From the NCBI RefSeq assembly GCF_003854935.1, contig NZ_CP033970.1:744001-808000 (forward strand): DNA of 64,000 bases, given 5' to 3'. Shown here piece by piece: positions 1 through 64,000 of this stretch (position 1 is its first letter; each line of letters begins with the position of its first letter). Under the pieces are notes generated by a model, which did not search any database, had not been told where the DNA came from, and saw only the letters and a list, made by a program, of their open reading frames with translations. The translations under genes and the position numbers were made by a program. Source of the DNA: Cupriavidus pauculus. Lineage in GTDB: Bacteria > Pseudomonadota > Gammaproteobacteria > Burkholderiales > Burkholderiaceae.

Positions 1-62
1 TGCGGCGTCGTGCATCTCCGTTTCATCGCACTTTGACGAATCCGACCCCAGGGAGAACCCAG

Positions 63-1088
63 ATGGAACTGCGCCTGCCCCGCGCCCCCCGAATCCGCCA
101 GCCCCGCGCACGGGCTGCCATGGCCGCTGCGCTGCTGGCCGCCGCCGCGGCACTGCCGCTGGCGTCCGGCGTGGCCCATGCCGCCCCGCCCGCCCAGCAG
201 AAGACGCAAGTGCCCGGCTATTACCGGATGATGGTCGGCCAGCTCGAAGTCACGGCCCTCTACGACGGCTACATCGACCTCGACCCCAAGGTGCTCAAGT
301 ACACGAGCGCGCGCGAGGTGCAGAGCCTGCTGGCGCGCATGTTCGTGGCCTCCACGCCCGGCATGCAGACCGCCGTCAACGCCTACCTGGTCCACACCGG
401 CACGCAACTCGTGCTGGTGGATACCGGCGCGGCGGCCTGCTTCGGCCCCACGCTCGGCGGCATCGTGCCGAACCTGCGCGCGGCCGGCTACAGCCCCGAA
501 CAGGTGGATGCGGTGCTCCTGACCCACCTGCACGGCGACCACGCCTGCGGCCTCGTGGCCGACGGCAAGCCGGTGTTCCCGAACGCGACGGTCTACGCGG
601 AACAGGCCGACGCCGACTACTGGCTCAGCGAATCGGTGGCCACCGCCGCGCCCGAGGGCGCCCAGGCGTTCTTTGCGATGGCGCGCAATGCCGTGGCGCC
701 GTACCAGGCAGCCAACCGTTTCCGCACGTTCCGCGGCGCGTCGGGCGAGTCGCCGGTGCCGGGCGTGCAGCCGGTGCCCACGCCGGGCCACACGCCGGGC
801 CACACCGGCTACCTGTTCACGGCCGGCAAGGACAACCTGCTGCTCTGGGGCGACATCGTCCACAGCCACGCCACGCAGTTCCGCCGGCCCAACATCGCCA
901 TCGAGTTCGACGTGGACAGCCAGCAGGCCGTGCAGACGCGCAAGCGCGTGCTGGCCGATGCGGCGCGCAACAAGCTCTGGGTGGGCGGCGCGCACCTGCC
1001 GTTCCCGGGCCTGGGCCACGTGCGGCGCGACCAGGTGGGCTACACCTGGGTGCCCGTGGAATTCGGCCCGATCCGCAGCGACCGCTGA
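63..1088 (+). CDS. Exported metallo-beta-lactamase-fold hydrolase, methyl parathion hydrolase-like
   Basis: This is a 341-residue protein of the metallo-beta-lactamase superfamily. Residues 1 to about 40 form a signal peptide (arginine-rich start, long alanine/leucine core, AHA cleavage site). The metal-binding motif HLHGDH lies at residues 155-160, and further likely ligands are His243 (PTPGHTPGH), Asp264 (WGDIVHS) and His311 (GGAHLPFPG). The stretch after the signal peptide (APPAQQKTQVPGYYR) and the HLPFPGxGH end resemble methyl parathion hydrolases as I recall them, so a di-zinc hydrolase acting on esters or lactones outside the cytoplasm is likely; the true substrate is unknown. I chose ATG 63 because GGGAGA lies 6 bases upstream; a TTG at 33 is also in frame. 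It seems to stand alone. Confidence 0.85.
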   Translation: MELRLPRAPRIRQPRARAAMAAALLAAAAALPLASGVAHAAPPAQQKTQVPGYYRMMVGQLEVTALYDGYIDLDPKVLKYTSAREVQSLLARMFVASTPGMQTAVNAYLVHTGTQLVLVDTGAAACFGPTLGGIVPNLRAAGYSPEQVDAVLLTHLHGDHACGLVADGKPVFPNATVYAEQADADYWLSESVATAAPEGAQAFFAMARNAVAPYQAANRFRTFRGASGESPVPGVQPVPTPGHTPGHTGYLFTAGKDNLLLWGDIVHSHATQFRRPNIAIEFDVDSQQAVQTRKRVLADAARNKLWVGGAHLPFPGLGHVRRDQVGYTWVPVEFGPIRSDR

Positions 1089-1109
1089 CGCACCGCGGGG
1101 CCGGGTCGG

Positions 1110-1742
1110 CTAGCGCGGCCGCCGCACCGCGCGCACCTTGCCGCTGTTGCCGCCGCCGCAGTAGAAGCGGTCGGCGCCATCCGATTCCAGCCCCGATACG
1201 CCCACGCCGGCCGGCATCTCCAGCGCCTCCAGCACCTTGCCGGTCTGCGGGTCGACGCGGCGCAACTCGCTCTGGTCGTTTTCCCAGGTGCCGTGCCAGA
1301 GCTGCCCGTCGACCCACGTCACGCCCGTGACGTAGCGGCTCGATTCGATGGTGCGACGGATGGCGCCGGTCTCCGGGTCGATCTCGTGGATCTTGCGGTC
1401 GCGGTACTGGCCCACCCACAGCGACCCCTCGGCCCAGGTCAGGCCCGAATCGTTGCCATGGCCCGGCGCCGGGATCGTCGCCACCACCTTGCCGGTCTGC
1501 GGATCGATCTTCTGGATCTGGCGCTCGGCGATCTGGAACAGGTAGCGGCCATCGAACGCGGTGCCGGCATCGGCCTGCACGCCGATCTCGCGCGCGGTGG
1601 CGCCGCTGGACGGGTCCAGCGCCAGCAGCCTGTCGCCCACCGCGAACCAGACCTGCCGGCCATCGAATGTCAGCCCGTGCACATGCTCGACCCCCGGGAA
1701 CGGGCCGTATTCCTGAACGATTTCTGCGGCATTGCGTTTCAT
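1110..1742 (-). CDS. Beta-propeller protein with repeated DPxTGxV blades
   Basis: This 210-residue protein is made of repeats with the pattern GxLWxG...IDPxTGxV, typical of YncE/SMP-30/Vgb-like beta-propellers and of the glutamine-cyclotransferase-like family. No signal peptide is visible, so it is probably cytoplasmic. The enzyme function, if any, is not clear. The start at 1742 follows AAAGGAA; an in-frame ATG further upstream at 1778 would add a sequence with no clear ribosome site. It lies 37 bases downstream of the TPR-regulator gene on the same strand, so the two are probably cotranscribed. Confidence 0.7.
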   Translation of the reverse strand: MKRNAAEIVQEYGPFPGVEHVHGLTFDGRQVWFAVGDRLLALDPSSGATAREIGVQADAGTAFDGRYLFQIAERQIQKIDPQTGKVVATIPAPGHGNDSGLTWAEGSLWVGQYRDRKIHEIDPETGAIRRTIESSRYVTGVTWVDGQLWHGTWENDQSELRRVDPQTGKVLEALEMPAGVGVSGLESDGADRFYCGGGNSGKVRAVRRPR

Positions 1743-1779
1743 GACGGTTTCCTTTGACGTGGTGAACGTGAAACCCATG

Positions 1780-3006
1780 CTACGCGCCAGGCAGCGGCGC
1801 GGGGAGTAACAAGGCCGTCGCGAATCCGGTGGCCGGCGGCGTCATCCAGCGCCGCGTGCGGCCGCTGCCCACCGGCTGGACCTGCCCGGCGGCGGCCAGC
1901 GCGTCGAGCGCGCGCTGCACCGTGCGCTGGCTGGTGCCCAGCGCCAGCGCCAGCGCCGAACTGGACCACGACTGCCCGTCGGCCAGGCACGCCAGCACCG
2001 GCGCGTAAAGCTGGTCGGCAGGCGGCACGACCAGCAGCACCTCGGCGTCATCCGCCGGCCGCAGCGCAAAGCCGCGTGGCGTGGCGTCGATGCCGGCCAG
2101 CGGCGCCACCGCCTGCCGCAGCCGGCCCATCTCCACGCGCAGCCGCGCGCGGTGCGTGTCGTCGGCATGGCGCATGCGGAACGCCGTGGCGATCAGCGCA
2201 TCGCGCGGCACGTCCTCCGGCCACGCTTGCGCCAGCGCGCGCGCCAGCCCGAACAGCACCGGCCGGCGCGCCAGGGCCACCACGGTATCGCGCCGGCGCA
2301 CGGTCATGCGGCAGGCATCGACGATCAGCGCATCGGACGCCAGGCAGGCTTCCACTGCATCGAGCCGCAGCGGCAGCGCCTGCCCGCGCGCCACGCGCTG
2401 CGCGACCGGGGCCTGCAGCACCTGCTCGGCCGCCGCCACCTCCGCGACCAGCGCCGGGATGCCGGCCCGCTGCGCGGCCTCCGCCGCCCGGGCCAGTGCC
2501 GCGTGCGCATCGGCGGCCCGCACGCGGCGAATCGCGATGCCGGCCGCCACGAGTTCGTGCACCGCGCGCAGCGCCGGCGGCAGCGGCGCGGCATCGAGCG
2601 TCGCCAGCGTCCGCTCGGCGTCTTCCAGTTGTCCCGTGATGAGGTGATGCCGCGCGATCAGGTAGCCGGCATGCGCGGCGTTGACGTGGTCGCCATGGGC
2701 GTCGAGCACGCGCCGCGCGGCATCCAGCGCCCGCGCGGGCCAGCCCAGGTCACGCGCGGCCAGCGCCACCTCGGCCTCGGCCACCGCGCAACGCGCCCGC
2801 GCCAGGCTCTCGCGCGGACCAAACGCCCGCGCCGCTCCGCGCAGCAGCGCCCGGGCGCGCGCAAAGTCGCCCAGTTGCGACATGGCGATGCCGCGCAAGG
2901 CCAGCGCCGGGGCATCGTCACGCAGCGCAACGCGATCCAGCGCACCCAGCGGATCGCCGTGGGCCAGCGCCCGCGCCGCGGCGGTAATCAATGAATCCAT
3001 GGACAT
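1780..3006 (-). CDS. TPR-like regulator with C-terminal helix-turn-helix
   Basis: This 408-residue alanine-rich protein has an N-terminal and central region of helical repeats resembling tetratricopeptides (for example ALALRGIAMSQLGDFARAR). Near residues 345-385 is a short winged-helix segment (SSALALALGTSQRTVQRALDAL) followed by basic residues. This suggests a cytoplasmic DNA-binding regulator with a protein- or ligand-sensing helical domain. It precedes the propeller gene and may control it. Two ATG codons at 3006 and 3000 are possible starts. The target genes are not known. Confidence 0.65.
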   Translation of the reverse strand: MSMDSLITAAARALAHGDPLGALDRVALRDDAPALALRGIAMSQLGDFARARALLRGAARAFGPRESLARARCAVAEAEVALAARDLGWPARALDAARRVLDAHGDHVNAAHAGYLIARHHLITGQLEDAERTLATLDAAPLPPALRAVHELVAAGIAIRRVRAADAHAALARAAEAAQRAGIPALVAEVAAAEQVLQAPVAQRVARGQALPLRLDAVEACLASDALIVDACRMTVRRRDTVVALARRPVLFGLARALAQAWPEDVPRDALIATAFRMRHADDTHRARLRVEMGRLRQAVAPLAGIDATPRGFALRPADDAEVLLVVPPADQLYAPVLACLADGQSWSSSALALALGTSQRTVQRALDALAAAGQVQPVGSGRTRRWMTPPATGFATALLLPAPLPGA

Positions 3007-3284
3007 CCGGCTCCACGCGGTTGCGCCCCATGGCGGGGGCAGGTGGCCAATCTAGCACGCCCACGGTGGACCGTTCATCGGCACACGCGCCCCGCCGACG
3101 AGGCACATCAGCGTGACAATACCGTGTCCCGGCGGGAACGAGCGAGCCCCATCCGATGAGACAAGCAAAGACATTTGCCTCACGACGGTGCGCGCGCCGT
3201 GCCGCGGCAAGCCGTCCTTGAAAAAGCTGGGGTTGCGCATAAAGTGAGAGCGCGCCCGACGCTGTTGCCCCTGCCCGGCACATG

Positions 3285-3299
3285 ACATTGGTGCAATGT
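3285..3299. promoter_or_regulatory. Palindrome upstream of the aldehyde oxidoreductase operon
   Basis: ACATTG, three bases, then CAATGT form a perfect inverted repeat ending 39 bases before the first gene of the molybdenum oxidoreductase operon. Its place in the 3007-3338 gap between divergent genes fits an operator for a dimeric regulator. I see no other structure or gene in this 332-base gap. Confidence 0.3.
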
Positions 3300-3338
3300 G
3301 GCCGGGCTCGTGGACGCGCTCCAGAACAAGGAGAACAT

Positions 3339-3863
3339 ATGGAAGACCCCACGAACGCGGCCACCGCCACGCTGACCGGCGAGGCGCAGGGCTATCCCGT
3401 CACGCTGAAGGTCAACGGCACCGCGCACCGGCTGACCGTGCCGGCCAATGCGATCCTGCTCGATACGCTGCGCGACCAGCTTCATCTCACCGGCACCAAG
3501 AAGGGCTGCGACCACGGCCAGTGCGGCGCGTGCACGCTGATCGTCAACGGCGTCACGGTCAATGCGTGCCTGTCGGTCACCGTCATGCACGACGGCGACG
3601 AGATCACGACCGTGGAGGGCCTGGCGCGCGACGGCCAGCTGCATCCCGTGCAGCAGGCGTTCTGGGACCACGATGCCTACCAGTGCGGCTACTGCACCGC
3701 CGGGCAGATGATGAGCGCCGTGGGCATCCTGCAGGACAAGCGCGTGCCCGCCGACGAGGCGGCCGTGCGCGAGGCGATGAGCGGCAACATCTGCCGCTGC
3801 GGCGCGTACAAGAACATCGTGGCGGCCATCCAGGACGCGCGCGGCAAGTTGCGGGGGGCGTGA
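3339..3863 (+). CDS. paoA: Aldehyde oxidoreductase small subunit, two [2Fe-2S] clusters (PaoA-like)
   Basis: This 174-residue electron-transfer subunit belongs to the xanthine oxidase family. A plant-ferredoxin-like domain carries the first cluster motif (GCDHGQCGACTL, with a further Cys in NACLS). A helical domain carries the second (CGYCTAGQ and GNICRCGAY). Escherichia coli PaoA has a Tat signal, but here the protein starts directly with a short hydrophilic leader, so export is not supported and the enzyme may be cytoplasmic. The ATG follows AAGGAG by 5 bases. Its stop overlaps the start of the FAD subunit gene by one base, showing translational coupling within a three-gene operon. Confidence 0.88.
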   Translation: MEDPTNAATATLTGEAQGYPVTLKVNGTAHRLTVPANAILLDTLRDQLHLTGTKKGCDHGQCGACTLIVNGVTVNACLSVTVMHDGDEITTVEGLARDGQLHPVQQAFWDHDAYQCGYCTAGQMMSAVGILQDKRVPADEAAVREAMSGNICRCGAYKNIVAAIQDARGKLRGA

Positions 3864-4846
3864 TGCGCAACTTCGAATACGCCCGCGCGGCCGACGTGGA
3901 GCAGGCCATCGCGCTGCACGCGCGCAGCGCCGACACGGTCTTCCTGGCCGGCGGCACCACGCTGCTGGACCTGATGAAGCTCGACGTCATGCGCCCCGCG
4001 CACGTGGTGGACATCCACAAGCTCGGCCTGGACCAGATCGAACCGCTGCCCGACGGCCGCGTGCGCGTGGGCGCCATGGTCAGCAATACCGACCTGGCCC
4101 GGCACGCGCACGTCGCCCGGCACTACCCGGTGCTGTCCGAAGCGATTCTGTCCGGCGCCAGCACGCAGCTCCGCAACAAGGCCACCACGGCCGGCAACGT
4201 GATGCAGCGCGTGCGCTGCGGCTACTTTCGCGACGGGGTGTCGCCGTGCAACAAGCGCGCGCCGGGGTCCGGCTGTGCCGCCATCGAGGGCCTGAACCGC
4301 AACGTCCACGCGGTGCTGGGCGGCAGCCCGCAGTGCATCGCCGCGCATCCGTCGGACATGTGCGTGGCGATGGTGGCCATCGGCGCCACCGTGCACGTGC
4401 AGGGCCCGCGCGGCAAGCGCGACATCGCGTTCGCGGACTTCCATCTGCTGCCCGGCGACACGCCCTGGAAGGAACACGCGCTGGAGCCCGACGAGCTGAT
4501 CACCCACGTGACGCTGGACGCGCCGATGGCGGGCAGCCGGTCTGCCTACCTGAAGCTGCGCGACCGCACGTCGTACCAGTTCGCGCTGGCGTCGAGCGCG
4601 GTCATCGTGGCGATGGACGGCGGCAGCGTGCGCGACATCCGCATCGCGCTGGGCGGCGTGAGCACCAAGCCGTGGCGTGCCGCCGATGCCGAGGCCGTGC
4701 TGCGCGGCAAGCCGCTGACCGAGGCATCGATCCGCGACGCCGCGGCCGCGGCGCTGGCCGGCGCGCAGTCGTACGGCCAGAACGGCTTCAAGATCCCGCT
4801 CGGCCAGCAGGCCGTGATCCGGAACCTGTCGCGGCTGATGGCCTGA
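3863..4846 (+). CDS. paoB: Aldehyde oxidoreductase FAD-binding subunit with extra [4Fe-4S] motif (PaoB-like)
   Basis: This 327-residue medium subunit has the FAD-binding fold of CO-dehydrogenase type proteins (AGGTTLLDLMK, ATTAGNVMQR). It also has the insertion CGYFRDGVSPCNKRAPGSGC around residues 117-136, whose cysteines bind a [4Fe-4S] cluster in the PaoABC (YagTSR) class. That insertion separates it from ordinary xanthine dehydrogenase FAD subunits. It passes electrons between the molybdenum subunit and an acceptor. The start codon overlaps the stop of the upstream gene (TGATG). Confidence 0.9.
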   Translation: MRNFEYARAADVEQAIALHARSADTVFLAGGTTLLDLMKLDVMRPAHVVDIHKLGLDQIEPLPDGRVRVGAMVSNTDLARHAHVARHYPVLSEAILSGASTQLRNKATTAGNVMQRVRCGYFRDGVSPCNKRAPGSGCAAIEGLNRNVHAVLGGSPQCIAAHPSDMCVAMVAIGATVHVQGPRGKRDIAFADFHLLPGDTPWKEHALEPDELITHVTLDAPMAGSRSAYLKLRDRTSYQFALASSAVIVAMDGGSVRDIRIALGGVSTKPWRAADAEAVLRGKPLTEASIRDAAAAALAGAQSYGQNGFKIPLGQQAVIRNLSRLMA

Positions 4847-4877
4847 CGCGCCCGGCACCGCCCAAGGAGAGACCCGC

Positions 4878-7091
4878 GTGAACCGCACTGCTATCGGCGC
4901 CTCGCCGCGCCGCATCGATGGCCGGCTCAAGGTGACCGGCGCCGCCCTCTACACCGCCGACCGCTCGATGCCGGGCATGCTGCACGCCTACGGCGTCTAC
5001 AGCACCGTGGCCAGCGGGCGCATCACCGGCATCGACGTGGCCGACGCGCGCCGCGTGCCGGGCGTGGTCGACATCCTGCACCACGGCAACTTTCCGCGCC
5101 TGTACAGGACGCCGAAGAGCCCGATCTCGGGCGCCACCATCCTGACCGCGTCGATCACCGACGAGCACCGGCTGCCGTTCGAGGACGAGACGATCCACTA
5201 CGGCGGCCAGATGGTGGCGCTGGTGGTGGCGGACACGTTCGAGCACGCGCGCGACGCCGCGTACCGCGTGCGCGTGGCGTACGCGCCAGACAAGGCGGTG
5301 GCGGACCTGGAGCACGGCGTCAAGGCCAATGGCCTGAAGCCGACGCAAGCGGGCCATGCCCGCGGCACGCCGGCGCCGGCGTTCGACCAGGGCGCGGTCA
5401 AGGTCGACGCCATCTACCGCACGCCCGTGGAGACCCACAACCCGATGGAGATGCACGCCACCGTGGCGTGGTGGGAAGGCGGCGAGCTGCATCTCTACGA
5501 GGCCACGCAGGGTGCCACCGTGCACCGCAATACCATCGCGCAGGTATTCGGCCTGACGCCCGAGCGCGTGACCGTGGACTGCCCGTTCCTGGGGTCCGGC
5601 TTTGGCGCCAAGCTGTTCATGTGGCCGCATTCGGTGGCCACCAGCGCGGCGGCGCAGATGACGGGCCGGCCGGTCAAGTTCGTGGTGCCGCGCGCGGCCA
5701 TGTTCACGACCACGGGCCAGCGGCCCGAGACGCGCCAGCACCTGCGGCTGTCGGCCAGTGCCGACGGGCGCATCACGTCGATCCGGCACGAATCGGTCAA
5801 CACCACGTCGTTCATCGAGCAGTACGTGGAGAACTGCGGCGGCATGACGCAGAGCCTCTATTCGTGCCCGAACGTGCTGGTCACGCACCACACGACCAGC
5901 GTGCACCGGGGCGCGCCCACGTCGATGCGCGCGCCGGGCGCCGCGCCCGGGCTGTTCGCGCTGGAATCGGCCATCGACGAACTGGCGCTGGCCTGCGGGC
6001 AGGACCCGGTGCAGTTCCGCATGACCAACCTGTCCACGCGCGACGAAAGCATGAACCTGCCGTGGTCGAGCAACCACCTGCGCGAGGCCATCGAGCTGGG
6101 CAGCCGCAAGTTCGGCTGGGACAGGCGCGACCCGCGCCCGGGGTCGATGCGGGACGGCCACGAGGTCATCGGCTACGGCGTGGCCGTCTGCAACTGGGAC
6201 GCCTGGCGCACGCCAGCCGAGGCCCGCGTGTTCCTGCGCAGCGACGGCACGGCACAGGTGACCTGCGCGATCCAGGACATCGGCACCGGCATGTACACGA
6301 TCGTCGCGCAGACCGTGAGCGAGCTGACCGGGCTGCCGTTCGAGAAGATCGACGTGCGGATTGGCGATTCGTCGTTCCCGGCCGCGCCCGTGGCGGGCGG
6401 GTCGTGGGCAACGGCCAGCGTGCTGCCCGCCGTGGCCGAGGCCACGCGCGAGGCCATCGGCCAGCTACGCGGCTTTGCCACCGGCGAGGGCGGCGCGTTT
6501 GCCGGCGCCAACCCCGAGACGCTGAAGCTCCAGGACGGCAAGCTGACCGACGGCAAGCGCAGCGTGGGCTACGCGGACGTGCTGAACCAGCAGCGCTTTG
6601 CCGCGGCCGAGGGCTTCGGGCGCACGGGCGGCGCGCCGAACACCGACAAGATGTCGTTCATGTCGTTCGGCGCGCATTTCGTGGAGGTGCGCTGGGACCC
6701 CGGCATCTCGCGGCTGCGCGTGTCGCGCGTGGTCAGCGCCATCGACGTGGGCCGCGTGATCAACCCCGTGACCGCGCGCAACCAGGTGGAGGGCGCCATC
6801 GTGATGGGCATCGGCATGGCGCTGTTCGAGGCCACCGAGTACGACGAGCGCAACGGCATGCCGGGCAACAACAACTACGCCGAGTACGCGGTGCCGGTGC
6901 ACGCCGACCAGCCGCAGATCGACGTGCTGCTGCTGGACCATCCGGACCTGGCGTTCAACGAGTTCGGCGCGCGCGGCATTGGCGAGATCGGCATCACCGG
7001 CTTTGCCGCCGCCGTGGCCAACGCGGTGCACCACGCCACGGGCAAGCGCGTGCGCGACCTGCCGATCGTCAAGGAAAAGCTGATGGCCTGA
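4878..7091 (+). CDS. paoC: Aldehyde oxidoreductase molybdopterin-binding subunit (PaoC-like)
   Basis: This 737-residue large subunit belongs to the xanthine oxidase family. It binds the molybdenum cofactor and performs the hydroxylation, in PaoABC the oxidation of aromatic aldehydes to acids. Family landmarks include GSGFGAKLFMWPH, the MRAPGAAPGLFALE segment and the C-terminal GARGIGEIGITGF, whose glutamate (residue 703) matches the catalytic base. The length is close to E. coli PaoC (732). It starts with GTG after AAGGAG, 31 bases behind the FAD subunit gene. The natural substrate is not revealed by the sequence. Confidence 0.9.
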   Translation: MNRTAIGASPRRIDGRLKVTGAALYTADRSMPGMLHAYGVYSTVASGRITGIDVADARRVPGVVDILHHGNFPRLYRTPKSPISGATILTASITDEHRLPFEDETIHYGGQMVALVVADTFEHARDAAYRVRVAYAPDKAVADLEHGVKANGLKPTQAGHARGTPAPAFDQGAVKVDAIYRTPVETHNPMEMHATVAWWEGGELHLYEATQGATVHRNTIAQVFGLTPERVTVDCPFLGSGFGAKLFMWPHSVATSAAAQMTGRPVKFVVPRAAMFTTTGQRPETRQHLRLSASADGRITSIRHESVNTTSFIEQYVENCGGMTQSLYSCPNVLVTHHTTSVHRGAPTSMRAPGAAPGLFALESAIDELALACGQDPVQFRMTNLSTRDESMNLPWSSNHLREAIELGSRKFGWDRRDPRPGSMRDGHEVIGYGVAVCNWDAWRTPAEARVFLRSDGTAQVTCAIQDIGTGMYTIVAQTVSELTGLPFEKIDVRIGDSSFPAAPVAGGSWATASVLPAVAEATREAIGQLRGFATGEGGAFAGANPETLKLQDGKLTDGKRSVGYADVLNQQRFAAAEGFGRTGGAPNTDKMSFMSFGAHFVEVRWDPGISRLRVSRVVSAIDVGRVINPVTARNQVEGAIVMGIGMALFEATEYDERNGMPGNNNYAEYAVPVHADQPQIDVLLLDHPDLAFNEFGARGIGEIGITGFAAAVANAVHHATGKRVRDLPIVKEKLMA

Positions 7092-7164
7092 TGCGATGCG
7101 GTGCTATCGTCTCGGCTTGCCCCCTTGACTCCGCCGTGGCCGGCCCGCCCCGGCTGGCCCATCC

Positions 7165-8058
7165 ATGACCGACCGTACGTTGCAGGCGCCGGCCGCCCCG
7201 CTCTGGCTGCGCCTGGCTCCCGCGCTGTTCCTGTTGCTGTGGTCCTGCGGCTTCGTGTTCCTCAAGCTCGGCCTGCAATATGCCGATCCGCTGACGTTCC
7301 TGGCGCTGCGCTACGCCATCGTGGTCGGGCTGCTGATCGGCCCGTGCCTGTGGCTGCGGCCCGCCATGCCGCCGGGGCTGGCGCCGTGGCTGCACCTGGC
7401 GATGATCGGCCTGCTGATCCAGGCCGGCTATTTTGCGTTCACGTACCTGAGCCTGAAGCTGGGGATGTCGGCCGGCGCGGTGGCGCTGGTCACGTCGCAG
7501 CAGCCGATCCTGATCGGCCTGCTGGCGCCGCTGATTGCCGGCGAGCGCGTGGACCGCGTGCGCTGGGCCGGGCTGGCGCTGGGCGTGACGGGCGCGACAC
7601 TGGTCATCACGGCCCGGTCGTCCGTGCAGATGAGTTCCGCGCTGGGCCTGCTGTTCGCGGTGCTGGCGCTGCTGGCCATCACGGCCGGCACGCTCTGGGA
7701 AAAGCGCTTCGGCTCGCCCGTGCATCCGGTGCTGGCCAATACGGTGCAGTACGGGGTGGCGCTGGCGGTAACCGCGCCGCTGGCGTGGCTGACCGAGCCG
7801 ATGCACGTGGCGTGGACGCCGGGGCTGTTCGGCTCGCTGGCGTATCTGGTGCTGTGCAATTCGCTGGTGGCGATATCGCTGCTGCTGGCGATGATCCGCC
7901 ATGGCGAGGCGTCGCGCGTGTCGGCGCTGTTCTTCCTGGTGCCGCCCATGACGGCCGTCATCGCGTTCGTGCTGCTGGGCGAGTCGCTGCCGCCGATGGC
8001 GTGGCCGGGGATGGCCATCGCGGCGGCCGGGCTGTATCTGGTGATGCGCCGGCGCTAG
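7165..8058 (+). CDS. DMT-superfamily (EamA) inner-membrane transporter
   Basis: This 297-residue protein has about ten hydrophobic segments and two EamA repeats. The GxxWGxxFVFLK-like N-terminal helix (LLWSCGFVFLKLG) and the second-repeat end (LGESLPPMAWPGMAIAAAGLYLV) are typical of drug/metabolite exporters. The substrate cannot be read from the sequence. It begins 73 bases after the oxidoreductase operon on the same strand, so it might be cotranscribed and export a product or toxic aldehyde, but this is only inference. Confidence 0.85.
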   Translation: MTDRTLQAPAAPLWLRLAPALFLLLWSCGFVFLKLGLQYADPLTFLALRYAIVVGLLIGPCLWLRPAMPPGLAPWLHLAMIGLLIQAGYFAFTYLSLKLGMSAGAVALVTSQQPILIGLLAPLIAGERVDRVRWAGLALGVTGATLVITARSSVQMSSALGLLFAVLALLAITAGTLWEKRFGSPVHPVLANTVQYGVALAVTAPLAWLTEPMHVAWTPGLFGSLAYLVLCNSLVAISLLLAMIRHGEASRVSALFFLVPPMTAVIAFVLLGESLPPMAWPGMAIAAAGLYLVMRRR

Positions 8059-8194
8059 CGGGGAGGACCTTGATTCCACAGCGTGGCATCGCAATTGATC
8101 CTGCGCAAACCGACTAGCAAAATCGCCAAAACCTGCCGGCGGACGCACTACCATCGAATGCGTCGGCGCCCCATCCGCACGCCGGCGCATCCAC

Positions 8195-8413
8195 ATGGCC
8201 AAGAAATTTCCGCTTCATCCCAGGCATCCCGAGCGTATCTGCTGGGGCTGCGACAAATATTGCGCCGTCGACGCCATGGGCTGCGGCAACGGCTCCAGCC
8301 GCACGCAGCATCCGGCCGAACTGCTGGGCGACGACTGGTACATGCATGGCGACTGGGGCATCGACGTGGAAGATGCCGGCGCGTCCACCATCACGCTGGG
8401 CGCCGCGACCTGA
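8195..8413 (+). CDS. DUF3079 small conserved protein
   Basis: This 72-residue soluble protein starts MAKKFPLHPRHPERICWGCDKYC, continues with a CGNGSSRTQHPAELLGDDW block and ends in an acidic tail. This is the layout of the DUF3079 family common in beta-proteobacteria. CxxC plus a third cysteine suggests metal binding, but no function is known. It is followed 14 bases later by a hairpin that probably ends its transcript. Confidence 0.8.
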   Translation: MAKKFPLHPRHPERICWGCDKYCAVDAMGCGNGSSRTQHPAELLGDDWYMHGDWGIDVEDAGASTITLGAAT

Positions 8414-8427
8414 CCCCCAGATGACGA

Positions 8428-8450
8428 AAGGCAGCCACGCAGGCTGCCTT
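8428..8450. terminator. Hairpin between convergent genes
   Basis: Two perfect 9-base arms (AAGGCAGCC and GGCTGCCTT) flank a 5-base loop, between the convergent DUF3079 gene and the Tyr/Pro-rich protein gene. The stem ends in A/T pairs on both sides, which suits a bidirectional terminator, although the T-runs are short. Confidence 0.55.
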
Positions 8451-8488
8451 CCCGTCCATCCCCCGATGGGCCCGGCCGGGCCCGGATC

Positions 8489-8857
8489 TCAATACCCGTA
8501 GTACGACGAACCGTAGTACGACGACGGCGGCGCATATTGCACCGGCGCCGGGCGGCCGCACGGCACGTAGCCGCCGCGGTAGTTGTCGTAGCAGTAGCCC
8601 GGCGGCACGGCCGGCGCGGCGTAGGCCACCGGCTGCGGCGGCGGGGCATAGTACGGCGCCGGCGCGGCCACCACCGGCTGGCTGCTGGCCACCAGCGCGC
8701 CGAGCGCCAGCCCCGCCACGGCCGCCACGGCAATCGCCGCCCCCGCGGACGATCCGCCGCCACCATGGTGGTAACGGTCACGGGCCGAGGCCGTCCCCGC
8801 GACCAGCATGGCGGCACTCAGGACGGCGATACCGGTGTAACGAATCGACTTGCGCAT
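8489..8857 (-). CDS. Secreted Pro/Tyr-rich low-complexity protein
   Basis: This 122-residue protein has a signal peptide (basic MRKSIRYTG, hydrophobic core, cleavage near ASA-RD at about residue 25). A glycine stretch, a second hydrophobic helix around residues 40-60, and a tail of proline, alanine and tyrosine with two cysteines (GYCYDN and VPCGRP) ending in YYGSSYYGY follow. It is probably periplasmic or anchored by the second helix. Similar low-complexity envelope proteins are common but uncharacterised. The ATG follows AAGGAGTGA. The upstream gap to 9182 carries promoter elements for the next gene. Confidence 0.65.
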   Translation of the reverse strand: MRKSIRYTGIAVLSAAMLVAGTASARDRYHHGGGGSSAGAAIAVAAVAGLALGALVASSQPVVAAPAPYYAPPPQPVAYAAPAVPPGYCYDNYRGGYVPCGRPAPVQYAPPSSYYGSSYYGY

Positions 8858-9064
8858 CTTTCACTCCTTGGCGGGCCGCGAATGGCCCGCACTACGGAAT
8901 GCATGATGGACGCCCGATGATTACGATGGGTTACACGCTGGTGAGCAGATGTAAATGCCAGGCCACCCCGGCGCCCCGCCAGCCGGGCCGCACCGGCCCG
9001 CAAATAGCCGTTTCTTGAATCTGACGTTACAACTTCTGTCCGGTCATGGCGCGGGAAATGCCAG

Positions 9065-9093
9065 TTGACAGCGTTTCGGGCGATGCAAATACT
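9065..9093 (+). promoter_or_regulatory. Sigma-70-type promoter for the lipoprotein metallo-hydrolase gene
   Basis: A consensus TTGACA (9065-9070) is separated by 17 bases from AATACT (9088-9093). The expected start of transcription is near 9100, leaving a leader of about 80 bases before the ATG at 9183. I see nothing else clear in the 8858-9182 gap. Confidence 0.5.
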
Positions 9094-9182
9094 CCACATC
9101 GCAACGCCTCGGTGCCTGCGCGGCAGCCTGCTGAAGCGGTGCGGTTCTGGCAAATGTCTAGACAATTCCAAAAGGGACGACC

Positions 9183-10076
9183 ATGATCACACGCCGCTTT
9201 GCGCTGCGCCCCCGCCATCTGCTGATCGCCGGCGCGGTGGCCCTGCTCACCGCCTGCGCCAGCAATGTTTCGAATCCGCCCGCCCCGGCCCAGCCCGGCG
9301 CCACCGGCGCGCCGGTAGCCGCCGGCAAGACCGAGGTGCTCTGGCTGGGGCAGGCCGCGATGCGCATCACCACGCCGGGCGGCAAGGTCATCGTGGTCGA
9401 CCCGTGGCTGACCGGCAATCCCAAGACCCCGGCCCCGTTCAAGCAGCTATCGGCGCTGGGCAAGGTCGACCTGATCCTGGTCACCCACGCCCACGGCGAC
9501 CACCTGGGCGACGCGGCCGAACTGGCCAAGCTCAACAACGCGCCCATCTGGAACGGCGGCGGCATGGGCCAGCAGCTCGTGAGCCTGGGCATGGTGCCGG
9601 CCAACCTGTCGCAACGCTTCAACAAGAGCGGCACGGTCCAGCCGCTGGGCCCGAACGGCCCCAAGGTGACAGCCGTGCATGCCGAGCATTCGTCGGAACT
9701 GGTCTGGAAGAATCCCGCCACCGGCAAGGACGAAACGCACTACGGCGGTGAACCGGTGGGCTACATCATCGAGATGGAAAACGGCTTCAAGATCTGGCAC
9801 ATGGGCGACACCGGCCTGTACGGCGACATGATGATGGTGGCCGACCGCTACAAGCCTGACCTGGTGCTGATCCCGATCGGCGGCCATTTCACGATGGGCC
9901 CGCAAGACGCCGCCATCGCGCTGCGCGACTTCATCAAGCCGAAATACGCGATCCCGATGCACTACGGCACCAGCCCGATGCTGCGTGGCACGCCGGCAGA
10001 GCTGAAGACGGCGCTGGGCAACAACCCGGCCACGGCCGTGATCGTGCCGGAGCCGGGGCAGAAGGTGGATTTTTAA
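9183..10076 (+). CDS. Lipoprotein-type metal-dependent hydrolase (UPF0173-like MBL fold)
   Basis: This 297-residue protein has a lipoprotein-like signal: basic start, hydrophobic core and LLTACAS lipobox, with the cysteine near residue 22. The mature part is a metallo-beta-lactamase fold of the UPF0173 (YtkL-like) type, with DPWLTGNP, the metal motif THAHGDHLGD, an internal HAEHSSE and WHMGDTG, and a terminal AIPMHYGT. It probably acts as a membrane-anchored hydrolase in the periplasm; most family members are cytoplasmic, so the lipobox is notable. The substrate is unknown. A consensus promoter lies about 90 bases upstream. Confidence 0.8.
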   Translation: MITRRFALRPRHLLIAGAVALLTACASNVSNPPAPAQPGATGAPVAAGKTEVLWLGQAAMRITTPGGKVIVVDPWLTGNPKTPAPFKQLSALGKVDLILVTHAHGDHLGDAAELAKLNNAPIWNGGGMGQQLVSLGMVPANLSQRFNKSGTVQPLGPNGPKVTAVHAEHSSELVWKNPATGKDETHYGGEPVGYIIEMENGFKIWHMGDTGLYGDMMMVADRYKPDLVLIPIGGHFTMGPQDAAIALRDFIKPKYAIPMHYGTSPMLRGTPAELKTALGNNPATAVIVPEPGQKVDF

Positions 10077-10328
10077 AGGTTGAAGCTCGGTAGCTCGGGC
10101 GCATCCCAAGATAATCGTTATTACCGGTTGTCGGGCAACCCCGAAAACCATGGCAGGTAATCGGTATAACCCGACCTTGATTATCGGCCGCTGATTTCCC
10201 GGCAACGCCGTCAAGCCCCCCTGAGGTTGGGGGCGCAGCTTAAATCACTTCCCCCTAGAATCTGCCCCGGCCCTGATATGAAAACCAGGTCCGGGGCCAG
10301 ACACCGAAAAAGAACGTTAGGGGAAATC

Positions 10329-11339
10329 ATGAAGGGAATGGGTAAATGGATGGCCAGCTTCGCGCTGGCCGCAATGCTTGGCGCGTGCGGTGGTGGCGGC
10401 GACGATAGCGGCGGCGGCGCCACGCTGAGCGTCAGCGCATCGGGCAGCACGACGCAAGGCACCTCGGTCGCTACCGGCCAGGCCGCGTCGCTGAGCGTGC
10501 AGTCGGGTGACTACCTGGCACTGCGGACGAGCGCGCCGGTCAAGTGGCAGGCGGTTATCACGAGCAATCAGACCACGGTGACCAACCAGACGCTGAACGA
10601 GACCAACTGGTCGGGCAATCTGGTCAGCCCGACGGGCGACACCATCCAGCTCACGGCCACGCTGGTGAGCGATGCCAGCAAGGTGTTCAAGCTGAACCTG
10701 ACCGTGGCGCCGCAGCGCTACACCTCGCCCGTCCAGAAGGCTGGCGAAGTCGCCACGTACGCCGAGACGTCGCAACGTCTCGGCGGCGGCGGTGGCACGC
10801 AGCACATCGCCTACACCACGACGGCGGTCAGCAACGGTATCGCATCGATCACCGGTCTCAACATCGACACCAACACGCCGTCCCAGAGCTACACGCAGGA
10901 TCAGGACCGCAACCGCCTGACGCGTACGTACCTGGACAACGGCAACGTGTGCACGTACGCCCCGAAGCGCAATCTCTACAGCTTCCCGATGTACGTCGGC
11001 AAGACGTGGAGCGATACGTGGGCCTATAGCTGCCAGGCTGGCTATCGTGAAAGCGGCGCAGTGAAGGCTACCGTTGCGGGTTATGAGCCGGTCACCACGG
11101 CCGCCGGCACGTTCAACGCGCTGCGCATCAACTACGTCATCACCTACACGAACTCGAACGATGTTCAACTGCCGAACGGCAACCTCGGTACCGCCACGTA
11201 CAGCGAAACGGTCACGGGCTGGTGGTCGCCGGAAAACGGCCGTACGGTGAAATGGGTTTCGAACTACGGTTATCCCACCGGTTTCTCGAACCCGACGTTC
11301 ATGAAGGTGTACACGCAGGAACTGCAAAGCCTGCGGTAA
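10329..11339 (+). CDS. Secreted lipoprotein of unknown function
   Basis: This 336-residue protein has a signal peptide ending in a lipobox (MLGACGGGG, Cys near residue 19) followed by a Gly/Asp/Ser linker. The mature part is rich in threonine, serine and asparagine and predicted mostly beta-strand, with a short-chain WWSPENGRTVKWV motif near the end. I do not recognise a catalytic motif. Base use is less GC-rich than in the neighbours. The ATG follows AGGGGAA. An imperfect hairpin (arms 10262-10275 and 10286-10300) lies in its leader, and a strong terminator follows it, so it is probably monocistronic. Confidence 0.75.
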   Translation: MKGMGKWMASFALAAMLGACGGGGDDSGGGATLSVSASGSTTQGTSVATGQAASLSVQSGDYLALRTSAPVKWQAVITSNQTTVTNQTLNETNWSGNLVSPTGDTIQLTATLVSDASKVFKLNLTVAPQRYTSPVQKAGEVATYAETSQRLGGGGGTQHIAYTTTAVSNGIASITGLNIDTNTPSQSYTQDQDRNRLTRTYLDNGNVCTYAPKRNLYSFPMYVGKTWSDTWAYSCQAGYRESGAVKATVAGYEPVTTAAGTFNALRINYVITYTNSNDVQLPNGNLGTATYSETVTGWWSPENGRTVKWVSNYGYPTGFSNPTFMKVYTQELQSLR

Positions 11340-11384
11340 TGGGCCATCGGACAGTGCATGGCAAGCCATTGCTGTCCAGACGAG

Positions 11385-11415
11385 AAACCCGCTGGTTCGC
11401 CAGCGGGTTTTTTTT
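11385..11415 (+). terminator. Rho-independent terminator
   Basis: An 11-base perfect stem (AAACCCGCTGG with CCAGCGGGTTT) around a TTCG tetraloop is followed by an uninterrupted T-run to 11415. It ends the lipoprotein gene and insulates the formate dehydrogenase operon that starts 170 bases later. Confidence 0.93.
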
Positions 11416-11587
11416 CGCCTCGCGTGCACCTTAAAGTAATCGTTAAATCACAAAACCCCCAATATCGCCGTTTGAGCCACCCGTTCGGTCTGCATACATA
11501 GCGAAAACGCCACTAATGCCTATACTGGTCCTTGTCCCTGCAACAAGTCCATGACCGGCCGGCGAGTCGGTACAAGGAGGTGTGCTC

Positions 11588-14500
11588 ATGGTTACGATGA
11601 ACCGCCGACAGTTCCTGAAGTTCACGGGAGCGTCGCTGGCGGGATCGAGCCTCGCGCTGGTCGGGTTTGCGCCCGACACGGCGCTGGCGGAGGTACGGGC
11701 CTACAAGCTGGCGCGTACCACCGAGACCCGCAATACCTGCCCCTACTGCTCGGTGGCATGTGGCCTGCTGATGTACAGCCTTGGCGACAAGGCCAAGAAC
11801 GCGAAGGCCAGCATCATCCACATCGAGGGCGACCCGGACCACCCGGTCAACCGCGGCACGCTGTGTCCCAAGGGCGCCGGCCTGATCGACTTCATCCATA
11901 GTCCCAACCGGTTGCAGTACCCCGAGTACCGCGCGCCGGGATCGGACAAGTGGCAGCGCATCTCGTGGGACGACGCGCTCGCCCGCATCGCCACGCTGAT
12001 GAAGCAGGACCGCGACGCCAACTTCATCGAGAAGAACGAGCAGGGCCAGACCGTGAACCGCTGGCTCAGTACCGCGATGCTGGCCGCGTCGGCCAGCAGC
12101 AACGAGACGGGATACATCACGCACAAGACGATCCGCAGTCTTGGCATGCTGGGGTTCGACAACCAGGCACGTGTCTGACATGGCCCGACGGTGGCAGGTC
12201 TTGCCCCGACGTTTGGCCGTGGAGCGATGACGAACCATTGGGTCGACATCAAGAACGCGGACGTTATCCTGATCATGGGCGGCAATGCCGCCGAGGCCCA
12301 CCCGTGCGGTTTCAAGTGGGTGACCGAAGCCAAGGCGCACAACAAGGCGCGCCTGATCGTGGTGGACCCGCGCTTCACGCGCTCGGCGTCCGTGGCCGAC
12401 TATTACGTGCAGATCCGCACCGGCACGGACATCGTGTTCCTGGGCGGCGTCATCCGCTGGCTGCTGGAAAACGACCGGATCCAGCACGAGTACGTGAAGA
12501 ACTACACTGATCTCACGTTCATCGTGCGCGAGGACTACCAGTTCAAGGACGGCATCTTCTCCGGCTACGACGCCGAGAAGCGCCACTACCTGAAGGAAAG
12601 CTGGGACTGGGAGAAAGGCGACGACGGCTATGTGAAGACCGACCCGACGCTGCAGCACCCGCGCTGCGTCTACCAGCTGCTCAAGGCCCACTACGCGCGC
12701 TACACGCCGGAAATGGTCGAGCGCGTCTGCGGCACGCCGCAGGACCGCTTCCTGAAGGTCTGCGAGATGATGGCCAGCACGGCCACGCCAAGCCGCGCCA
12801 TGACCATCATGTACGCGCTGGGCTGGACGCAGCACTCCATCGGCTCGCAGATGATCCGCTGCGGCGCGATGGTGCAGCTGCTGCTGGGCAACATCGGCAT
12901 TGCCGGCGGCGGCATGAACGCGCTGCGCGGCCACTCCAACATCCAGGGCCTGACCGACCTGGGCCTGATGACCAACCTGCTGCCCGGCTACCTGACGCTG
13001 CCGGCCGACTCCGAGGTCGACTACGACAAGTACATCGAGGCCCGCTCGTTCAAGCCGCTGCGGCCCAACCAGCTCAGCTACTGGCAGAACTACGGCAAGT
13101 TCCACGTCAGCCTGATGAAGGCGTGGTGGGGCCCGGCCGCCACCAGGGAAAACAACTGGGCGTTCGACTACCTGCCCAAGCTCGACAAGGCCTACGACAT
13201 GCTGCAGGTCTTCGAGCTGATGCACGCCGGCCGGGTCAACGGCTACATCCTCCAGGGCTTCAACCCGCTGGCGGCGGCGCCGAACAAGGCCAAGCTATTG
13301 CAGAGCCTGAGCCAGTTGAAGTTCATGGTGGTGATGGACCCGCTGGCCACCGAGACGTCAGAGTTCTGGCGCAACGTCGGCGAATCGAACGACGTGGACA
13401 CCAAGTCGATCAAGACCGAGGTCTTCCGGCTGCCCACCACCTGCTTTGCCGAGGAAAACGGCGCGCTCGTGAATTCGTCGCGCTGGCTGCAATGGCACTG
13501 GCAGGGCGCCGACCCGCCGGGCGAGGCGCGCAGCGACATCGAGATCATGTCCGACCTGTGGCTGCGCATCCGCACGCTGTACCAGAAGGACGGCGGCAAG
13601 TATCCGGACCCCATCGTCAACCTGCACTGGCCGTACGCGGTGCCGCATTCGCCCACGCCCGAGGAGCTGGCGAAGGAGTATTCGGGCCGCGCGCTGACCG
13701 ACCTCGTCGACCCGAAGGACCCGACCAAGGTCGTGCGCAAGGCCGGCGAGCAGCTGAACAGCTTTGGCGAGCTGCAGGCCGACGGCAGCACCGCGAGCGG
13801 CTGCTGGATCTACTGCGGGTCGTGGACGCAGGCCGGCAACCAGATGGCCAAGCGCGACAACAGCGACCCCACCGGCATCGGCCAGAACCTGAACTGGGCG
13901 TGGTCGTGGCCGGCCAACCGGCGCGTGCTGTACAACCGGGCATCGTGCGACGTGAACGGCAAGCCGTTCAACCCGGGCCGCAAGCTGATTGCCTGGAACG
14001 GCAAGAGCTGGACGGGCTTCGACACGCCGGACTTCAAGCTGGACGAGGACCCGGCCAACGGCATGGGGCCGTTCATCATGCAGGCCGAAGGCGTGGCGCG
14101 GTTCTTTGCCCGGCAGACGCTGGTGGAGGGGCCGTTCCCCGAGCACTACGAGCCGTTCGAGAACCCGCTGGGCTACAACCCGCTGAACGGGCGCGAATCC
14201 AAGGTGGTCAGCAACCCGGCGGCGCGCGTGTTCAAGAACGACTGGGCGCAGTTCGGCAAGCCCGACGCCTACCCGGTCATCGCCACCACGTACCGCCTGA
14301 CCGAGCACTTCCACTACTGGACCAAGCACGCCCACATCAACGCGATCCTGCAGCCCGAGCAGTTCGTCGAGATCGGCGAGGACCTGGCCAAGCAGGTGGG
14401 CGTGAACGCGGGCGACCGCGTGAAGGTCAGTTCGACGCGCGGCTACATCAAGGCCGTGGCGCTGGTCACCAAGCGGATCAAGCCGTTCCGGATCGACGGC

Positions 14501-14656
14501 AAGACCGTGCACATGGTGGGCATACCGCTGCACTGGGGCTTCACGGGGCTGACCAAGCCGGGCTTCCTGGCCAACACGCTCACGCCGTTCGTGGGCGACG
14601 GCAACACCCAGACGCCCGAGTTCAAGTCGTTCATGGTCAAGGTGGAAAGGGCATAG
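11588..14656 (+). CDS. fdnG: Formate dehydrogenase-N/O alpha subunit, selenocysteine-containing
   Basis: This 1022-residue catalytic subunit oxidises formate at a molybdenum bis-MGD/selenocysteine centre in the periplasm. A UGA codon at 12176-12178 is read as selenocysteine (residue 197) in the context ARV-U-HGPTV, which matches the active site of E. coli FdnG (Sec196); the same frame continues to 14656. A Tat signal ([10 protein letters not shown]) is at the N-terminus, and CPYCSVACG with a later LCPKG binds a [4Fe-4S] cluster. The ATG at 11588 sits 7 bases behind AAGGAGG; in-frame GTG 11582 and ATG 11597 are less well placed. It heads an operon with the beta and gamma subunits and fdhE, and the selenium genes follow. 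A program that stops at UGA will split it into two fragments. Confidence 0.97.
12176..12212 (+). promoter_or_regulatory. Bacterial SECIS element
   Basis: The UGA at 12176 is followed by a hairpin whose apical part is GGCA (12193-12196), loop GGTCT (12197-12201) and TGCC (12202-12205), with the lower stem pairing around it. A loop with GGUCU at this distance from UGA is the SelB-binding signature of E. coli fdhF and fdnG. It directs selenocysteine insertion. Confidence 0.88.
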
Positions 14657-14666
14657 GAGCGCAACG

Positions 14667-15641
14667 ATGGCACTACAGTCTCTCGATATCGTGCGCCGCT
14701 CGGCCACCACCACGCAGCCGCCCAGCGTGCGGCAGCCGGTTACCGGCAGCGTGGCCAAGCTGATCGACACCACCAAGTGCATCGGCTGCAAGGCCTGCCA
14801 GGCGGCGTGCATGGAATGGAACGACCTGCGCGGCGACGTGGGCGTGAACGTCGGCGTCTACGACAACCCGGCCGACCTGGACGAGCACACGTGGACCCTG
14901 ATGCGGTTCACCGAGTACGAGAACCCGAACGGCAACCTGGAATGGCTGATCCGCAAGGACGGCTGCATGCACTGCGAGGACCCCGGCTGCCTCAAGGCGT
15001 GCCCCGCGCCGGGCGCGATCGTCCAGTACGCCAACGGCATCGTCGACTTCCACGAGGAAAACTGCATCGGCTGCGGCTATTGCATCACCGGCTGCCCGTT
15101 CAACATCCCGCGGATCTCGAAGACCGACCACAAGGCGTACAAGTGCACGCTGTGCTCGGACCGCGTGGCCGTGGGCCAGGAGCCGGCCTGCGTGAAGACC
15201 TGCCCGACCGGCGCCATCGTGTTCGGCACCAAGACCGACATGGTGGCCCACGCCGAGGAGCGGATCGTCGACCTGAAGTCGCGCGGCTTCGAGAAGGCCG
15301 GCCTGTACGACCCGGCCGGCGTGGGCGGCACGCACGTGATGTACGTGCTGCATCACGCCGACAAGCCGAGCCTGTACCACGAGCTGCCCGACGACCCGCA
15401 CATCAGCCCGCTGGTGAGCCTGTGGAAGGGCATCTCGAAACCGCTGGCCGTGGCCGGCATGGCGCTGGCGGCCATCGCGGGCTTCTTCCACTACATCCGC
15501 GTGGGCCCGAACGAGACCGGCCCCGAGGACGAGGCCGCCGCCGAGGACGAGATCGTGCGCTGGGGCCGCGACAATCCCCGGCCGCGCGGCACGCCCGACG
15601 AAGTGACGCCGCCAGAGGAGGTGCGCGATGAGAATCGATAA
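14667..15641 (+). CDS. fdxH: Formate dehydrogenase beta subunit, four [4Fe-4S] clusters
   Basis: This 324-residue electron-transfer subunit carries four ferredoxin-type cysteine groups: [35 protein letters not shown] and CTLCSDRV...CVKTC. A single transmembrane helix near residues 258-278 ([16 protein letters not shown]) anchors it to the inner membrane, and a charged tail follows. It conducts electrons from the alpha subunit to the cytochrome b subunit. The gene starts 10 bases after fdnG, and its last 14 bases overlap the gamma-subunit gene. Confidence 0.95.
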
Positions 15642-16272
15642 GCGCCGCGAGGCCAACATCCGCCGCTATACGGCCGGCGAGCGCACCAACCACTGGATCG
15701 TGGCGCTGACGTTCGTGCTGCTGGCGCTGTCCGGGCTGGCGCTGTTCCATCCGTCGATGTACTGGATGAGCGCGCTGTTCGGTGGCGGCACGTGGACGCG
15801 CATCCTGCACCCGTACATCGGCGTGTTCATGTTCGTGGCGTTCCTGATACTGGCGCTGCGCTTCTGGCACCACAACCTGATGACCTGGAGCGACCGCGAA
15901 TGGCTGCGCCACGGCCGCGACGTGCTGACCAACCACGAGGAAAACGTGCCCGAGGTGGGCCGCTACAACGCGGGCCAGAAGCTGCTGTTCTTCGTGATGG
16001 TGGCGTGCCTGGTGCTGCTGTTGCTGAGCGGGCTGGTGATGTGGCGCGCGTGGTTCTCCGCCCTGTTCCCGATCTGGGCCATCCGGCTCGCGTCGGTGGT
16101 GCACGCCGTTTGCGCCTTCCTGCTGATTTGCGGCATCATTGTGCACATCTATGCAGCCGTATGGGTCAAGGGTTCCGTGCAGGCCATGACGCGCGGGACG
16201 GTCACGCCGGGCTGGGCGTGGAAACATCATCGCGCCTGGTTCCGCGAGAACTTCCGGCCAGGCGACAAATAG
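15628..16272 (+). CDS. fdnI: Formate dehydrogenase gamma subunit, cytochrome b556
   Basis: This 214-residue integral membrane protein has four hydrophobic helices and conserved histidines ([36 protein letters not shown]) that ligate two hemes b in the FdnI/FdoI family. It passes electrons to the quinone pool. The ATG at 15628 follows GGAGGTG within the end of the beta-subunit gene. The motif [19 protein letters not shown] is characteristic of the family. Confidence 0.94.
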
Positions 16273-16317
16273 CGGGCAGGCACCCCCCGGGCCGGCTCGC
16301 CAAAGGATGACGACACG

Positions 16318-17253
16318 ATGGTGCAGCGCATTCTGGAGCCGGCGGAGATCGAATCGATCGACCACATCGCCATTGCGCGCGTGCGGTTGCCCGAGCGCGC
16401 CGAAGTGTTTGGCGCCCGGGCCCAGCGCCTGCGGCAGCTGGCGCCGTCCAGCCCCATCGGGCCCTACCTGCTGCTGATGGCCGCCGTGGCCGACGCGCAG
16501 CACGCAGTGGCCCAGTCCCTGGACATTCCCCCGCCCTCCCCCCAGACCATCGAACGCGCCGGCGAGCACTGCATGCCGCTGCTGCCCGCGCAGGATGCCG
16601 GCGTGCCGGTGTCGGCCCCGGCGCTGTTCGAACGCCTGGCCGCGCTGCCCGAGCTTGCCGCCCCGCTGGCCACGCTGCGCGCCCTGTCGCCGGCCGCGCT
16701 GGCCGATCAGGTCCGCGCGCTGCTGGGCCAGCATGACGGCCCCGTGGACCCCGCGCTGGCCCCGCTGCTGATGGCGGCGCTGCAACTGGACCGCACGGTG
16801 CTGGCCAGCGGCCTGCGCGAGGGCGACATCCCGGTGCTCGACGTCCACACGGTCTGCCCGGTCTGCGGCACCCCGCCCGTCGCCAGCATCGTGCGCATCG
16901 GCGGCCGCTACCAGGGCCTGCGTTACTTGCATTGCGGGCTGTGCGCTACCGAATGGCACATGGTGCGCGTCAAGTGCAGCCATTGCGAGACGACCGAAGG
17001 CATCAGCTACTACGCCGTGGAAGGCCACGGCGACGCGCTCAAGGCCGAGACCTGCGACCAGTGCCACCACTACCGCAAGATCAGCTATATGGAGAAGGAC
17101 CCGCTGGCCGAGCCGCTGGCCGACGACCTGGCGTCGCTGGCGCTCGACGTGATGATGGGCGAGGCCGGCTACGGCCGCGCCAACGGCAATCCGCTGCTGT
17201 GGCTGCCCGACGACGATGACGACGACGCGGACGGCGGGGAGGCGCGACGATGA
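16318..17253 (+). CDS. fdhE: Formate dehydrogenase accessory protein FdhE
   Basis: This 311-residue cytoplasmic protein is required for formation of active formate dehydrogenase-N/O. The N-terminal half is helical, and the C-terminal half has the CxxC rubredoxin-like knuckles of FdhE (CPVCG, CGLC, CSHC, CDQC) that bind iron. The C-terminus is acidic. It lies 45 bases after the gamma subunit gene, and its stop overlaps the start of selA (ATGA), which couples enzyme maturation to selenocysteine synthesis. Confidence 0.93.
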
Positions 17254-18689
17254 ACGACAGCGTGTCGATGCCCGCGCAGCCGGCGGACATTCCGTCGGTG
17301 GACCGCGTGCTGCGGCTGCCCGGCGCGCAGGCGCTGCTGGACCAGTACGGCCGCGCCCCGGTGACGGCCGCGCTGCGCCGCCTGCTGGATACGCTGCGCG
17401 CGCAGGCCGTGGCAGGCCGGCTCACGCGCCACGCCATCGCCGACGCCGCGCTCTGCGACGCGCTGGCCGCCCAGGTGCAGCGCGACAGCCAGCCCCGCCT
17501 GCGCGCCGTGTTCAACCTGACCGGCACCGTGCTGCACACCAACCTGGGCCGCGCGCTGCTGCCCGACAGTGCGGTGCAAGCCGTGATGCGGGCGATGACC
17601 GCGCCAGCCAACCTTGAGTTCGACCTCGACACCGGCGGTCGCGGCGACCGCGACGACCTGGTCGACGACCTGCTCTGCGAGCTGACCGGCGCCGAGGCCG
17701 CCACGGTGGTCAACAACAACGCGGCGGCCGTGCTGCTGATGCTGAACACGCTGGCGCAGCGCCGCGAGGTAGTGGTGTCGCGCGGCGAACTGGTCGAGAT
17801 CGGCGGCGCGTTCCGGATTCCCGACGTGATGCAGCGGGCCGGCGCCCGGCTGGTGGAGATCGGCACGACCAACCGCACCCATCCGCACGACTACGCCAAC
17901 GCCATCGGCCCGCGCACGGCGCTGCTGATGAAGGTCCACTGCAGCAACTACGAGATCACCGGTTTCACGCGCAGCGTCGACGTGGCCGAGGTGGTGCGCA
18001 CCGCCCAGCCGCACGGCCTGCCCGTGGTGGTGGACCTGGGCAGCGGCACGCTGTGCGACCTGGCGCGCTGGGGCCTGCCACCCGAGACCACCGTGCGCGA
18101 CACCATCGCGGCCGGCGCGGACCTGGTGACCTTCAGCGGCGACAAGCTGCTGGGCGGCCCGCAGGCCGGGCTGATCGTCGGCCGCGCGGACCTGATCGCC
18201 AGGATCAAGAAGAACCCGCTCAAGCGCGCGCTGCGCGTGGGCAAGCTGACGCTGGCGGCGCTGGAACCGGTGCTGCGGCTGTATCGCGATCCGGACACGC
18301 TGGCGGCGTCGCTGCCGACGCTGCGGCTGCTGACGCGCCCCGCCGGCGAGATGGCGACGCTGGCCGGGCGGCTGGTGCCGGCCATGCAGGCGGCGCTGGG
18401 CGATGCGTGGCAGGTGTCGGCGGTGCCGACCGTCAGCCAGATTGGCAGCGGCGCGCTACCGGGCGGGCAGCTGCCGAGCTTCGGGCTTGCGGTGGCGCCG
18501 CGCGATGCGGGCAAGCGCGCCGGCCGCCGGCTGCAGCAACTGGAAGCGGCGCTGCGCGCGCTGCCTCGCCCGGTCATCGGCCGCATCCGCGACGACGCGC
18601 TCTGGCTCGACCTGCGCTGCCTGGAAGCGCACGACGAAGCCGCGTTCACGGGCCAGTTGCCCGGGCTGGCCGAGGCGCTGCACGCATGA
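17250..18689 (+). CDS. selA: L-seryl-tRNA(Sec) selenium transferase
   Basis: This 479-residue pyridoxal-phosphate enzyme converts seryl-tRNA(Sec) to selenocysteyl-tRNA(Sec) with selenophosphate. Family signatures are [39 protein letters not shown] and [13 protein letters not shown], where Lys299 is the PLP-binding lysine. The length matches SelA proteins (about 463). It overlaps fdhE by 4 bases at its start and selB by 4 bases at its end. Confidence 0.97.
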
Positions 18690-20617
18690 TCGTCGGCACG
18701 GCCGGGCATATCGACCATGGCAAGACCACGCTGGTGCGGGCGCTGACCGGCGTCGACACCGACCGGCTCAAGGAAGAAAAGGCGCGCGGGATCTCGATCG
18801 AACTGGGCTACGCGTACACGCCGCTGCCCGGCGGCGACGTGCTGGGCTACATCGACGTACCCGGCCATGAGCGGCTGATCCACACGATGGCGGCCGGCGC
18901 CAGCGGCATCGACCTGGCGCTGCTGGTGGTGGCCGCCGACGACGGCGTCATGCCGCAGACACGCGAGCACGTGGCCATCGTCGAGCGGCTTGGCGTGCCG
19001 CGCGCGGTGGTGGCGCTGACCAAGGCCGACCATGCCGACGCGGCGCGCCTGGCCGCCGTGCGCGACGAGATCGCGTCGCTGCTGGCCGCCACGCCCTATG
19101 CCGGCGCCGACATCTTCGCGGTCAACGCCACCGATGCCGCCGACGCCGGCGTGGCCCGGCTCCGCGACTGGCTGCACGATGCCGCGCGGCAGCAGCCCGC
19201 GCGCCGCAGCGATGGCCGGTTCCGGCTGGCCGTGGACCGCGTGTTCACGCTGGCCGGGCACGGCACGGTCGTCACCGGCACCGTGTTCGACGGCCGCGTG
19301 GCCGTGGGCGACGTGATGCAGGTGGCGCCGTCGGGCCTGCCGGCGCGCGTGCGCAGCATCCACGCCCAGAACCGTCCGGCCGATGCCGGGCTGGCCGGCC
19401 AGCGCTGCGCGCTGAACCTGGCCGGCGTCGACAAGGACGCGATCCGGCGCGGCGACTGGATCGTCGACCCCGTGCTGATGGCGCCGGTGACGCGGCTCGA
19501 TGTCCGCCTGACGCTGCAGCCGGGCGCCGACCTGCGGATCGGTCACTGGACGCCCGTGCACGTGCATCTGGGCGCCGCGCATCGCGTGGCCAACGTGGTG
19601 CTGCTGGACGCCGAGTCGCTCGATGCCGGCGGCACCGCGCTGGCGCAGCTGGTGTTCGCCACGCCGCTCTGCGCGCTGGCCGGTGACCGCATCATCGTGC
19701 GCAACGCGCAGGCCACGCAGACCGTGGGCGGTGGCGTGGTGCTGGACAACCTGGCCCCCGAGCGGCACCGCCGCACGCCGGCCCGGCTGGCGTGGCTGCA
19801 GGCCGTGGAGCGCTACCTGTCCGGCCAGGGTCTCGCGGCGCTGCTGGAACACGCGCCGCACGGCCTGGGCGAGCGCCGGCTGGTGCGGCTCACGGGCCGC
19901 GCCGCCGATGCGGGGACGCTGCCGCCCGACGCGCAGCACGTGGGCGACACGTGGATCCTGGCGCGCGATGTCGATGCGTTGCGCGCGCGCGTGCTGGACA
20001 CGCTGGCCGGCTTTCACGCGCGCATGCCCGACGAACCCGGCCTGGGCGCCGGCTCGCTGCGCCGCGTGGCTTTTGCGGGCGCGCCGCTGCCGGACGCGCT
20101 CTGGTCCGCGCTGCTCGATACGCTGCTCCAGCGGCACGACGTGGAACGGCACGGCGGCTGGCTGCGGCTGCCCGGCCATGCCATCACGTTCACCGATGCC
20201 GAGCAGGCGCTGGCCGCACGGCTGCTGCCGCGCGTGGCGGCTGGCAGCTTCGACCCGCCCTGGGTGCGCGAGCACGCGGTGGCACTGAACGCGCCCGAGG
20301 AACAGGTGCGGCAGGTGCTGCGCAAGCTGGCGCGGCAGGGCGACGTGCACCAGGTGGTGCGCGACCTGTTCTACGCCGCGCCGGTCATCGAGGCGCTGGC
20401 GGGCCGGTTTGGCGCGATGGCCGCCGCGCACGGGCGCGTGGAGGTCATCGCGTTCCGTGACGCGGTGGGGCTGGGCCGCAAGCGGACGATCCAGCTTCTG
20501 GAGTTCTTCGACCGCGCGGGATACACTCGCCGCGTGGCGAATGCGCGCATGCTGCGGCCGGACAGCGAATGGCGGCCGGCGGCGCCACCCACCACGGAAG
20601 GCATCCGTATCCGGTGA
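18686..20617 (+). CDS. selB: Selenocysteine-specific elongation factor SelB
   Basis: This 643-residue GTPase carries selenocysteyl-tRNA to the ribosome and binds the SECIS hairpin. The N-terminal GTPase shows [15 protein letters not shown] and TKAD; beta-barrel domains follow, and the C-terminal third has winged-helix repeats ending in [20 protein letters not shown]. The start overlaps the stop of selA. The last seven sense codons and the TGA stop lie inside the tRNA-Sec sequence that starts at 20596, an overlap of 22 bases. Confidence 0.96.
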
Positions 20618-20691
20618 TGCGGCCGGGCTTCAAACCCGGTTGGGGGCGCCAGACGTTCCCAGGTAGGTTCGACTCCTGCTGCTTTCCGCCA
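20596..20691 (+). tRNA. selC: tRNA-Sec (anticodon TCA)
   Basis: This 96-base sequence has the unusual shape of bacterial tRNA-Sec. The acceptor stem has 8 pairs (GGAAGGCA with TGCTTTCC, one G-T pair), the anticodon stem GCCGGG/CCCGGT encloses loop CTTCAAA with TCA at 20630-20632, the extra arm is long, and the T-arm is AGGTTCGACTCCT. The discriminator G and an encoded CCA end it at 20691. It starts inside the 3' end of selB, so its processing must separate it from a selB-containing transcript or it has its own promoter. Confidence 0.98.
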
Positions 20692-20747
20692 TCTTTCCTG
20701 CCGGTGCCCGGTGCAAATCTGACCGGCACCGCACGCCCGGCGGCGCG

Positions 20748-20942
20748 CTATTTCCGGCCGGCCGGCTTGTCGGGTTCCGGCTCCGACGGCTTGCGATGCG
20801 ACGCCGCGTTTTCCCAGTCCTTGTCCGCCCGCTCGCGCGCCTGCTGGTTCGCGGCGGCGTTCTCGCGCAATTCGCGGTCGTCGAGCCCCTGGCGCTTGTC
20901 CAGTTCGCGATTGCCCGACGTGTCGTGCCTGCTCTGCTTCAT
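20748..20942 (-). CDS. Small highly charged hypothetical protein
   Basis: This 64-residue hydrophilic protein (MKQSRHDTSGNRELDKRQGL...) is rich in Arg, Asp, Glu, Asn and Lys and is probably disordered and cytoplasmic. The start at 20942 has AGGAGA 6 bases upstream; in-frame codons further upstream lack this. I do not recognise a family. It converges on selC, and a 7-base inverted repeat (20702-20708 with 20725-20731) lies between them. Confidence 0.6.
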   Translation of the reverse strand: MKQSRHDTSGNRELDKRQGLDDRELRENAAANQQARERADKDWENAASHRKPSEPEPDKPAGRK

Positions 20943-21113
20943 GACGTCTCCTGCTGGATCGGCCGCCCCATGCGGCCCCGACCGCAGACTGACGCGCAAC
21001 TTTCGTTCCAGCCGGGGCAGTTTCCGCTTTCCTGTCGCCCTGGCGTCGCCTACCATCCTAGGGCAGCGGTTGGGCATGTTTCGAGTCTCGAACTTCTCAT
21101 CCAGGGGATCACC

Positions 21114-22253
21114 ATGGACAGACGCGCGTTCCTGCGGCTTGGCGCCGCCATTCCGGCCACCCTCGGCGCCACGGGCATCGCCCCGGCCTTCGCCGCCACC
21201 TCCACCCCCGCTGCCACAGCCACGCCGGACGCCTTTCCGGCCACGGCGGGCTGGCGGGTCTACGAACTGACCACCGACATCCAGCTACCCGCCGCCTCCG
21301 CGCCCGCCACCGTGTGGGTGCCGATGACGGCCGGCCAGCTTGGCGACTACCAGCGCACCGTATCGAACGAATGGCTGGCGCCCGGCGGGCGAGTCCGCCC
21401 CGTGCGCACGGGGCGCTATGGCGTCGACATGCTGGTCATCGACTGGCCCAACGCCACGCATGGCGCGCCGCTGACGGGCCGGCTGACCAACACCGTGGCG
21501 CTGCGCGACCGCGACGTCGATCTGGGCGCCGCACCGGCCCGCGGCGCCGGCGCGGAATCGCCGGCGGCGCTGCGCGAATACCTGCGGCCCACGGCGCTGA
21601 TGCCGACCGACGGCATCGTGCGCCAGACCGCGCTGGCCATCACGGCCGGCATGACCGACGACATGACCAAGGCGCAGGCCATCTACCAGTGGGTGGTGGA
21701 CCATACCTGCCGCGACGCCAGCGTGCGCGGCTGCGGCACCGGCGACGTGGTGACGATGCTCAAGACCGGCGGCGTGATGAACGGCAAGTGTGCCGACATC
21801 AACGGCCTGTTTGTCGCGCTGGCCCGGGCGGCCGGCGTGCCGGCGCGCGACGCCTATGGCGTGCGCGTCGACGATTCGCAGCTAGGCTTCCGGGCGCTCG
21901 GCAAGTCGGGCGACATCTCCAAGGCCCAGCACTGCCGCGCCGAGTTCTACGCCGCCGGCTATGGCTGGATCCCGGCCGACCCCGGCGACGTGCGCAAGGT
22001 GGCGCTGGAGGAAACGCCGGGCGGCCTGCCGATGACCGACGGCAAGGTACGCGCCGCGCGCGCGATGCTGTTCGGCGCGTGGGAAGGCAACTGGGTGGCC
22101 TACAACCATGGCCACGACGTGCGGCTGCCGGGCAGCAGCGCGGCGCCGGTACCGTTCCTGATGTATCCGCAGGGCCGCACGGTGGCGGGCACGCTGGACA
22201 GCCTGGCCCCGGCCGCGTTCGGCTACCGCATCACGTCGCGCAGGGTGGCGTGA
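21114..22253 (+). CDS. Tat-exported transglutaminase-like protein
   Basis: This 379-residue protein begins with a Tat signal (MDRRAFLRLGAAIPATL, cleavage near AFAA at about residue 28). The transglutaminase-like core has the cysteine in GKCADINGLFVALARAAGVPAR, the histidine in AQHCRAEFY and the aspartate in IPADPGD, so a papain-like triad is intact. It may be a periplasmic protease or amidase-like enzyme. The start has a weak GGGGA. Its stop overlaps the selD start (TGATG), which ties it to selenophosphate supply for reasons that are not clear. Confidence 0.82.
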   Translation: MDRRAFLRLGAAIPATLGATGIAPAFAATSTPAATATPDAFPATAGWRVYELTTDIQLPAASAPATVWVPMTAGQLGDYQRTVSNEWLAPGGRVRPVRTGRYGVDMLVIDWPNATHGAPLTGRLTNTVALRDRDVDLGAAPARGAGAESPAALREYLRPTALMPTDGIVRQTALAITAGMTDDMTKAQAIYQWVVDHTCRDASVRGCGTGDVVTMLKTGGVMNGKCADINGLFVALARAAGVPARDAYGVRVDDSQLGFRALGKSGDISKAQHCRAEFYAAGYGWIPADPGDVRKVALEETPGGLPMTDGKVRAARAMLFGAWEGNWVAYNHGHDVRLPGSSAAPVPFLMYPQGRTVAGTLDSLAPAAFGYRITSRRVA

Positions 22254-23317
22254 TGGCGGATGCGAAGCCGGGGGACAAAGAGGTCAGGCTGACGTCGCTG
22301 GCGCACGGTGGCGGCTGCGGGTGCAAGATCGCGCCGGGTGTGCTGAGCGACATCCTGCGCAATACCGGCCAGTTTCCGGCGCCGCCCGCGCTGCTGGTGG
22401 GCATCGAGACCAGCGACGACGCGGCGGTCTACCGCCTCAACGACACGCAGGCGCTGATTGCCACCACGGACTTCTTCATGCCTGTGGTGGACGACCCCTA
22501 CGACTTCGGGCGCATCGCCGCCACCAATGCCATTTCCGATGTCTACGCGATGGGCGGCACGCCGATCATGGCGCTGGCGCTGGTCGGCATGCCGGTGGAC
22601 AAGCTGTCGCCCGAGACCATCGGCAAGATCCTGGCCGGCGGCCAGGCGGTCTGCGCCGAGGCCGGCATTCCGATTGCCGGCGGGCACTCGATCGACTCGG
22701 TGGAGCCGATCTACGGGCTGGTGGTGATGGGGCTGGTCCACCCGGACCGCATCCGCCGCAACCGCGACGCGCAGGCCGGCGACGTGGTGATCCTGGGCAA
22801 GCCGCTCGGCGTGGGGGTCTACTCGGCGGCAATCAAGAAAGACCTGCTCGACGACTACGGCTACCGCCAGATGATTGCCAGCACCACGCAGCTCAACACG
22901 CCCGGCCGCACGCTGGGCGAGCTGGACGGCGTGCACGCGATCACCGACGTCACCGGCTTTGGCCTGCTGGGCCACCTGCTGGAGGTGTGCCGGGGCAGCG
23001 GGCTGGGCGCCACGGTGGACATGGCGCGCGTGCCGCTGCTGCCGGGCGTGGCCGCGCTGGCCGAACATGGCGCGGTGACCGGGGCGTCGCGCCGCAACTG
23101 GGCCAGCTACGGGCACGACGTGGTGCTGGGCGCGGGCGTGTCCGACGTCCAGCAGGCGCTGCTGACCGATCCGCAGACCAGCGGCGGGCTGCTGGTGACC
23201 TGCGCCCCGTCCGCCGCCGACGCGGTCCTGCGCTGCTTCCGCCAGGCAGGCTTCGGCCATGCGGCCCAGATCGGCATCATGACCGCGGGTGACGCCCGGG
23301 TCACTGTTTCGGCCTGA
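22253..23317 (+). CDS. selD: Selenide, water dikinase (selenophosphate synthetase)
   Basis: This 354-residue enzyme makes selenophosphate from selenide and ATP. The glycine-rich N-terminus GGGCGCK holds Cys22 and Lys25, equivalent to the catalytic Cys17 and Lys20 of E. coli SelD; cysteine rather than selenocysteine is encoded. Other landmarks are TTDFFMPVVDDPYDFGRIAATNA, GGHSID, TDVTGFGLLGHL and DPQTSGGLL. It completes the selenocysteine pathway. No tRNA 2-selenouridine synthase gene is next to it. Three 10-base GGGCTGATCC-type repeats follow the stop. Confidence 0.97.
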   Translation: MADAKPGDKEVRLTSLAHGGGCGCKIAPGVLSDILRNTGQFPAPPALLVGIETSDDAAVYRLNDTQALIATTDFFMPVVDDPYDFGRIAATNAISDVYAMGGTPIMALALVGMPVDKLSPETIGKILAGGQAVCAEAGIPIAGGHSIDSVEPIYGLVVMGLVHPDRIRRNRDAQAGDVVILGKPLGVGVYSAAIKKDLLDDYGYRQMIASTTQLNTPGRTLGELDGVHAITDVTGFGLLGHLLEVCRGSGLGATVDMARVPLLPGVAALAEHGAVTGASRRNWASYGHDVVLGAGVSDVQQALLTDPQTSGGLLVTCAPSAADAVLRCFRQAGFGHAAQIGIMTAGDARVTVSA

Positions 23318-23403
23318 TCCGGGCTGATCCGGGCTGATCCGGGCCTGACCTGCCGGCGTCCGTTCTTTCCGCACGCCTTCCGCATCCTTCCTGTCAGCCT
23401 CCT

Positions 23404-23472
23404 GCCGCACGCCGCGCACGCTGTGTGCGGCGTCCCACATCGGCGCCAGCGTTTACGTGGAACGCTGGCGCC
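23404..23472. other. Two adjacent perfect hairpins after selD
   Basis: The first has 7-base arms at 23404-23410 and 23425-23431 (GCCGCAC/GTGCGGC). The second has 12-base arms at 23442-23453 and 23461-23472 (GGCGCCAGCGTT/AACGCTGGCGCC) with a 7-base loop. Neither has a T-run. They may end the selD transcript with Rho, protect mRNA ends, or act in the leader of the glycosyltransferase gene. Confidence 0.45.
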
Positions 23473-23573
23473 ATGCCGTCGAACTTGCGCGATGCAAAAA
23501 GAAGGGGACGGCCGGGGTCATCGGCGCGGACGGCCGCCATATTGGCTATCGCTTACGCAGGCAGGAATTCGTC

Positions 23574-24284
23574 ATGACCCAGATTTCCGTAGTCACCGTC
23601 AACTACAACAACCGCGACGGGCTGGCGCGCACCATGGACAGCGTGGCCCAGCAGCAGGCCGACACGTTCGACGTGCAGTACCTGGTCATCGACGGCGGCT
23701 CCACCGACGGCTCCGTGGAACTGGCGCGCGCCCGGGCCGCCGAGATCGACGTGTTCGTCAGCGAGCCCGACAACGGCGTCTACGCCGCGATGAACAAGGG
23801 CCTGGCCCGCGCCACCGGCGAATGGGTGCTGTTCATGAACTCGGGCGACTGCTTCGCCCGGCCCGACGCGCTCTCCATCGTCGTCCAGGCCGCCCACGAG
23901 CACCGTGGCGCGTGGCTGATCTACGGCGACAACATCAGCCCGCGCGGGCTGGAGCCGGCCGCCCCGCTCTACCGGCTGCGCGCCGGCATCATCCACGCCT
24001 GCCACCAGGCCATGGCGTTCCGCGTCTGCGACCTGCGCTACGACGAGAAATGGCGCATCTACAGCGACCTCGACTTCGTGCTGCAGTACTACACGCGCTT
24101 CAAGGCCAAGGCGTTCCGCCACGTGCCGTTCGCGCTGTCGCTGATCGAGGAAAGCGGCATCAGCGCGTCGTACCCGGCGGCCAAGCGGCGCGAGAAATTC
24201 GGCATCATCCAGCAGCGGATGGGCCTGGGCGGGCTGGTCTTCGCGCTGGCCTGCTCGGTACTGGCCGCCATCGACCTGCTCTGA
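23574..24284 (+). CDS. Family 2 glycosyltransferase
   Basis: This 236-residue protein has a GT-A fold. It shows SVVTVNYNN at the start, the IDGGSTDGS nucleotide-binding segment, the EPDNGVYAAMNKGL block typical of WcaA-like polysaccharide transferases, and a C-terminal hydrophobic segment (GGLVFALACSVLAAIDLL) that may contact the membrane. It should transfer a sugar from a nucleotide donor in the cytoplasm, but donor and acceptor are not known. It stands alone rather than in a polysaccharide cluster. The ATG at 23574 follows AGGAA. Confidence 0.85.
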   Translation: MTQISVVTVNYNNRDGLARTMDSVAQQQADTFDVQYLVIDGGSTDGSVELARARAAEIDVFVSEPDNGVYAAMNKGLARATGEWVLFMNSGDCFARPDALSIVVQAAHEHRGAWLIYGDNISPRGLEPAAPLYRLRAGIIHACHQAMAFRVCDLRYDEKWRIYSDLDFVLQYYTRFKAKAFRHVPFALSLIEESGISASYPAAKRREKFGIIQQRMGLGGLVFALACSVLAAIDLL

Positions 24285-24337
24285 TCCGGCTGGCCCGCCC
24301 CGCGCGCGCCGCCCCTGCGGACGGCGCGCCCCCCAGG

Positions 24338-25636
24338 TCAGAACTTGCCGATCACCGCGCGCATGGCGGCGGCCACCTTGTCGGCCAGGTAGATGTGGCC
24401 GGCCAGCGTCGGGTGGGTGCCATCGGCCGAGACGTAGATGTCGCCGTTGCCGTCGCCCTTGGGGTTGGCCACGTTGCCGGTGCCGGTCTGCCACTGCTCG
24501 GCGATGTTGTCGATGAAGTGGAAGTTGGCGCGCTGGCCCACGGCGGCCCGGATCGCGTCACGCTGCTCCACGTGGGTGGAGCCGGGCGACCACGGCCCGA
24601 GCACGAACACCGTGGTGTTGGGCAGGCGGGTGGCGATCTCGTCGAACAGCGTCGCGGCCTCGGCCTGCAGCGCCTGCTGCGTGAACGGGGCGTCGTTGAT
24701 GCCGCCGGCAATCAGGATCACGTGCGGGTTGAACGGGTAGACGTCGGTCTCCATGCGGTCGCGGAACTTGAGCTTGCTGGACGGCGCGGCCAGATAGCCC
24801 GTGGAGCCCACGCCGGACACGTACATGTCCTTCCAGCCCATGATGTAGCCCAGGCGGCTGGCGTAGTTGTCGAAGCTGTCGCCCTGGCCGGACATGCCCT
24901 CGGTGACCGAGTCGCCCAGCGCGATGGCGCGCACGTTGCCCAGCGTCGGCGCGGCGGTGACCTTGTCGCCCGGCGCGACGTACAGGCCACCGAAGCGCAT
25001 GTCGTTCGATTCGATGCGGATGTGGCGCGTCTTGCGGGCGCCCTGGAAGTCCACGCGCGTCAGGTACAGGTTGCCGTCGTCGGGATAGCCGACCGGCGTG
25101 CCGGACACGTAGGCGCCGTCCACGAGGATGCGGTGGCGCGAGATCTCCACGTTGCCCTTGACCAGGATCTCGAAGACCGGCGCATCGGTCACGAAATCGA
25201 TGTAGAGCACGTTGGAGCCACGGCCCAGCCCGCCGTAGTTGACGGCGATGTTCTTCATCAGAAGCTGGTCGGGGTGGACGGTGCCGTTCTGCACCATGGT
25301 GCCGCTGAAGCGCAGCGCCGGGTCGCCGGGCGCGATCAGCACGCCATTGGCGATCGTCGTCGGCATGTTGGGCGTGCCTGGCGTGACGATGGGCGGCGAG
25401 GCCATGTTGGTCGGCATGGCGCCCTGCGCGGACGCGGCCTTGAGCAGCGCCTGGTTGGTCTCCAGGACGGTCGCCGGCTTCTCGGGCGTGGGGGTGGCGG
25501 GCGCGGGCTGGGCCGGCTGGGCCGGCGTGCCGCCGCCGTTGTTCGCCTGTTGCGTCGAATCGCCGTCTCCGCCGCCGCCGCACCCGGCCAGCGTCAACAG
25601 CACGGCCATCGATAACGAAGCCAGTTTCGCTTTCAT
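24338..25636 (-). CDS. SGNH/GDSL-hydrolase lipoprotein
   Basis: This 432-residue protein has a lipobox signal (LLTLAGCGGGGDGDST, Cys near residue 19), a Pro/Ala/Gln/Thr-rich linker (PAQPAQPAPATPTP), a beta-rich middle domain and a C-terminal SGNH hydrolase domain. Catalytic blocks are ALGDSVTEG (Ser), the GGIND block (Gly/Asn) and DGTHPT (Asp-His). It is probably an outer-membrane or periplasmic esterase acting on polysaccharide acetyl or acyl groups. The start at 25636 is preferred because GAGGGG is well spaced; ATG 25642 is too close to it. Confidence 0.85.
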   Translation of the reverse strand: MKAKLASLSMAVLLTLAGCGGGGDGDSTQQANNGGGTPAQPAQPAPATPTPEKPATVLETNQALLKAASAQGAMPTNMASPPIVTPGTPNMPTTIANGVLIAPGDPALRFSGTMVQNGTVHPDQLLMKNIAVNYGGLGRGSNVLYIDFVTDAPVFEILVKGNVEISRHRILVDGAYVSGTPVGYPDDGNLYLTRVDFQGARKTRHIRIESNDMRFGGLYVAPGDKVTAAPTLGNVRAIALGDSVTEGMSGQGDSFDNYASRLGYIMGWKDMYVSGVGSTGYLAAPSSKLKFRDRMETDVYPFNPHVILIAGGINDAPFTQQALQAEAATLFDEIATRLPNTTVFVLGPWSPGSTHVEQRDAIRAAVGQRANFHFIDNIAEQWQTGTGNVANPKGDGNGDIYVSADGTHPTLAGHIYLADKVAAAMRAVIGKF

Positions 25637-25865
25637 TTGCATGCCCCTCGGTTTATGGAATGTGTTTCCCATATTTTCACAGCGGGCACGCCGGCACACT
25701 TGGCCATACGTCTGGAAGGGCATCGGACAACGGGATTACGGCTACGTCCGATAATGGGTGGATATTCGTGCGGTAACAGCCGGATCTGGCTGCTGGCCTC
25801 GTTCTTATGGTTGTAGTGACCCGTTTTAAATGCCCGGTTTCCGGAACGGCCTACACCCTAACATG

Positions 25866-25901
25866 ACGGCGCTGTCATTATATGGATAATGACAGCGCCG
25901 T
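25866..25901. terminator. Perfect 16-base inverted repeat downstream of tctA
   Basis: Arms 25866-25881 and 25886-25901 are perfectly complementary and enclose a 4-base loop. It lies 45 bases after the end of the minus-strand tctA gene and 230 bases upstream of the SGNH gene. It would make a very stable hairpin for either transcript, but no long T-run follows, so an operator or a Rho-linked terminator is also possible. Nothing else is clear in the 25637-25945 gap. Confidence 0.5.
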
Positions 25902-25945
25902 AATTTACCGATTATGTGACCGATAAGAATGTGGGGTCGCTCACA

Positions 25946-27448
25946 TTATTCCTCCTGGAATGCTTCCTCGCGCTTGGCCTTGATCGACGGCAGCGCCACC
26001 ACGGCCACCAGCGCCGCGGCCGCCACCAGCAGGCCCAGCGACAACGGCCGCGACACGAACACGCTGAAGTCGCCCCGCGACAGCAGCAGCGTGCGGCGGA
26101 AGTTTTCCTCCATCATCGGCCCCAGCACAAAGCCCAGCAGCAGCGGCGCCGGCTCGCAGCGCAGCTTGAGGAACAGGTAGCCCACCAGGCCGCAGGCGGC
26201 GGCCACGAACACGTCGAACACCGTGTTGTTGACCGAGTACACGCCGATGCTGCAGAACGTGAGGATGGCCGGATAGAGGAAGCGGTACGGCACGGTCAGC
26301 AGCTTCACCCAGATGCCGATCAGCGGCAGGTTCAGCACCACCAGCATGAAGTTGCCGATCCACATCGACGCGATCAGCCCCCAGAACAGCGACGGGTTGC
26401 TGGTCATCACCTGCGGGCCGGGCTGGATGTTGTGGATCGTCATGGCGCCCACCATCAGCGCCATGACCGCATTGGGCGGGATGCCCAGCGTCAGCAGCGG
26501 GATAAAGGACGTCTGCGCGGCGGCGTTGTTGGCCGACTCCGGCCCGGCCACGCCCTCGATGGCGCCCTTGCCGAACTCGTGCGAGAACTTTGACGTCTTC
26601 TTTTCCAGCGAATAGGCCGCAAACGACGCCAGCGACGCCCCGCCGCCCGGCAGGATGCCCAGCGCCGACCCCAGCGCCGTGCCACGCAGTACGGCCGGGA
26701 TCATGCGGCGGAAATCCTCGCGGTTCGGGAACAGGCCGGAGACCTTGTCGGTGAACGTCTCGCGCGTTTCCTTCTGCTCCAGGTTGGCGATGATCTCGGC
26801 AAACCCGAACAGGCCCATCGCCAGCGCCGTAATGCTGATGCCGTCGGTCAGCTCGGGAACATCGAACGAGAAGCGCGCGGCACCCGAGTTGACGTCGGTG
26901 CCCACCAGCCCGAGCAGCAGGCCCAGCACGATCATGCCCACGGCCTTGACCAGCGAGCCCGACGCCAGTACCACGGCGCCGATCAGGCCCAGCACCATCA
27001 GCGAGAAGTATTCGGCCGGCCCGAACTTGAACGCCAGCTCCGACAGCGGCGTGGCAAACGCGGCCAGGATCAGCGTCGCGACGCTGCCGGCGAAGAACGA
27101 CCCCAGCCCGGCCGTTGCCAGCGCCACGCCGGCGCGGCCGCGGCGGGCCATCTGGTAGCCGTCCAGCGTGGTGCAGACCGACGACGACTCGCCGGGCAGG
27201 TTCACGAGGATGGCCGTGGTCGATCCGCCGTACTGCGCGCCGTAGTAGATGCCGGCCAGCATGATCAGCGCGGCCACCGGCGGCAGCGAGTACGTGACCG
27301 GCAGCAGCATGGCGATGGTCGCCAGCGGCCCCAGCCCCGGCAGCACGCCGATCAGCGTGCCCAGCACGCAGCCCAGGAAGGCGTAGGCGATGTTTTGCAG
27401 CGAAAGCGCCGTGGAGAATCCCAGCGCGAGATGGCTCAGCAGTTCCAT
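25946..27448 (-). CDS. tctA: Tripartite tricarboxylate transporter large permease TctA
   Basis: This 500-residue inner-membrane protein has about eleven or twelve hydrophobic segments. The TctA signatures are LGTLIGVLPGLGPLATIAMLLP, GIYYGAQYGGSTTAILVNLPGE and the repeat-like GILPGGGASLASFAAY. With TctB and a periplasmic Bug-type binding protein it imports carboxylates. No binding-protein gene is present next to it. It starts 13 bases after tctB. Confidence 0.94.
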   Translation of the reverse strand: MELLSHLALGFSTALSLQNIAYAFLGCVLGTLIGVLPGLGPLATIAMLLPVTYSLPPVAALIMLAGIYYGAQYGGSTTAILVNLPGESSSVCTTLDGYQMARRGRAGVALATAGLGSFFAGSVATLILAAFATPLSELAFKFGPAEYFSLMVLGLIGAVVLASGSLVKAVGMIVLGLLLGLVGTDVNSGAARFSFDVPELTDGISITALAMGLFGFAEIIANLEQKETRETFTDKVSGLFPNREDFRRMIPAVLRGTALGSALGILPGGGASLASFAAYSLEKKTSKFSHEFGKGAIEGVAGPESANNAAAQTSFIPLLTLGIPPNAVMALMVGAMTIHNIQPGPQVMTSNPSLFWGLIASMWIGNFMLVVLNLPLIGIWVKLLTVPYRFLYPAILTFCSIGVYSVNNTVFDVFVAAACGLVGYLFLKLRCEPAPLLLGFVLGPMMEENFRRTLLLSRGDFSVFVSRPLSLGLLVAAAALVAVVALPSIKAKREEAFQEE

Positions 27449-27461
27449 GTCCGCGCCCTCC

Positions 27462-27923
27462 TCAGTTGGTCAGGAATGCCGGCCACACCGGCATCTGCAG
27501 GTTGATGCCGTAGACGAACGCGAACGTGCTGATCAGCACCAGCACCACGGCGTTCAGGCAGGCGCCCTTCCACGTGAATTCATGGCTTGCCATCGACGAC
27601 GTCAGCACCAGCACGAGCACCGACAGCACCATGCCCAGCGGCTTCAGCACGAGCCCGAACAGCACCACCGACCCCAGGATCCAGAGCAGCGTCTTGATGT
27701 CCCAGCGCGCCATGCGGTCCGCCTCGGCCTTGCCCGACGTGGAGCCGATGGCCACCACCGCGCCCAGCAACGCCAGCACGATGCCGAGCCAGAACGGGAA
27801 GTAGCCCGGCCCCATGCGCGCCGCCGTTCCCATCGTGTAGCCGCGGGCGATGAACGAGAATCCAAGCCCCACCGCGATGAACATCAGTCCGGACAGCAGG
27901 TCCGTCTGTCTCCGTATTTGCAT
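27462..27923 (-). CDS. tctB: Tripartite tricarboxylate transporter small permease TctB
   Basis: This 153-residue protein has four hydrophobic helices (SGLMFIAVGLGF, ALLGAVVAIG, LWILGSVVLFGLVL and NAVVLVLISTFAFV). The YTMGTAARMGPGYFPFWLG block is diagnostic of TctB. It partners TctA. The start at 27923 follows GGGGAAAG. Two perfect operator-like palindromes lie in the 186 bases upstream, so the tctBA transcript is probably controlled by a GntR-type repressor coded elsewhere. Confidence 0.9.
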   Translation of the reverse strand: MQIRRQTDLLSGLMFIAVGLGFSFIARGYTMGTAARMGPGYFPFWLGIVLALLGAVVAIGSTSGKAEADRMARWDIKTLLWILGSVVLFGLVLKPLGMVLSVLVLVLTSSMASHEFTWKGACLNAVVLVLISTFAFVYGINLQMPVWPAFLTN

Positions 27924-27995
27924 CTGTCTTTCCCCGTTTCGTCTGCGCACCGTCGGTCGTCTTGCGCGATGTGCCGGTGCAGGAGGGACGGACAA

Positions 27996-28014
27996 TACAT
28001 CATGTCGTGATGTA
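27996..28014. promoter_or_regulatory. GntR-type operator 1 upstream of tctB
   Basis: TACATCA, five bases (tgtcg), then TGATGTA form a perfect inverted repeat. The same core recurs 80 bases away. Position and form fit a dimeric FadR/GntR-family repressor controlling tctBA. Confidence 0.6.
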
Positions 28015-28028
28015 ATTGGGCGAAGCTA

Positions 28029-28053
28029 CGGGAAATCCCCGAGCGATTTCCCG
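28029..28053. promoter_or_regulatory. Inverted repeat between the two operators
   Basis: CGGGAAATC and GATTTCCCG are perfect 9-base arms with a 7-base loop. The centre lies almost midway between the two palindromes at 27996-28014 and 28072-28098. It may be a second regulator site or a loop-promoting element. Confidence 0.35.
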
Positions 28054-28071
28054 GCTCGCCCGGGGCGGCAA

Positions 28072-28098
28072 GATTTACATCATCCTGTGATGTAAATC
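28072..28098. promoter_or_regulatory. GntR-type operator 2 upstream of tctB
   Basis: Perfect 11-base arms (GATTTACATCA and TGATGTAAATC) flank five bases. The core TACATCA-N5-TGATGTA is the same as in operator 1. It lies 11 bases after the stop of the 2OG-oxygenase gene. Confidence 0.6.
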
Positions 28099-28109
28099 GG
28101 CGATACGGC

Positions 28110-28841
28110 TCACGCCGCGTCGTGGAAGATGATGCCGAGCGTGTGCCGGTGGCCCGTGTGCAGCCGGCTCACGCCATGCCGCAGGTTCACGCGATAGACG
28201 CCGCGCGTGCCCTGCACGGGCCGCTGGCTGACCGCGAAGACCACGGCGTCGCCTTTGCGCAGCGACACCACCTCGGCGCGCGACTGCATGCGCGGCCGCT
28301 GCTCGGTCATCACGAACTCGCCGCCCGTGAAGTCCTGGCCGGGTGCGGACAGCAGCACCGCCACCTGCAGCGGAAAGACATGCTCGCCGTAGAGGTCCTG
28401 ATGCAGGCAGTTGTAGTCGCCGGCCGTGTACTGCAGCAGCAGCGGCGTGGGGCGCGGCTGGCCCGCACGGTGGCAGCGGGCCAGGAAATCGGCGTGCGCG
28501 GCGGGATAGCGGGCGTCGATCCCCATCGCCGCGTTCCAGCGGTTGGCGATCGGCACCAGTTGGGGAAAGAGGCCGGTCCGCAGGGTCTCCACCACGTCAG
28601 GCAGCGGATAGGCGAAGTACTTGTACTCGCCCTGCCCGAAGCCGTGCCGGCGCATGTCGATGCGGGCCCGGAAGCGGGTGTCATCGCGATAGAGATCGAC
28701 GAGCCGGTCGCAGACCCCGTGCGGCACCAGCGCCGGGATGGCGGCACAGCCGAAGGCGTCGAGCTGGTGTGCGATGGCGGGCCAGTCCAGCGCGTCGATG
28801 CGCTGGCGCAGGGGCAAGCCCGGTTGCGTTGTCGTGTCCAT
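28110..28841 (-). CDS. 2-oxoglutarate/Fe(II)-dependent oxygenase
   Basis: This 243-residue cytoplasmic protein has the double-stranded beta-helix signature of 2OG oxygenases: iron ligands in CLHQDLYG (His and Asp) and the distal His in VSRLHTGHRHTLG, whose Arg binds 2-oxoglutarate. It resembles the COG3826 prolyl-hydroxylase-like group with the block GGEFVMTEQRPRMQSR. The substrate is unknown, possibly a protein or siderophore-related compound. I chose ATG 28841. A Fur-box-like palindrome lies about 50-70 bases upstream, suggesting iron control. Confidence 0.82.
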   Translation of the reverse strand: MDTTTQPGLPLRQRIDALDWPAIAHQLDAFGCAAIPALVPHGVCDRLVDLYRDDTRFRARIDMRRHGFGQGEYKYFAYPLPDVVETLRTGLFPQLVPIANRWNAAMGIDARYPAAHADFLARCHRAGQPRPTPLLLQYTAGDYNCLHQDLYGEHVFPLQVAVLLSAPGQDFTGGEFVMTEQRPRMQSRAEVVSLRKGDAVVFAVSQRPVQGTRGVYRVNLRHGVSRLHTGHRHTLGIIFHDAA

Positions 28842-28889
28842 GACCACTCCCGCCGCAGGGTCGAATCCCCACGGCAAAAATATTCCTTG

Positions 28890-28910
28890 AAATGAGATCG
28901 ATTCCCATTT
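28890..28910. promoter_or_regulatory. Fur-box-like palindrome
   Basis: This imperfect 21-base palindrome has outer arms AAATG...CATTT and inner GA...TC matches. It lies upstream of the oxygenase gene in AT-richer DNA that would hold its promoter, and 437 bases upstream of fur. The form is close to Fur sites of other proteobacteria. Confidence 0.45.
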
Positions 28911-29346
28911 ACTATTCCCATCACTGTCCGACGCACGGCACCGCCGACACCGGGCAGGCACAGATTGCAGGGCGTGGTTCAGCGTGCGGCGTGTCCGCAC
29001 CCGCCGATACGGCGCCCGATACCGTCTTTTGTGGGGACCGCTCCGAGACACGGAGCGTTTGGTAGTAGCCAGCTGCAGGAAGATCGGGAAAACATCCAGA
29101 CCCCGTTTTCCCGATCGCGTCATCCTGCAGCAAGCCAGGCCACCTTTTTATTCCGCGCGCCACGCAGGCACAGCGCGCCGCCCGGGACGCTCCCGCACAT
29201 CATGCGGATGCGGCCCGGCGCTTCTCCGCCTGCTCCCGCCACGCCTCCGGCGGTGGCGGCCGGCCCCACGCGCCGGCTTCCGCCCCGTCGGGGTTCCACC
29301 GACTGGAGTACTAACCAGGCGCCCCCAACCGGGCGCGAGCCGCCGC
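28911..29346. other. Intergenic region before fur
   Basis: No convincing gene is visible on either strand. The only structure seen is a 7-base inverted repeat (29039-29045 with 29051-29057) followed by TTT. The promoter of fur must lie here but I cannot place it. Confidence 0.5.
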
Positions 29347-29805
29347 ATGACTATGTCCACCGTGAACTCCGATGCCGTTCCCCTGAAGCGCGCGGGCCTG
29401 AAGGCCACGTCGCCGCGCATGCACGTGCTGGAAGCGTTTCGCAGCAGCGAGCGTCGGCACCTCAGCGCGGAAGACGTCTACCGGATCCTGCTCGACCTCG
29501 ATATTGACGCGGGCTTGTCCACTGTCTACCGCGTGCTGAACCAGCTCGTGCAGGCCAACATCCTGCTGCGCCACAGCTTCGAGTCGGACCACGCGGTATT
29601 CGAGCTGAACGAGGGCGGCCACCATGACCACCTGATCTGCGTGAGCTGCGGCGTGGTCGAGGAATTCCGCGACGAAGGCATCGAGCAGCGCCAGAAACAG
29701 GTGGCCGCCCAGAACGACTTTGTCCTGCGCGAGCACATGCTGGTGCTGTACGGCCTGTGCCCGGCCTGCCAGTCGGCGGGTGCCGAAAGCGCCACCGCCC
29801 CCTAG
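29347..29805 (+). CDS. fur: Ferric uptake regulator Fur
   Basis: This 152-residue metalloregulator has an N-terminal winged helix (GLKATSPRMHVLEAF, AGLSTVYRVLNQLV as recognition region) and a C-terminal metal domain with HHDH at residues 92-95. A structural zinc site is formed by CVSC at 98-101 and a second CPAC near residue 140. With Fe2+ it represses iron-uptake genes. In-frame ATG codons at 29347 and 29353 are both possible. It is divergent from the 2OG-oxygenase gene. Confidence 0.9.
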   Translation: MTMSTVNSDAVPLKRAGLKATSPRMHVLEAFRSSERRHLSAEDVYRILLDLDIDAGLSTVYRVLNQLVQANILLRHSFESDHAVFELNEGGHHDHLICVSCGVVEEFRDEGIEQRQKQVAAQNDFVLREHMLVLYGLCPACQSAGAESATAP

Positions 29806-29925
29806 CCTGGCAAGTAGCGCGGACGTTTCTTACAGAAAGGTCAGGTGCCGTTACAAAGGTGCGCAAACGGTAATACGCCAGATGGGTAGAGTGGAGCCAT
29901 CGCATCTCACCCACTGGTGATTTCC

Positions 29926-30297
29926 ATGAGCAAGCGCCCCCTCTACCTCTCGCTGTTCGTTGCCGGCGCCGCCGCGCTGGCTGCTTCCACCGCCGCCATG
30001 GCGCGCGTCGATGTCGACGTGAATCTCGGCGTGCCGATCGCGCCGGCCCCCGTGGTCGTCGCCCCGGCGCCGGTCTATGCCCCGCCGCAACCCGTGTACG
30101 TAGCCCCGCCTCCGCCGCCGCCCGTGGTCTATCGCCCGGCGCCGCCGGTGGTGGTGGCGCCGCCGCCCGCCGTCATCATCGGCTGGCACGGCGACCGCTA
30201 CTGGGATGGCCGCCGCTGGTACGATCGCCGCGAATACCACGCCTGGCACCGCCACGACCACGGTCATGGCTACGACCACGGCAACTATCGCCGCTAA
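29926..30297 (+). CDS. Secreted Pro-rich protein with His/Arg-rich tail
   Basis: This 123-residue protein has a signal peptide (SKRPLYLSLFVAGAAALAASTAAMA). A valine/proline/alanine region with PPPPPP follows, then an IIGWHGDRYWDGRRWYDRREY motif and a tail of repeated histidine and glycine that could bind metals. Similar YXWDGRRW proteins occur widely in Burkholderiales envelopes without known function. The start at 29926 fits the signal peptide better than GTG 29917. Confidence 0.7.
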   Translation: MSKRPLYLSLFVAGAAALAASTAAMARVDVDVNLGVPIAPAPVVVAPAPVYAPPQPVYVAPPPPPPVVYRPAPPVVVAPPPAVIIGWHGDRYWDGRRWYDRREYHAWHRHDHGHGYDHGNYRR

Positions 30298-30307
30298 GCC
30301 ACCGCCG

Positions 30308-31219
30308 TCACGGCCGCGCCACGGCCGGCGTCGCCGCCGGCGCGGCCGGCCGCAGCACCAGCCACACCGCCAATCCGATCAGCAGCATGCCGCCCGCATG
30401 CGCCCAGGACAGCGCCTCGCCCAGGAACATCCAGCCCCAGACGATGCCGAACGGCGGAATCAGGAAGGTCACGGTCAGCGAGCGCACCGGTCCCAGGTCG
30501 GCAATCAGCCGGAAATAGAGCACGTAGGCGATGGCGGTGCAGAACATGCCCAGGCCCAGCATCGCCGCCCAGACGCCAACGCCGGTGGCCGGCAGCGTGT
30601 TGTCGCGGATCAGCGCCACCGCGCTGAACGGCAGCAGGAACAGCGCGGCGCCGACCAGGCTGCCGCCCGCCACGAGCCGGCTGTCCAGCCCGCCCTGGGC
30701 GGTAATCCAGCGCCGGGTCAAGAAGCCCGCCAGCCCATAGCACGACGTCGCCATCAGGCACGCAAGCGCCCCAAGCAGCACATCGTGCGAAAACACGACC
30801 GGCCCGGTGCGCGTCAGCACGGCCACGCCTGCCAGCCCCATCATCACGCCGGCCGCCTTGGCCCGCGTCAGCTTCTCGGCAAAGAACAGCGTGCCGATCA
30901 CCACGCCCATCAGCGGCGTCATCGCGTTGAAGATGGCCGAATAGCCGGCCGGCAGCCAGAGCGCCGCCACCGAGTACATCACGAATGGAATGCCCGAATT
31001 GATGATGCCGAGCCCCACCACGGCGGGCCACTTGCCTTTCATGTCCCATTTCACGCCCAGCAGGGGCAGGCAGGCCACGAGGGTCACGGCGCCGATCAGC
31101 ACGCGGAAGAACGCCGTCGGGAACGGACCCAGCACTGGCGCGGCAAGGCGGATGAACAGAAAGCTTGCGCCCCAGATGGCGGAAAGCAGCAGCAGGCGAA
31201 GCAGGTCAGCGGGTTTCAT
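30308..31219 (-). CDS. DMT-superfamily (EamA) transporter
   Basis: This 303-residue inner-membrane protein has ten hydrophobic segments and two EamA domains. It begins LLLSAIWGASFLFIRLAAP, with a PTAFFRVLIGA block and a second repeat GIVWGWMFLGEALSWAHAGGMLLI. It is probably an exporter of a small metabolite; the substrate is unknown. It is convergent with the preceding secreted-protein gene, 10 bases apart. It is a different subgroup from the transporter at 7165. Confidence 0.85.
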   Translation of the reverse strand: MKPADLLRLLLLSAIWGASFLFIRLAAPVLGPFPTAFFRVLIGAVTLVACLPLLGVKWDMKGKWPAVVGLGIINSGIPFVMYSVAALWLPAGYSAIFNAMTPLMGVVIGTLFFAEKLTRAKAAGVMMGLAGVAVLTRTGPVVFSHDVLLGALACLMATSCYGLAGFLTRRWITAQGGLDSRLVAGGSLVGAALFLLPFSAVALIRDNTLPATGVGVWAAMLGLGMFCTAIAYVLYFRLIADLGPVRSLTVTFLIPPFGIVWGWMFLGEALSWAHAGGMLLIGLAVWLVLRPAAPAATPAVARP

Positions 31220-31531
31220 CAGTTCGATCGGAGCAAGAATTAGAGTTTGGGAGCGCAGACCGTTGCAGCCAAGCAACACTTGTGCCGCTTTACGCCCCAA
31301 TCCGAGGATTGCCATGGCACTGGATGGGCGCCATTTCACCGCAAACCGGCCACCATGGCGCGCTGGAATCGGACATGCGGGCCGGCAAATACGACAGACT
31401 GCAACGCCCAACGTCCCGGATCGGCGCCCAAAAACGGGGCAAAAGCGGCGTTTGCTGCATGCACGCCGCAGTGACGCTTTCGGATGCCTTACAGGTTTAC
31501 CCCCCCGTGGTAGGGGGCCTTACCACAGGGC

Positions 31532-31561
31532 GTGACATCGCGTATTCAGTTCCATTAAAAT
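31532..31561 (+). promoter_or_regulatory. Orphan sigma-70-like promoter
   Basis: GTGACA (31532-31537), 18 bases, then TAAAAT (31556-31561). No coding gene follows before the intrinsic terminator at 31607, so the two may define a short transcript. Otherwise the 31220-31754 gap shows no convincing gene. Confidence 0.35.
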
Positions 31562-31567
31562 CTGCCC

Positions 31568-31643
31568 TGCGCCAGAGTTAATTGACCCCTCCGACGCATT
31601 CCCGACAAGCCGCCAGGCAACTCCTGGCGGCTTCTTTTTTTTT
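31568..31643 (+). ncRNA. Candidate small RNA ending in an intrinsic terminator
   Basis: This is a predicted transcript of about 75 bases, from a promoter-like pair upstream to the T-run of the terminator. The only structured part is the terminator hairpin. It carries no open frame with a ribosome site. It could instead be the end of a longer leader transcript. No RNA family was recognised. Confidence 0.25.
31607..31643 (+). terminator. Strong intrinsic terminator without an obvious upstream gene
   Basis: An 11-base perfect stem (AAGCCGCCAGG with CCTGGCGGCTT), a 5-base loop and nine T residues. The nearest upstream plus-strand coding gene ends at 30297 and a minus-strand gene lies between, so this terminator has no evident coding client. 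Confidence 0.88.
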
Positions 31644-31754
31644 GTCGGCGGAAAGGCGTATCGTAGCGACTGCGCAGCGATCGGGGGATGGGGCGTTGCG
31701 CGCACGTTGCATTCCTGCGTCAACCTACCGCCCCGGTTTTGCGTTGCCTGCCAC

Positions 31755-32084
31755 ATGAAACGACAGTTCCTCGGCTTGCTAGCCCGCGTCTACGTCATGC
31801 AGTTCGCCATGGAGGTGCCCGCCACCGTGGCCATGCTTGCAGAAATGCTCATGGAGTATGGATTCCAGGTCGATATCGGCACGGTCCGGCCCTTGCTCCG
31901 CGCCCTGCAGATGGAGGGTTACCTGGAAAGCGTGCTGCGCGACGGGATCGGACGGGTCTACCTGCTGACCGAGCAAGGCCGCGAAGAGCTGGCCAGCAGC
32001 CGCTCGCGGATCGACGACCTTTACCGGCGCCTGCACAACCCGACCGGCGTCGGCGAACCGCTGACCATCGCCAGCAAGACCTGA
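31755..32084 (+). CDS. PadR-like winged-helix regulator
   Basis: This 109-residue protein has a winged-helix pattern: a helical part (VPATVAMLAEMLMEYGFQVDIGTVRPLLRALQMEGYL) and a wing (RDGIGRVYLLTEQGREELASSRSRIDDL) that is typical of PadR-type regulators. It would bind DNA as a dimer; the ligand and targets are unknown. The start is weakly supported because no clear ribosome site precedes ATG 31755, and later in-frame ATG codons exist at 31797 and 31809. A terminator follows. Confidence 0.7.
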   Translation: MKRQFLGLLARVYVMQFAMEVPATVAMLAEMLMEYGFQVDIGTVRPLLRALQMEGYLESVLRDGIGRVYLLTEQGREELASSRSRIDDLYRRLHNPTGVGEPLTIASKT

Positions 32085-32113
32085 ACGCGGTAGACCGGGC
32101 GCCCCCGCCCCTG

Positions 32114-32157
32114 AAACCCCGGCTGCACGCGTGTGCGTCCAGCCGGGTTTTCTTTTT
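32114..32157. terminator. Terminator of the PadR-like gene
   Basis: CCCGGCTG (32118-32125) pairs with CAGCCGGG (32140-32147), with an inner GCAC/GTGC stem, flanked by AAAC and followed by TTTTCTTTTT. It lies between two convergent genes and may work in both directions. Confidence 0.75.
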
Positions 32158-32166
32158 GGCGGATGG

Positions 32167-32334
32167 CTATCCCAGCAACGCGACGCAGCAGACGAACGAC
32201 AGCCAGAGGTGGCGGCGCTGCGCCGGTGCCATGCGCTGCATTTCGAACCGCTCGATGCCACGGGCCGGCCGCGGCACGGCCGCCCGCCGCCGCACGCGGA
32301 TGGCAGCCAGCCGACCCAGCATTGTCTTGATCAT
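32167..32334 (-). CDS. Small basic protein with hydrophobic C-terminus
   Basis: This 55-residue frame starts MIKTMLGRLAAIRV with a strong GGAGGGG 6 bases before the ATG. The middle is Arg-rich and the end (LWLSFVCCVALLG) is hydrophobic, as in small membrane-associated proteins. I do not recognise a family. The ribosome site and a clean stop just before a terminator are the main support. Confidence 0.45.
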   Translation of the reverse strand: MIKTMLGRLAAIRVRRRAAVPRPARGIERFEMQRMAPAQRRHLWLSFVCCVALLG

Positions 32335-32719
32335 GGTGACCCCTCCGCATGGTGGCGGGCGGCATGCCCAGGCATGTCCGCGCCGCCCATGACGTGGATT
32401 ATTGGTGTACGGCGGCCCGCCCGCGCGCCGCGTTGCACGCTGTTTGGGTCGCAAACGTGCAGATTGAACGCGCTATGTGACAGGACAGATGACGCTGACA
32501 CCGAAACTTCACGAAGCGTGGCCGCTGCCGCCGAAACATGGCGTCACCGGCCACACGCGCCAGCGCGGCCGCGCTGTCAAACCCGGAATGCCCGGACTGC
32601 CTCAAACGGGTGAGTCGTGATACCGTAACTTTGGCTCGACGGACCCTGGCACAGGGCAATCCCGGCCTCCGCCGACTACCGAGGCGCCCCGCCCGCCGCG
32701 CGGGAATCATCCGAACCGC
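32335..32719. other. Intergenic region before the diguanylate cyclase gene
   Basis: I see no gene and no clear promoter or repeat here. Confidence 0.4.
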
Positions 32720-34705
32720 ATGCCCCGATTACTGCCATCGCTCAAGGCGCGAATCGCCCTGATCACCACGGTGCTTGCCGCCGTGCTTGGCGGCGGCATT
32801 GTGCTCGGCTCGCTCTATCACGCGCACCGCGACCTTGAGGACGTGCTGCAGAACCAGCAGGACTCCATCGTCAAATTGTCCACCGAGTTGCTGGACACGG
32901 CCATGGAAGACCGCATCGTGATGCTGACGAACCTGGCGCCCCAGCTCGTGCCGCTGCTGGCCGCCGCAACCGGCACGCCGCACGACGAACTGCGCCCGCG
33001 CCTGCTCGACGTGGTCAACCGCGCCATCTCGATCCCCGATGCGTTCGACGCCGTGGTCATCGCCGACGCCCGCGGCACGGTGCTGACGATGGACGGCATG
33101 CCGGCCGACGTCAGCGACCGCATCTACTTCCATGAGGCAGCCCGCACGCGCAACGTCGTGGTGGCCGCCCCGCTGCGCGCCCGCACCAACGGGGCGATGG
33201 GTGCCCTGGTGGCGGTGCCGGTGGTTTCCCCGGCCGGGGAGTTCATGGGGCTGGTGGGCGGCTGGCTCAACCTGGCCCACTCCAATTTCCTGGTCGAGAT
33301 CGCGCGCAGCCGGCTGGGCATCACGGGCTTCTACTGCCTGGTGTCGGCCGGCGCGGCGCCGGTCTACATCCAGCATCCCGATGCGGCACGGCTGCATCAG
33401 CCCGCGCGGCCGTTCGACGATACCTGCGGCGTCGAAAATCACACTGCCCGGCTGGAATTCCTGACGCCGGCTCAGCCGGTCATCGCGCGGCGCCTGATGG
33501 CCACCACGGGCTGGGAGCTGGTGGCCGTGCTGCCCGCGCGCGAGGCGTATGCCCCGCTGCGGCAGATGCAGGCGCGCTTCCTGACGTTGTCCGGCATCGT
33601 GCTGGCCGTGGTGGCGCTGCTGATCTGGCTGGCCGTGCGGCGGCTGCTGATGCCGCTGTCGCGGCTGCACCAGGTGGTGCGCGAGAGCGCGAACGACGTC
33701 GACGCCTTCGAGCGGCTGCCGCAGCGGCCCCAGCGCGACGAGATCGGCGACGTCACGCGGGCCTTTATCGGCCTGATGCGCGACGTGCGGCAGCGCGGCC
33801 AGCAACTGGCGCGCAGCGAGCGCCGGCTGCGCGCCGTGACCGATACGCTGCCGTCGCTGCTGGCCTTCATCGACAACGACGAGCGCTACGTCTTCAACAA
33901 CGCCGCCTACGAGCGCGCGTTCGGCCTGCCGGTGGACCGCATCCGCGGCATGACCATGCGCGAGTTGCTGGGCGAGGAACGCTACCAGCGCGCCCGGCCC
34001 CACCTGCAGCGGGCGCTGGCGGGCAGCGTGGTCAGCTTCGAGGCCGAATATGCCTACCCCGACCTGCACTGGATGGAAACGAGCTACCGGCCCGAGTGGA
34101 GCGAGGACGGCAAGCAGGTGGTGGGCGTGCACATCCACGTGCAGGACATCACCCAGCGCAAGCTGGAAGCCCAGCGGCTGTCGCACCTGTCCCGCACCGA
34201 TCACCTGACCCAGCTGCCCAACCGCGCCGCGTTCGAGACCCACCTGCGCGACGCCATGGCGCTGAGCCGCAGCGACGATGCACTGATGGCGCTGCTCTAT
34301 CTGGACATGGACCGCTTCAAGGCCGTCAACGACATGCACGGCCACGCCACGGGCGACCAGTTGCTGCAATCGTTCGCGCTGCGGCTGCGGCGCTGCGTGC
34401 GCAAGCAGGACCACGTCGCGCGGCTCGGTGGCGACGAATTTGCCGTGATCCTGTCGGACATCGCCACCCCGGCCGCCGCGCAGCGCGTGGCCGAGGCCAT
34501 CCTGCAGGCGGTGGCGCGCGGATTCTATTTCGATGGGGTGCTGGCCGACGTGGATGTCAGCATCGGCGTGGCGCTGTATCGCGGCACGCCGATGAGCGAG
34601 GAAGCGTTGATGCGCCAGGCCGACGTGCTGCTGTACCGCGCCAAGGCGGCCGGCCGCGGCCGCTACGAGATCGGCCCGGCGGAATTGCTGGAAGTGGACG
34701 CCTGA
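32720..34705 (+). CDS. Membrane diguanylate cyclase with Cache-like sensor, HAMP, PAS and GGDEF
   Basis: This 661-residue inner-membrane signalling protein makes cyclic di-GMP. Order: transmembrane helix at about 11-33, periplasmic sensor of Cache type to about 290 (with GALVAVPVVSPAGEF), second helix at about 291-313, HAMP-like linker, PAS domain at about 370-485 (ending in HIHVQDITQRKLEAQ), and GGDEF domain with intact active site GGDEF at 570-574. RKQD at 561-564 matches the RxxD inhibitory site, so product inhibition is expected. No EAL domain is present. It may affect adhesion or biofilm, but no link to the adhesin locus is shown. Confidence 0.93.
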   Translation: MPRLLPSLKARIALITTVLAAVLGGGIVLGSLYHAHRDLEDVLQNQQDSIVKLSTELLDTAMEDRIVMLTNLAPQLVPLLAAATGTPHDELRPRLLDVVNRAISIPDAFDAVVIADARGTVLTMDGMPADVSDRIYFHEAARTRNVVVAAPLRARTNGAMGALVAVPVVSPAGEFMGLVGGWLNLAHSNFLVEIARSRLGITGFYCLVSAGAAPVYIQHPDAARLHQPARPFDDTCGVENHTARLEFLTPAQPVIARRLMATTGWELVAVLPAREAYAPLRQMQARFLTLSGIVLAVVALLIWLAVRRLLMPLSRLHQVVRESANDVDAFERLPQRPQRDEIGDVTRAFIGLMRDVRQRGQQLARSERRLRAVTDTLPSLLAFIDNDERYVFNNAAYERAFGLPVDRIRGMTMRELLGEERYQRARPHLQRALAGSVVSFEAEYAYPDLHWMETSYRPEWSEDGKQVVGVHIHVQDITQRKLEAQRLSHLSRTDHLTQLPNRAAFETHLRDAMALSRSDDALMALLYLDMDRFKAVNDMHGHATGDQLLQSFALRLRRCVRKQDHVARLGGDEFAVILSDIATPAAAQRVAEAILQAVARGFYFDGVLADVDVSIGVALYRGTPMSEEALMRQADVLLYRAKAAGRGRYEIGPAELLEVDA

Positions 34706-34757
34706 GCGCCGACTTTCGGCGCTGAAAGCCGCCGCGCGCGGCGCGGCTGCAGACCTG

Positions 34758-35129
34758 TCAGTGCTTGGTGGATTCGTCGGAAGCGTCTGATGCCTGCGGG
34801 GCGTCGGCGTCGAACGGCACGTGCCGGCCGTCGGCCGACTGGTAACCGAGCTTGGCGTTCTCGCCCATCATCCTCTGGTAGGCCAGCATGGCCTCGGCCA
34901 CCGCCTTCGATTCGCCCTTGAACACGACCACGTCGTTGCCGCAGTTGGGGCACTCGCCGCCGAACACGGCGTCGATGCCGTGCAGGCCCGGCGCCGGAAT
35001 GGCGTCGAAGTTCGTGAAGGCGGTCTTGCACGATCCGCAGACCAGTTGCGCCGGCCGCAGCGCGTCTACCCGTGCCCGCGCCTGCTGCGCCCGTTCCTCA
35101 GGCGTACCCCGTCGTTTTGCCTCACCCAT
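34758..35129 (-). CDS. Zinc-ribbon protein of unknown function
   Basis: This 123-residue soluble protein has a basic start (MGEAKRRGTPEERAQQ), two cysteine pairs (CGSCKTAF and CPNCGNDV) spaced as a zinc ribbon, and an acidic tail. Similar proteins with the MGEAKRR start exist in beta-proteobacteria. The role is unknown. It is divergent from the cysteine-rich protein gene. Confidence 0.7.
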   Translation of the reverse strand: MGEAKRRGTPEERAQQARARVDALRPAQLVCGSCKTAFTNFDAIPAPGLHGIDAVFGGECPNCGNDVVVFKGESKAVAEAMLAYQRMMGENAKLGYQSADGRHVPFDADAPQASDASDESTKH

Positions 35130-35335
35130 GATGCTGTCCTTTCATGCCGCCCGGATCTGTCAACTGCCGCGTACTGCGCCGAACTGCGCGCAACCCCGCC
35201 CTCGCCCCGCCGCCATCGGGCCATGTAGGCGAAGTGGAGGGGGCCATTGTAGACCACGCCGGACTGCACGGCCGCCCGATGTTGCCTATTGTGGATAACG
35301 GTTGCCTACCACCTATCCCCCCAAGGAGGACACCG

Positions 35336-35686
35336 ATGATACGACCCAACGTGCAGGAAAACTTTGCCCGCTACGCCGACTGCATCGCCGCGTGCAACGC
35401 CGCGGCGGCGGCCTGCCTGAAGTGCGCGGCGGCGTGCCTGGAGGAACCCGACACCCGCAAGATGTCGCGCTGCATCGCGCTGGACATGGACTGCGCCGGC
35501 ATCGCCAACCTGGCCGCGTCCTACATGCTCCGCAACAGCGAGTTCGCCCCGCTGGTCTGCGAAGATTGCGCTGAAGTGTGCAAGTGGTGCAAGGAAGAAT
35601 GCGAGCGGCACGACCACTGGCACTGCCAGGAATGCGCCAAGGCGTGCACGGCCTGCATGGAAATGTGCTTGAAGATGACCGCATGA
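35336..35686 (+). CDS. Cysteine-rich four-helix protein (DUF326, copper-storage-like)
   Basis: This 116-residue protein has 17 cysteines, many in CxxxC and CxxC spacing along predicted helices (for example 16/20/27/30/34 and 75/78/82/85/89). This is the DUF326 pattern, related to the copper storage proteins Csp that line a helix bundle with cysteines and hold many Cu(I) ions. No signal peptide is present, so it is probably a cytoplasmic Csp3-like form. AAGGAGGA precedes the ATG by 5 bases. No copper regulator gene is nearby. Confidence 0.85.
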   Translation: MIRPNVQENFARYADCIAACNAAAAACLKCAAACLEEPDTRKMSRCIALDMDCAGIANLAASYMLRNSEFAPLVCEDCAEVCKWCKEECERHDHWHCQECAKACTACMEMCLKMTA

Positions 35687-35895
35687 CCGTGCCACGCCAT
35701 GCGTGGCGCGCGCGGGACGCCGGCACCGGCCTGGCCCCGCCAATCGCTCCGTAGGCATTGATTCCAGGCAACCGCCGCCGGCCGCTGCCCAAGCACGCGC
35801 CGGCGGCAGGGCTTTGCGGCGCATATGCCACCGGGCGGCTATCCTCTAGGTCTGCTCAGATTCAACTGCGATCTCTTTCCTGAAGGAGTCCGTCC

Positions 35896-37299
35896 ATGTC
35901 CGAGAAGTCCCCAGCCACCCGCATCGAGAAAGACAGCCTGGGAGACGTTGCCGTCCCGGCCGATCATCTCTGGGGTGCCCAGACCGAAAGGTCGCGTCAG
36001 AATTTTCGTATCGGCACCGAGAAAATGCCGCCCGCGCTGATCGAGGCGTTCGCGGTCCTGAAGCTGTGCGCCGCACGCGCCAACCGCGAGCTTGGCGTGC
36101 TCAAGCCCGACGTGGCTGATGCCATCGAGAAGGCCGCCGAGGAAGTCATCGCCGGCAAGTGGCCGGGCGAGTTCCCGCTGTCGGTGTGGCAGACCGGGTC
36201 CGGCACGCAGACCAACATGAACCTCAACGAGGTGATCTCGAACCGCGCCATCCAGATGCTGGGCGGCGAGTTGGGCAGCAAGAAGCCGGTTCACCCGAAC
36301 GACCACGTCAACGCCAGCCAGTCGTCGAACGACAGTTTCCCGACGGCGATGCATATCGCGGCCACGCGTGCCATCCAGCAGACACTGTTGCCGTCGCTGG
36401 AGACGCTGCAACAGGCGTTCGCCAGGAAGGTCGACGCCTTTGCCGACATCGTCAAGGTCGGCCGCACCCATCTGCAGGATGCCGTGCCGCTGACGCTGGG
36501 CCAGGAATTTTCCGGCTACATGACGCAAGTGGCCGACGCGCAGTCGCGGCTGCAGCAGGCCATGCTGCGTGCGATGCCCGTGGCGCAGGGCGGTACCGCC
36601 GTCGGCACGGGCCTGAACGCGCCGCCGGGGTTCGCGGCGGCGTTTGCCCGAGCGCTGGCCGGCTACACGGGCCTGCCGTTCGAGCCGGCGGCCAACCGCT
36701 ACGCGCTGCAGGCCGCGCACGATGCGCTGGCGGACCTGTCCGGCGCGCTGAACACGACGGCGTCGTCGTTCCTGAAGATCGCGCGCGATTTCATGCTGCT
36801 GGGCTCGGGCCCGCGCGCCGGCTTTGCCGAGCTGCAGTTGCCCGCCAACGAGCCGGGTTCGTCGATCATGCCGGGCAAGGTCAACCCCACGCAGGCCGAG
36901 GCGCTGGCGATGGTCTGCTGCCGCGTGATCGGCAATCACACCACGGTCACGCTGGCCAACAGCCTGGGCACGCTGGAACTCAACGCGTACAAGCCGGTGA
37001 TCGTCTACAGCCTGTTGCAGTCCGTCACGCTGCTGGCCGACGCCGCCGCCAGCTTTGCCGAGCACATGGTGGAAGGCGTCGAGCCGGACCGCGCGCGGAT
37101 TCAGGAACTGCTGGAGCGCTCGCTGATGTCGGTGACGGCGCTGAATCCGCATATCGGCTACGACAAGGCCGCCGAGATCGCCAAGCTCGCGGTCAAGAAG
37201 AACCTGTCGCTGCGCGAGGCCGCCATTGACTCCGGTCACGTCACGAACGAACAGTTCGACCAGTGGATTGACTTCAAGGCGCTGACGAAGGAAGTATGA
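35896..37299 (+). CDS. fumC: Fumarate hydratase class II
   Basis: This 467-residue enzyme interconverts fumarate and malate in the TCA cycle. It has [14 protein letters not shown] near residue 100, [22 protein letters not shown] and the signature [10 protein letters not shown] at 321-330 with the catalytic serine loop. The iron-free class II form withstands oxidative stress. GAAGGAG precedes the ATG. A 13-base hairpin follows the stop. It is separate from the following two-component genes by about 100 bases. Confidence 0.97.
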
Positions 37300-37308
37300 G
37301 CGCCGGCT

Positions 37309-37345
37309 GCGGCCAGCGGGCGTCCGGAAGGTGCCCGCTGGCCGC
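37309..37345. terminator. GC-rich hairpin downstream of fumC
   Basis: Perfect 13-base arms (GCGGCCAGCGGGC and GCCCGCTGGCCGC) enclose an 11-base loop 10 bases after fumC. No T-run follows, so it may work with Rho or stabilise the 3' end. Confidence 0.5.
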
Positions 37346-37401
37346 GCCAAGCCAAGCCCGGTGGCGCGCCGCGCCACCGCTGCGCCCCTGATACCCTCGC
37401 C

Positions 37402-39063
37402 ATGTTCCGTTTTCGCCTGACGCTCGCCTTTGCCCTGCTCGTCGCCCTCGTCTGCATCCAGGCGGCGTTCGTTTATTGGGGCGCCAACCGCGTCAACGAC
37501 TACGCCCAGCACAGCCGGCTGGCCAACGACATCCTGGCCGAACTGCTGGACCTTTCCGCCAACAAGCAGCGGCTGCGCGTCTGGGCGTCGCAGCGGCTGA
37601 TGAACGCCGATGCCTCGCCCGAGGCCCGCGACCGCCTGCTGGCCAGCATGAAGCGCAGCGCCGGCCGGCTGCAGCAGCTTGCCCAGCGGGACATCGTGCT
37701 CTGGAACACCATCTCGGCGCTCGATGGCGTGCCCGTGCCGCCCGAGGTCAACGAACTGGCCGGCATGTCCGAACTGCTGGGCGACAACATCCGCGCCGTG
37801 GAAGGCCGCCTCGTGGCCCTGCAGCCCCTGCCGCGCGACGCCGACTTCGCGGGCGTCTGGAACGAGCTGAACGAGGTGTTCGACAAGGCGCGCGGCCGTG
37901 ACCTGCGCGAACTGCTTTACGGCGCCATCGAACGCCAGCGCGCCGCCGTGCCGGTGGCGCGGGCCGCCACCGAGCGCGGGCTGGACCGGCTGCGGACCCA
38001 GGCGTTCGTGATGGCCGCCGTGACGCTGCTGGCGGCCGTCGTGCTGGCGCTGCACCTGGGCCGGCGGCTCAAGCGGCCGCTGGACCAGTTGCTCGAAGGC
38101 GTCGGCGCGCTGCGTAGCGGGGCCCTCGACTACCGCCTGCCGATCCATTCCGGCGACGAATTCGGGCACGTCGCGGCCGGCTTCAACGCCATGGCCGCCG
38201 AGTTGCAGCAGCACCGGATCGACGCCGACGCGGCGCGCCGCCGGCTGGAAGAGGCGGTGCAGGCCCGGACGGCCGAGTTGAGTTCGGCGCACGAGACGCT
38301 CCAGCGCATCGACCAGCGCCGCCGGCAACTGTTTGCCGACCTGGGCCACGAGTTGCGCACGCCGACCACGGCCATTCGCGGCGAGGCCGAGATTGCGCTG
38401 CGCGGCGGCGAGAAGCCCGCGCACGAGTACCGGCAGGCGCTGCAGCACATCGTCGGCGCCGCCGAGCAACTGACCGGGCATATCAACGACCTGTTGCTGA
38501 TCGCGCGGGCGGAAGCTGACCAGTTGGTCATGCAGCCGCGCAGCGTGGCGCTGTGGCAGCTCCTGCAGGATTCCGCCGATTTTGCCGATGCGCTGGGGGC
38601 CGAGCACGACGTCAAGATCCAGCTCCAGGCGCCCGAGGGCGCCGACGGCCTCACCGTCATGGCCGATGCCGACCGGCTGCGGCAGGCCATCGTGATCCTG
38701 CTGGACAACGCCATCCGCTATTCGCCGCGCGGCAGCACGGTATGCCTGCGCGCGGCGGCCAGCGGCGACGGCGTGCGGATCGAAGTGGAGGACCAGGGCA
38801 TCGGCATCGACCCCGAGGAACTGGGGTCGGTGTTCGAGCGCTTCATGCGCGGCCGGCGCGCGCGGGCGCATCGGGCGGACGGCACCGGCATTGGCCTGTC
38901 GATTGCGCTGGCGATCGTGCGGGCCCATCATGGCAACCTTTCCGTCAGCGCCGCCGCGCCGCATGGCACCCGCGCCTGCATCGAGCTGCCGCCCGGGCCG
39001 CGCGCCGATGCCGCCGGCGCCGGCGCCACAGCCATCCCACACCATGAACATCCTGGTCATTGA
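37402..39063 (+). CDS. Sensor histidine kinase
   Basis: This 553-residue inner-membrane kinase has two transmembrane helices (about 7-28 and 203-222), with a helical periplasmic sensor between, HAMP at about 224-280, a coiled segment, then the DHp domain with phospho-acceptor His316 (LGHELRTP) and the HATPase with N box (LLDNAIRYSP), G1 (EDQGIGID) and G2 (GTGIGLSIA). The signal is unknown. The last 20 bases overlap the response regulator gene. The C-terminal tail is Ala/His-rich, probably a product of that overlap. Confidence 0.93.
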   Translation: MFRFRLTLAFALLVALVCIQAAFVYWGANRVNDYAQHSRLANDILAELLDLSANKQRLRVWASQRLMNADASPEARDRLLASMKRSAGRLQQLAQRDIVLWNTISALDGVPVPPEVNELAGMSELLGDNIRAVEGRLVALQPLPRDADFAGVWNELNEVFDKARGRDLRELLYGAIERQRAAVPVARAATERGLDRLRTQAFVMAAVTLLAAVVLALHLGRRLKRPLDQLLEGVGALRSGALDYRLPIHSGDEFGHVAAGFNAMAAELQQHRIDADAARRRLEEAVQARTAELSSAHETLQRIDQRRRQLFADLGHELRTPTTAIRGEAEIALRGGEKPAHEYRQALQHIVGAAEQLTGHINDLLLIARAEADQLVMQPRSVALWQLLQDSADFADALGAEHDVKIQLQAPEGADGLTVMADADRLRQAIVILLDNAIRYSPRGSTVCLRAAASGDGVRIEVEDQGIGIDPEELGSVFERFMRGRRARAHRADGTGIGLSIALAIVRAHHGNLSVSAAAPHGTRACIELPPGPRADAAGAGATAIPHHEHPGH

Positions 39064-39724
39064 AGACGACGCCCGCGTGGCCGATTTCCTGGTGCGCGGG
39101 CTGCGCGCGGAGGGCTATCTCGTCCAGCTCGCGCGCACCGGGCCCGAGGGGCTGGACATGGCGCGCCGCGGCGACGCGTCGCTGCTGCTGCTGGACCTGA
39201 TGCTGCCCGGCATCGACGGCCTGGAGCTGTGCCAGACGCTGCGCGCCGAGCGCAACCACGTGCCGATCCTGATCCTGACCTCGCTGAGCGACGTGGGCGA
39301 CCGCGTGGCCGGCCTGCGGCTGGGCGCCGACGACTACCTGACCAAGCCGTTCGCGTTCGAGGAACTGCTGGCCCGCATCGAGGCCCTGCTGCGGCGTGGC
39401 CGCGAGCAGCAGCCCATATCCCAGCAGCTACAGGTGGCGGACCTGGTGCTCGACCGCGACCGCATGCAGGTCATGCGCGGCGGCCAGGCCATCCCGCTGA
39501 CGGCCAAGGAGTTGGCCTTCCTGGAACTGCTGATGAGCGCGCCGGGCCGGGTGTTCAGCCGCGAGCGCATCCTGTCCAACGTCTGGGGCGCCAACGAGGA
39601 TCCGCTGACCAATATCGTCGACGTCTACGTGCGCCGGCTGCGCAGCAAGATCGACGACGGCCACGCGCTGCCGCTGCTCAAGACCGTGCGCGGGCTTGGC
39701 TACCGCATCGACGATGTACCCTGA
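39044..39724 (+). CDS. OmpR-family response regulator
   Basis: This 226-residue regulator has a receiver domain with acidic pocket (EDD at 7-9), phospho-acceptor Asp51 (LLLLDLMLPG) and Lys in TKPFAF, followed by a winged-helix output domain (LTAKELAFLELLMSAPGRVFSRERIL ... TNIVDVYVRRLRSKID). It resembles CopR/QseB-like regulators. It is translationally coupled to the kinase. Directly repeated 10-base sites with 11-base period lie about 30 bases after its stop and may be its own target. Confidence 0.94.
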   Translation: MNILVIEDDARVADFLVRGLRAEGYLVQLARTGPEGLDMARRGDASLLLLDLMLPGIDGLELCQTLRAERNHVPILILTSLSDVGDRVAGLRLGADDYLTKPFAFEELLARIEALLRRGREQQPISQQLQVADLVLDRDRMQVMRGGQAIPLTAKELAFLELLMSAPGRVFSRERILSNVWGANEDPLTNIVDVYVRRLRSKIDDGHALPLLKTVRGLGYRIDDVP

Positions 39725-39751
39725 GCCAGTTGCGCCGGTCCCGGCACGATT

Positions 39752-39772
39752 CGTTCATCTGCCGTTCATCTG
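39752..39772. promoter_or_regulatory. Tandem direct repeats, candidate OmpR-type binding site
   Basis: CGTTCATCTG occurs at 39752-39761 and again at 39763-39772, a period of 11 bases, the usual arrangement for OmpR/PhoB-type regulators. A further TTCATC occurs near 39790. The site lies 130 bases upstream of the gene at 39902. Confidence 0.45.
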
Positions 39773-39854
39773 ATCGTCAGCATCGCTTCATCGAAGCCGG
39801 GCCCTGCGGTTAACGTTCGGCCCCCAGAATTTTCCCGTGCCGATTCACCGGCGC

Positions 39855-39872
39855 CACCCCTGCACAGGGGTG
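39855..39872. promoter_or_regulatory. Perfect palindrome before the DUF4440-like gene
   Basis: CACCCCTG, two bases, then CAGGGGTG, ending 29 bases before ATG 39902. It could be an operator or a leader hairpin. Confidence 0.35.
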
Positions 39873-39901
39873 ACGACCAGACTGACCACAGGAAAAATTC
39901 G

Positions 39902-40390
39902 ATGACATACGTTGGTGCCGCTTCCCTCGCCGCCGTTGCCGCAGGCGTTCTTCTCACCTCGCTGCCGGCCGCCGCGCAGTCCGCCGCGCAGCAAGCCTGC
40001 GCGCCCGCCACCCAGCAGCAGATCGCCAGCCTGTTCGACCGCTGGAACGACTCGCTGCGCACCGGCGACCCGGACAAGGTGCTGGCCAACTACGCGCCGG
40101 ACGGCGTGCTGCTGCCGACCGTGTCGAACCAGGCCCGCACCACGCCGGCCGCCATCAAGGACTACTTCATCAAGTTCCTGAAGTACAAGCCGCAGGGATC
40201 GATCGACGACCGCTTTATCCGCATCGGCTGCAACGTGGCCCAGGACGTCGGCAACTACACGTTCCGGTACGCCGACGGCAAGACCGTCCACGCCCGGTAC
40301 ACCTATGTCTATGAGTGGAAGGACGGCAAGTGGCTGATCGCCCACCATCACTCGTCGGCCATGCCGGAGCCGGTGACGGGGGCGAAGTAA
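39902..40390 (+). CDS. Exported SnoaL/DUF4440-like protein
   Basis: This 162-residue protein has a signal peptide (VGAASLAAVAAGVLLTSLPAAAQ) and a single cone-shaped NTF2-like domain (QQIASLFDRWNDSLRTGDPDKVLANYAPDGVLLP) of the CaMKII-association/DUF4440 (SgcJ/EcaC) type. Two cysteines, one near the mature N-terminus and one in IRIGCNVA, could pair in the periplasm. The function is unknown. It follows a two-component system whose probable tandem binding site lies upstream, so it may be its target. Confidence 0.8.
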   Translation: MTYVGAASLAAVAAGVLLTSLPAAAQSAAQQACAPATQQQIASLFDRWNDSLRTGDPDKVLANYAPDGVLLPTVSNQARTTPAAIKDYFIKFLKYKPQGSIDDRFIRIGCNVAQDVGNYTFRYADGKTVHARYTYVYEWKDGKWLIAHHHSSAMPEPVTGAK

Positions 40391-40413
40391 GCGATACCCT
40401 TGGCGCCCAGCGC

Positions 40414-42273
40414 TCAGGCCGGCGTGGCCGTCCTGAGCTTGTCTTCCCACAGCGCCTGGATGCGCTGGCCAAGGATCTCCGGGCGGCCCTTGAAGATCAG
40501 CCGCTCGATGGCCTGCGGGCCCGCCAGCTTGCCCTGCATGACCCGCCGCTCCTCGGCGCGCTCGATCATCCGCACGGCCGCCGCGATGTACTGCTCGGTG
40601 GACGTGGTGATCGTCCAGTCCGGAAAGCCGAGCCGGCGGAACATGCCCTCGTCGATATGCTCGTGGACCTCGGCGCCGGTGCGGCACACGCCCACCAGGC
40701 CCGACCAGACCGTATCGACGATTCCGTTGGTGTTGCCGAACGGGAACGGGTTCAGGAACATGTCGCAGTCCGCGATGACCGCCATGTAGTCGTCGTAGCT
40801 CTGGTGCTTGTGCACGATGGCCGACGGGCCGATGATCCGGCGCACCACGTTGCGGACCTGCGGGAACATCAGCCCCGTGGCCTGCCCCACCAGGAAGTGG
40901 AACTCCACCGGCACCTTGGTCGTCCGGGCAATCGCCGCGCAGGCCGCCAGGAACTTGGGATTGAGCTTGATCGTCGTGGCCGCCACGGCGACCTTGACGA
41001 CTTCGGTCGGCCGCGGCTTCCTTGCCGCGTCCAGGTCCAGCCGCAGCATCGCCGCCGGGGCCCGGTACGGCATGCCGTCCGGCGGCAGCTTGAGCAGCGT
41101 CTCGCTGAAGCACGCCTCGTCGCCGACGTAGTCTTCCTCGACCACCACGTAATCCATCGCATGGCCGTGGGTCGTGGCCGGATGGCCCAGCGCCATCAGT
41201 TGCAGCGGCGCGACGCGCAGGCTGGCCAGCAGCATCGTGATCGGGAACATGCCGACACTTGGCATGTAGGCCGCCTGGGCCTGGTACTTCTCGCTGGTGG
41301 CGCGCACGTGCGCGGCGTTTTCCCAGACGCTGCCGCCCTCCAGCGGCACGAACTCGTCGAACACGGCCTTGCCGGCGTCGTCCACACGATCCTCGTAGCC
41401 CATGCCGACCAGATGGAACTTGTCGCGCATGGCCACCATGGTCTGCGAATGGGTGCGGTAGATCGAATGGTTCTCGGAGAACCACTCCAGCACCACCAGG
41501 ATCACCGGCTTGCCCGACGCCGGCCGGGCCGCCGGGCGCGCCACGTCGGCCACGCCCAGCGACGCCAGCTTGCGCCGGATCAGCGTGTTGATCGGCTTCT
41601 TGATGTCGTGCTTGCCCGGCAGGTCGGCGTAGCTGCAGTGCATGTAGACGTCGTGCAGGATGGCCATCGGCAACTGATCGACGCTGTCCACCTCGGCCAG
41701 CCGCGGCGGCAGCCAGCGCAGCAGCAGCTCGCGCTTGGCGTGCGCCGACGGGGTGGCCAGGAAGCGCGACGACATGATCGCCAGCGCGAGGCCGGCCGCC
41801 AGCACCTTGTCGACGCCCCAGATCACGTCCCAGTCGAGCACGACTTCCGATTCCGGGAAATAGAACAACTGAAACTTCTGCAGCTCCGACGTGCGCAGTT
41901 GCAGCGCCGTGCGCGCCTCCTCGTCCGCGCCCAGCGTACGCAGGATGTGGTCGCCATTCCGGAACGGGCTGGCCGCGAACAGGGCCGCCAGCCAGCGCTG
42001 GTACTGGAGCAGCACGGCGGCCCCATGGTCCGAGAAGCGGAACGACGGATTGGCGACGAGGCTCGTGATGGCGGACGCCAGCCGCGTGAGCAGGTGGTCG
42101 TCCATGATGTCGAGCGCCTCAACCGATTGCGGCCACTCGTCGACGTCCATCAGCAGCCCGTAGTGGCGGTCGATGAGCTCCATCAGGGCCACCAGCTCGC
42201 GGCCGGCCTTTTCGTGCTCGCCGAGGTAGCACAGGTACTCGAACTTGTTGATGCTGAATTTTGTGATCGTCAT
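40414..42273 (-). CDS. HMW1C-like N-glycosyltransferase, second copy
   Basis: This 619-residue protein is the size of HMW1C (620). The N-terminal half is the helical all-alpha domain of the family, and the C-terminal half is a GT-B (GT41) domain with GHPATTHG, DYVVVEEDYVGDEACFSE, LPPDGMPYR, AATTIKLNPKF, NPFPFGNTNGIVD and EVHEHIDEGMFRRLG. The lysine in AATTxKLNP and the aspartate in GNTNGIVD correspond to UDP-sugar-binding residues known from the Actinobacillus enzyme. It should transfer glucose or galactose to Asn of N-x-S/T sequons in the cytoplasm before adhesin export. The start at 42273 lies behind GAGG. It is about half-way related to the copy at 44510. Confidence 0.93.
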   Translation of the reverse strand: MTITKFSINKFEYLCYLGEHEKAGRELVALMELIDRHYGLLMDVDEWPQSVEALDIMDDHLLTRLASAITSLVANPSFRFSDHGAAVLLQYQRWLAALFAASPFRNGDHILRTLGADEEARTALQLRTSELQKFQLFYFPESEVVLDWDVIWGVDKVLAAGLALAIMSSRFLATPSAHAKRELLLRWLPPRLAEVDSVDQLPMAILHDVYMHCSYADLPGKHDIKKPINTLIRRKLASLGVADVARPAARPASGKPVILVVLEWFSENHSIYRTHSQTMVAMRDKFHLVGMGYEDRVDDAGKAVFDEFVPLEGGSVWENAAHVRATSEKYQAQAAYMPSVGMFPITMLLASLRVAPLQLMALGHPATTHGHAMDYVVVEEDYVGDEACFSETLLKLPPDGMPYRAPAAMLRLDLDAARKPRPTEVVKVAVAATTIKLNPKFLAACAAIARTTKVPVEFHFLVGQATGLMFPQVRNVVRRIIGPSAIVHKHQSYDDYMAVIADCDMFLNPFPFGNTNGIVDTVWSGLVGVCRTGAEVHEHIDEGMFRRLGFPDWTITTSTEQYIAAAVRMIERAEERRVMQGKLAGPQAIERLIFKGRPEILGQRIQALWEDKLRTATPA

Positions 42274-42310
42274 GATCGGCCTCGCAGGAAAAGGATAGGA
42301 CAGTGGCACG

Positions 42311-42622
42311 TCAGGCAATCTTCGCGAGCACGAACATGCCCGCCATCGCCCCGCAGGCCAGGCCGATCAACCGGCCCAGCAGCATGTTGTTGAGTTCGTC
42401 GTCCAGCACGAACGGATAGCGCTCGCGCCAGTACGTACGCATCAGAATCGGACGCGGCAGGCAAATGCAGGCGGCGATGGTCACGCCAATCAGCAGATGC
42501 CAGATGTTCCGCCCTTCGTTCATCTCGGCAACGGGTATGACGGACAGCAGCAGCATCGCCACCACCGTCGTCACGACTGTCAGAAAGATGCCGGCAATCA
42601 GCCGGTCGACTGGATGTTTCAT
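42311..42622 (-). CDS. Small membrane protein of the adhesin locus
   Basis: This 103-residue protein has three hydrophobic segments (LIAGIFLTVVTTVVAMLLLSVI, IWHLLIGVTIAACICL, MLLGRLIGLACGAMAGMFVL) separated by short charged loops. I do not recognise it. The ATG at 42622 has AGGAGT upstream. It sits between the fusion gene and the second N-glycosyltransferase gene, 37 bases before the latter, and is probably cotranscribed. Confidence 0.65.
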   Translation of the reverse strand: MKHPVDRLIAGIFLTVVTTVVAMLLLSVIPVAEMNEGRNIWHLLIGVTIAACICLPRPILMRTYWRERYPFVLDDELNNMLLGRLIGLACGAMAGMFVLAKIA

Positions 42623-42703
42623 GATGGACTCCTTGGTCAATTCACCTGAAGGGTAGAGCCGTCCCTGACCGCATCGAATAGCAATTTCTTTAAACAATTG
42701 GCA

Positions 42704-44513
42704 TCAGATTCTGGGTTCGCCGACAGTCACCTGGCGTCTCTGCTTGTCTAGCATCAGACCGAGCAGTTCGCCGTTCATGCGGGCGATTACCTCGGGCACC
42801 TCGGCGCCCCAACGCTGGCGGAACAGCCGCATCGACGGATACCAGGGGCTGTCCTCGCCTTCGTAGAACCAGCGCCAGTCCGTGTAGAACGGCAGGAACA
42901 GCCACGTCTGCTTGCCCAGCGCGCCGGCCACGTGGGCGACCGAGGTATCCACCGTCACCAGCAGGTCGAGCGCCTGGACCGCCTGCGCCGTCTCGATCAT
43001 CGTCTGCACGCCGGCGCCGATGTCGTAGAAGTTGGGCAGGCGCCGCGCGTAATCGGCGGCCTCGTCGGCGCCGGGACCCTTCTGCAGGCTGTAGAAGTCC
43101 ACTTCCTGATGCGCGAACAGCGCGTCCAGCACCGAGAGCGACCGCAGCGAGCGTGCATGGTCGTTCTCGTGATTGGGCGCGCCCTTGAACACCACGCCCA
43201 CCTTCAGCGCCTCGGGCCGCCCCGGCAGGCTGGCCGCCTCCGGCACGCGCAGGAACGGCACCGTTTGCGGCAGGTTCGACACATCGACCGGCAGGTGGGC
43301 CATGATCGCGTGCGGATAGACCCAGAAATCGTGCGGCGCCAGGCTGGACGTGGCGTCCACGCGGACCACGTCGTCCGCCTCGCCCGACGCCTTGAACAGC
43401 TCGAAGATCGGTCCCTGGCACACCACGGTCACATGGGCGGCGCCACATTGCTCCCGCAGGACCCGGGCGAACCGCAGGAAGAAGATCTCGTCCCCGAGCC
43501 CGAACTCGCTCCAGATGACAATGCGCTTGCCCTCCAGCGGCTGGCCTGTCCAGGCCGGGGTGTTGGCCGGCGGCTGCGCCTTGGTGCGACGCTGCCAGTT
43601 GATGCGGGCGTACATCTGCTCGCGCAGCTGGAAGCCCTGGTTCAGGCGCCCGCTCTTGATGTAGTGGAGCATCTGGTAAAGCTGCGGATTCCATTCGCCA
43701 TGCAGGCGCTTCGTGGCCAGATCCAGCACGTGGTCGATTTCGTCCATCAGGCTCCAGCGCTGCGCCAGCATGATCGAGCGAAGGTAGGCCTGGAACCGGT
43801 ACGGATAGGTCGCGACGGCCTCGCGGCAGCAGCGCACGCAGTCGTCCGCGTTCTGGGCCGCGTTGGCGCGGCCGAGCAGGTCCTGGATGCCCGGCGCGGC
43901 GCGCTTGCGCAGCACCACCTCGATCACGCCCTCGACAAAGCGCCGCGTATCGGCCTCGCCGTTGGCTGGCGCCTCGCCTTCATGGTCCCGCACCAGCGCC
44001 ATCCGCTCGCACGACGCCACGCGCGAGAACAGCTGGATGGTGTCCAGCAGGTTCTGGGTGGTCGCGTCGTCGTGCGGTGGCTTGTAGATCGTGAAGCGCG
44101 CGCCGCCGCCCTGGCCGGACGACTGCGCCTTGGCATTCTTGCCGGGCATCGTCAGCCGGATGGTATTGCGCGGCGTCAGGAAGTCCTCGTCCGGCACGGT
44201 GAAGATCACATAGCCGCCGGGCTTTACCAGGTCCAGCCAGCGCGCCAGCGCCTTGTGCGGGTTGGCCAGGGTCTGCAGGCGCAGGCTGGCGTGGACGAAG
44301 TCGAGCGACTGTTCGTCGATGCCCGGCACCTCCTGCATGTCCGACGCCGACTTGCGCCAGGGTTTCACGTCCTGCACGCGCGGGAACCAGCCCGCGAACG
44401 TGGCCAGGCTCTCGCCCGCCCCCGCAGATATCCAGTCCCCGGCCGGCAAAGTAATGCTGCAGGAAGGCGGGGTCGTGCGAGCGCCGCAGCGCCGATTTGC
44501 TGAGTTCATTCAT
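42704..44513 (-). CDS. Methyltransferase-heptosyltransferase-like fusion, apparent frameshift
   Basis: Correcting one base gives a 602-residue protein. The N-terminus (MNELSKSALRRSHDPAFLQ) reads in one frame to GRGLDICGGG, and the continuation ESLATFAGWFPRV lies in another. One extra G in the G-runs (C-runs 44415-44417 and 44419-44423 on the plus strand) explains this. The first 160 residues form a SAM-dependent methyltransferase-like domain (LDxCGGGESL, SLDFVHASLRLQ, GGYVIFTVPDEDFL). A helical repeat region follows. The C-terminal half is GT9-like (GKRIVIWSEFGLGDEIFFLRFARVL, VDTSVAHVAGALGKQTWLFLP). It overlaps the upstream N-glycosyltransferase stop (ATGA). It may modify or extend sugars on the adhesin. 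Whether the frameshift is real or an error is open. Confidence 0.8.
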
Positions 44514-46363
44514 GATCTGTTCGCGTTCTCATTGGCAACCTGTTCCGACCACAGCGCATACATGCGCTCGCCCAGGATCTCCGGGCGGCCCTTGAAGATG
44601 TGCGTCTCGATGGCCTCTCGCCCGGCCAGCTTCGCCGCCAGCGCCTCGCGTTCCTCGTGGTTCTCGGCCATGCGGATCACGGCCGCCTTGTACTCGTCCA
44701 CGGTCTTGGCGATGGTCCATTCCGGGAATCCCAGCCGGCGGAACATGCCCTCGTCGATGTGCTCGTGCACCTCCCGGCCGGTCTTGCAGACGCCGACCAG
44801 CCCCGGCCAGACCGTATCGACGATGCCGTTGGTATTGCCGAACGGGAACGGGTTCGCAAACATCTGGCAGCTTGCGATGGTGTCCATGTAGACGCCGTAG
44901 CGCTGGTCCCGATGCACCACCGCCTTGTTGCCCATCACGCGCTGGATCATGTTGCGGACCTGCGGATACACCAGCCCGCTGCCCTGCCCCACCAGGAAAT
45001 GGAACTCCACCGGCACGCGCGCCTCGCGGGCAATCGCGCCGCAGGTCTCGATGAACCCCGGGTTGAGCTTCATGGTCGTGGCCGCCACGGCGATCTTGAC
45101 GACATCGGACGACCGGGCCGGCGGCTTTGGCGGCCAGGCCAGCAGGTTGGCCGACGGCCGGTAGGGCATGCCATCGGGCGGCAGCACCAGCAGTTGCTCG
45201 CTGAAACAGGCCGGATCGCCGACGTAGTCCTGCTCGACCACCACGTAGTCCATCGCCGGGGAATGGGTCGTCGCCGGATGACCCAGCGCCATGATCTGGA
45301 TCGGCGCGACGCGGAAGGCCGAGACGACCACGGTGACCGCGAACATGCCGACGCTGGGCATGTAGAACATCTGCGCCTGGTACTTCTCGCTGATGTCACG
45401 CACATGGGCGGCCGAGTTCCACACACCGTGGTACTGCAACTCGATGAACTCGTCGAACACCGCCCGGCCGGCGTCGTCCACCCGGTCACGGTAGCCCATG
45501 CCGACCACGTGGAACTTCCGGCGCATCAGGTCGATGGTCTGCGAATGGGTGCGGTAGATCGAATGGTTCTTCTGGAACGATTCCAGCACCACCAGCAGCA
45601 CCGGCTTCTTCCCGTCCTTCGGCGCCACGGCCTTGCGCTCGGTGTCATGCACGCCCATCCCCGCCAGCTTGCGGCGCACCAGCGTGCAGAGCGGCTTCTT
45701 GATGCTGTGCTTTTCCGGCGTGTCCGCGTAGCTGCAGAACATGTTGACGTCGTGCATGATCACATGCGGCAGCCGGTCGAGGTTTTCCACCTGGTCCAGG
45801 CGGCCGGGCAGCCATTCCAGCAGGAACTCGCGTTTCCGGTGCGCGGCGACGGTGCCCTGGAACCGCGGCGAGAGGATCGCCATGGCCAGCCCGCCAGCCG
45901 CGCCCTTGTCGAGCTTCCACAGTGCGTCCCAGTCAAGCTTGATTTCCGACTGCGGCAGGTAGAAGAGCTGGAACTTCCACAGGTCGGCCGGGTGGATGTC
46001 GAAGCTGTCGCGCGCCGTTTCGTCGATGCCCAGCGCCCGCAGGATGTGGTCGGCATTGCGGAACGGGCTGCTGGCAAAGATGCTCGCCAGCCAGCGCTGG
46101 TGCTTGAGCACCGATGCGCTGTCCTGCTCGGACATGTGGAAGTCCGGATTGGTCGCCAGCGCGGTGATCGCCGCGGCCAGCCGCGTCACCATATGCTCGT
46201 CGCGGATATTGATGGCCTCCGTCGACTGCTCCCATTCATCGAGGTGGCTGGTCTCGCCATAGCCATCGGCAATCTTCTGCAGCAACTCGCGCAGGCCGTT
46301 GAAGGCAATCGCGGGATCACTGCGATAACAGTGATGCTCGAACGTCGTGATATCGAATTTCAT
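44510..46363 (-). CDS. HMW1C-like N-glycosyltransferase, first copy
   Basis: This 617-residue cytoplasmic GT41 enzyme has the same two-domain layout as the copy at 40414: helical N-terminal domain, then GHPATTHSPAMDYVVVEQDY, LPPDGMPYRP, AATTMKLNPGF, HFLVGQGSG, NPFPFGNTNGIVD and VCKTGREVHEHIDEG. The key lysine and aspartate are present. In HMW systems such enzymes add hexoses to Asn of the adhesin before secretion. It lies directly after tpsB (54 bases) and overlaps the next gene by 4 bases, so it belongs to the adhesin operon. Confidence 0.95.
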   Translation of the reverse strand: MKFDITTFEHHCYRSDPAIAFNGLRELLQKIADGYGETSHLDEWEQSTEAINIRDEHMVTRLAAAITALATNPDFHMSEQDSASVLKHQRWLASIFASSPFRNADHILRALGIDETARDSFDIHPADLWKFQLFYLPQSEIKLDWDALWKLDKGAAGGLAMAILSPRFQGTVAAHRKREFLLEWLPGRLDQVENLDRLPHVIMHDVNMFCSYADTPEKHSIKKPLCTLVRRKLAGMGVHDTERKAVAPKDGKKPVLLVVLESFQKNHSIYRTHSQTIDLMRRKFHVVGMGYRDRVDDAGRAVFDEFIELQYHGVWNSAAHVRDISEKYQAQMFYMPSVGMFAVTVVVSAFRVAPIQIMALGHPATTHSPAMDYVVVEQDYVGDPACFSEQLLVLPPDGMPYRPSANLLAWPPKPPARSSDVVKIAVAATTMKLNPGFIETCGAIAREARVPVEFHFLVGQGSGLVYPQVRNMIQRVMGNKAVVHRDQRYGVYMDTIASCQMFANPFPFGNTNGIVDTVWPGLVGVCKTGREVHEHIDEGMFRRLGFPEWTIAKTVDEYKAAVIRMAENHEEREALAAKLAGREAIETHIFKGRPEILGERMYALWSEQVANENANRS

Positions 46364-46417
46364 AGCCGTCTTTCTCGAAAAGGGGCGCTTGGCGTGTTGT
46401 GCTTGCGTTGCGTTGGC

Positions 46418-48103
46418 CTAGTTCGCCCAGGACACGGATAGCCAGTACTGCACGGGTTTCTTGCCGGGGTCGACCCATGAGGTGGAGGAAAAGCCGTATG
46501 CCTTGGATACCGAGGCCGAGAACGTGGCGCCGAACGATGTCAGCCATTCCACGCTCAGGCCGTAGCCGGACAGGATGCGTCGGTTGGTGACACCGGGGAT
46601 GCCGACGTAGCCGGATTCCCAGCGGCTCCAGGGCTTGTGATTGACCTTGCCGATCGCGAAGTCCGAGAACAGGCCGAACTGGAGCTGATTGCCGGCGACG
46701 ATCGGCACGCGCTTGTGGACGCCGAGATTGAGGATCACGCCGTCATCGAACGACCCTTCGTCGGCCCGGTAGGCGCGCACGGCGCCGGGGCCGCCCACGC
46801 TGAGCTTCTCGCTGGGGTCCAGGTTGGTACTGGCGTACTGGCCGTTCGCGCGCCCGGACAGGAAGAAGTCGCCGCTGGTGTTCAGTGCATAGGTGCCGAA
46901 GGCCGACACGCCGAGCTTGCCGTAATGGTCCTTGCGATTGACCGCCGCGTCGGTGGCCGGGGAACTGCTGCGCCGACGGCCGGCCGTCAGGGCCACTTCG
47001 CCGCTCCAGATGTTGGTACGCAGTTGCTGCGCCCGGTCGCCATTGTTCCCCTGCAGCGAGAAGCGGAAGGCATCGAGCGTGCTGTGCGAGAACGCATTCT
47101 CGAAGTCGACATACGACGTCGACGTGCGGCTGTGCAGGTAGGAGCCGCCGACCCACACGTTGCGGTCGAGCCCGCGCGTGATGGGGTAGCTCAGCCCGAG
47201 CTGCGCGGTGTTGGCCACGCCGGCCAGCCGCGTGGAGGCGTTGATCGTGTACTGCTGGCGCGTGAAGCCGCCCGTAAGGCGCAGCCCGTCGTCGAAGATC
47301 GGGATGCTGCCGGTCAGCGACCCGGTCCACATGCGTTTCTCGGTGCCGGTCAGCGTCAGCGCGTAGCTTTCGCCCAGCCCGAAGAAGTTGTTGCCGGAGC
47401 CGGTCACGCCGAGTCGGGTGAGACCTGTTGCCTCGATACCCTGGTTGTCGATGAAGATGTCGCCGCTCAAGGGCTTGCCGCGCTGCTGCAGGCTGAACAG
47501 CACGTCGATGCCGCCCAGCGCGCCACCGGACGAGAACTGCGGCGCCTTGGCAATCGCCACGCCGGGCACGTCCTGCAGGAGCTGCGTGGTGCGTTCCAGC
47601 CGCGACGTCTGCAGTACGCAGACGCGGTCGAGCGTGTCGGCACCACAGAGTGCCTTCGTGATGAGCCGATAGAGCCGGGCATCCTTCACGCGCGACTTGT
47701 TGTCGATCTTGACTTCATGAATGCGGCCAGGAAAGGCCGTGAATTTCAGCGGCGCGCCTTGCCGGCTCGCCTGCCAGTCTGGCTCGGTCACGAGGACCTG
47801 GCCGACGGGATAGCCGCCCTGGCGCAACGCATTGGTGAGGCTGTCCGACCATTGCCCGACGGCTTCGAGGGTCGTCGGCGTGTCGCCCAGCGTGGCGGAA
47901 GCCTTGCGAAGAACGCCGACGATGTCGTCGTGTGCGCGGCTGCCCGCCGGGACGACGTCAAAGGCGACGTTGGCGGCGGCAATGCCAGTCTGCGTGATGG
48001 GTGGTGTTTCCGACTGCGCCTGCACAGGCGCGACGGCGATTAGCAGCGTGGTGCACAGGCAGCGCATGAGCATGCGCGTACGGCTGGCATGCTGCCGGAG
48101 CAT
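46418..48103 (-). CDS. TpsB outer-membrane transporter (ShlB/FhaC/HMW1B type)
   Basis: This 561-residue protein has a signal peptide (MLMRCLCTTLLIAVAPVQAQ), a POTRA-containing region (FTAFPGRIHEVKIDNKSRV, RLERTTQLLQDVPGVAIA) and a C-terminal 16-stranded barrel with the VRAYRADEG block in place of the common VRGYxE, ending in WLSVSWAN with a terminal aromatic/Asn. It should secrete the TpsA adhesin across the outer membrane. I chose ATG 48103; 48073 and 48067 are also possible, and an upstream frame to 48361 does not look like protein. It follows tpsA after 354 bases. Confidence 0.9.
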   Translation of the reverse strand: MLRQHASRTRMLMRCLCTTLLIAVAPVQAQSETPPITQTGIAAANVAFDVVPAGSRAHDDIVGVLRKASATLGDTPTTLEAVGQWSDSLTNALRQGGYPVGQVLVTEPDWQASRQGAPLKFTAFPGRIHEVKIDNKSRVKDARLYRLITKALCGADTLDRVCVLQTSRLERTTQLLQDVPGVAIAKAPQFSSGGALGGIDVLFSLQQRGKPLSGDIFIDNQGIEATGLTRLGVTGSGNNFFGLGESYALTLTGTEKRMWTGSLTGSIPIFDDGLRLTGGFTRQQYTINASTRLAGVANTAQLGLSYPITRGLDRNVWVGGSYLHSRTSTSYVDFENAFSHSTLDAFRFSLQGNNGDRAQQLRTNIWSGEVALTAGRRRSSSPATDAAVNRKDHYGKLGVSAFGTYALNTSGDFFLSGRANGQYASTNLDPSEKLSVGGPGAVRAYRADEGSFDDGVILNLGVHKRVPIVAGNQLQFGLFSDFAIGKVNHKPWSRWESGYVGIPGVTNRRILSGYGLSVEWLTSFGATFSASVSKAYGFSSTSWVDPGKKPVQYWLSVSWAN

Positions 48104-48333
48104 GGTTTCGATGGTTTTCAAGATTTTCCAGAACCGGTCGAGACATCTTGCATGTCCGATTCTGCTCAGAGAGCGTTCATGCAAGTCAGCGTAACGGCGC
48201 AGCGGCCACTGGCTAATAGCCGTTTTACGAAATCTCGACGTGGACCCGAGCGTTAGGCGCATACCCAGCATCTCCCACCCCATGCATGTGAGCGGAGTGT
48301 GGCAGGGAATGTGCGCGTTCGAAATGAAAATGG

Positions 48334-48376
48334 TCCGAATCAGTTTCCGCATCGACAGCATCGGAAACTGATCGGA
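48334..48376 (-). promoter_or_regulatory. Hairpin in the tpsA-tpsB gap
   Basis: The sequence TCAGTTTCC (48340-48348) pairs with GGAAACTGA (48363-48371) and the outer TCCGA/TCGGA extends it with one bulge. On the minus strand it is followed by ATTTTCATTT. It may attenuate transcription from the abundant adhesin gene into tpsB. Nothing else is clear in the 48104-48457 gap. Confidence 0.45.
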
Positions 48377-48457
48377 ACCGCTGGTTCTTGTTGAATGATT
48401 GGACCCATGGCGGGCGCCAATATGCCGGCGCCTTTCGACGCCGGCACATGGCTATCG

Positions 48458-51400
48458 TCAGCCGCCGATACCGCCTGCCGTACCCGGCGTAGCCGAGACG
48501 GTGGAGCTGGTGCTTGCTGCTGGCGCAGCGTCACTCTTCAACCAGCCGTGGCTCTTCACGACGTAGCGCTTGCCATTCGGCGCGCCGGCCTCGGTGTAGA
48601 AGAACTCGCGTGTCTCCATGTTCACCGCCAGATCGGCCTTGGTCTTGGTGACGGGGTCCTCGTAGACGAAGTGCTTCGTCCCGTTGGCGCCGTCCCGCAA
48701 CGTCAGCGTGCGCTCGACAGTCCCGGTCTTGGTCTTCACCTGGACCGTGGCCGTCGTGCCCTTCACCTGGACGGTGGCACCCGACATCAGCGCACCTTCC
48801 CACGCCTTGTCCTCATCGGACTCGACCGTCAGCGGCACCGGGGCATCGAGGTACCAGCTTGCGTCGGCCAGGTCGTCGATCACGTAGGCAAGGATACCGC
48901 CCGCGCCAACCGCGCCCATGATTGCACCGGCCGTGGCACCCGAGTTGGAGCCACCCGAGCCCGAACCACCGGAGCCGTCCGAACCACCGTCAGGCGTCTT
49001 GTCGCCGCCGTCGGAGCCGTTGCCACCGTTCGAGCCGTTACCGCCGTCGGAGCCGTTACCGCCGTCGGAGCCGTTGCCGTTGCCGTCGGGGCCGTTGCCG
49101 TTGCCGTCAGGGCCATTGCCGTTCCCATCGGGGCCGTTGCCATTGCCGTCCGGGCCGTTGCCGTTACCGTCGGGGCCGTTGCCATTGCCGTCGGGACCGT
49201 TGCCATTGCCGTCGGGACCGTTGCCATTGCCGTCGGGACCGTTACCGTTCCCATCGGGGCCATTGCCGTTCCCGTCCGGGCCATTGCCGTTTCCGTCGGG
49301 GCCGTTGCCGTTACCGTCCGGGCCGTTGCCGTTACCGTCGGGGCCGTTGCCATTGCCGTCGGGGCCGTTGCCATTGCCGTCGGGACCGTTACCGTTCCCA
49401 TCGGGGCCATTGCCGTTCCCGTCCGGGCCATTGCCGTTTCCGTCGGGGCCGTTGCCGTTACCGTCCGGGCCGTTGCCATTGCCATCGGGGCCGTTGCCAT
49501 TGCCGTCGGGGCCGTTACCGTTCCCATCGGGGCCATTGCCGTTCCCATCGGGGCCATTGCCGTTCCCGTCGGGACCGTTGCCATTGCCGTCGGGACCGTT
49601 TCCGTTCCCGTCGGGGCCATTGCCATTGCCGTCGGGGCCGTTGCCGTTCCCGTCGGGGCCGTTGCCGTTCCCGTCGGGGCCGTTGCCGTTCCCATCGGGG
49701 CCATTGCCGTTCCCGTCGGGACCGTTGCCATTGCCGTCGGGACCGTTTCCGTTCCCGTCGGGGCCATTGCCATTGCCATCGGGGCCGTTGCCATTGCCGT
49801 CGGGGCCGTTGCCGTTCCCGTCGGGGCCGTTGCCGTTCCCATCGGGGCCGTTACCGTTGCCATCGGGGCCGTTGCCATTGCCGTCCGGGCCGTTACCGTT
49901 CCCGTCGGGGCCGTTGCCGTTACCGTCGGGGCCGTTACCGTTCCCATCGGGGCCATTGCCGTTGCCATCGGGGCCGTTGCCATTGCCGTCGGGGCCATTG
50001 CCGTTCCCATCCGGGCCGTTGCCGTTACCGTCGGGACCGTTGCCATTGCCATCCGGGCCATTGCCGTTACCGTCGGGGCCGTTGCCGTTCCCGTCCGGGC
50101 CATTGCCGTTGCCGTCGGGACCGTTGCCGTTCCCATCGGGGCCGTTGCCGTTCCCGTCCGGGCCATTGCCGTTCCCATCGGGACCGTTGCCGTTGCCGTC
50201 GGGGCCGTTACCGTTCCCATCGGGGCCGTTGCCGTTACCGTCCGGGCCGTTGCCGTTGCCGTCGGGGCCGTTACCGTTCCCATCGGGGCCGTTGCCGTTG
50301 CCATCGGGGCCGTTGCCGTTCCCGTCCGGGCCGTTACCGTTGCCGTCCGGGCCGTTGCCGTTCCCATCGGGGCCGTTGCCGTTCCCGTCCGGGCCGTTGC
50401 CATTGCCGTCCGGGCCGTTGCCGTTGCCGTCGGGGCCATTGCCGTTCCCATCGGGGCCGTTGCCATTGCCGTCGGGGCCGTTACCGTTCCCGTCGGGACC
50501 GTTGCCATTGCCATCCGGGCCGTTGCCGTTCCCATCGGGGCCGTTGCCGTTACCGTCCGGGCCGTTGCCGTTCCCATCGGGGCCGTTGCCGTTACCGTCC
50601 GGGCCATTGCCGTTCCCGTCGGGACCGTTGCCATTGCCATCCGGGCCATTGCCGTTCCCATCGGGGCCGTTGCCATTGCCGTCCGGGCCGTTGCCGTTCC
50701 CGTCGGGACCGTTGCCATTGCCATCGGGACCGTTGCCGTTCCCGTCGGGACCGTTGCCATTGCCGTCCGGGCCATTGCCGTTCCCATCGGGGCCGTTGCC
50801 GTTGCCGTCTGGGCCGTTGCCATTGCCGTCGGGACCGTTACCGTTGCCGTCCGGGCCATTGCCGTTGCCGTCGGGACCGTTGCCGTTCCCGTCAGGGCCG
50901 TTGCCATTGCCGTCCGGGCCGTTGCCGTTACCATCCGGGCCGTTGCCGTTGCCGTCGGGACCGTTACCGTTACCGTCGGGGCCATTGCCGTTACCGTCGG
51001 GGCCGTTGCCATTGCCGTCTGGGCCGTTGCCGTTGCCGTCCGGGCCGTTACCGTTCCCGTCGGGGCCGTTGCCGTTACCGTCCGGGCCATTGCCGTTACC
51101 GTCCGGGCCATTGCCGTTACCGTCGGGACCGTTGCCGTTACCGTCGGGGCCGTTGCCGTTGCCGTCAGGACCGTTGCCATTGCCATCCGGGCCGTTGCCA
51201 TTGCCGTCGGGGCCGTTACCGTTGCCGTCGGGGCCGTTGCCGTTCCCATCGGGGCCGTTGCCGTTCCCATCGGGGCCGTTGCCATTGCCGTCCGGGCCGT
51301 TACCGTTCCCGTCGGGGCCGTTGCCGTTACCGTCCGGGCCATTGCCGTTGCCGTCGGGACCGTTGCCGTTACCGTCGGGGCCGTTACCGTTGCCGTCCGG

Positions 51401-54400
51401 GCCATTGCCGTTGCCGTCGGGACCGTTGCCGTTACCGTCGGGGCCGTTACCGTTGCCGTCCGGGCCATTGCCGTTGCCGTCCGGGCCATTGCCGTTGCCG
51501 TCGGGGCCGTTACCGTTCCCGTCGGGGCCATTGCCGTTCCCATCGGGGCCGTTGCCGTTGCCATCGGGGCCATTGCCGTTCCCATCGGGACCGTTGCCGT
51601 TGCCGTCGGGGCCATTGCCATTGCCGTCGGGGCCGTTACCGTTCCCGTCGGGGCCATTGCCGTTCCCGTCGGGACCGTTGCCATTGCCGTCAGGGCCGTT
51701 ACCGTTGCCATCGGGACCGTTGCCATTGCCGTCCGGGCCATTGCCGTTACCGTCAGTCCCGTTGCCATTGCCATCGGTAGGCGCGACGCGATCGCCGGTC
51801 AGGATGTGGATGGCACCGTTTCCGTTTACCCGCATGCGGCCTTCTAGCGCGTGGTCGCGGCCGTCGGGGGCGGCGCCCGTCAGGACGGCAGTACCGTTGC
51901 CGTTCACGGTAATGTTGCTGGTGGTGCCCACGCGCACGCCGATGCCCGCGTCACCGCCACCGCTGGAGGTGCCGGTAGCGTTCATGTAGGCGTTGTCGGT
52001 GATGTTGACGCCACCCTGGAAATGGACCCCTTCACGGTACCGCGAATCGCCAGTGATGTCGGTCTTCACGTTTCCAGAGAGATTCAGGCTGGAGTTGGAT
52101 GCGAAGCGCACGCCGGCTGAGGTGGCGGTGTTGGCGCGCGACGTGCCCGAAACGTTGATTCGAGCATCGTCAGTGGCGTTGATGACGGTTTGGATCAGTA
52201 CGCCGTCCTGGGTATCCGACTGGCCGGTCATGTCGACGGTCGCGTTTCCCGACATATTCAACGTACCTTGCCAACGTACACCGGCGGCCTTGGGTCCGTC
52301 GCCGTTGACTGTCAGCTTGCTGTCTCCGGACATGGATCCTTGGCCAAGGATACCCACGCCGGCCCATTCGGGATTCGATCCGTTACCGCTGCCGCTGAGA
52401 TTCAGCGTGGCATTGTTCTGCAGGTTATACCGAAGTGTGTCGAAGAATATGCCTGGCTCGTTGTTCGATGTACCGTTGAGATTCACCGCACCGTTGTCCG
52501 AGATATTGATAGACGTCGCACCGCAGGCTCGAATACCATCCGCGTAGTTGCCTACGCCGGTAATGTTGACGACCCCGTTGCCCGAGACCGAGATGCTGCT
52601 GGTCGCGTAATTGCCACCCAGGATCGTCACGCCTTGCGAGTCGATTCCTGAGCCCGTGGAGTGGCCTTCGATATCCAGCGAGGCGTTGTTGTTGACTGTA
52701 ATCTTGAGCGTGTTGAGACGGATGCCCGAGTACAAACGGCCCGTCGTGTTGCCAATCAAGCTGACGGCGGCATCATCATTGAGGGTAAGAACGCCGCGGT
52801 GCATGATGCCGTCGTAGCCGCCACCTTCCCCATGGATGACCAGTTGTGATCCTCCGGAGATCGTAAGGTTGGATCCGTTGTCAATATAGACGCCGGTCTG
52901 CGAGCGGGAACTGCCATAGATGGAAAGGCTGCCACCCACCTGCGTCAGGGCGGTGTTCATATACACGCCAGTGCTGCCGGCGCTAAAGCCGGTAATGGTG
53001 CCGCCGCCGATATTTGCCAGGGTGCCGCTTATGTTGATGGCATGGCCGCTTGAGGCGCTTGTCGTGTCCCCGTACGCCGTTAACCGTCCGCCATTCAAGT
53101 CGATGGTTCTGCCGCTTGCTTGGAAAACGGTGCCATATCCGCCGCCCATCCCCGAGGTCAGATTCAGATTCAGCGCATCGGAGGTGGACGTGATATTGCC
53201 GTTGAGGGTAATCGATCTGTTTGCCACCAGCGTGAGATTCGCCGCGCCGCCGCCGGTCTTTGTAATGTCGGCACCGGTGTTCTGCACGATGTTCCCGGTC
53301 GCCGTACCTGAGCTGCCCGTGGTGATCGTGACGTCGGTGCCTGCGTTCAGGGCGTCGTTGATGGACGTGTTGCGAACCGTGGCGGTGCTGCCCGTGGGCG
53401 TGAAGCCACCCGAGACGCTACCGCTGTAGCCAGCATCGTTACCTGTGCCGATGGTGATGTTGGTCGGATCGATCAACCATTCGCCAGACTTGCCGTTCGG
53501 CGCTGAGGCAGTGATCGTGCCCTGGACGTTGAGGTCGTGGGCTGACGTCTCCACGAACCCGCCATCGCCATGCCGTGCACCCGCATCGACCCGCGCGTTG
53601 ACACCCACCTGCGTGAAGTTGGCAAAACCAGCACCGTCCTGCAGCAGCTTGCGTGCTTCGGTGCCTTCCAGCTTGCCGAGCGAGTCACCACCAAGGATGA
53701 CCTTGCCGCCAGCCGAGTCGCCCGAAGCGTCGATCGAAGCGCTGTCGAACAGGCCGACGCGGTCGCCGGCCAGTACCACCGTGCCGCCTGGCCGCCGTTG
53801 CGGTTGGAGGCGTCGATGCGGCCGGTCATGACCACGTCACCGGTCTTGCCAGCATCGGCCACGACCGTGCCGGCGCGGACCACGCCGGACAGGTTCACCA
53901 CCGTATTGAGCAGCGTGTCCTTGCCGCGCGCGGTAATGAGGACCGTGCCGTCTTGTGCATGGATGTTGCCGCTGTTTTCCGCCAGCGCGTTGGCGGTGGC
54001 GTCGTTGAGGACGAGGGAAATGCCCTGGCCGTTGTGCAGGGCCACCGTGGCGCTATCGCCAGCGGCCAGCAGGACTTGGCCGCCCGGGCCGGTCTTGATG
54101 TCGCCCGCGTTGCGGACCTGGTCGCCCATGAAGGTCACATAGCCTTGGGCGTTGATCGAACCTTCGTTGATGATGCCGGCCTGCGTGCCGGTGGCACTCA
54201 GTGCCAGCGGGCTGCCGGCCATGAAGGCGTTGGAGTCGATGGACTTGGTGGTGGCCAGCAGCGAGCCGACGTTCACCACTGCGCCTCGGCCGAACAGCAC
54301 GCCGTTGGCGTTCTGGATCAGCACCTGCCCGTTGGCGAGCAGCGAGCCGTGGATATTGGAGGGGAGGCCACCCGTGACCCGGTTCAGCGCCTGGGCCTGT

Positions 54401-54762
54401 GCGTTGGGCTGGTTGAACTGGACCGTATTGCCTTGGCCGATGCTGAAGCTGTTCCAGTCGATGACAGCGCGCTGGCTGCCCTGATTGATGGTCATCGTCG
54501 AGCCATTGGGCTGCGAGATGGTGGCCTGGCCGGCCACGACGTTGCCCTGGGTCGGGAGTCCTTGGGCACGGGCTTCGTCCATGTCCCAGGCAAACAGGGC
54601 GAGGGCGATGGCCGTCATCGCCGATACCACGCCCAGTTGGGGCGATGCCTCCGCAGCGGCGCCTTCACCAGGCGCCTTGCCGCGGCTCTTCACATTTTCC
54701 GCAACGGCCACAAGCATGCCGAGATGCTTGCTGAATACGCGGCGATACCGATTCTTGTTCAT
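48458..54762 (-). CDS. TpsA two-partner-secretion adhesin with 129 heptapeptide repeats, apparent frameshift
   Basis: With one base restored the product is about 2101 residues. The N-terminus is an extended signal peptide (MNKNRYRRVFSKHLGMLVAVAE, then a hydrophobic stretch). The TPS/haemagglutination domain at about 68-330 shows QALNRVTGGLPSNIHG and QNANGVLFGRGAVVNVGSLLA. After RNGGQ the frame changes near 53787-53789; restoring one G gives GGTVVLAGDRVGLFD, as expected of the family. A right-handed beta-helix rich in N-x-S/T follows to about residue 990, then 903 residues of PDGNGNG-type repeats, NGSDGG units, a glycine-rich hydrophobic segment (GAIMGAVGAGGILAYVI) and a C-terminal domain of about 150 residues that I do not recognise. 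It is the cargo of the TpsB at 46418 and the probable substrate of the glycosyltransferases. Confidence 0.9.
49070..51778 (-). repeat. 129 tandem 21-base repeats coding for (T/P)DGNGNG
   Basis: The 2709 bases equal exactly 129 units of 21. In protein order the first two units are TDGNGNG and the rest PDGNGNG, without any amino-acid change. Codon third positions vary (GGC/GGG/GGT/GGA, AAC/AAT, GAC/GAT, CCC/CCG). Blocks of seven units recur with a spacing of 147 bases, for example 49235 and 49382, and 49568 and 49715. The translated array is acidic, has 258 Asn and no hydrophobic residue, and would be an extended stalk. Long reading frames on the other strand here are a by-product of the repeat. 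Confidence 0.97.
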
Positions 54763-55458
54763 GACTGCTTGCTCTCTATTTCTCAGAACCCTGCTGCATC
54801 TGGCAGCGACCCAACTCGCAGGCGTTGCCCGCCTGCAGAGGCGGCGGTAAGGCCTGGTGTCTCGTTCTGGAAGCGGAGGCCGTCGGTGCCGGAAGGGCAG
54901 GACGGACGAGTTCCGCTACTCCACGCACCGAATCGTATGAGCGCGTGGAGCGAGCAAAAATCGTAAAAACTCTAAAGATGGGGATCTGAGAGAAAATCAG
55001 ACGGCGGCGAATGGGTCGCCTGATTTGAATGCGGGAAATAAAATAGTAATTCGACTAAAACGTGGGACAGGTCCTCAAGAAACGCCCAGATCGGCCCGAC
55101 ATCGGCCGTCCGCCAGGGCAGCGCGAATTGCGACCTTGCGCGTCACATCTGAAAAAGAAAATAGAAAAGTTTCCATCCCGCAAAAGATGACGAGTCCTTA
55201 GGCTTCGTCTGGACCGCGTGGCGTCCAGCCGGATCGCCAATCAGAATCTGCCTACGCCTTCCTGATGCTTGCGGTATCGGCCGGGCGGCCCCGCCCGCCG
55301 CGGCGCCATCGCCGGTCCTACGCCAGACTCCCTTCCGCTGCCTTGCCGCAGCAGACCCACCGCATGCCAAGCGTGCCGATCCCCAATGGCCTGGCGATTC
55401 GCCAGCGATGCTTTCCATGCGGCCGCCGCCCTCATCCGAAAACTCTGGGAAACGCACT
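54763..55458. other. Divergent regulatory region between tpsA and a response regulator gene
   Basis: This gap of 696 bases has no convincing gene. It contains AT-rich stretches at about 54955-55060 and 55144-55175 in otherwise GC-rich DNA, as expected for the tpsA promoter, but I cannot assign exact boxes. Confidence 0.5.
54994..55026. promoter_or_regulatory. Inverted repeat upstream of tpsA
   Basis: AAATCAG (54994-55000) and CTGATTT (55020-55026) are perfect arms; GCG/CGC lies inside. It is about 230 bases upstream of the tpsA start and may bind a regulator such as the divergent NarL-type protein. Confidence 0.3.
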
Positions 55459-56106
55459 ATGCCCACCATACGCGTCATGCTCGCGGACGATCACCCATTC
55501 ATCGTGTTCGGCGTGCGGGAGATATTAAGCCGGCAACTGGGCTTCAGCGTGGTCGCCGAGGCGGCCAATCCGCCGGGATTGATGGATAACCTGTCCCGCA
55601 TCGAGTGCGACGTGGTGATTACCGATTTCTCGATGCCGGGCAGCGGCGTGCCCGACGGGCTGGTCCTGCTGAACGCCATCCGCGCCAAGTTTCCGGCGGT
55701 GCGGATCGTGGTGCTGACGATGCTGGACAACCCCGGGCTGTTGCTCAGCATGCGCCGGGCCGGCGCGCTGGCCTTGCTGAACAAGCGCGACGACATGCGC
55801 GAGCTGCCCGCCGCCGTGATTGCCGCCTTCCAGGGGCGCGAGCATCTGGGCGCGACGATGCGGCGGGCCATCACCCGGCCCGGCCCCGGCACGTCGCAGA
55901 ACGGGTCGCTGGACACGCTGAGCCCGCGCGAGATGGAAGTGCTGCGGCTCTATGTCGGCGGCATGACCACGTCGGAAGTGGCCCGGCACCTGAACCGCAG
56001 CATCAATACGGTCAGCACGCAGAAGCACAGCGCCATGCGCAAGCTGGGGGTCAAGAACGACGCCGAGCTGTTCGACTATGCGTCCGAGCACGGGCTGCGG
56101 GCGTAG
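55459..56106 (+). CDS. NarL/FixJ-family response regulator
   Basis: This 215-residue regulator has an N-terminal receiver with ADDHPFIVFGVREIL, phospho-acceptor Asp56 (ITDFSMPG) and Lys in LLNKRDDM, then a LuxR-type helix-turn-helix (LSPREMEVLRLYVGGMTTSEVARHLNRSINTVSTQKHSAMRKLGV). The block resembles RcsB/BvgA-like regulators. No histidine kinase gene is adjacent. It is divergent from tpsA and could control it. The ATG at 55459 follows GGGAAA. Confidence 0.92.
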   Translation: MPTIRVMLADDHPFIVFGVREILSRQLGFSVVAEAANPPGLMDNLSRIECDVVITDFSMPGSGVPDGLVLLNAIRAKFPAVRIVVLTMLDNPGLLLSMRRAGALALLNKRDDMRELPAAVIAAFQGREHLGATMRRAITRPGPGTSQNGSLDTLSPREMEVLRLYVGGMTTSEVARHLNRSINTVSTQKHSAMRKLGVKNDAELFDYASEHGLRA

Positions 56107-56452
56107 CGGATGCGGTAAACTACCGGCCTTCCGCCGCACCGTGCGTGCCGGTGCTGCCTTTTCAGGCACCCGGACCTGCGCCGATGTCGAAGCAGGTGAC
56201 GGCGGCGCATCATCACCGGGCCCCCGCGCCCGCGCCCCCCTGGCTTGCCTGTGCCCGCTCACAGCATTCGCCGATTCGCTTCGACCCTCGATCCGGGCGC
56301 CGTGCCAACTGGCCGGCGCATTCGCCGGATAACGCCCTGCGTCCTTCTTGCCGAAGGACTTCCGCGCAGGACTGGAACCCCTCAGGTACTTGCCTGAACC
56401 GACCCTTCCGGCGCCCCGCGCCGGATGCGATCCGTATTCCGGAGGACAACTC
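56107..56452. other. Intergenic region before the porin gene
   Basis: This stretch of 346 bases has no convincing gene. It is C-rich in the middle, and its final part carries the porin ribosome site GGAGGA at 56441-56446. Confidence 0.45.
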
Positions 56453-57529
56453 GTGAAGACCCCAGCCAGCCTTTGGCTGCTAGCGGCCGGGCTGCTGCCC
56501 TGCGCCGCGTACGCCGGCTCCGGCGTGACGCTCTATGGCCTCGTCGACTCGGCGGTGCGCTATACGTCCAATATCGATGGCCGCCACCATTCGCAGGTGG
56601 GCGTGCTGTCCAGCGGCATGGCCGCCAGCCGCTTCGGCCTGAAGGGCGACGAAGACCTGGGCGGCGGCATCCATGCCATCTTCCAGCTGGAGGCCGGCTT
56701 CGGCAGCGATACCGGCAAGATGAACTACGACGCACTGTTCGGACGCCAGGCCTGGGTGGGCCTGAGCGGACACTGGGGCAGCCTGACCTTTGGCCGCCAG
56801 TACAACGCGCTGAACAACATCGCCTGGGAATTCGACCCGCTGGCCAAGGGCTGGGGGCTGTTCTGGTCCGACCCGCTCTACATCGGCGGCGACATCTTCT
56901 TCCAGGACTACCGGATCAACAACAGCGTGGTCTACCAGAAGCAGGTGGGCCCGTTCTCTGTCCAGCTCGACTATGGCGCGGGCGAGCAGCCCGGCACGCT
57001 GGCGCGCGGCACCACGCTGGGCGGCGGGGTGAAGTACCAGCAGGGCGCGCTAGCGCTGGGCGTGGCGTACGACCAGCGCCGCAGCGACGACGGCGCCAAC
57101 ACCGTGCGCAACTACTCGGTGGGCGGCTCGTATGCGATGGGCAAGGCCACCGCCTATGCCGGCCACCTGGGGCGGCGCGAATCGGGCCAGGACGCGCGCT
57201 TCAACATCTCGTACGTGGGCCTGGGCTACCAGCTCACGCAGGCGCTGCACCTGTCAGGCGCCTACTACCGCTATCGCCAGTCAGGCAACGTCACCACGCA
57301 ATTCCTGGATGTACCGGTACACCTGGGCGCCGGCAATGCCGACAGCGTCGCGCTGGTGGCCGACTACGCGCTCTCCAAGCGCACGAGCGTGTACCTGGAG
57401 TCAGACGTGGTGGTGGCGCGCGGCGGCACGGTGGGCCGCGAGACCGAGTACTGGGCAGGCACGCCGGTCACCGATGTCAGCCGCAGCACGCGCGTGGGCG
57501 TGATGGTCGGCATGCGGCATCAGTTCTGA
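56453..57529 (+). CDS. Gram-negative trimeric porin
   Basis: This 358-residue outer-membrane protein has a signal peptide (KTPASLWLLAAGLLPCAAYA) and a 16-stranded barrel. The first strand SGVTLYGLVDSAVRYTSN, the SRFGLKGDEDLGGG and LFGRQAWVGLSG blocks and the terminal VGVMVGMRHQF are typical of Burkholderiales porins. It allows diffusion of small solutes. The start is GTG, 6 bases after GGAGGA. The 3' end overlaps the convergent FrnE-like gene by 10 bases. Confidence 0.92.
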   Translation: MKTPASLWLLAAGLLPCAAYAGSGVTLYGLVDSAVRYTSNIDGRHHSQVGVLSSGMAASRFGLKGDEDLGGGIHAIFQLEAGFGSDTGKMNYDALFGRQAWVGLSGHWGSLTFGRQYNALNNIAWEFDPLAKGWGLFWSDPLYIGGDIFFQDYRINNSVVYQKQVGPFSVQLDYGAGEQPGTLARGTTLGGGVKYQQGALALGVAYDQRRSDDGANTVRNYSVGGSYAMGKATAYAGHLGRRESGQDARFNISYVGLGYQLTQALHLSGAYYRYRQSGNVTTQFLDVPVHLGAGNADSVALVADYALSKRTSVYLESDVVVARGGTVGRETEYWAGTPVTDVSRSTRVGVMVGMRHQF

Positions 57530-58173
57530 CCCTGCGCCTCGCGGGCAATCTCGCGGATGGCCTGCTCGAACGCCTCCACCGGCTGGCCGCCGGTGACGAG
57601 GTAGCGGTTGTTGAAGATCACGGACGGCACCGACTGGATGCCCATGCCCTGGTACTCACGCTGCTCGGCCCGCACTTCGTCGGCGTAGGCGTCGGACTCC
57701 AGGATGCGGCGCGCCTCGGCGGCGTCCAGCCCCACGGACGCGGCGGCCTCCCGCAGCACGTCGTGGCTGCTGGGGTCCTTGCCGTCGCCGTGGTACGCCT
57801 GCAGCAGCGCCTGCTTCAGCGGGAGCTGCCGGCCCTGCGTGGCGGCCCATTGCAGCAGCCGGTGTGCGTCGAACGTGTTGTAGACAAAGTCGCGCGGGCC
57901 GAAGTTGAACCCGACGCTGGCGCCGCGCTCGCGGATCATGGCCTGCGTCTCGGCAATCTGGGCCGGCGTGCGGCCGTACTTCTTGCCCAGGTAGTCGACG
58001 ATGGCCTCGCCCTGCGGGCCCATCTGCGGGTTCAGCTCGAACGGGTGCATGACCACCTGGGCGTCCACCACGTCGCGGGTGCGCTCCAGCGCCTGCATCA
58101 GCGACGCCAGGCCGATGGCGCACCATGGGCAGGCGATATCCGAGACAAAGTCGATCCTGAGTGACTGGGGCAT
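57520..58173 (-). CDS. DsbA-family oxidoreductase, FrnE-like
   Basis: This 217-residue protein has a thioredoxin fold with inserted helical domain. The active site CPWC is at residues 15-18 and the cis-proline loop is in GIQSVPSVIFNNRY. No signal peptide is present, so it is cytoplasmic like FrnE, which acts as a disulfide isomerase or oxidant-tolerance factor. The start at 58173 gives the usual family length. Confidence 0.9.
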   Translation of the reverse strand: MPQSLRIDFVSDIACPWCAIGLASLMQALERTRDVVDAQVVMHPFELNPQMGPQGEAIVDYLGKKYGRTPAQIAETQAMIRERGASVGFNFGPRDFVYNTFDAHRLLQWAATQGRQLPLKQALLQAYHGDGKDPSSHDVLREAAASVGLDAAEARRILESDAYADEVRAEQREYQGMGIQSVPSVIFNNRYLVTGGQPVEAFEQAIREIAREAQGQN

Positions 58174-58314
58174 GGCATGGTCCGGGCGGCGCCGGCTTTC
58201 AGAACGGGGACGCGACAGCTTAGTCCGAATTGCCAATGCGTGCAGGCGCCCACCCGATCACCCCTCGCCCTATACTGGTTCTGGCGCGCCGATCATTCGC
58301 GCCAGGAGGCAGCC

Positions 58315-58509
58315 ATGGGACGCAAATACATCGATTGCCGCGAGTTTCCCAGCGAGAAGAACTGCACGGTCGCATTGAGCGCCGACACGGAGGACGAGCT
58401 GCTGGAAGCAGCCGTGCAGCACGCGGTGCAGGTTCACGACCACCAGGACTCGCCCGAACTGCGCAGCCAGCTCAAGGCGTGTTTCAAGGAGGGTGCGCCG
58501 CCGGCATGA
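58315..58509 (+). CDS. DUF1059 small protein
   Basis: This 64-residue protein (MGRKYIDCREFPSEKNCTVALSADTEDELLEAAVQHAVQVH) has the DUF1059 pattern, including Cys8 and Cys17 and a HDHQDSPELRSQLKACF end. It may bind metal. AGGAGG precedes the ATG by 5 bases. A TATACT box near 58270 is a possible -10 element. Confidence 0.85.
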   Translation: MGRKYIDCREFPSEKNCTVALSADTEDELLEAAVQHAVQVHDHQDSPELRSQLKACFKEGAPPA

Positions 58510-58783
58510 CGGCGGCACTGCGCAGGGGCGACGGACGCCGGCGCAAGTCCGCGGCCGCCGCCCCTGTCTGCCCGGCCATCCCCCCTGCCATCCCCCGCCA
58601 TTCCCCCCCTTGGCCCGCCTGCGCAACCGCGACGGCCATAAATTCCCGCCTTTGTGAAATCTGCACGGCCTGCCGGGCCGGGAATCCGCGCTGCGGGGCT
58701 GGCCCCCTTTGGCGGCGCCGGGACCGGAATATGCATGGTCCGGCCATCCAACACAGCGCCGCAGGCGTCCAAGGAGTGTCGAG

Positions 58784-59080
58784 ATGGCAGACCATGATGC
58801 CGTGGTACGGCTCTATGCCACCCAGATCGTCGAGAAGGCCGATGCCGCCCAGCAGGGCGAGCCGGTGTCCGCGCTGGCCACGTCCGAGATCGACAAGGCG
58901 ATGATGCATTTCCGCACGCTCGATGGCGGCCGGTCCACCGGCGCGCTGCTGCGCCAGCTGGTTGGCGCGCTGCGCGAGGCGGCCGGGCAGCGCGGGCGGG
59001 CCGAATCGGCACGGCTGGTCATCCTGATCGCGGCCGACTATGCGTCGGAAGCGTCGCAGGCGCATCCTGGCGGGGGCTAG
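58784..59080 (+). CDS. Helical hypothetical protein
   Basis: This 98-residue protein is predicted all-helical and cytoplasmic, with a DHDAVVRLYATQIVEKADAAQQGEP start and an LVILIAADYASEAS segment. I do not recognise it. AAGGAG lies 8 bases before the ATG. It stands alone between small genes. Confidence 0.6.
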   Translation: MADHDAVVRLYATQIVEKADAAQQGEPVSALATSEIDKAMMHFRTLDGGRSTGALLRQLVGALREAAGQRGRAESARLVILIAADYASEASQAHPGGG

Positions 59081-59209
59081 GTCGCGCGAGGGAGCCTGGA
59101 GGGGTAGGAGCCGCCTGACAGCGGGATCGGACAGCCACCGTCGCACCGCCCGCGCGCCGGTCCTTACCATGGAAGCAGGCTCAACAAGGCGCCCTGCGCC
59201 GCACCCGCC

Positions 59210-59701
59210 ATGGACCTTTCGGTCGATTGGGGCAACCTGCTCCACTTCAGCATTTCGCCGCTCGAAACCATGCTGCGCGGCACGCTGATGTACTGGTTCC
59301 TGTTCCTGATGTTCCGCTTTGTCGCCCGGCGCGACGTGGGCTCGCTTGGCATTGCCGACCTGCTGATCGTGGTGATCGTGGCCGATGCCGCGCAGAACGG
59401 CATGGCCGGCAAGGGTGACAGCGTGGCCGACGCCGCGCTGCTGGTGGGCACGCTGGTGGCCTGGAACCGGCTGTTCGACCTGGGCGCGTGGCTGTCGCCC
59501 GCGATCCGGCGCTTTGTCACACCGCAGAAGGTGGTGCTGGTGCGCAACGGCAAGAAGGTGGTGCGCAACATGGAGCGCCACACGATCACCGACGAGGAAC
59601 TGGCCGCGCAGCTGCGCGAGAAGGGCGTGGAGTCGTACCGGCACGTCAAGGTCATGTACCTGGAGCCCGACGGCAAGATCAGCGTCATCACTGACGACTA
59701 G
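59210..59701 (+). CDS. DUF421 (YetF-like) membrane protein
   Basis: This 163-residue protein has an N-terminal membrane part with three helices (LMYWFLFLMFRFVARRDVGSLGIADLLIVVIVADAA) and a C-terminal DUF421 domain (VTPQKVVLVRNGKKVVRNMERHTITDEELAAQLREKGVESYRHVKVMYLEPDGKISVI). The domain order matches YetF/YcaP. Function is unknown. It converges with the cyo operon. Confidence 0.88.
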   Translation: MDLSVDWGNLLHFSISPLETMLRGTLMYWFLFLMFRFVARRDVGSLGIADLLIVVIVADAAQNGMAGKGDSVADAALLVGTLVAWNRLFDLGAWLSPAIRRFVTPQKVVLVRNGKKVVRNMERHTITDEELAAQLREKGVESYRHVKVMYLEPDGKISVITDD

Positions 59702-59715
59702 CCCGGCCTCCACAG

Positions 59716-59754
59716 CAAAAAAGGACAGGCCGTGCGGGGAACGCACGTCTGTCC
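59716..59754 (-). terminator. Intrinsic terminator of the cyo operon
   Basis: On the minus strand GGACAG-CGTGCG type arms (59723-59736 with 59742-59754) enclose a short loop and are followed by six T residues. It lies 40 bases after cyoD. It could also act on the convergent DUF421 gene. Confidence 0.82.
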
Positions 59755-59794
59755 TGTCAAGAACCGGCTCCAGCCCGAGCCGGGCACAGATGCC

Positions 59795-60157
59795 TCAGCC
59801 TGGCGCGCGCGCCCCAGCTGGCACGGACGGCATCGGCATCATGTTCTGGTTGGCGTTGTGCATGACCCACAGCGACCCCGACACGACGATGGCGATCAGG
59901 CCCACCGTGCACGCGAAGATCGCCGTATTGCCGCGCTGGCCGCGGCGCGGCCCCAGGTGAAGAAAGTACACGAGCTGCACCAGCAGCTGCACCACGCACA
60001 GCGCCACGATCAGCGCCAGCCCGGCGCGCGGCGGCAGCAGCCGGCCCATCACGGCACCAAACGACAGGAACGTCAGCACCAGCGACAGCGCGTAGCCGAT
60101 CAGGTGGCTGCGCAGGCTGCCATGGGCGGCAGGATGGATGGCTTCGGAATGGGACAT
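59795..60157 (-). CDS. cyoD: Cytochrome bo3 oxidase subunit IV
   Basis: This 120-residue protein has three membrane helices (LIGYALSLVLTFLSFGAVM, LALIVALCVVQLLVQLVYFLHL, IFACTVGLIAIVVSGSLWVM). The last matches CyoD. It assists assembly of the copper site. The stop of cyoC overlaps its start by one base (TGATG). It is the last gene of the operon; a heme O synthase gene (cyoE) does not follow. Confidence 0.92.
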   Translation of the reverse strand: MSHSEAIHPAAHGSLRSHLIGYALSLVLTFLSFGAVMGRLLPPRAGLALIVALCVVQLLVQLVYFLHLGPRRGQRGNTAIFACTVGLIAIVVSGSLWVMHNANQNMMPMPSVPAGARAPG

Positions 60158-60819
60158 CACAGGAACTCCCGCAGGTAGACCACCGTGAACACGAAGATCC
60201 ACACCAGGTCCAGGAAATGCCAGAACAGGCTCAGGCAGGCCAGCCGGCGGCGCACCACGGCGTCCAGCCCGAACACCTGCACCTGGTTGACCATGACGAT
60301 GATCCACAGCAGGCCGGCGCTGACGTGCAGCCCGTGCGTGCCCACCAGCATGAAGAACGCCGACAGGTAGGCGCTGCGGTGCGGCCCCGCGCCCTCGTGC
60401 AGCAGTTCGCGGAATTCGTAGACCTCCATGCACACAAAGGCGGCGCCCAGCGCGAACGTCAGCACCAGCCAGCGGATCACGGCCTGCGGGGCGCCCTTGC
60501 CGGCTTCGTCCAGCTTCAGCATCGCCACGCCGAACGTCAGGCTGCTGGTCAGCAGCAGCACGGTCTCGGCCAGCACGAAGCGCAGGTCAAACAGCTCGCG
60601 CCCGGTGGGGCCGCCGGCCGTGCCGTGCAGCAGCACGCCGAACGTGGCAAACAGCGACGCGAAGATCAGGCAGTCGCTCATCAGGTAGATCCAGAACCCG
60701 AGCTTCAGCGTCGATGCCTGGGCCTGGGCGTGATGGTCGTGCCCGGCGTCGTGCGCAGGGGCGGCGGCCGCGTGCGGCACGTCCGCCGCGCCGGCCTGGA
60801 GTTTCAGGATGGTGGTCAT
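60157..60819 (-). CDS. cyoC: Cytochrome bo3 oxidase subunit III
   Basis: This 220-residue protein has five hydrophobic helices. The LKLGFWIYLMSDCLIFASLFATFGVL start, the CMEVYEFRELLHEG block and GTHGLHVSAGLLWIIVMV with WHFLDLVWIFVFTVVYL are diagnostic of subunit III. It supports the stability of subunit I. A short His-rich N-terminal extension (HDAGHDHHAQAQ) is seen. It starts 3 bases from the end of cyoB. Confidence 0.94.
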   Translation of the reverse strand: MTTILKLQAGAADVPHAAAAPAHDAGHDHHAQAQASTLKLGFWIYLMSDCLIFASLFATFGVLLHGTAGGPTGRELFDLRFVLAETVLLLTSSLTFGVAMLKLDEAGKGAPQAVIRWLVLTFALGAAFVCMEVYEFRELLHEGAGPHRSAYLSAFFMLVGTHGLHVSAGLLWIIVMVNQVQVFGLDAVVRRRLACLSLFWHFLDLVWIFVFTVVYLREFL

Positions 60820-60821
60820 GG

Positions 60822-62816
60822 TCAGTTGGCTCCCCGGGCGGCCAGCGCGGCGCCCAGCTGGGCGTGGCGGGCCTGTTCGATGCGCGCTACCTCGGCGGCC
60901 GGCACGTAGTAGTCCACGTCGCGGTCGTAGCTGCGGGCGATGAACGTCAGGATCATCGCCACCAGACCAAAGCCGGCCAGCCACCAGATGTGCCAGACCA
61001 GCGCGAAGCACAGCACCAGCCCGAACGCCGACACGATGAACCCCGCCGACGTGTTGCGCGGCATGTGGATGTCCGCGTACGGCGCGTCGACCCGGTAGGC
61101 GCGGCCGGTCTCCTTGTCGTCCCAGTGCTGCTCCAGCGACGTGATCTGCGGCACGTGCGCGAAGTTGTAGAACGGCGCCGGCGACGCGGTGGCCCATTCC
61201 AGGCTGCGGCCGCCCCATGGGTCGCCGGTCAGGTCGCGGTGCTGGTGGCGGTCGCGCACGCTGACAAAGAGCTGCCAGAGGATCGCCAGGATGCCGCAGC
61301 CGATGACCACGGCGCCCACCAGCGCGACGATCAGGTACGGCTGCCAGTCAGGGTTGTTGTAGTGGTTCATGCGCCGCGTCATGCCCTGCAGGCCCAGCGC
61401 GTAGAGCGGCATGAACGCCAGGTAGAAGCCCACCAGCCAGCACCAGAACGCCACCTTGCCCCAGAACTCGTTCAGCGTGAAGCCGAACACCTTGGGGAAC
61501 CAGAACGTCATGGCCGCCAGGCAGCCGAACACCACGCCGCCAATGATCACGTTGTGGAAGTGGGCGATCAGGAACAGGCTGTTGTGCAGCACGAAGTCCG
61601 CGCCCGGCACGGCCAGCAGCACGCCGGTCATGCCGCCCACGGCAAACGTGACCATGAAGCCGATGGTCCAGAGCGTGGACGAGTGGAAGCGGATGCGCCC
61701 CCGGTACATCGTGAACAGCCAGTTGAACAGCTTGACGCCGGTGGGAATCGAGATGATCGACGTCATGATGCCGAAGAACGCATTGACGCTGGCGCCCGAT
61801 CCCATCGTGAAGAAGTGGTGCAGCCAGACGAAGAACGACAGCACGCCGATGGACGACGTGGCGTACACCATCGACGTGTACCCGAACAGCGGCTTGCGCG
61901 AGAACGTGGCGATGATCTCCGAGAACGCGCCGAAGCACGGCAGGATCAGCACGTAGACCTCCGGGTGACCCCAGATCCAGATCAGGTTCACGTACATCAT
62001 CGCGTTGCCGCCCAGTTCGGTCGTGAAGATGTGCATGTCCAGGTAGCGGTCGGCCGCCAGCAGCGCCAGCGTGGCCGTCAGCACCGGGAAGATGGCCACG
62101 ATCAGGATGTTGGTGATCAGCGCCGTCCACGTGAACACCGGCATCTTCATCAGCGTCAGGCCCGGCGCGCGCATGCGCAGGATCGTCACGATGAAGTTGA
62201 TGCCGGTCAGCGTGGTGCCCAGCCCCGATATCTGCAGCGACCAGATGTAGTAGTCCACGCCCACGGTCGGGCTGTAACCGAGCCCGCTCAGCGGCGGATA
62301 GGCCACCCATCCAGTGGCCGCGAAGTCACCGACGAACATCGACAGCATGACCAGCACCGCGCCCATGGCCGACATCCAGAAGCTCAGCGAGTTGACGAAC
62401 GGGTACGCCACGTCGCGCGCGCCAATCTGCAGCGGCACGATCACGTTCATCAGACCCAGGATGAACGGCGTGGCGACGAAGAAGATCATGATCACGCCGT
62501 GCGCGGTGAAGATCTGGTCGTAGTGGTGCGGCGGCAGGTAGCCGGCCGCCTCGCCCACGGCAATGGCCTGCTGCGTGCGCATCATGATGGCGTCGGCAAA
62601 CCCGCGCAGCAGCATGACCAGCGCCAGCACGATGTACATCACGCCAATGCGCTTGTGGTCCACCGAGCAGATCCACTCGGTCCAGAGATAGCCCCACTTG
62701 CGGTAGCGCGTGATCGCGGCCAGCAGCGCGGCGCCGCCCAGCAGCACCGCCACCAGCGTGCCCATGATGATGGGCTCGTGCAGCGGAATGGCGTCGAGAG
62801 AAAGTTTTCCGAACAT
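60822..62816 (-). CDS. cyoB: Cytochrome bo3 ubiquinol oxidase subunit I
   Basis: This 664-residue catalytic subunit reduces oxygen to water and pumps protons. It has about fifteen helices. Copper and heme ligands are seen in [11 protein letters not shown] (His-Tyr cross-link pair), WLHHFFTMG and [10 protein letters not shown]. The [13 protein letters not shown] segment carries a heme b histidine. The length is nearly that of E. coli CyoB (663). It lies 6 bases after cyoA. Confidence 0.97.
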
Positions 62817-62822
62817 GATGGG

Positions 62823-63818
62823 TCAGCGCTCCAGCGTGGTCTGCTGCGCCGGGAGCGGCGGCATGTTGGCGCCGGCAATGGCGCTCAGGGTGACCGGGCT
62901 GTCGGCCCGGCAGATGTCGCCGTTGCCGGCCATGTACTGGTCCACCACGCCCTGGAACAGGCGCGGGTCCACCTTGCCGTAGACGGTGACGGGGTCCTTG
63001 CTGCTGGGCTGCTCCAGCCGGCGGTAGGCCGCCGCGTCCAGCGTGTGGCCCGATGCGCGGGCGCGCGCCACCCAGGCGTCGAAATCGGCCCGCGACGTGG
63101 CAACGGTCCGGAAATGCATGTCCGAGAACCCCGCGCCGCTGTAGGCCGCCGAGCGGCCGTCGAACACGCCGGGCTGGTCGGCAATCAGGTGCAGCTTCGT
63201 CTGCATGCCGGCCATCGCATAGACCATGCTGCCCAGCCGCGGGATGAACAGCGCGTTCATCGTCGACTCGGCCGTGATGCGGAAGTTGACCGGCGTGCCC
63301 ACCGGGATCGGCAGTTCGTTCAGCGACGCCACGCCGTACTGCGGATAGATGAACAGCCACTTCCAGTCCAGCGCCACCACGTCCACCTGCAGCGGCGCGA
63401 CAGTCGATTCCAGCGGGCGGAACGGGTCCAGCTTGTGCGTGGTGTCCCAGATGATGATGCCCAGCAGCGCCACGATCACGCACGGGATGCCCCAGACCAC
63501 CACCTCGATCCGGGTGGAATGCGACCAGCGCGGCGCGTACGCGGCCCGGGTATTGCCTTCGCGGTAGCGCCACGCGAACACCAGCGTCAGGATGATCACG
63601 GGCACCACCACCAGCAGCATCAGCGCCGTGGCCAGCACGATCAGATTGCGCGTCTGAACGCCGATGGAGCCGCTGGGGTTCAGCAGGTCCCACGTGCAGC
63701 CGGTCAGGATCAGCGGCGCGATGGCGGCCAGGCAGGCGCCGGGCGGCAGGAACGATGAGGCGGCAGGACGGGACGGGGGGCGCCGACGCCCGCGCGGGTC
63801 GGCTGGTGGCTTACGCAT
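62823..63818 (-). CDS. cyoA: Cytochrome bo3 oxidase subunit II
   Basis: This 331-residue protein has a lipoprotein signal (APLILTGCTWDLLNP), two membrane helices (NLIVLATALMLLVVVPVIILTLVF and VVVWGIPCVIVALLGIIIW) and a periplasmic cupredoxin domain (DWKWLFIYPQYGVA, AMAGMQTKLHLIA). The Cu-A cysteines of cytochrome c oxidases are absent, which is typical of quinol oxidases. It forms the ubiquinol-oxidising interface. The N-terminal 45 residues are rich in Arg/Pro, longer than in E. coli. It starts at 63818. Confidence 0.94.
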   Translation of the reverse strand: MRKPPADPRGRRRPPSRPAASSFLPPGACLAAIAPLILTGCTWDLLNPSGSIGVQTRNLIVLATALMLLVVVPVIILTLVFAWRYREGNTRAAYAPRWSHSTRIEVVVWGIPCVIVALLGIIIWDTTHKLDPFRPLESTVAPLQVDVVALDWKWLFIYPQYGVASLNELPIPVGTPVNFRITAESTMNALFIPRLGSMVYAMAGMQTKLHLIADQPGVFDGRSAAYSGAGFSDMHFRTVATSRADFDAWVARARASGHTLDAAAYRRLEQPSSKDPVTVYGKVDPRLFQGVVDQYMAGNGDICRADSPVTLSAIAGANMPPLPAQQTTLER

Positions 63819-63868
63819 GTCAAACACCTTGGTTCGGGGGCGCAGGCGGGGTCCCGGCAACCGGGTAT

Positions 63869-63924
63869 TTGTATGGATTTGCCTGCGGTGTGGCGCATGC
63901 TAAGGTAAGACAACATCCATACAA
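63869..63924. promoter_or_regulatory. Widely spaced inverted repeat in the cyo divergent promoter region
   Basis: TTGTATGGAT (63869-63878) and ATCCATACAA (63915-63924) are perfect 10-base arms with 36 bases between. They sit between divergent starts at 63818 and 63938. The spacing suits binding of two dimers or looping by a redox or oxygen regulator. Confidence 0.45.
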
Positions 63925-63937
63925 GCGGAGTCTTGTC

Positions 63938-64000
63938 TTGCCTACAACGCAGCCCGTGCGCCCCGGCAACCCGCCGCCCGCCAAACCCGCGTGGATCGGC
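63938..64000 (+). CDS. Start of an unidentified gene, cut by the window end
   Basis: Twenty-one codons are open to the window end from a TTG at 63938 that lies 7 bases after GGAG. The reading is PTTQPVRPGNPPPAKPAWIG, a hydrophilic Pro-rich leader as often seen before the first helix of transporters. The product cannot be named. Confidence 0.4.
   Translation, partial: MPTTQPVRPGNPPPAKPAWIG

Follow-up and report, generated by a model that had tools for sequence, protein, structure and literature searches.

The window analysed here is a stretch of 64,000 nucleotides of Cupriavidus pauculus (contig NZ_CP033970.1, positions 744,001 to 808,000), from a genome of 6.18 Mb in four contigs. On its minus strand, between 40414 and 54762, lie six genes in the order tpsA, tpsB, HMW1C-1, FUS, a small membrane protein gene and HMW1C-2 (Table 1), where FUS is the name used here for a methyltransferase-like/GT9 fusion. 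An earlier note had listed these six genes, and their order, strand and coordinates were borne out by the ORFs together with Pfam domains for tpsA, tpsB, both HMW1C genes and the fusion. A TpsA with ESPR and TPS domains, a TpsB and an HMW1C adjoin one another, as in an HMW-type two-partner-secretion locus. The locus is real and is a variant of this type, and the cassette is not intact in the assembly: the note had called it complete, which holds for the gene content and fails for the frames, since tpsA and FUS each span two. The gene content also supports the proposal of a TPS adhesin locus with several transferase-type enzymes, that is, a putative multi-enzyme glycosylation locus.

Table 1 Features of the six-gene locus in the window
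Feature	Position	Strand	Basis
tpsA first part, ESPR signal (PF13018) and TPS domain (PF05860)	53473..54762	-	Pfam 47.8 and 115.9 bits
tpsA second part, other frame: ~675-residue helix, heptad array, C-terminal domain	48458..53779	-	ORF and GC3 scan
DGNGNGP heptad array, 127 copies, 21-bp units	49088..51754	-	within tpsA second part
tpsB, outer-membrane pore	46418..48361	-	Pfam ShlB 57.8 bits
HMW1C-1, diverged HMW1C-like transferase	44510..46363	-	Pfam HMW1C_N, HMw1_D2, Glyco_transf_41
FUS: methyltransferase-like part, helical solenoid, GT9-fold part	42704..44513	-	Pfam; model of intact relative
Small membrane protein, three hydrophobic stretches	42311..42697	-	homologues behind FUS in Cupriavidus relatives
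HMW1C-2	40414..42318	-	Pfam HMW1C_N, HMw1_D2; tree

The start of FUS and the stop of HMW1C-1 overlap by 4 bp. Alignment to relatives suggests that the true starts of tpsB, the small membrane protein gene and HMW1C-2 likely lie inside their ORFs, near 48103, 42622 and 42273, respectively. The promoter/terminator scan gave 1 site against 2.1 in shuffles and 3 against 12.4, which is fewer than chance, and thus says nothing on the operon promoter. No Rfam matches were found at 40000-56000. As judged by eye, the locus has a sensor kinase/response regulator pair on one side and a LuxR-type response regulator on the other (37402-39724 and 55408-56106).

The 127 heptads of the TpsA array are all perfect and are encoded by 46 distinct DNA units. 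Across the 127 units, none of the 14 first and second codon positions changes, while every one of the seven third positions does; the other two minus-strand frames yield 46 and 44 different peptides. This difference between codon positions is strong evidence that the frame of the array has been translated and selected. Five of the six frames are open across the array, which follows from the unit itself. Among the 58 loci L063-L120, no frame contained more than two DGNGNG. The earlier note had mentioned a repeat adhesin without naming its unit. The heptad contains no Ser or Thr, so the array is ruled out as a standard N-X-S/T substrate and holds no sequons. Low-fidelity glycosylation of its Asn residues is possible by analogy with EtpC, which uses non-sequon Asn (available part of PMC11463764).

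Sequons are concentrated in the helix, which has 29 against 13.2 ± 3.1 in 1000 shuffles (maximum 23). The mirrored motif was also raised there (21), indicating that helix periodicity accounts for part of the excess. The first 325 residues of TpsA have two sequons (3.8 expected), and the C-terminal part has five (1.8 expected, shuffle maximum 6). A C-terminal domain (...RDGA.G.KH...KADLSVN...FFYTE...SHGWLK), for which the window protein has no Pfam match, is common to 48458-49087 of the window and to L084, L087, L114 and L118. The TpsA of Cupriavidus sp. U2 (L084 1-5967) carries an array of 27-residue turns with 4.47 sequons per turn, or 269 in 1625 residues, against 113 ± 7.6 in shuffles (maximum 136) and 201 for the mirror motif. 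Since all 37 in-register units retain three sequons, two of these sequons with Ser/Thr exchange at +2, the sequence suggests that the U2 array is under selection for glycosylation sites. In U2, consecutive NGS tripeptides come after the 27-residue turns.

Gene order, domains, conserved residues and gene trees were read from the sequence, and from these we infer the enzyme roles as described below. Before export, TpsA would receive at least two kinds of sugar in the cytoplasm from three glycosyltransferase-type enzymes. HMW1C-2 would be the initiating N-glucosyltransferase, transferring a hexose onto the N-X-S/T sites of the ~675-residue helix. HMW1C-1 would be a separate paralogue that has kept its peptide-binding residues and, since its nucleotide pocket is altered, probably works with a different donor or at different sites. 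FUS would likely modify the protein directly with a sugar of its own and not just extend the N-glucose. TpsB would then export the decorated adhesin, in which the DGNGNGP array, lacking standard sequons, would act as a stalk. The initiation and export steps follow the established HMW1 system (available part of PMC3983070), and the FUS and HMW1C-1 steps are our own extension of it. Taken as a whole, this mechanism is offered tentatively, at somewhat less than an even chance.

FUS occurs with HMW1C in 24 of the 38 named loci examined, and in 23 of the 38 it immediately follows a whole or partial HMW1C gene; the order tpsB-HMW1C-fusion recurs in related genomes, where the earlier note had advised looking for it. 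This position favours a different role for FUS, in which its GT9 part lengthens the Asn-glucose set by HMW1C, like agt, with HMW1C-1 as a further member of the chain. The ngt-agt pair of Actinobacillus pleuropneumoniae offers a precedent, as its second enzyme builds glucose polymers on N-glucose (available part of PMC5303269). However, FUS is located behind flgK-flgL in five of the 38 loci (L104, L105, L106, L107 and L109), and HMW1C was not found above weak background in two of these five genomes, suggesting that FUS probably acts on proteins itself. The layout of solenoid and GT-B also resembles the protein-acting OGT, the top Foldseek match, at a TM-score of only 0.24-0.27. A role of FUS as glycan extender is nearly as likely as the preferred mechanism, in which FUS would modify the protein directly. 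The position of FUS directly behind flgK-flgL also hints at flagellar protein glycosylation by the FUS family. In Cupriavidus agavae (L085 and L108), two FUS copies lie on two contig ends, one of them followed by the small membrane protein, tpsB and the start of an HMW1C.

The C-terminal part of FUS has the GT-B fold of GT9, and the model of an intact relative shows a heptosyltransferase/TibC-like fold in this domain; the N-terminal part has the domain and fold of a class I, SAM-dependent methyltransferase. For PF01075 (GT9), whose gathering score is 22 bits, the window FUS scored 16.2 bits and four relatives 23.8, 26, 29.2 and 17.5 bits. Of the methyltransferase-GT9 fusion that the earlier note had named, the methyltransferase domain stands, and the GT9 match of the window protein is sub-threshold. 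Addition of heptose, which the note had also suggested, is hinted at by the modelled fold of FUS and by nothing beyond the fold level. Motif I of SAM-dependent class I methyltransferases is a glycine-rich SAM loop. This loop is kept in several Paraburkholderia and degenerate in Cupriavidus U2/D384/25mfcol4.1 and in the flagellar FUS; in P0161, which belongs to the window's own lineage, its GAG is shifted by one residue, and the frame break of the window FUS coincides with the loop. Since the loop is degenerate in many FUS, the proposed methylation step appears doubtful in general, though it may take place in the window's own lineage. Autotransporter heptosyltransferases (BAHT) of the TibC type have a conserved multi-Cys iron site. 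C354 is the only invariant Cys among 26 FUS, showing that such a site is not conserved in them. Among the open-licence papers listed by literature searches, none described a methyltransferase-GT9 fusion beside HMW1C in its title or abstract. P0210 combines, within a single frame, an ESPR/TPS adhesin start and the GT9 part of FUS.

HMW1C-1 and HMW1C-2, which are 61% identical, are the only full-length HMW1C-like genes in the genome, the third match reaching 22 bits. Both carry HMW1C_N and HMw1_D2 (54.8 and 80.9 bits in HMW1C-1, 74.8 and 91 bits in HMW1C-2, all above the cut-offs), in agreement with the earlier note. With 651 and 661.7 bits, respectively, neither reached the 1000 bits needed for NCBIfam NF049992 (UDP-glucose:protein N-beta-glucosyltransferase equivalog), and both were thus filed as HMW1C-like rather than as that equivalog. 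In a quick IQ-TREE tree of 94 rows, with SH-aLRT support only, HMW1C-2 clustered first with P0018 (98) and next with the HMW1C that Cupriavidus relatives have in single copy (98, 9 rows), which identifies it by sequence as corresponding to the lone HMW1C of sister species. HMW1C-1 clustered solely with the metagenome proteins P0002 and P0003 (100, stem 0.75). This separate clade rules out a recent tandem duplication. Since P0003 and the FUS P0139 have one source and both list a longest contig of 11371 bases, they are likely on the same contig. In a survey of 61 genomes of the genus, including that of the window, full-length HMW1C was found in five and two copies only in the window's genome; three more genomes had fragments or broken copies.

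We compared 21 positions in AaNGT numbering, mapped from the alignment. In AaNGT, His494 stacks on uracil, and Arg177, His214 and Asp215 bind the peptide (available part of PMC10507012); His219, Tyr217 and His271 are unnamed in the available AaNGT text. The donor and peptide residues of AaNGT are present in HMW1C-2 and, with exceptions, in HMW1C-1. HMW1C-2 deviates at one of the 21 positions, Ser495, where 131 of 134 others have Gln. HMW1C-1 deviates at Ser495, His494 (Asp), Tyr217 (Asn) and His219 (Phe), and its clade members P0002 and P0003 retain Tyr at the 217 site. The Arg, His and Asp that bind the acceptor peptide are kept in both copies, which makes it doubtful that one copy initiates and the other extends, as the earlier note had it. 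With most substrate-binding residues, including all three peptide binders, present in both copies, HMW1C-1 could instead duplicate the activity of HMW1C-2, adding N-glucose from the same donor at the same sites, and be retained because an adhesin rich in sites calls for a higher enzyme dose. Two HMW1C genes are also found in five of the 38 named fusion loci, in an order different from that of the window; the pair plus fusion, which had been presented as a departure from the classical locus, is not unique to the window. On the other hand, the HMW1C-1 clade is old and separate, with 15 clade-specific columns (uniform in the clade and another residue in at least 80% of the rest), including the His494 and His219 sites, and the window adhesin is poorer in sequons than sister adhesins with one HMW1C. 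Redundancy is a credible account that we consider more probably wrong than right. These sequence differences suggest that HMW1C-1 is a strongly diverged form whose job has likely changed, as in the preferred mechanism, and its long stem could alternatively reflect relaxed constraint.

Other HMW1C-like enzymes are fused to an FkbM-type methyltransferase (PF05050; P0049, P0050, P0053, P0055-P0057 and P0061-P0063), annotated in Burkholderia cepacia, Desulfobulbus and Novosphingobium among others, forming another link between HMW1C and methyltransferases. In P0073 and P0074, and in the ORF at L094 8116-9993 that matches both, an ESPR/TPS start is joined in one frame to a later HMW1C part.

An intact tpsA frame was not found in the window: the frame switches at about 53,77x-53,83x, between the ESPR/TPS part and the remainder (GC3 scan and sequence), possibly through an assembly error. 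In FUS, the first ~31 residues are in a different frame from the remainder, with the switch in a G-rich stretch near 44,42x. Assembly errors, recent decay or switching could each account for these breaks, and the strain may not make full TpsA and FUS unless the breaks are artefacts of assembly or reversible. That the locus is decaying and its full product is not made would fit the frame changes in both genes, the broken or partial copies in relatives (e.g. G168, G191, G237, L110 and L112) and the tpsA of Cupriavidus sp. EM10 (L186, about 12400-15159), which is also frame-broken, at a different place. However, the absence of any amino-acid change over 127 heptads indicates selection until recently, and a single-frame FUS that is 99% identical to that of the window exists (P0161, 602 aa, 10 member sequences). 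The GC3 scan, which is blind to changes near gene starts, gave one frame-change candidate in the window (tpsA) and 13 others in 400 kb of the same contig, some of which may be false, making assembly indels plausible as well. We consider decay less likely than not. No near-identical intact TpsA was found in a helix-based, length-limited search in which the 7988 candidates sharing most words were scored, the best having 49% identity; the helix is related to TpsA proteins of Burkholderiaceae. The TPS domain of L186 is the most similar to that of the window among the loci compared (85.6%).

A bolder reading, which we consider rather improbable, is that FUS represents a new class of protein-directed transferase that acts in Burkholderiaceae on flagellar hook proteins as well as on secreted helix adhesins, and that HMW1C-1 is neofunctionalised, with a changed nucleotide pocket, so that separate cytoplasmic enzymes would put two or three kinds of sugar on one adhesin. 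In known HMW1C systems, a single enzyme attaches one or two hexoses to Asn. A partner enzyme that is conserved, a further HMW1C clade with an altered nucleotide pocket and adhesins composed of sequon arrays would make bacterial cytoplasmic glycosylation richer than described and would offer glycoengineering new N-glycosyltransferase variants and a GT9-type protein transferase. The presence of FUS in adhesin loci as well as behind flgK-flgL makes its acceptor directly testable.

Among known systems, the locus resembles Haemophilus influenzae HMW1 (hmw1A-hmw1B-hmw1C) in its adjoining tpsA, tpsB and HMW1C-like gene and in the sequon-poor TPS part. HMW1C-like genes beside tpsA/tpsB are already in print for Burkholderia; compared with the HMW1 and Burkholderia loci in the available part of that report (PMC3983070), the window adds two HMW1C clades, FUS, the small membrane protein and the heptad array. 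EtpA/EtpC of enterotoxigenic E. coli likewise combine a helical TpsA with an HMW1C-like enzyme that places hexose on many of its Asn residues, and 96 of 166 analysed asparagines of EtpA were canonical (available part of PMC11463764). Against EtpA, the U2 array alone has 269 sequons, whereas the window has the 29 of its helix plus a sequon-free array. The ngt-agt pair of A. pleuropneumoniae shares an NGT with a second co-operonic transferase, but, as far as the available part of PMC5303269 describes it, lacks an adjoining adhesin or transporter, and its second enzyme is an alpha-6-glucosyltransferase. Unlike the agt enzyme, FUS has a GT9-like fold with added domains, and it differs from TibC, which acts in autotransporter O-heptosylation, in its N-terminal methyltransferase-like part, its solenoid and the lack of a conserved multi-Cys site.
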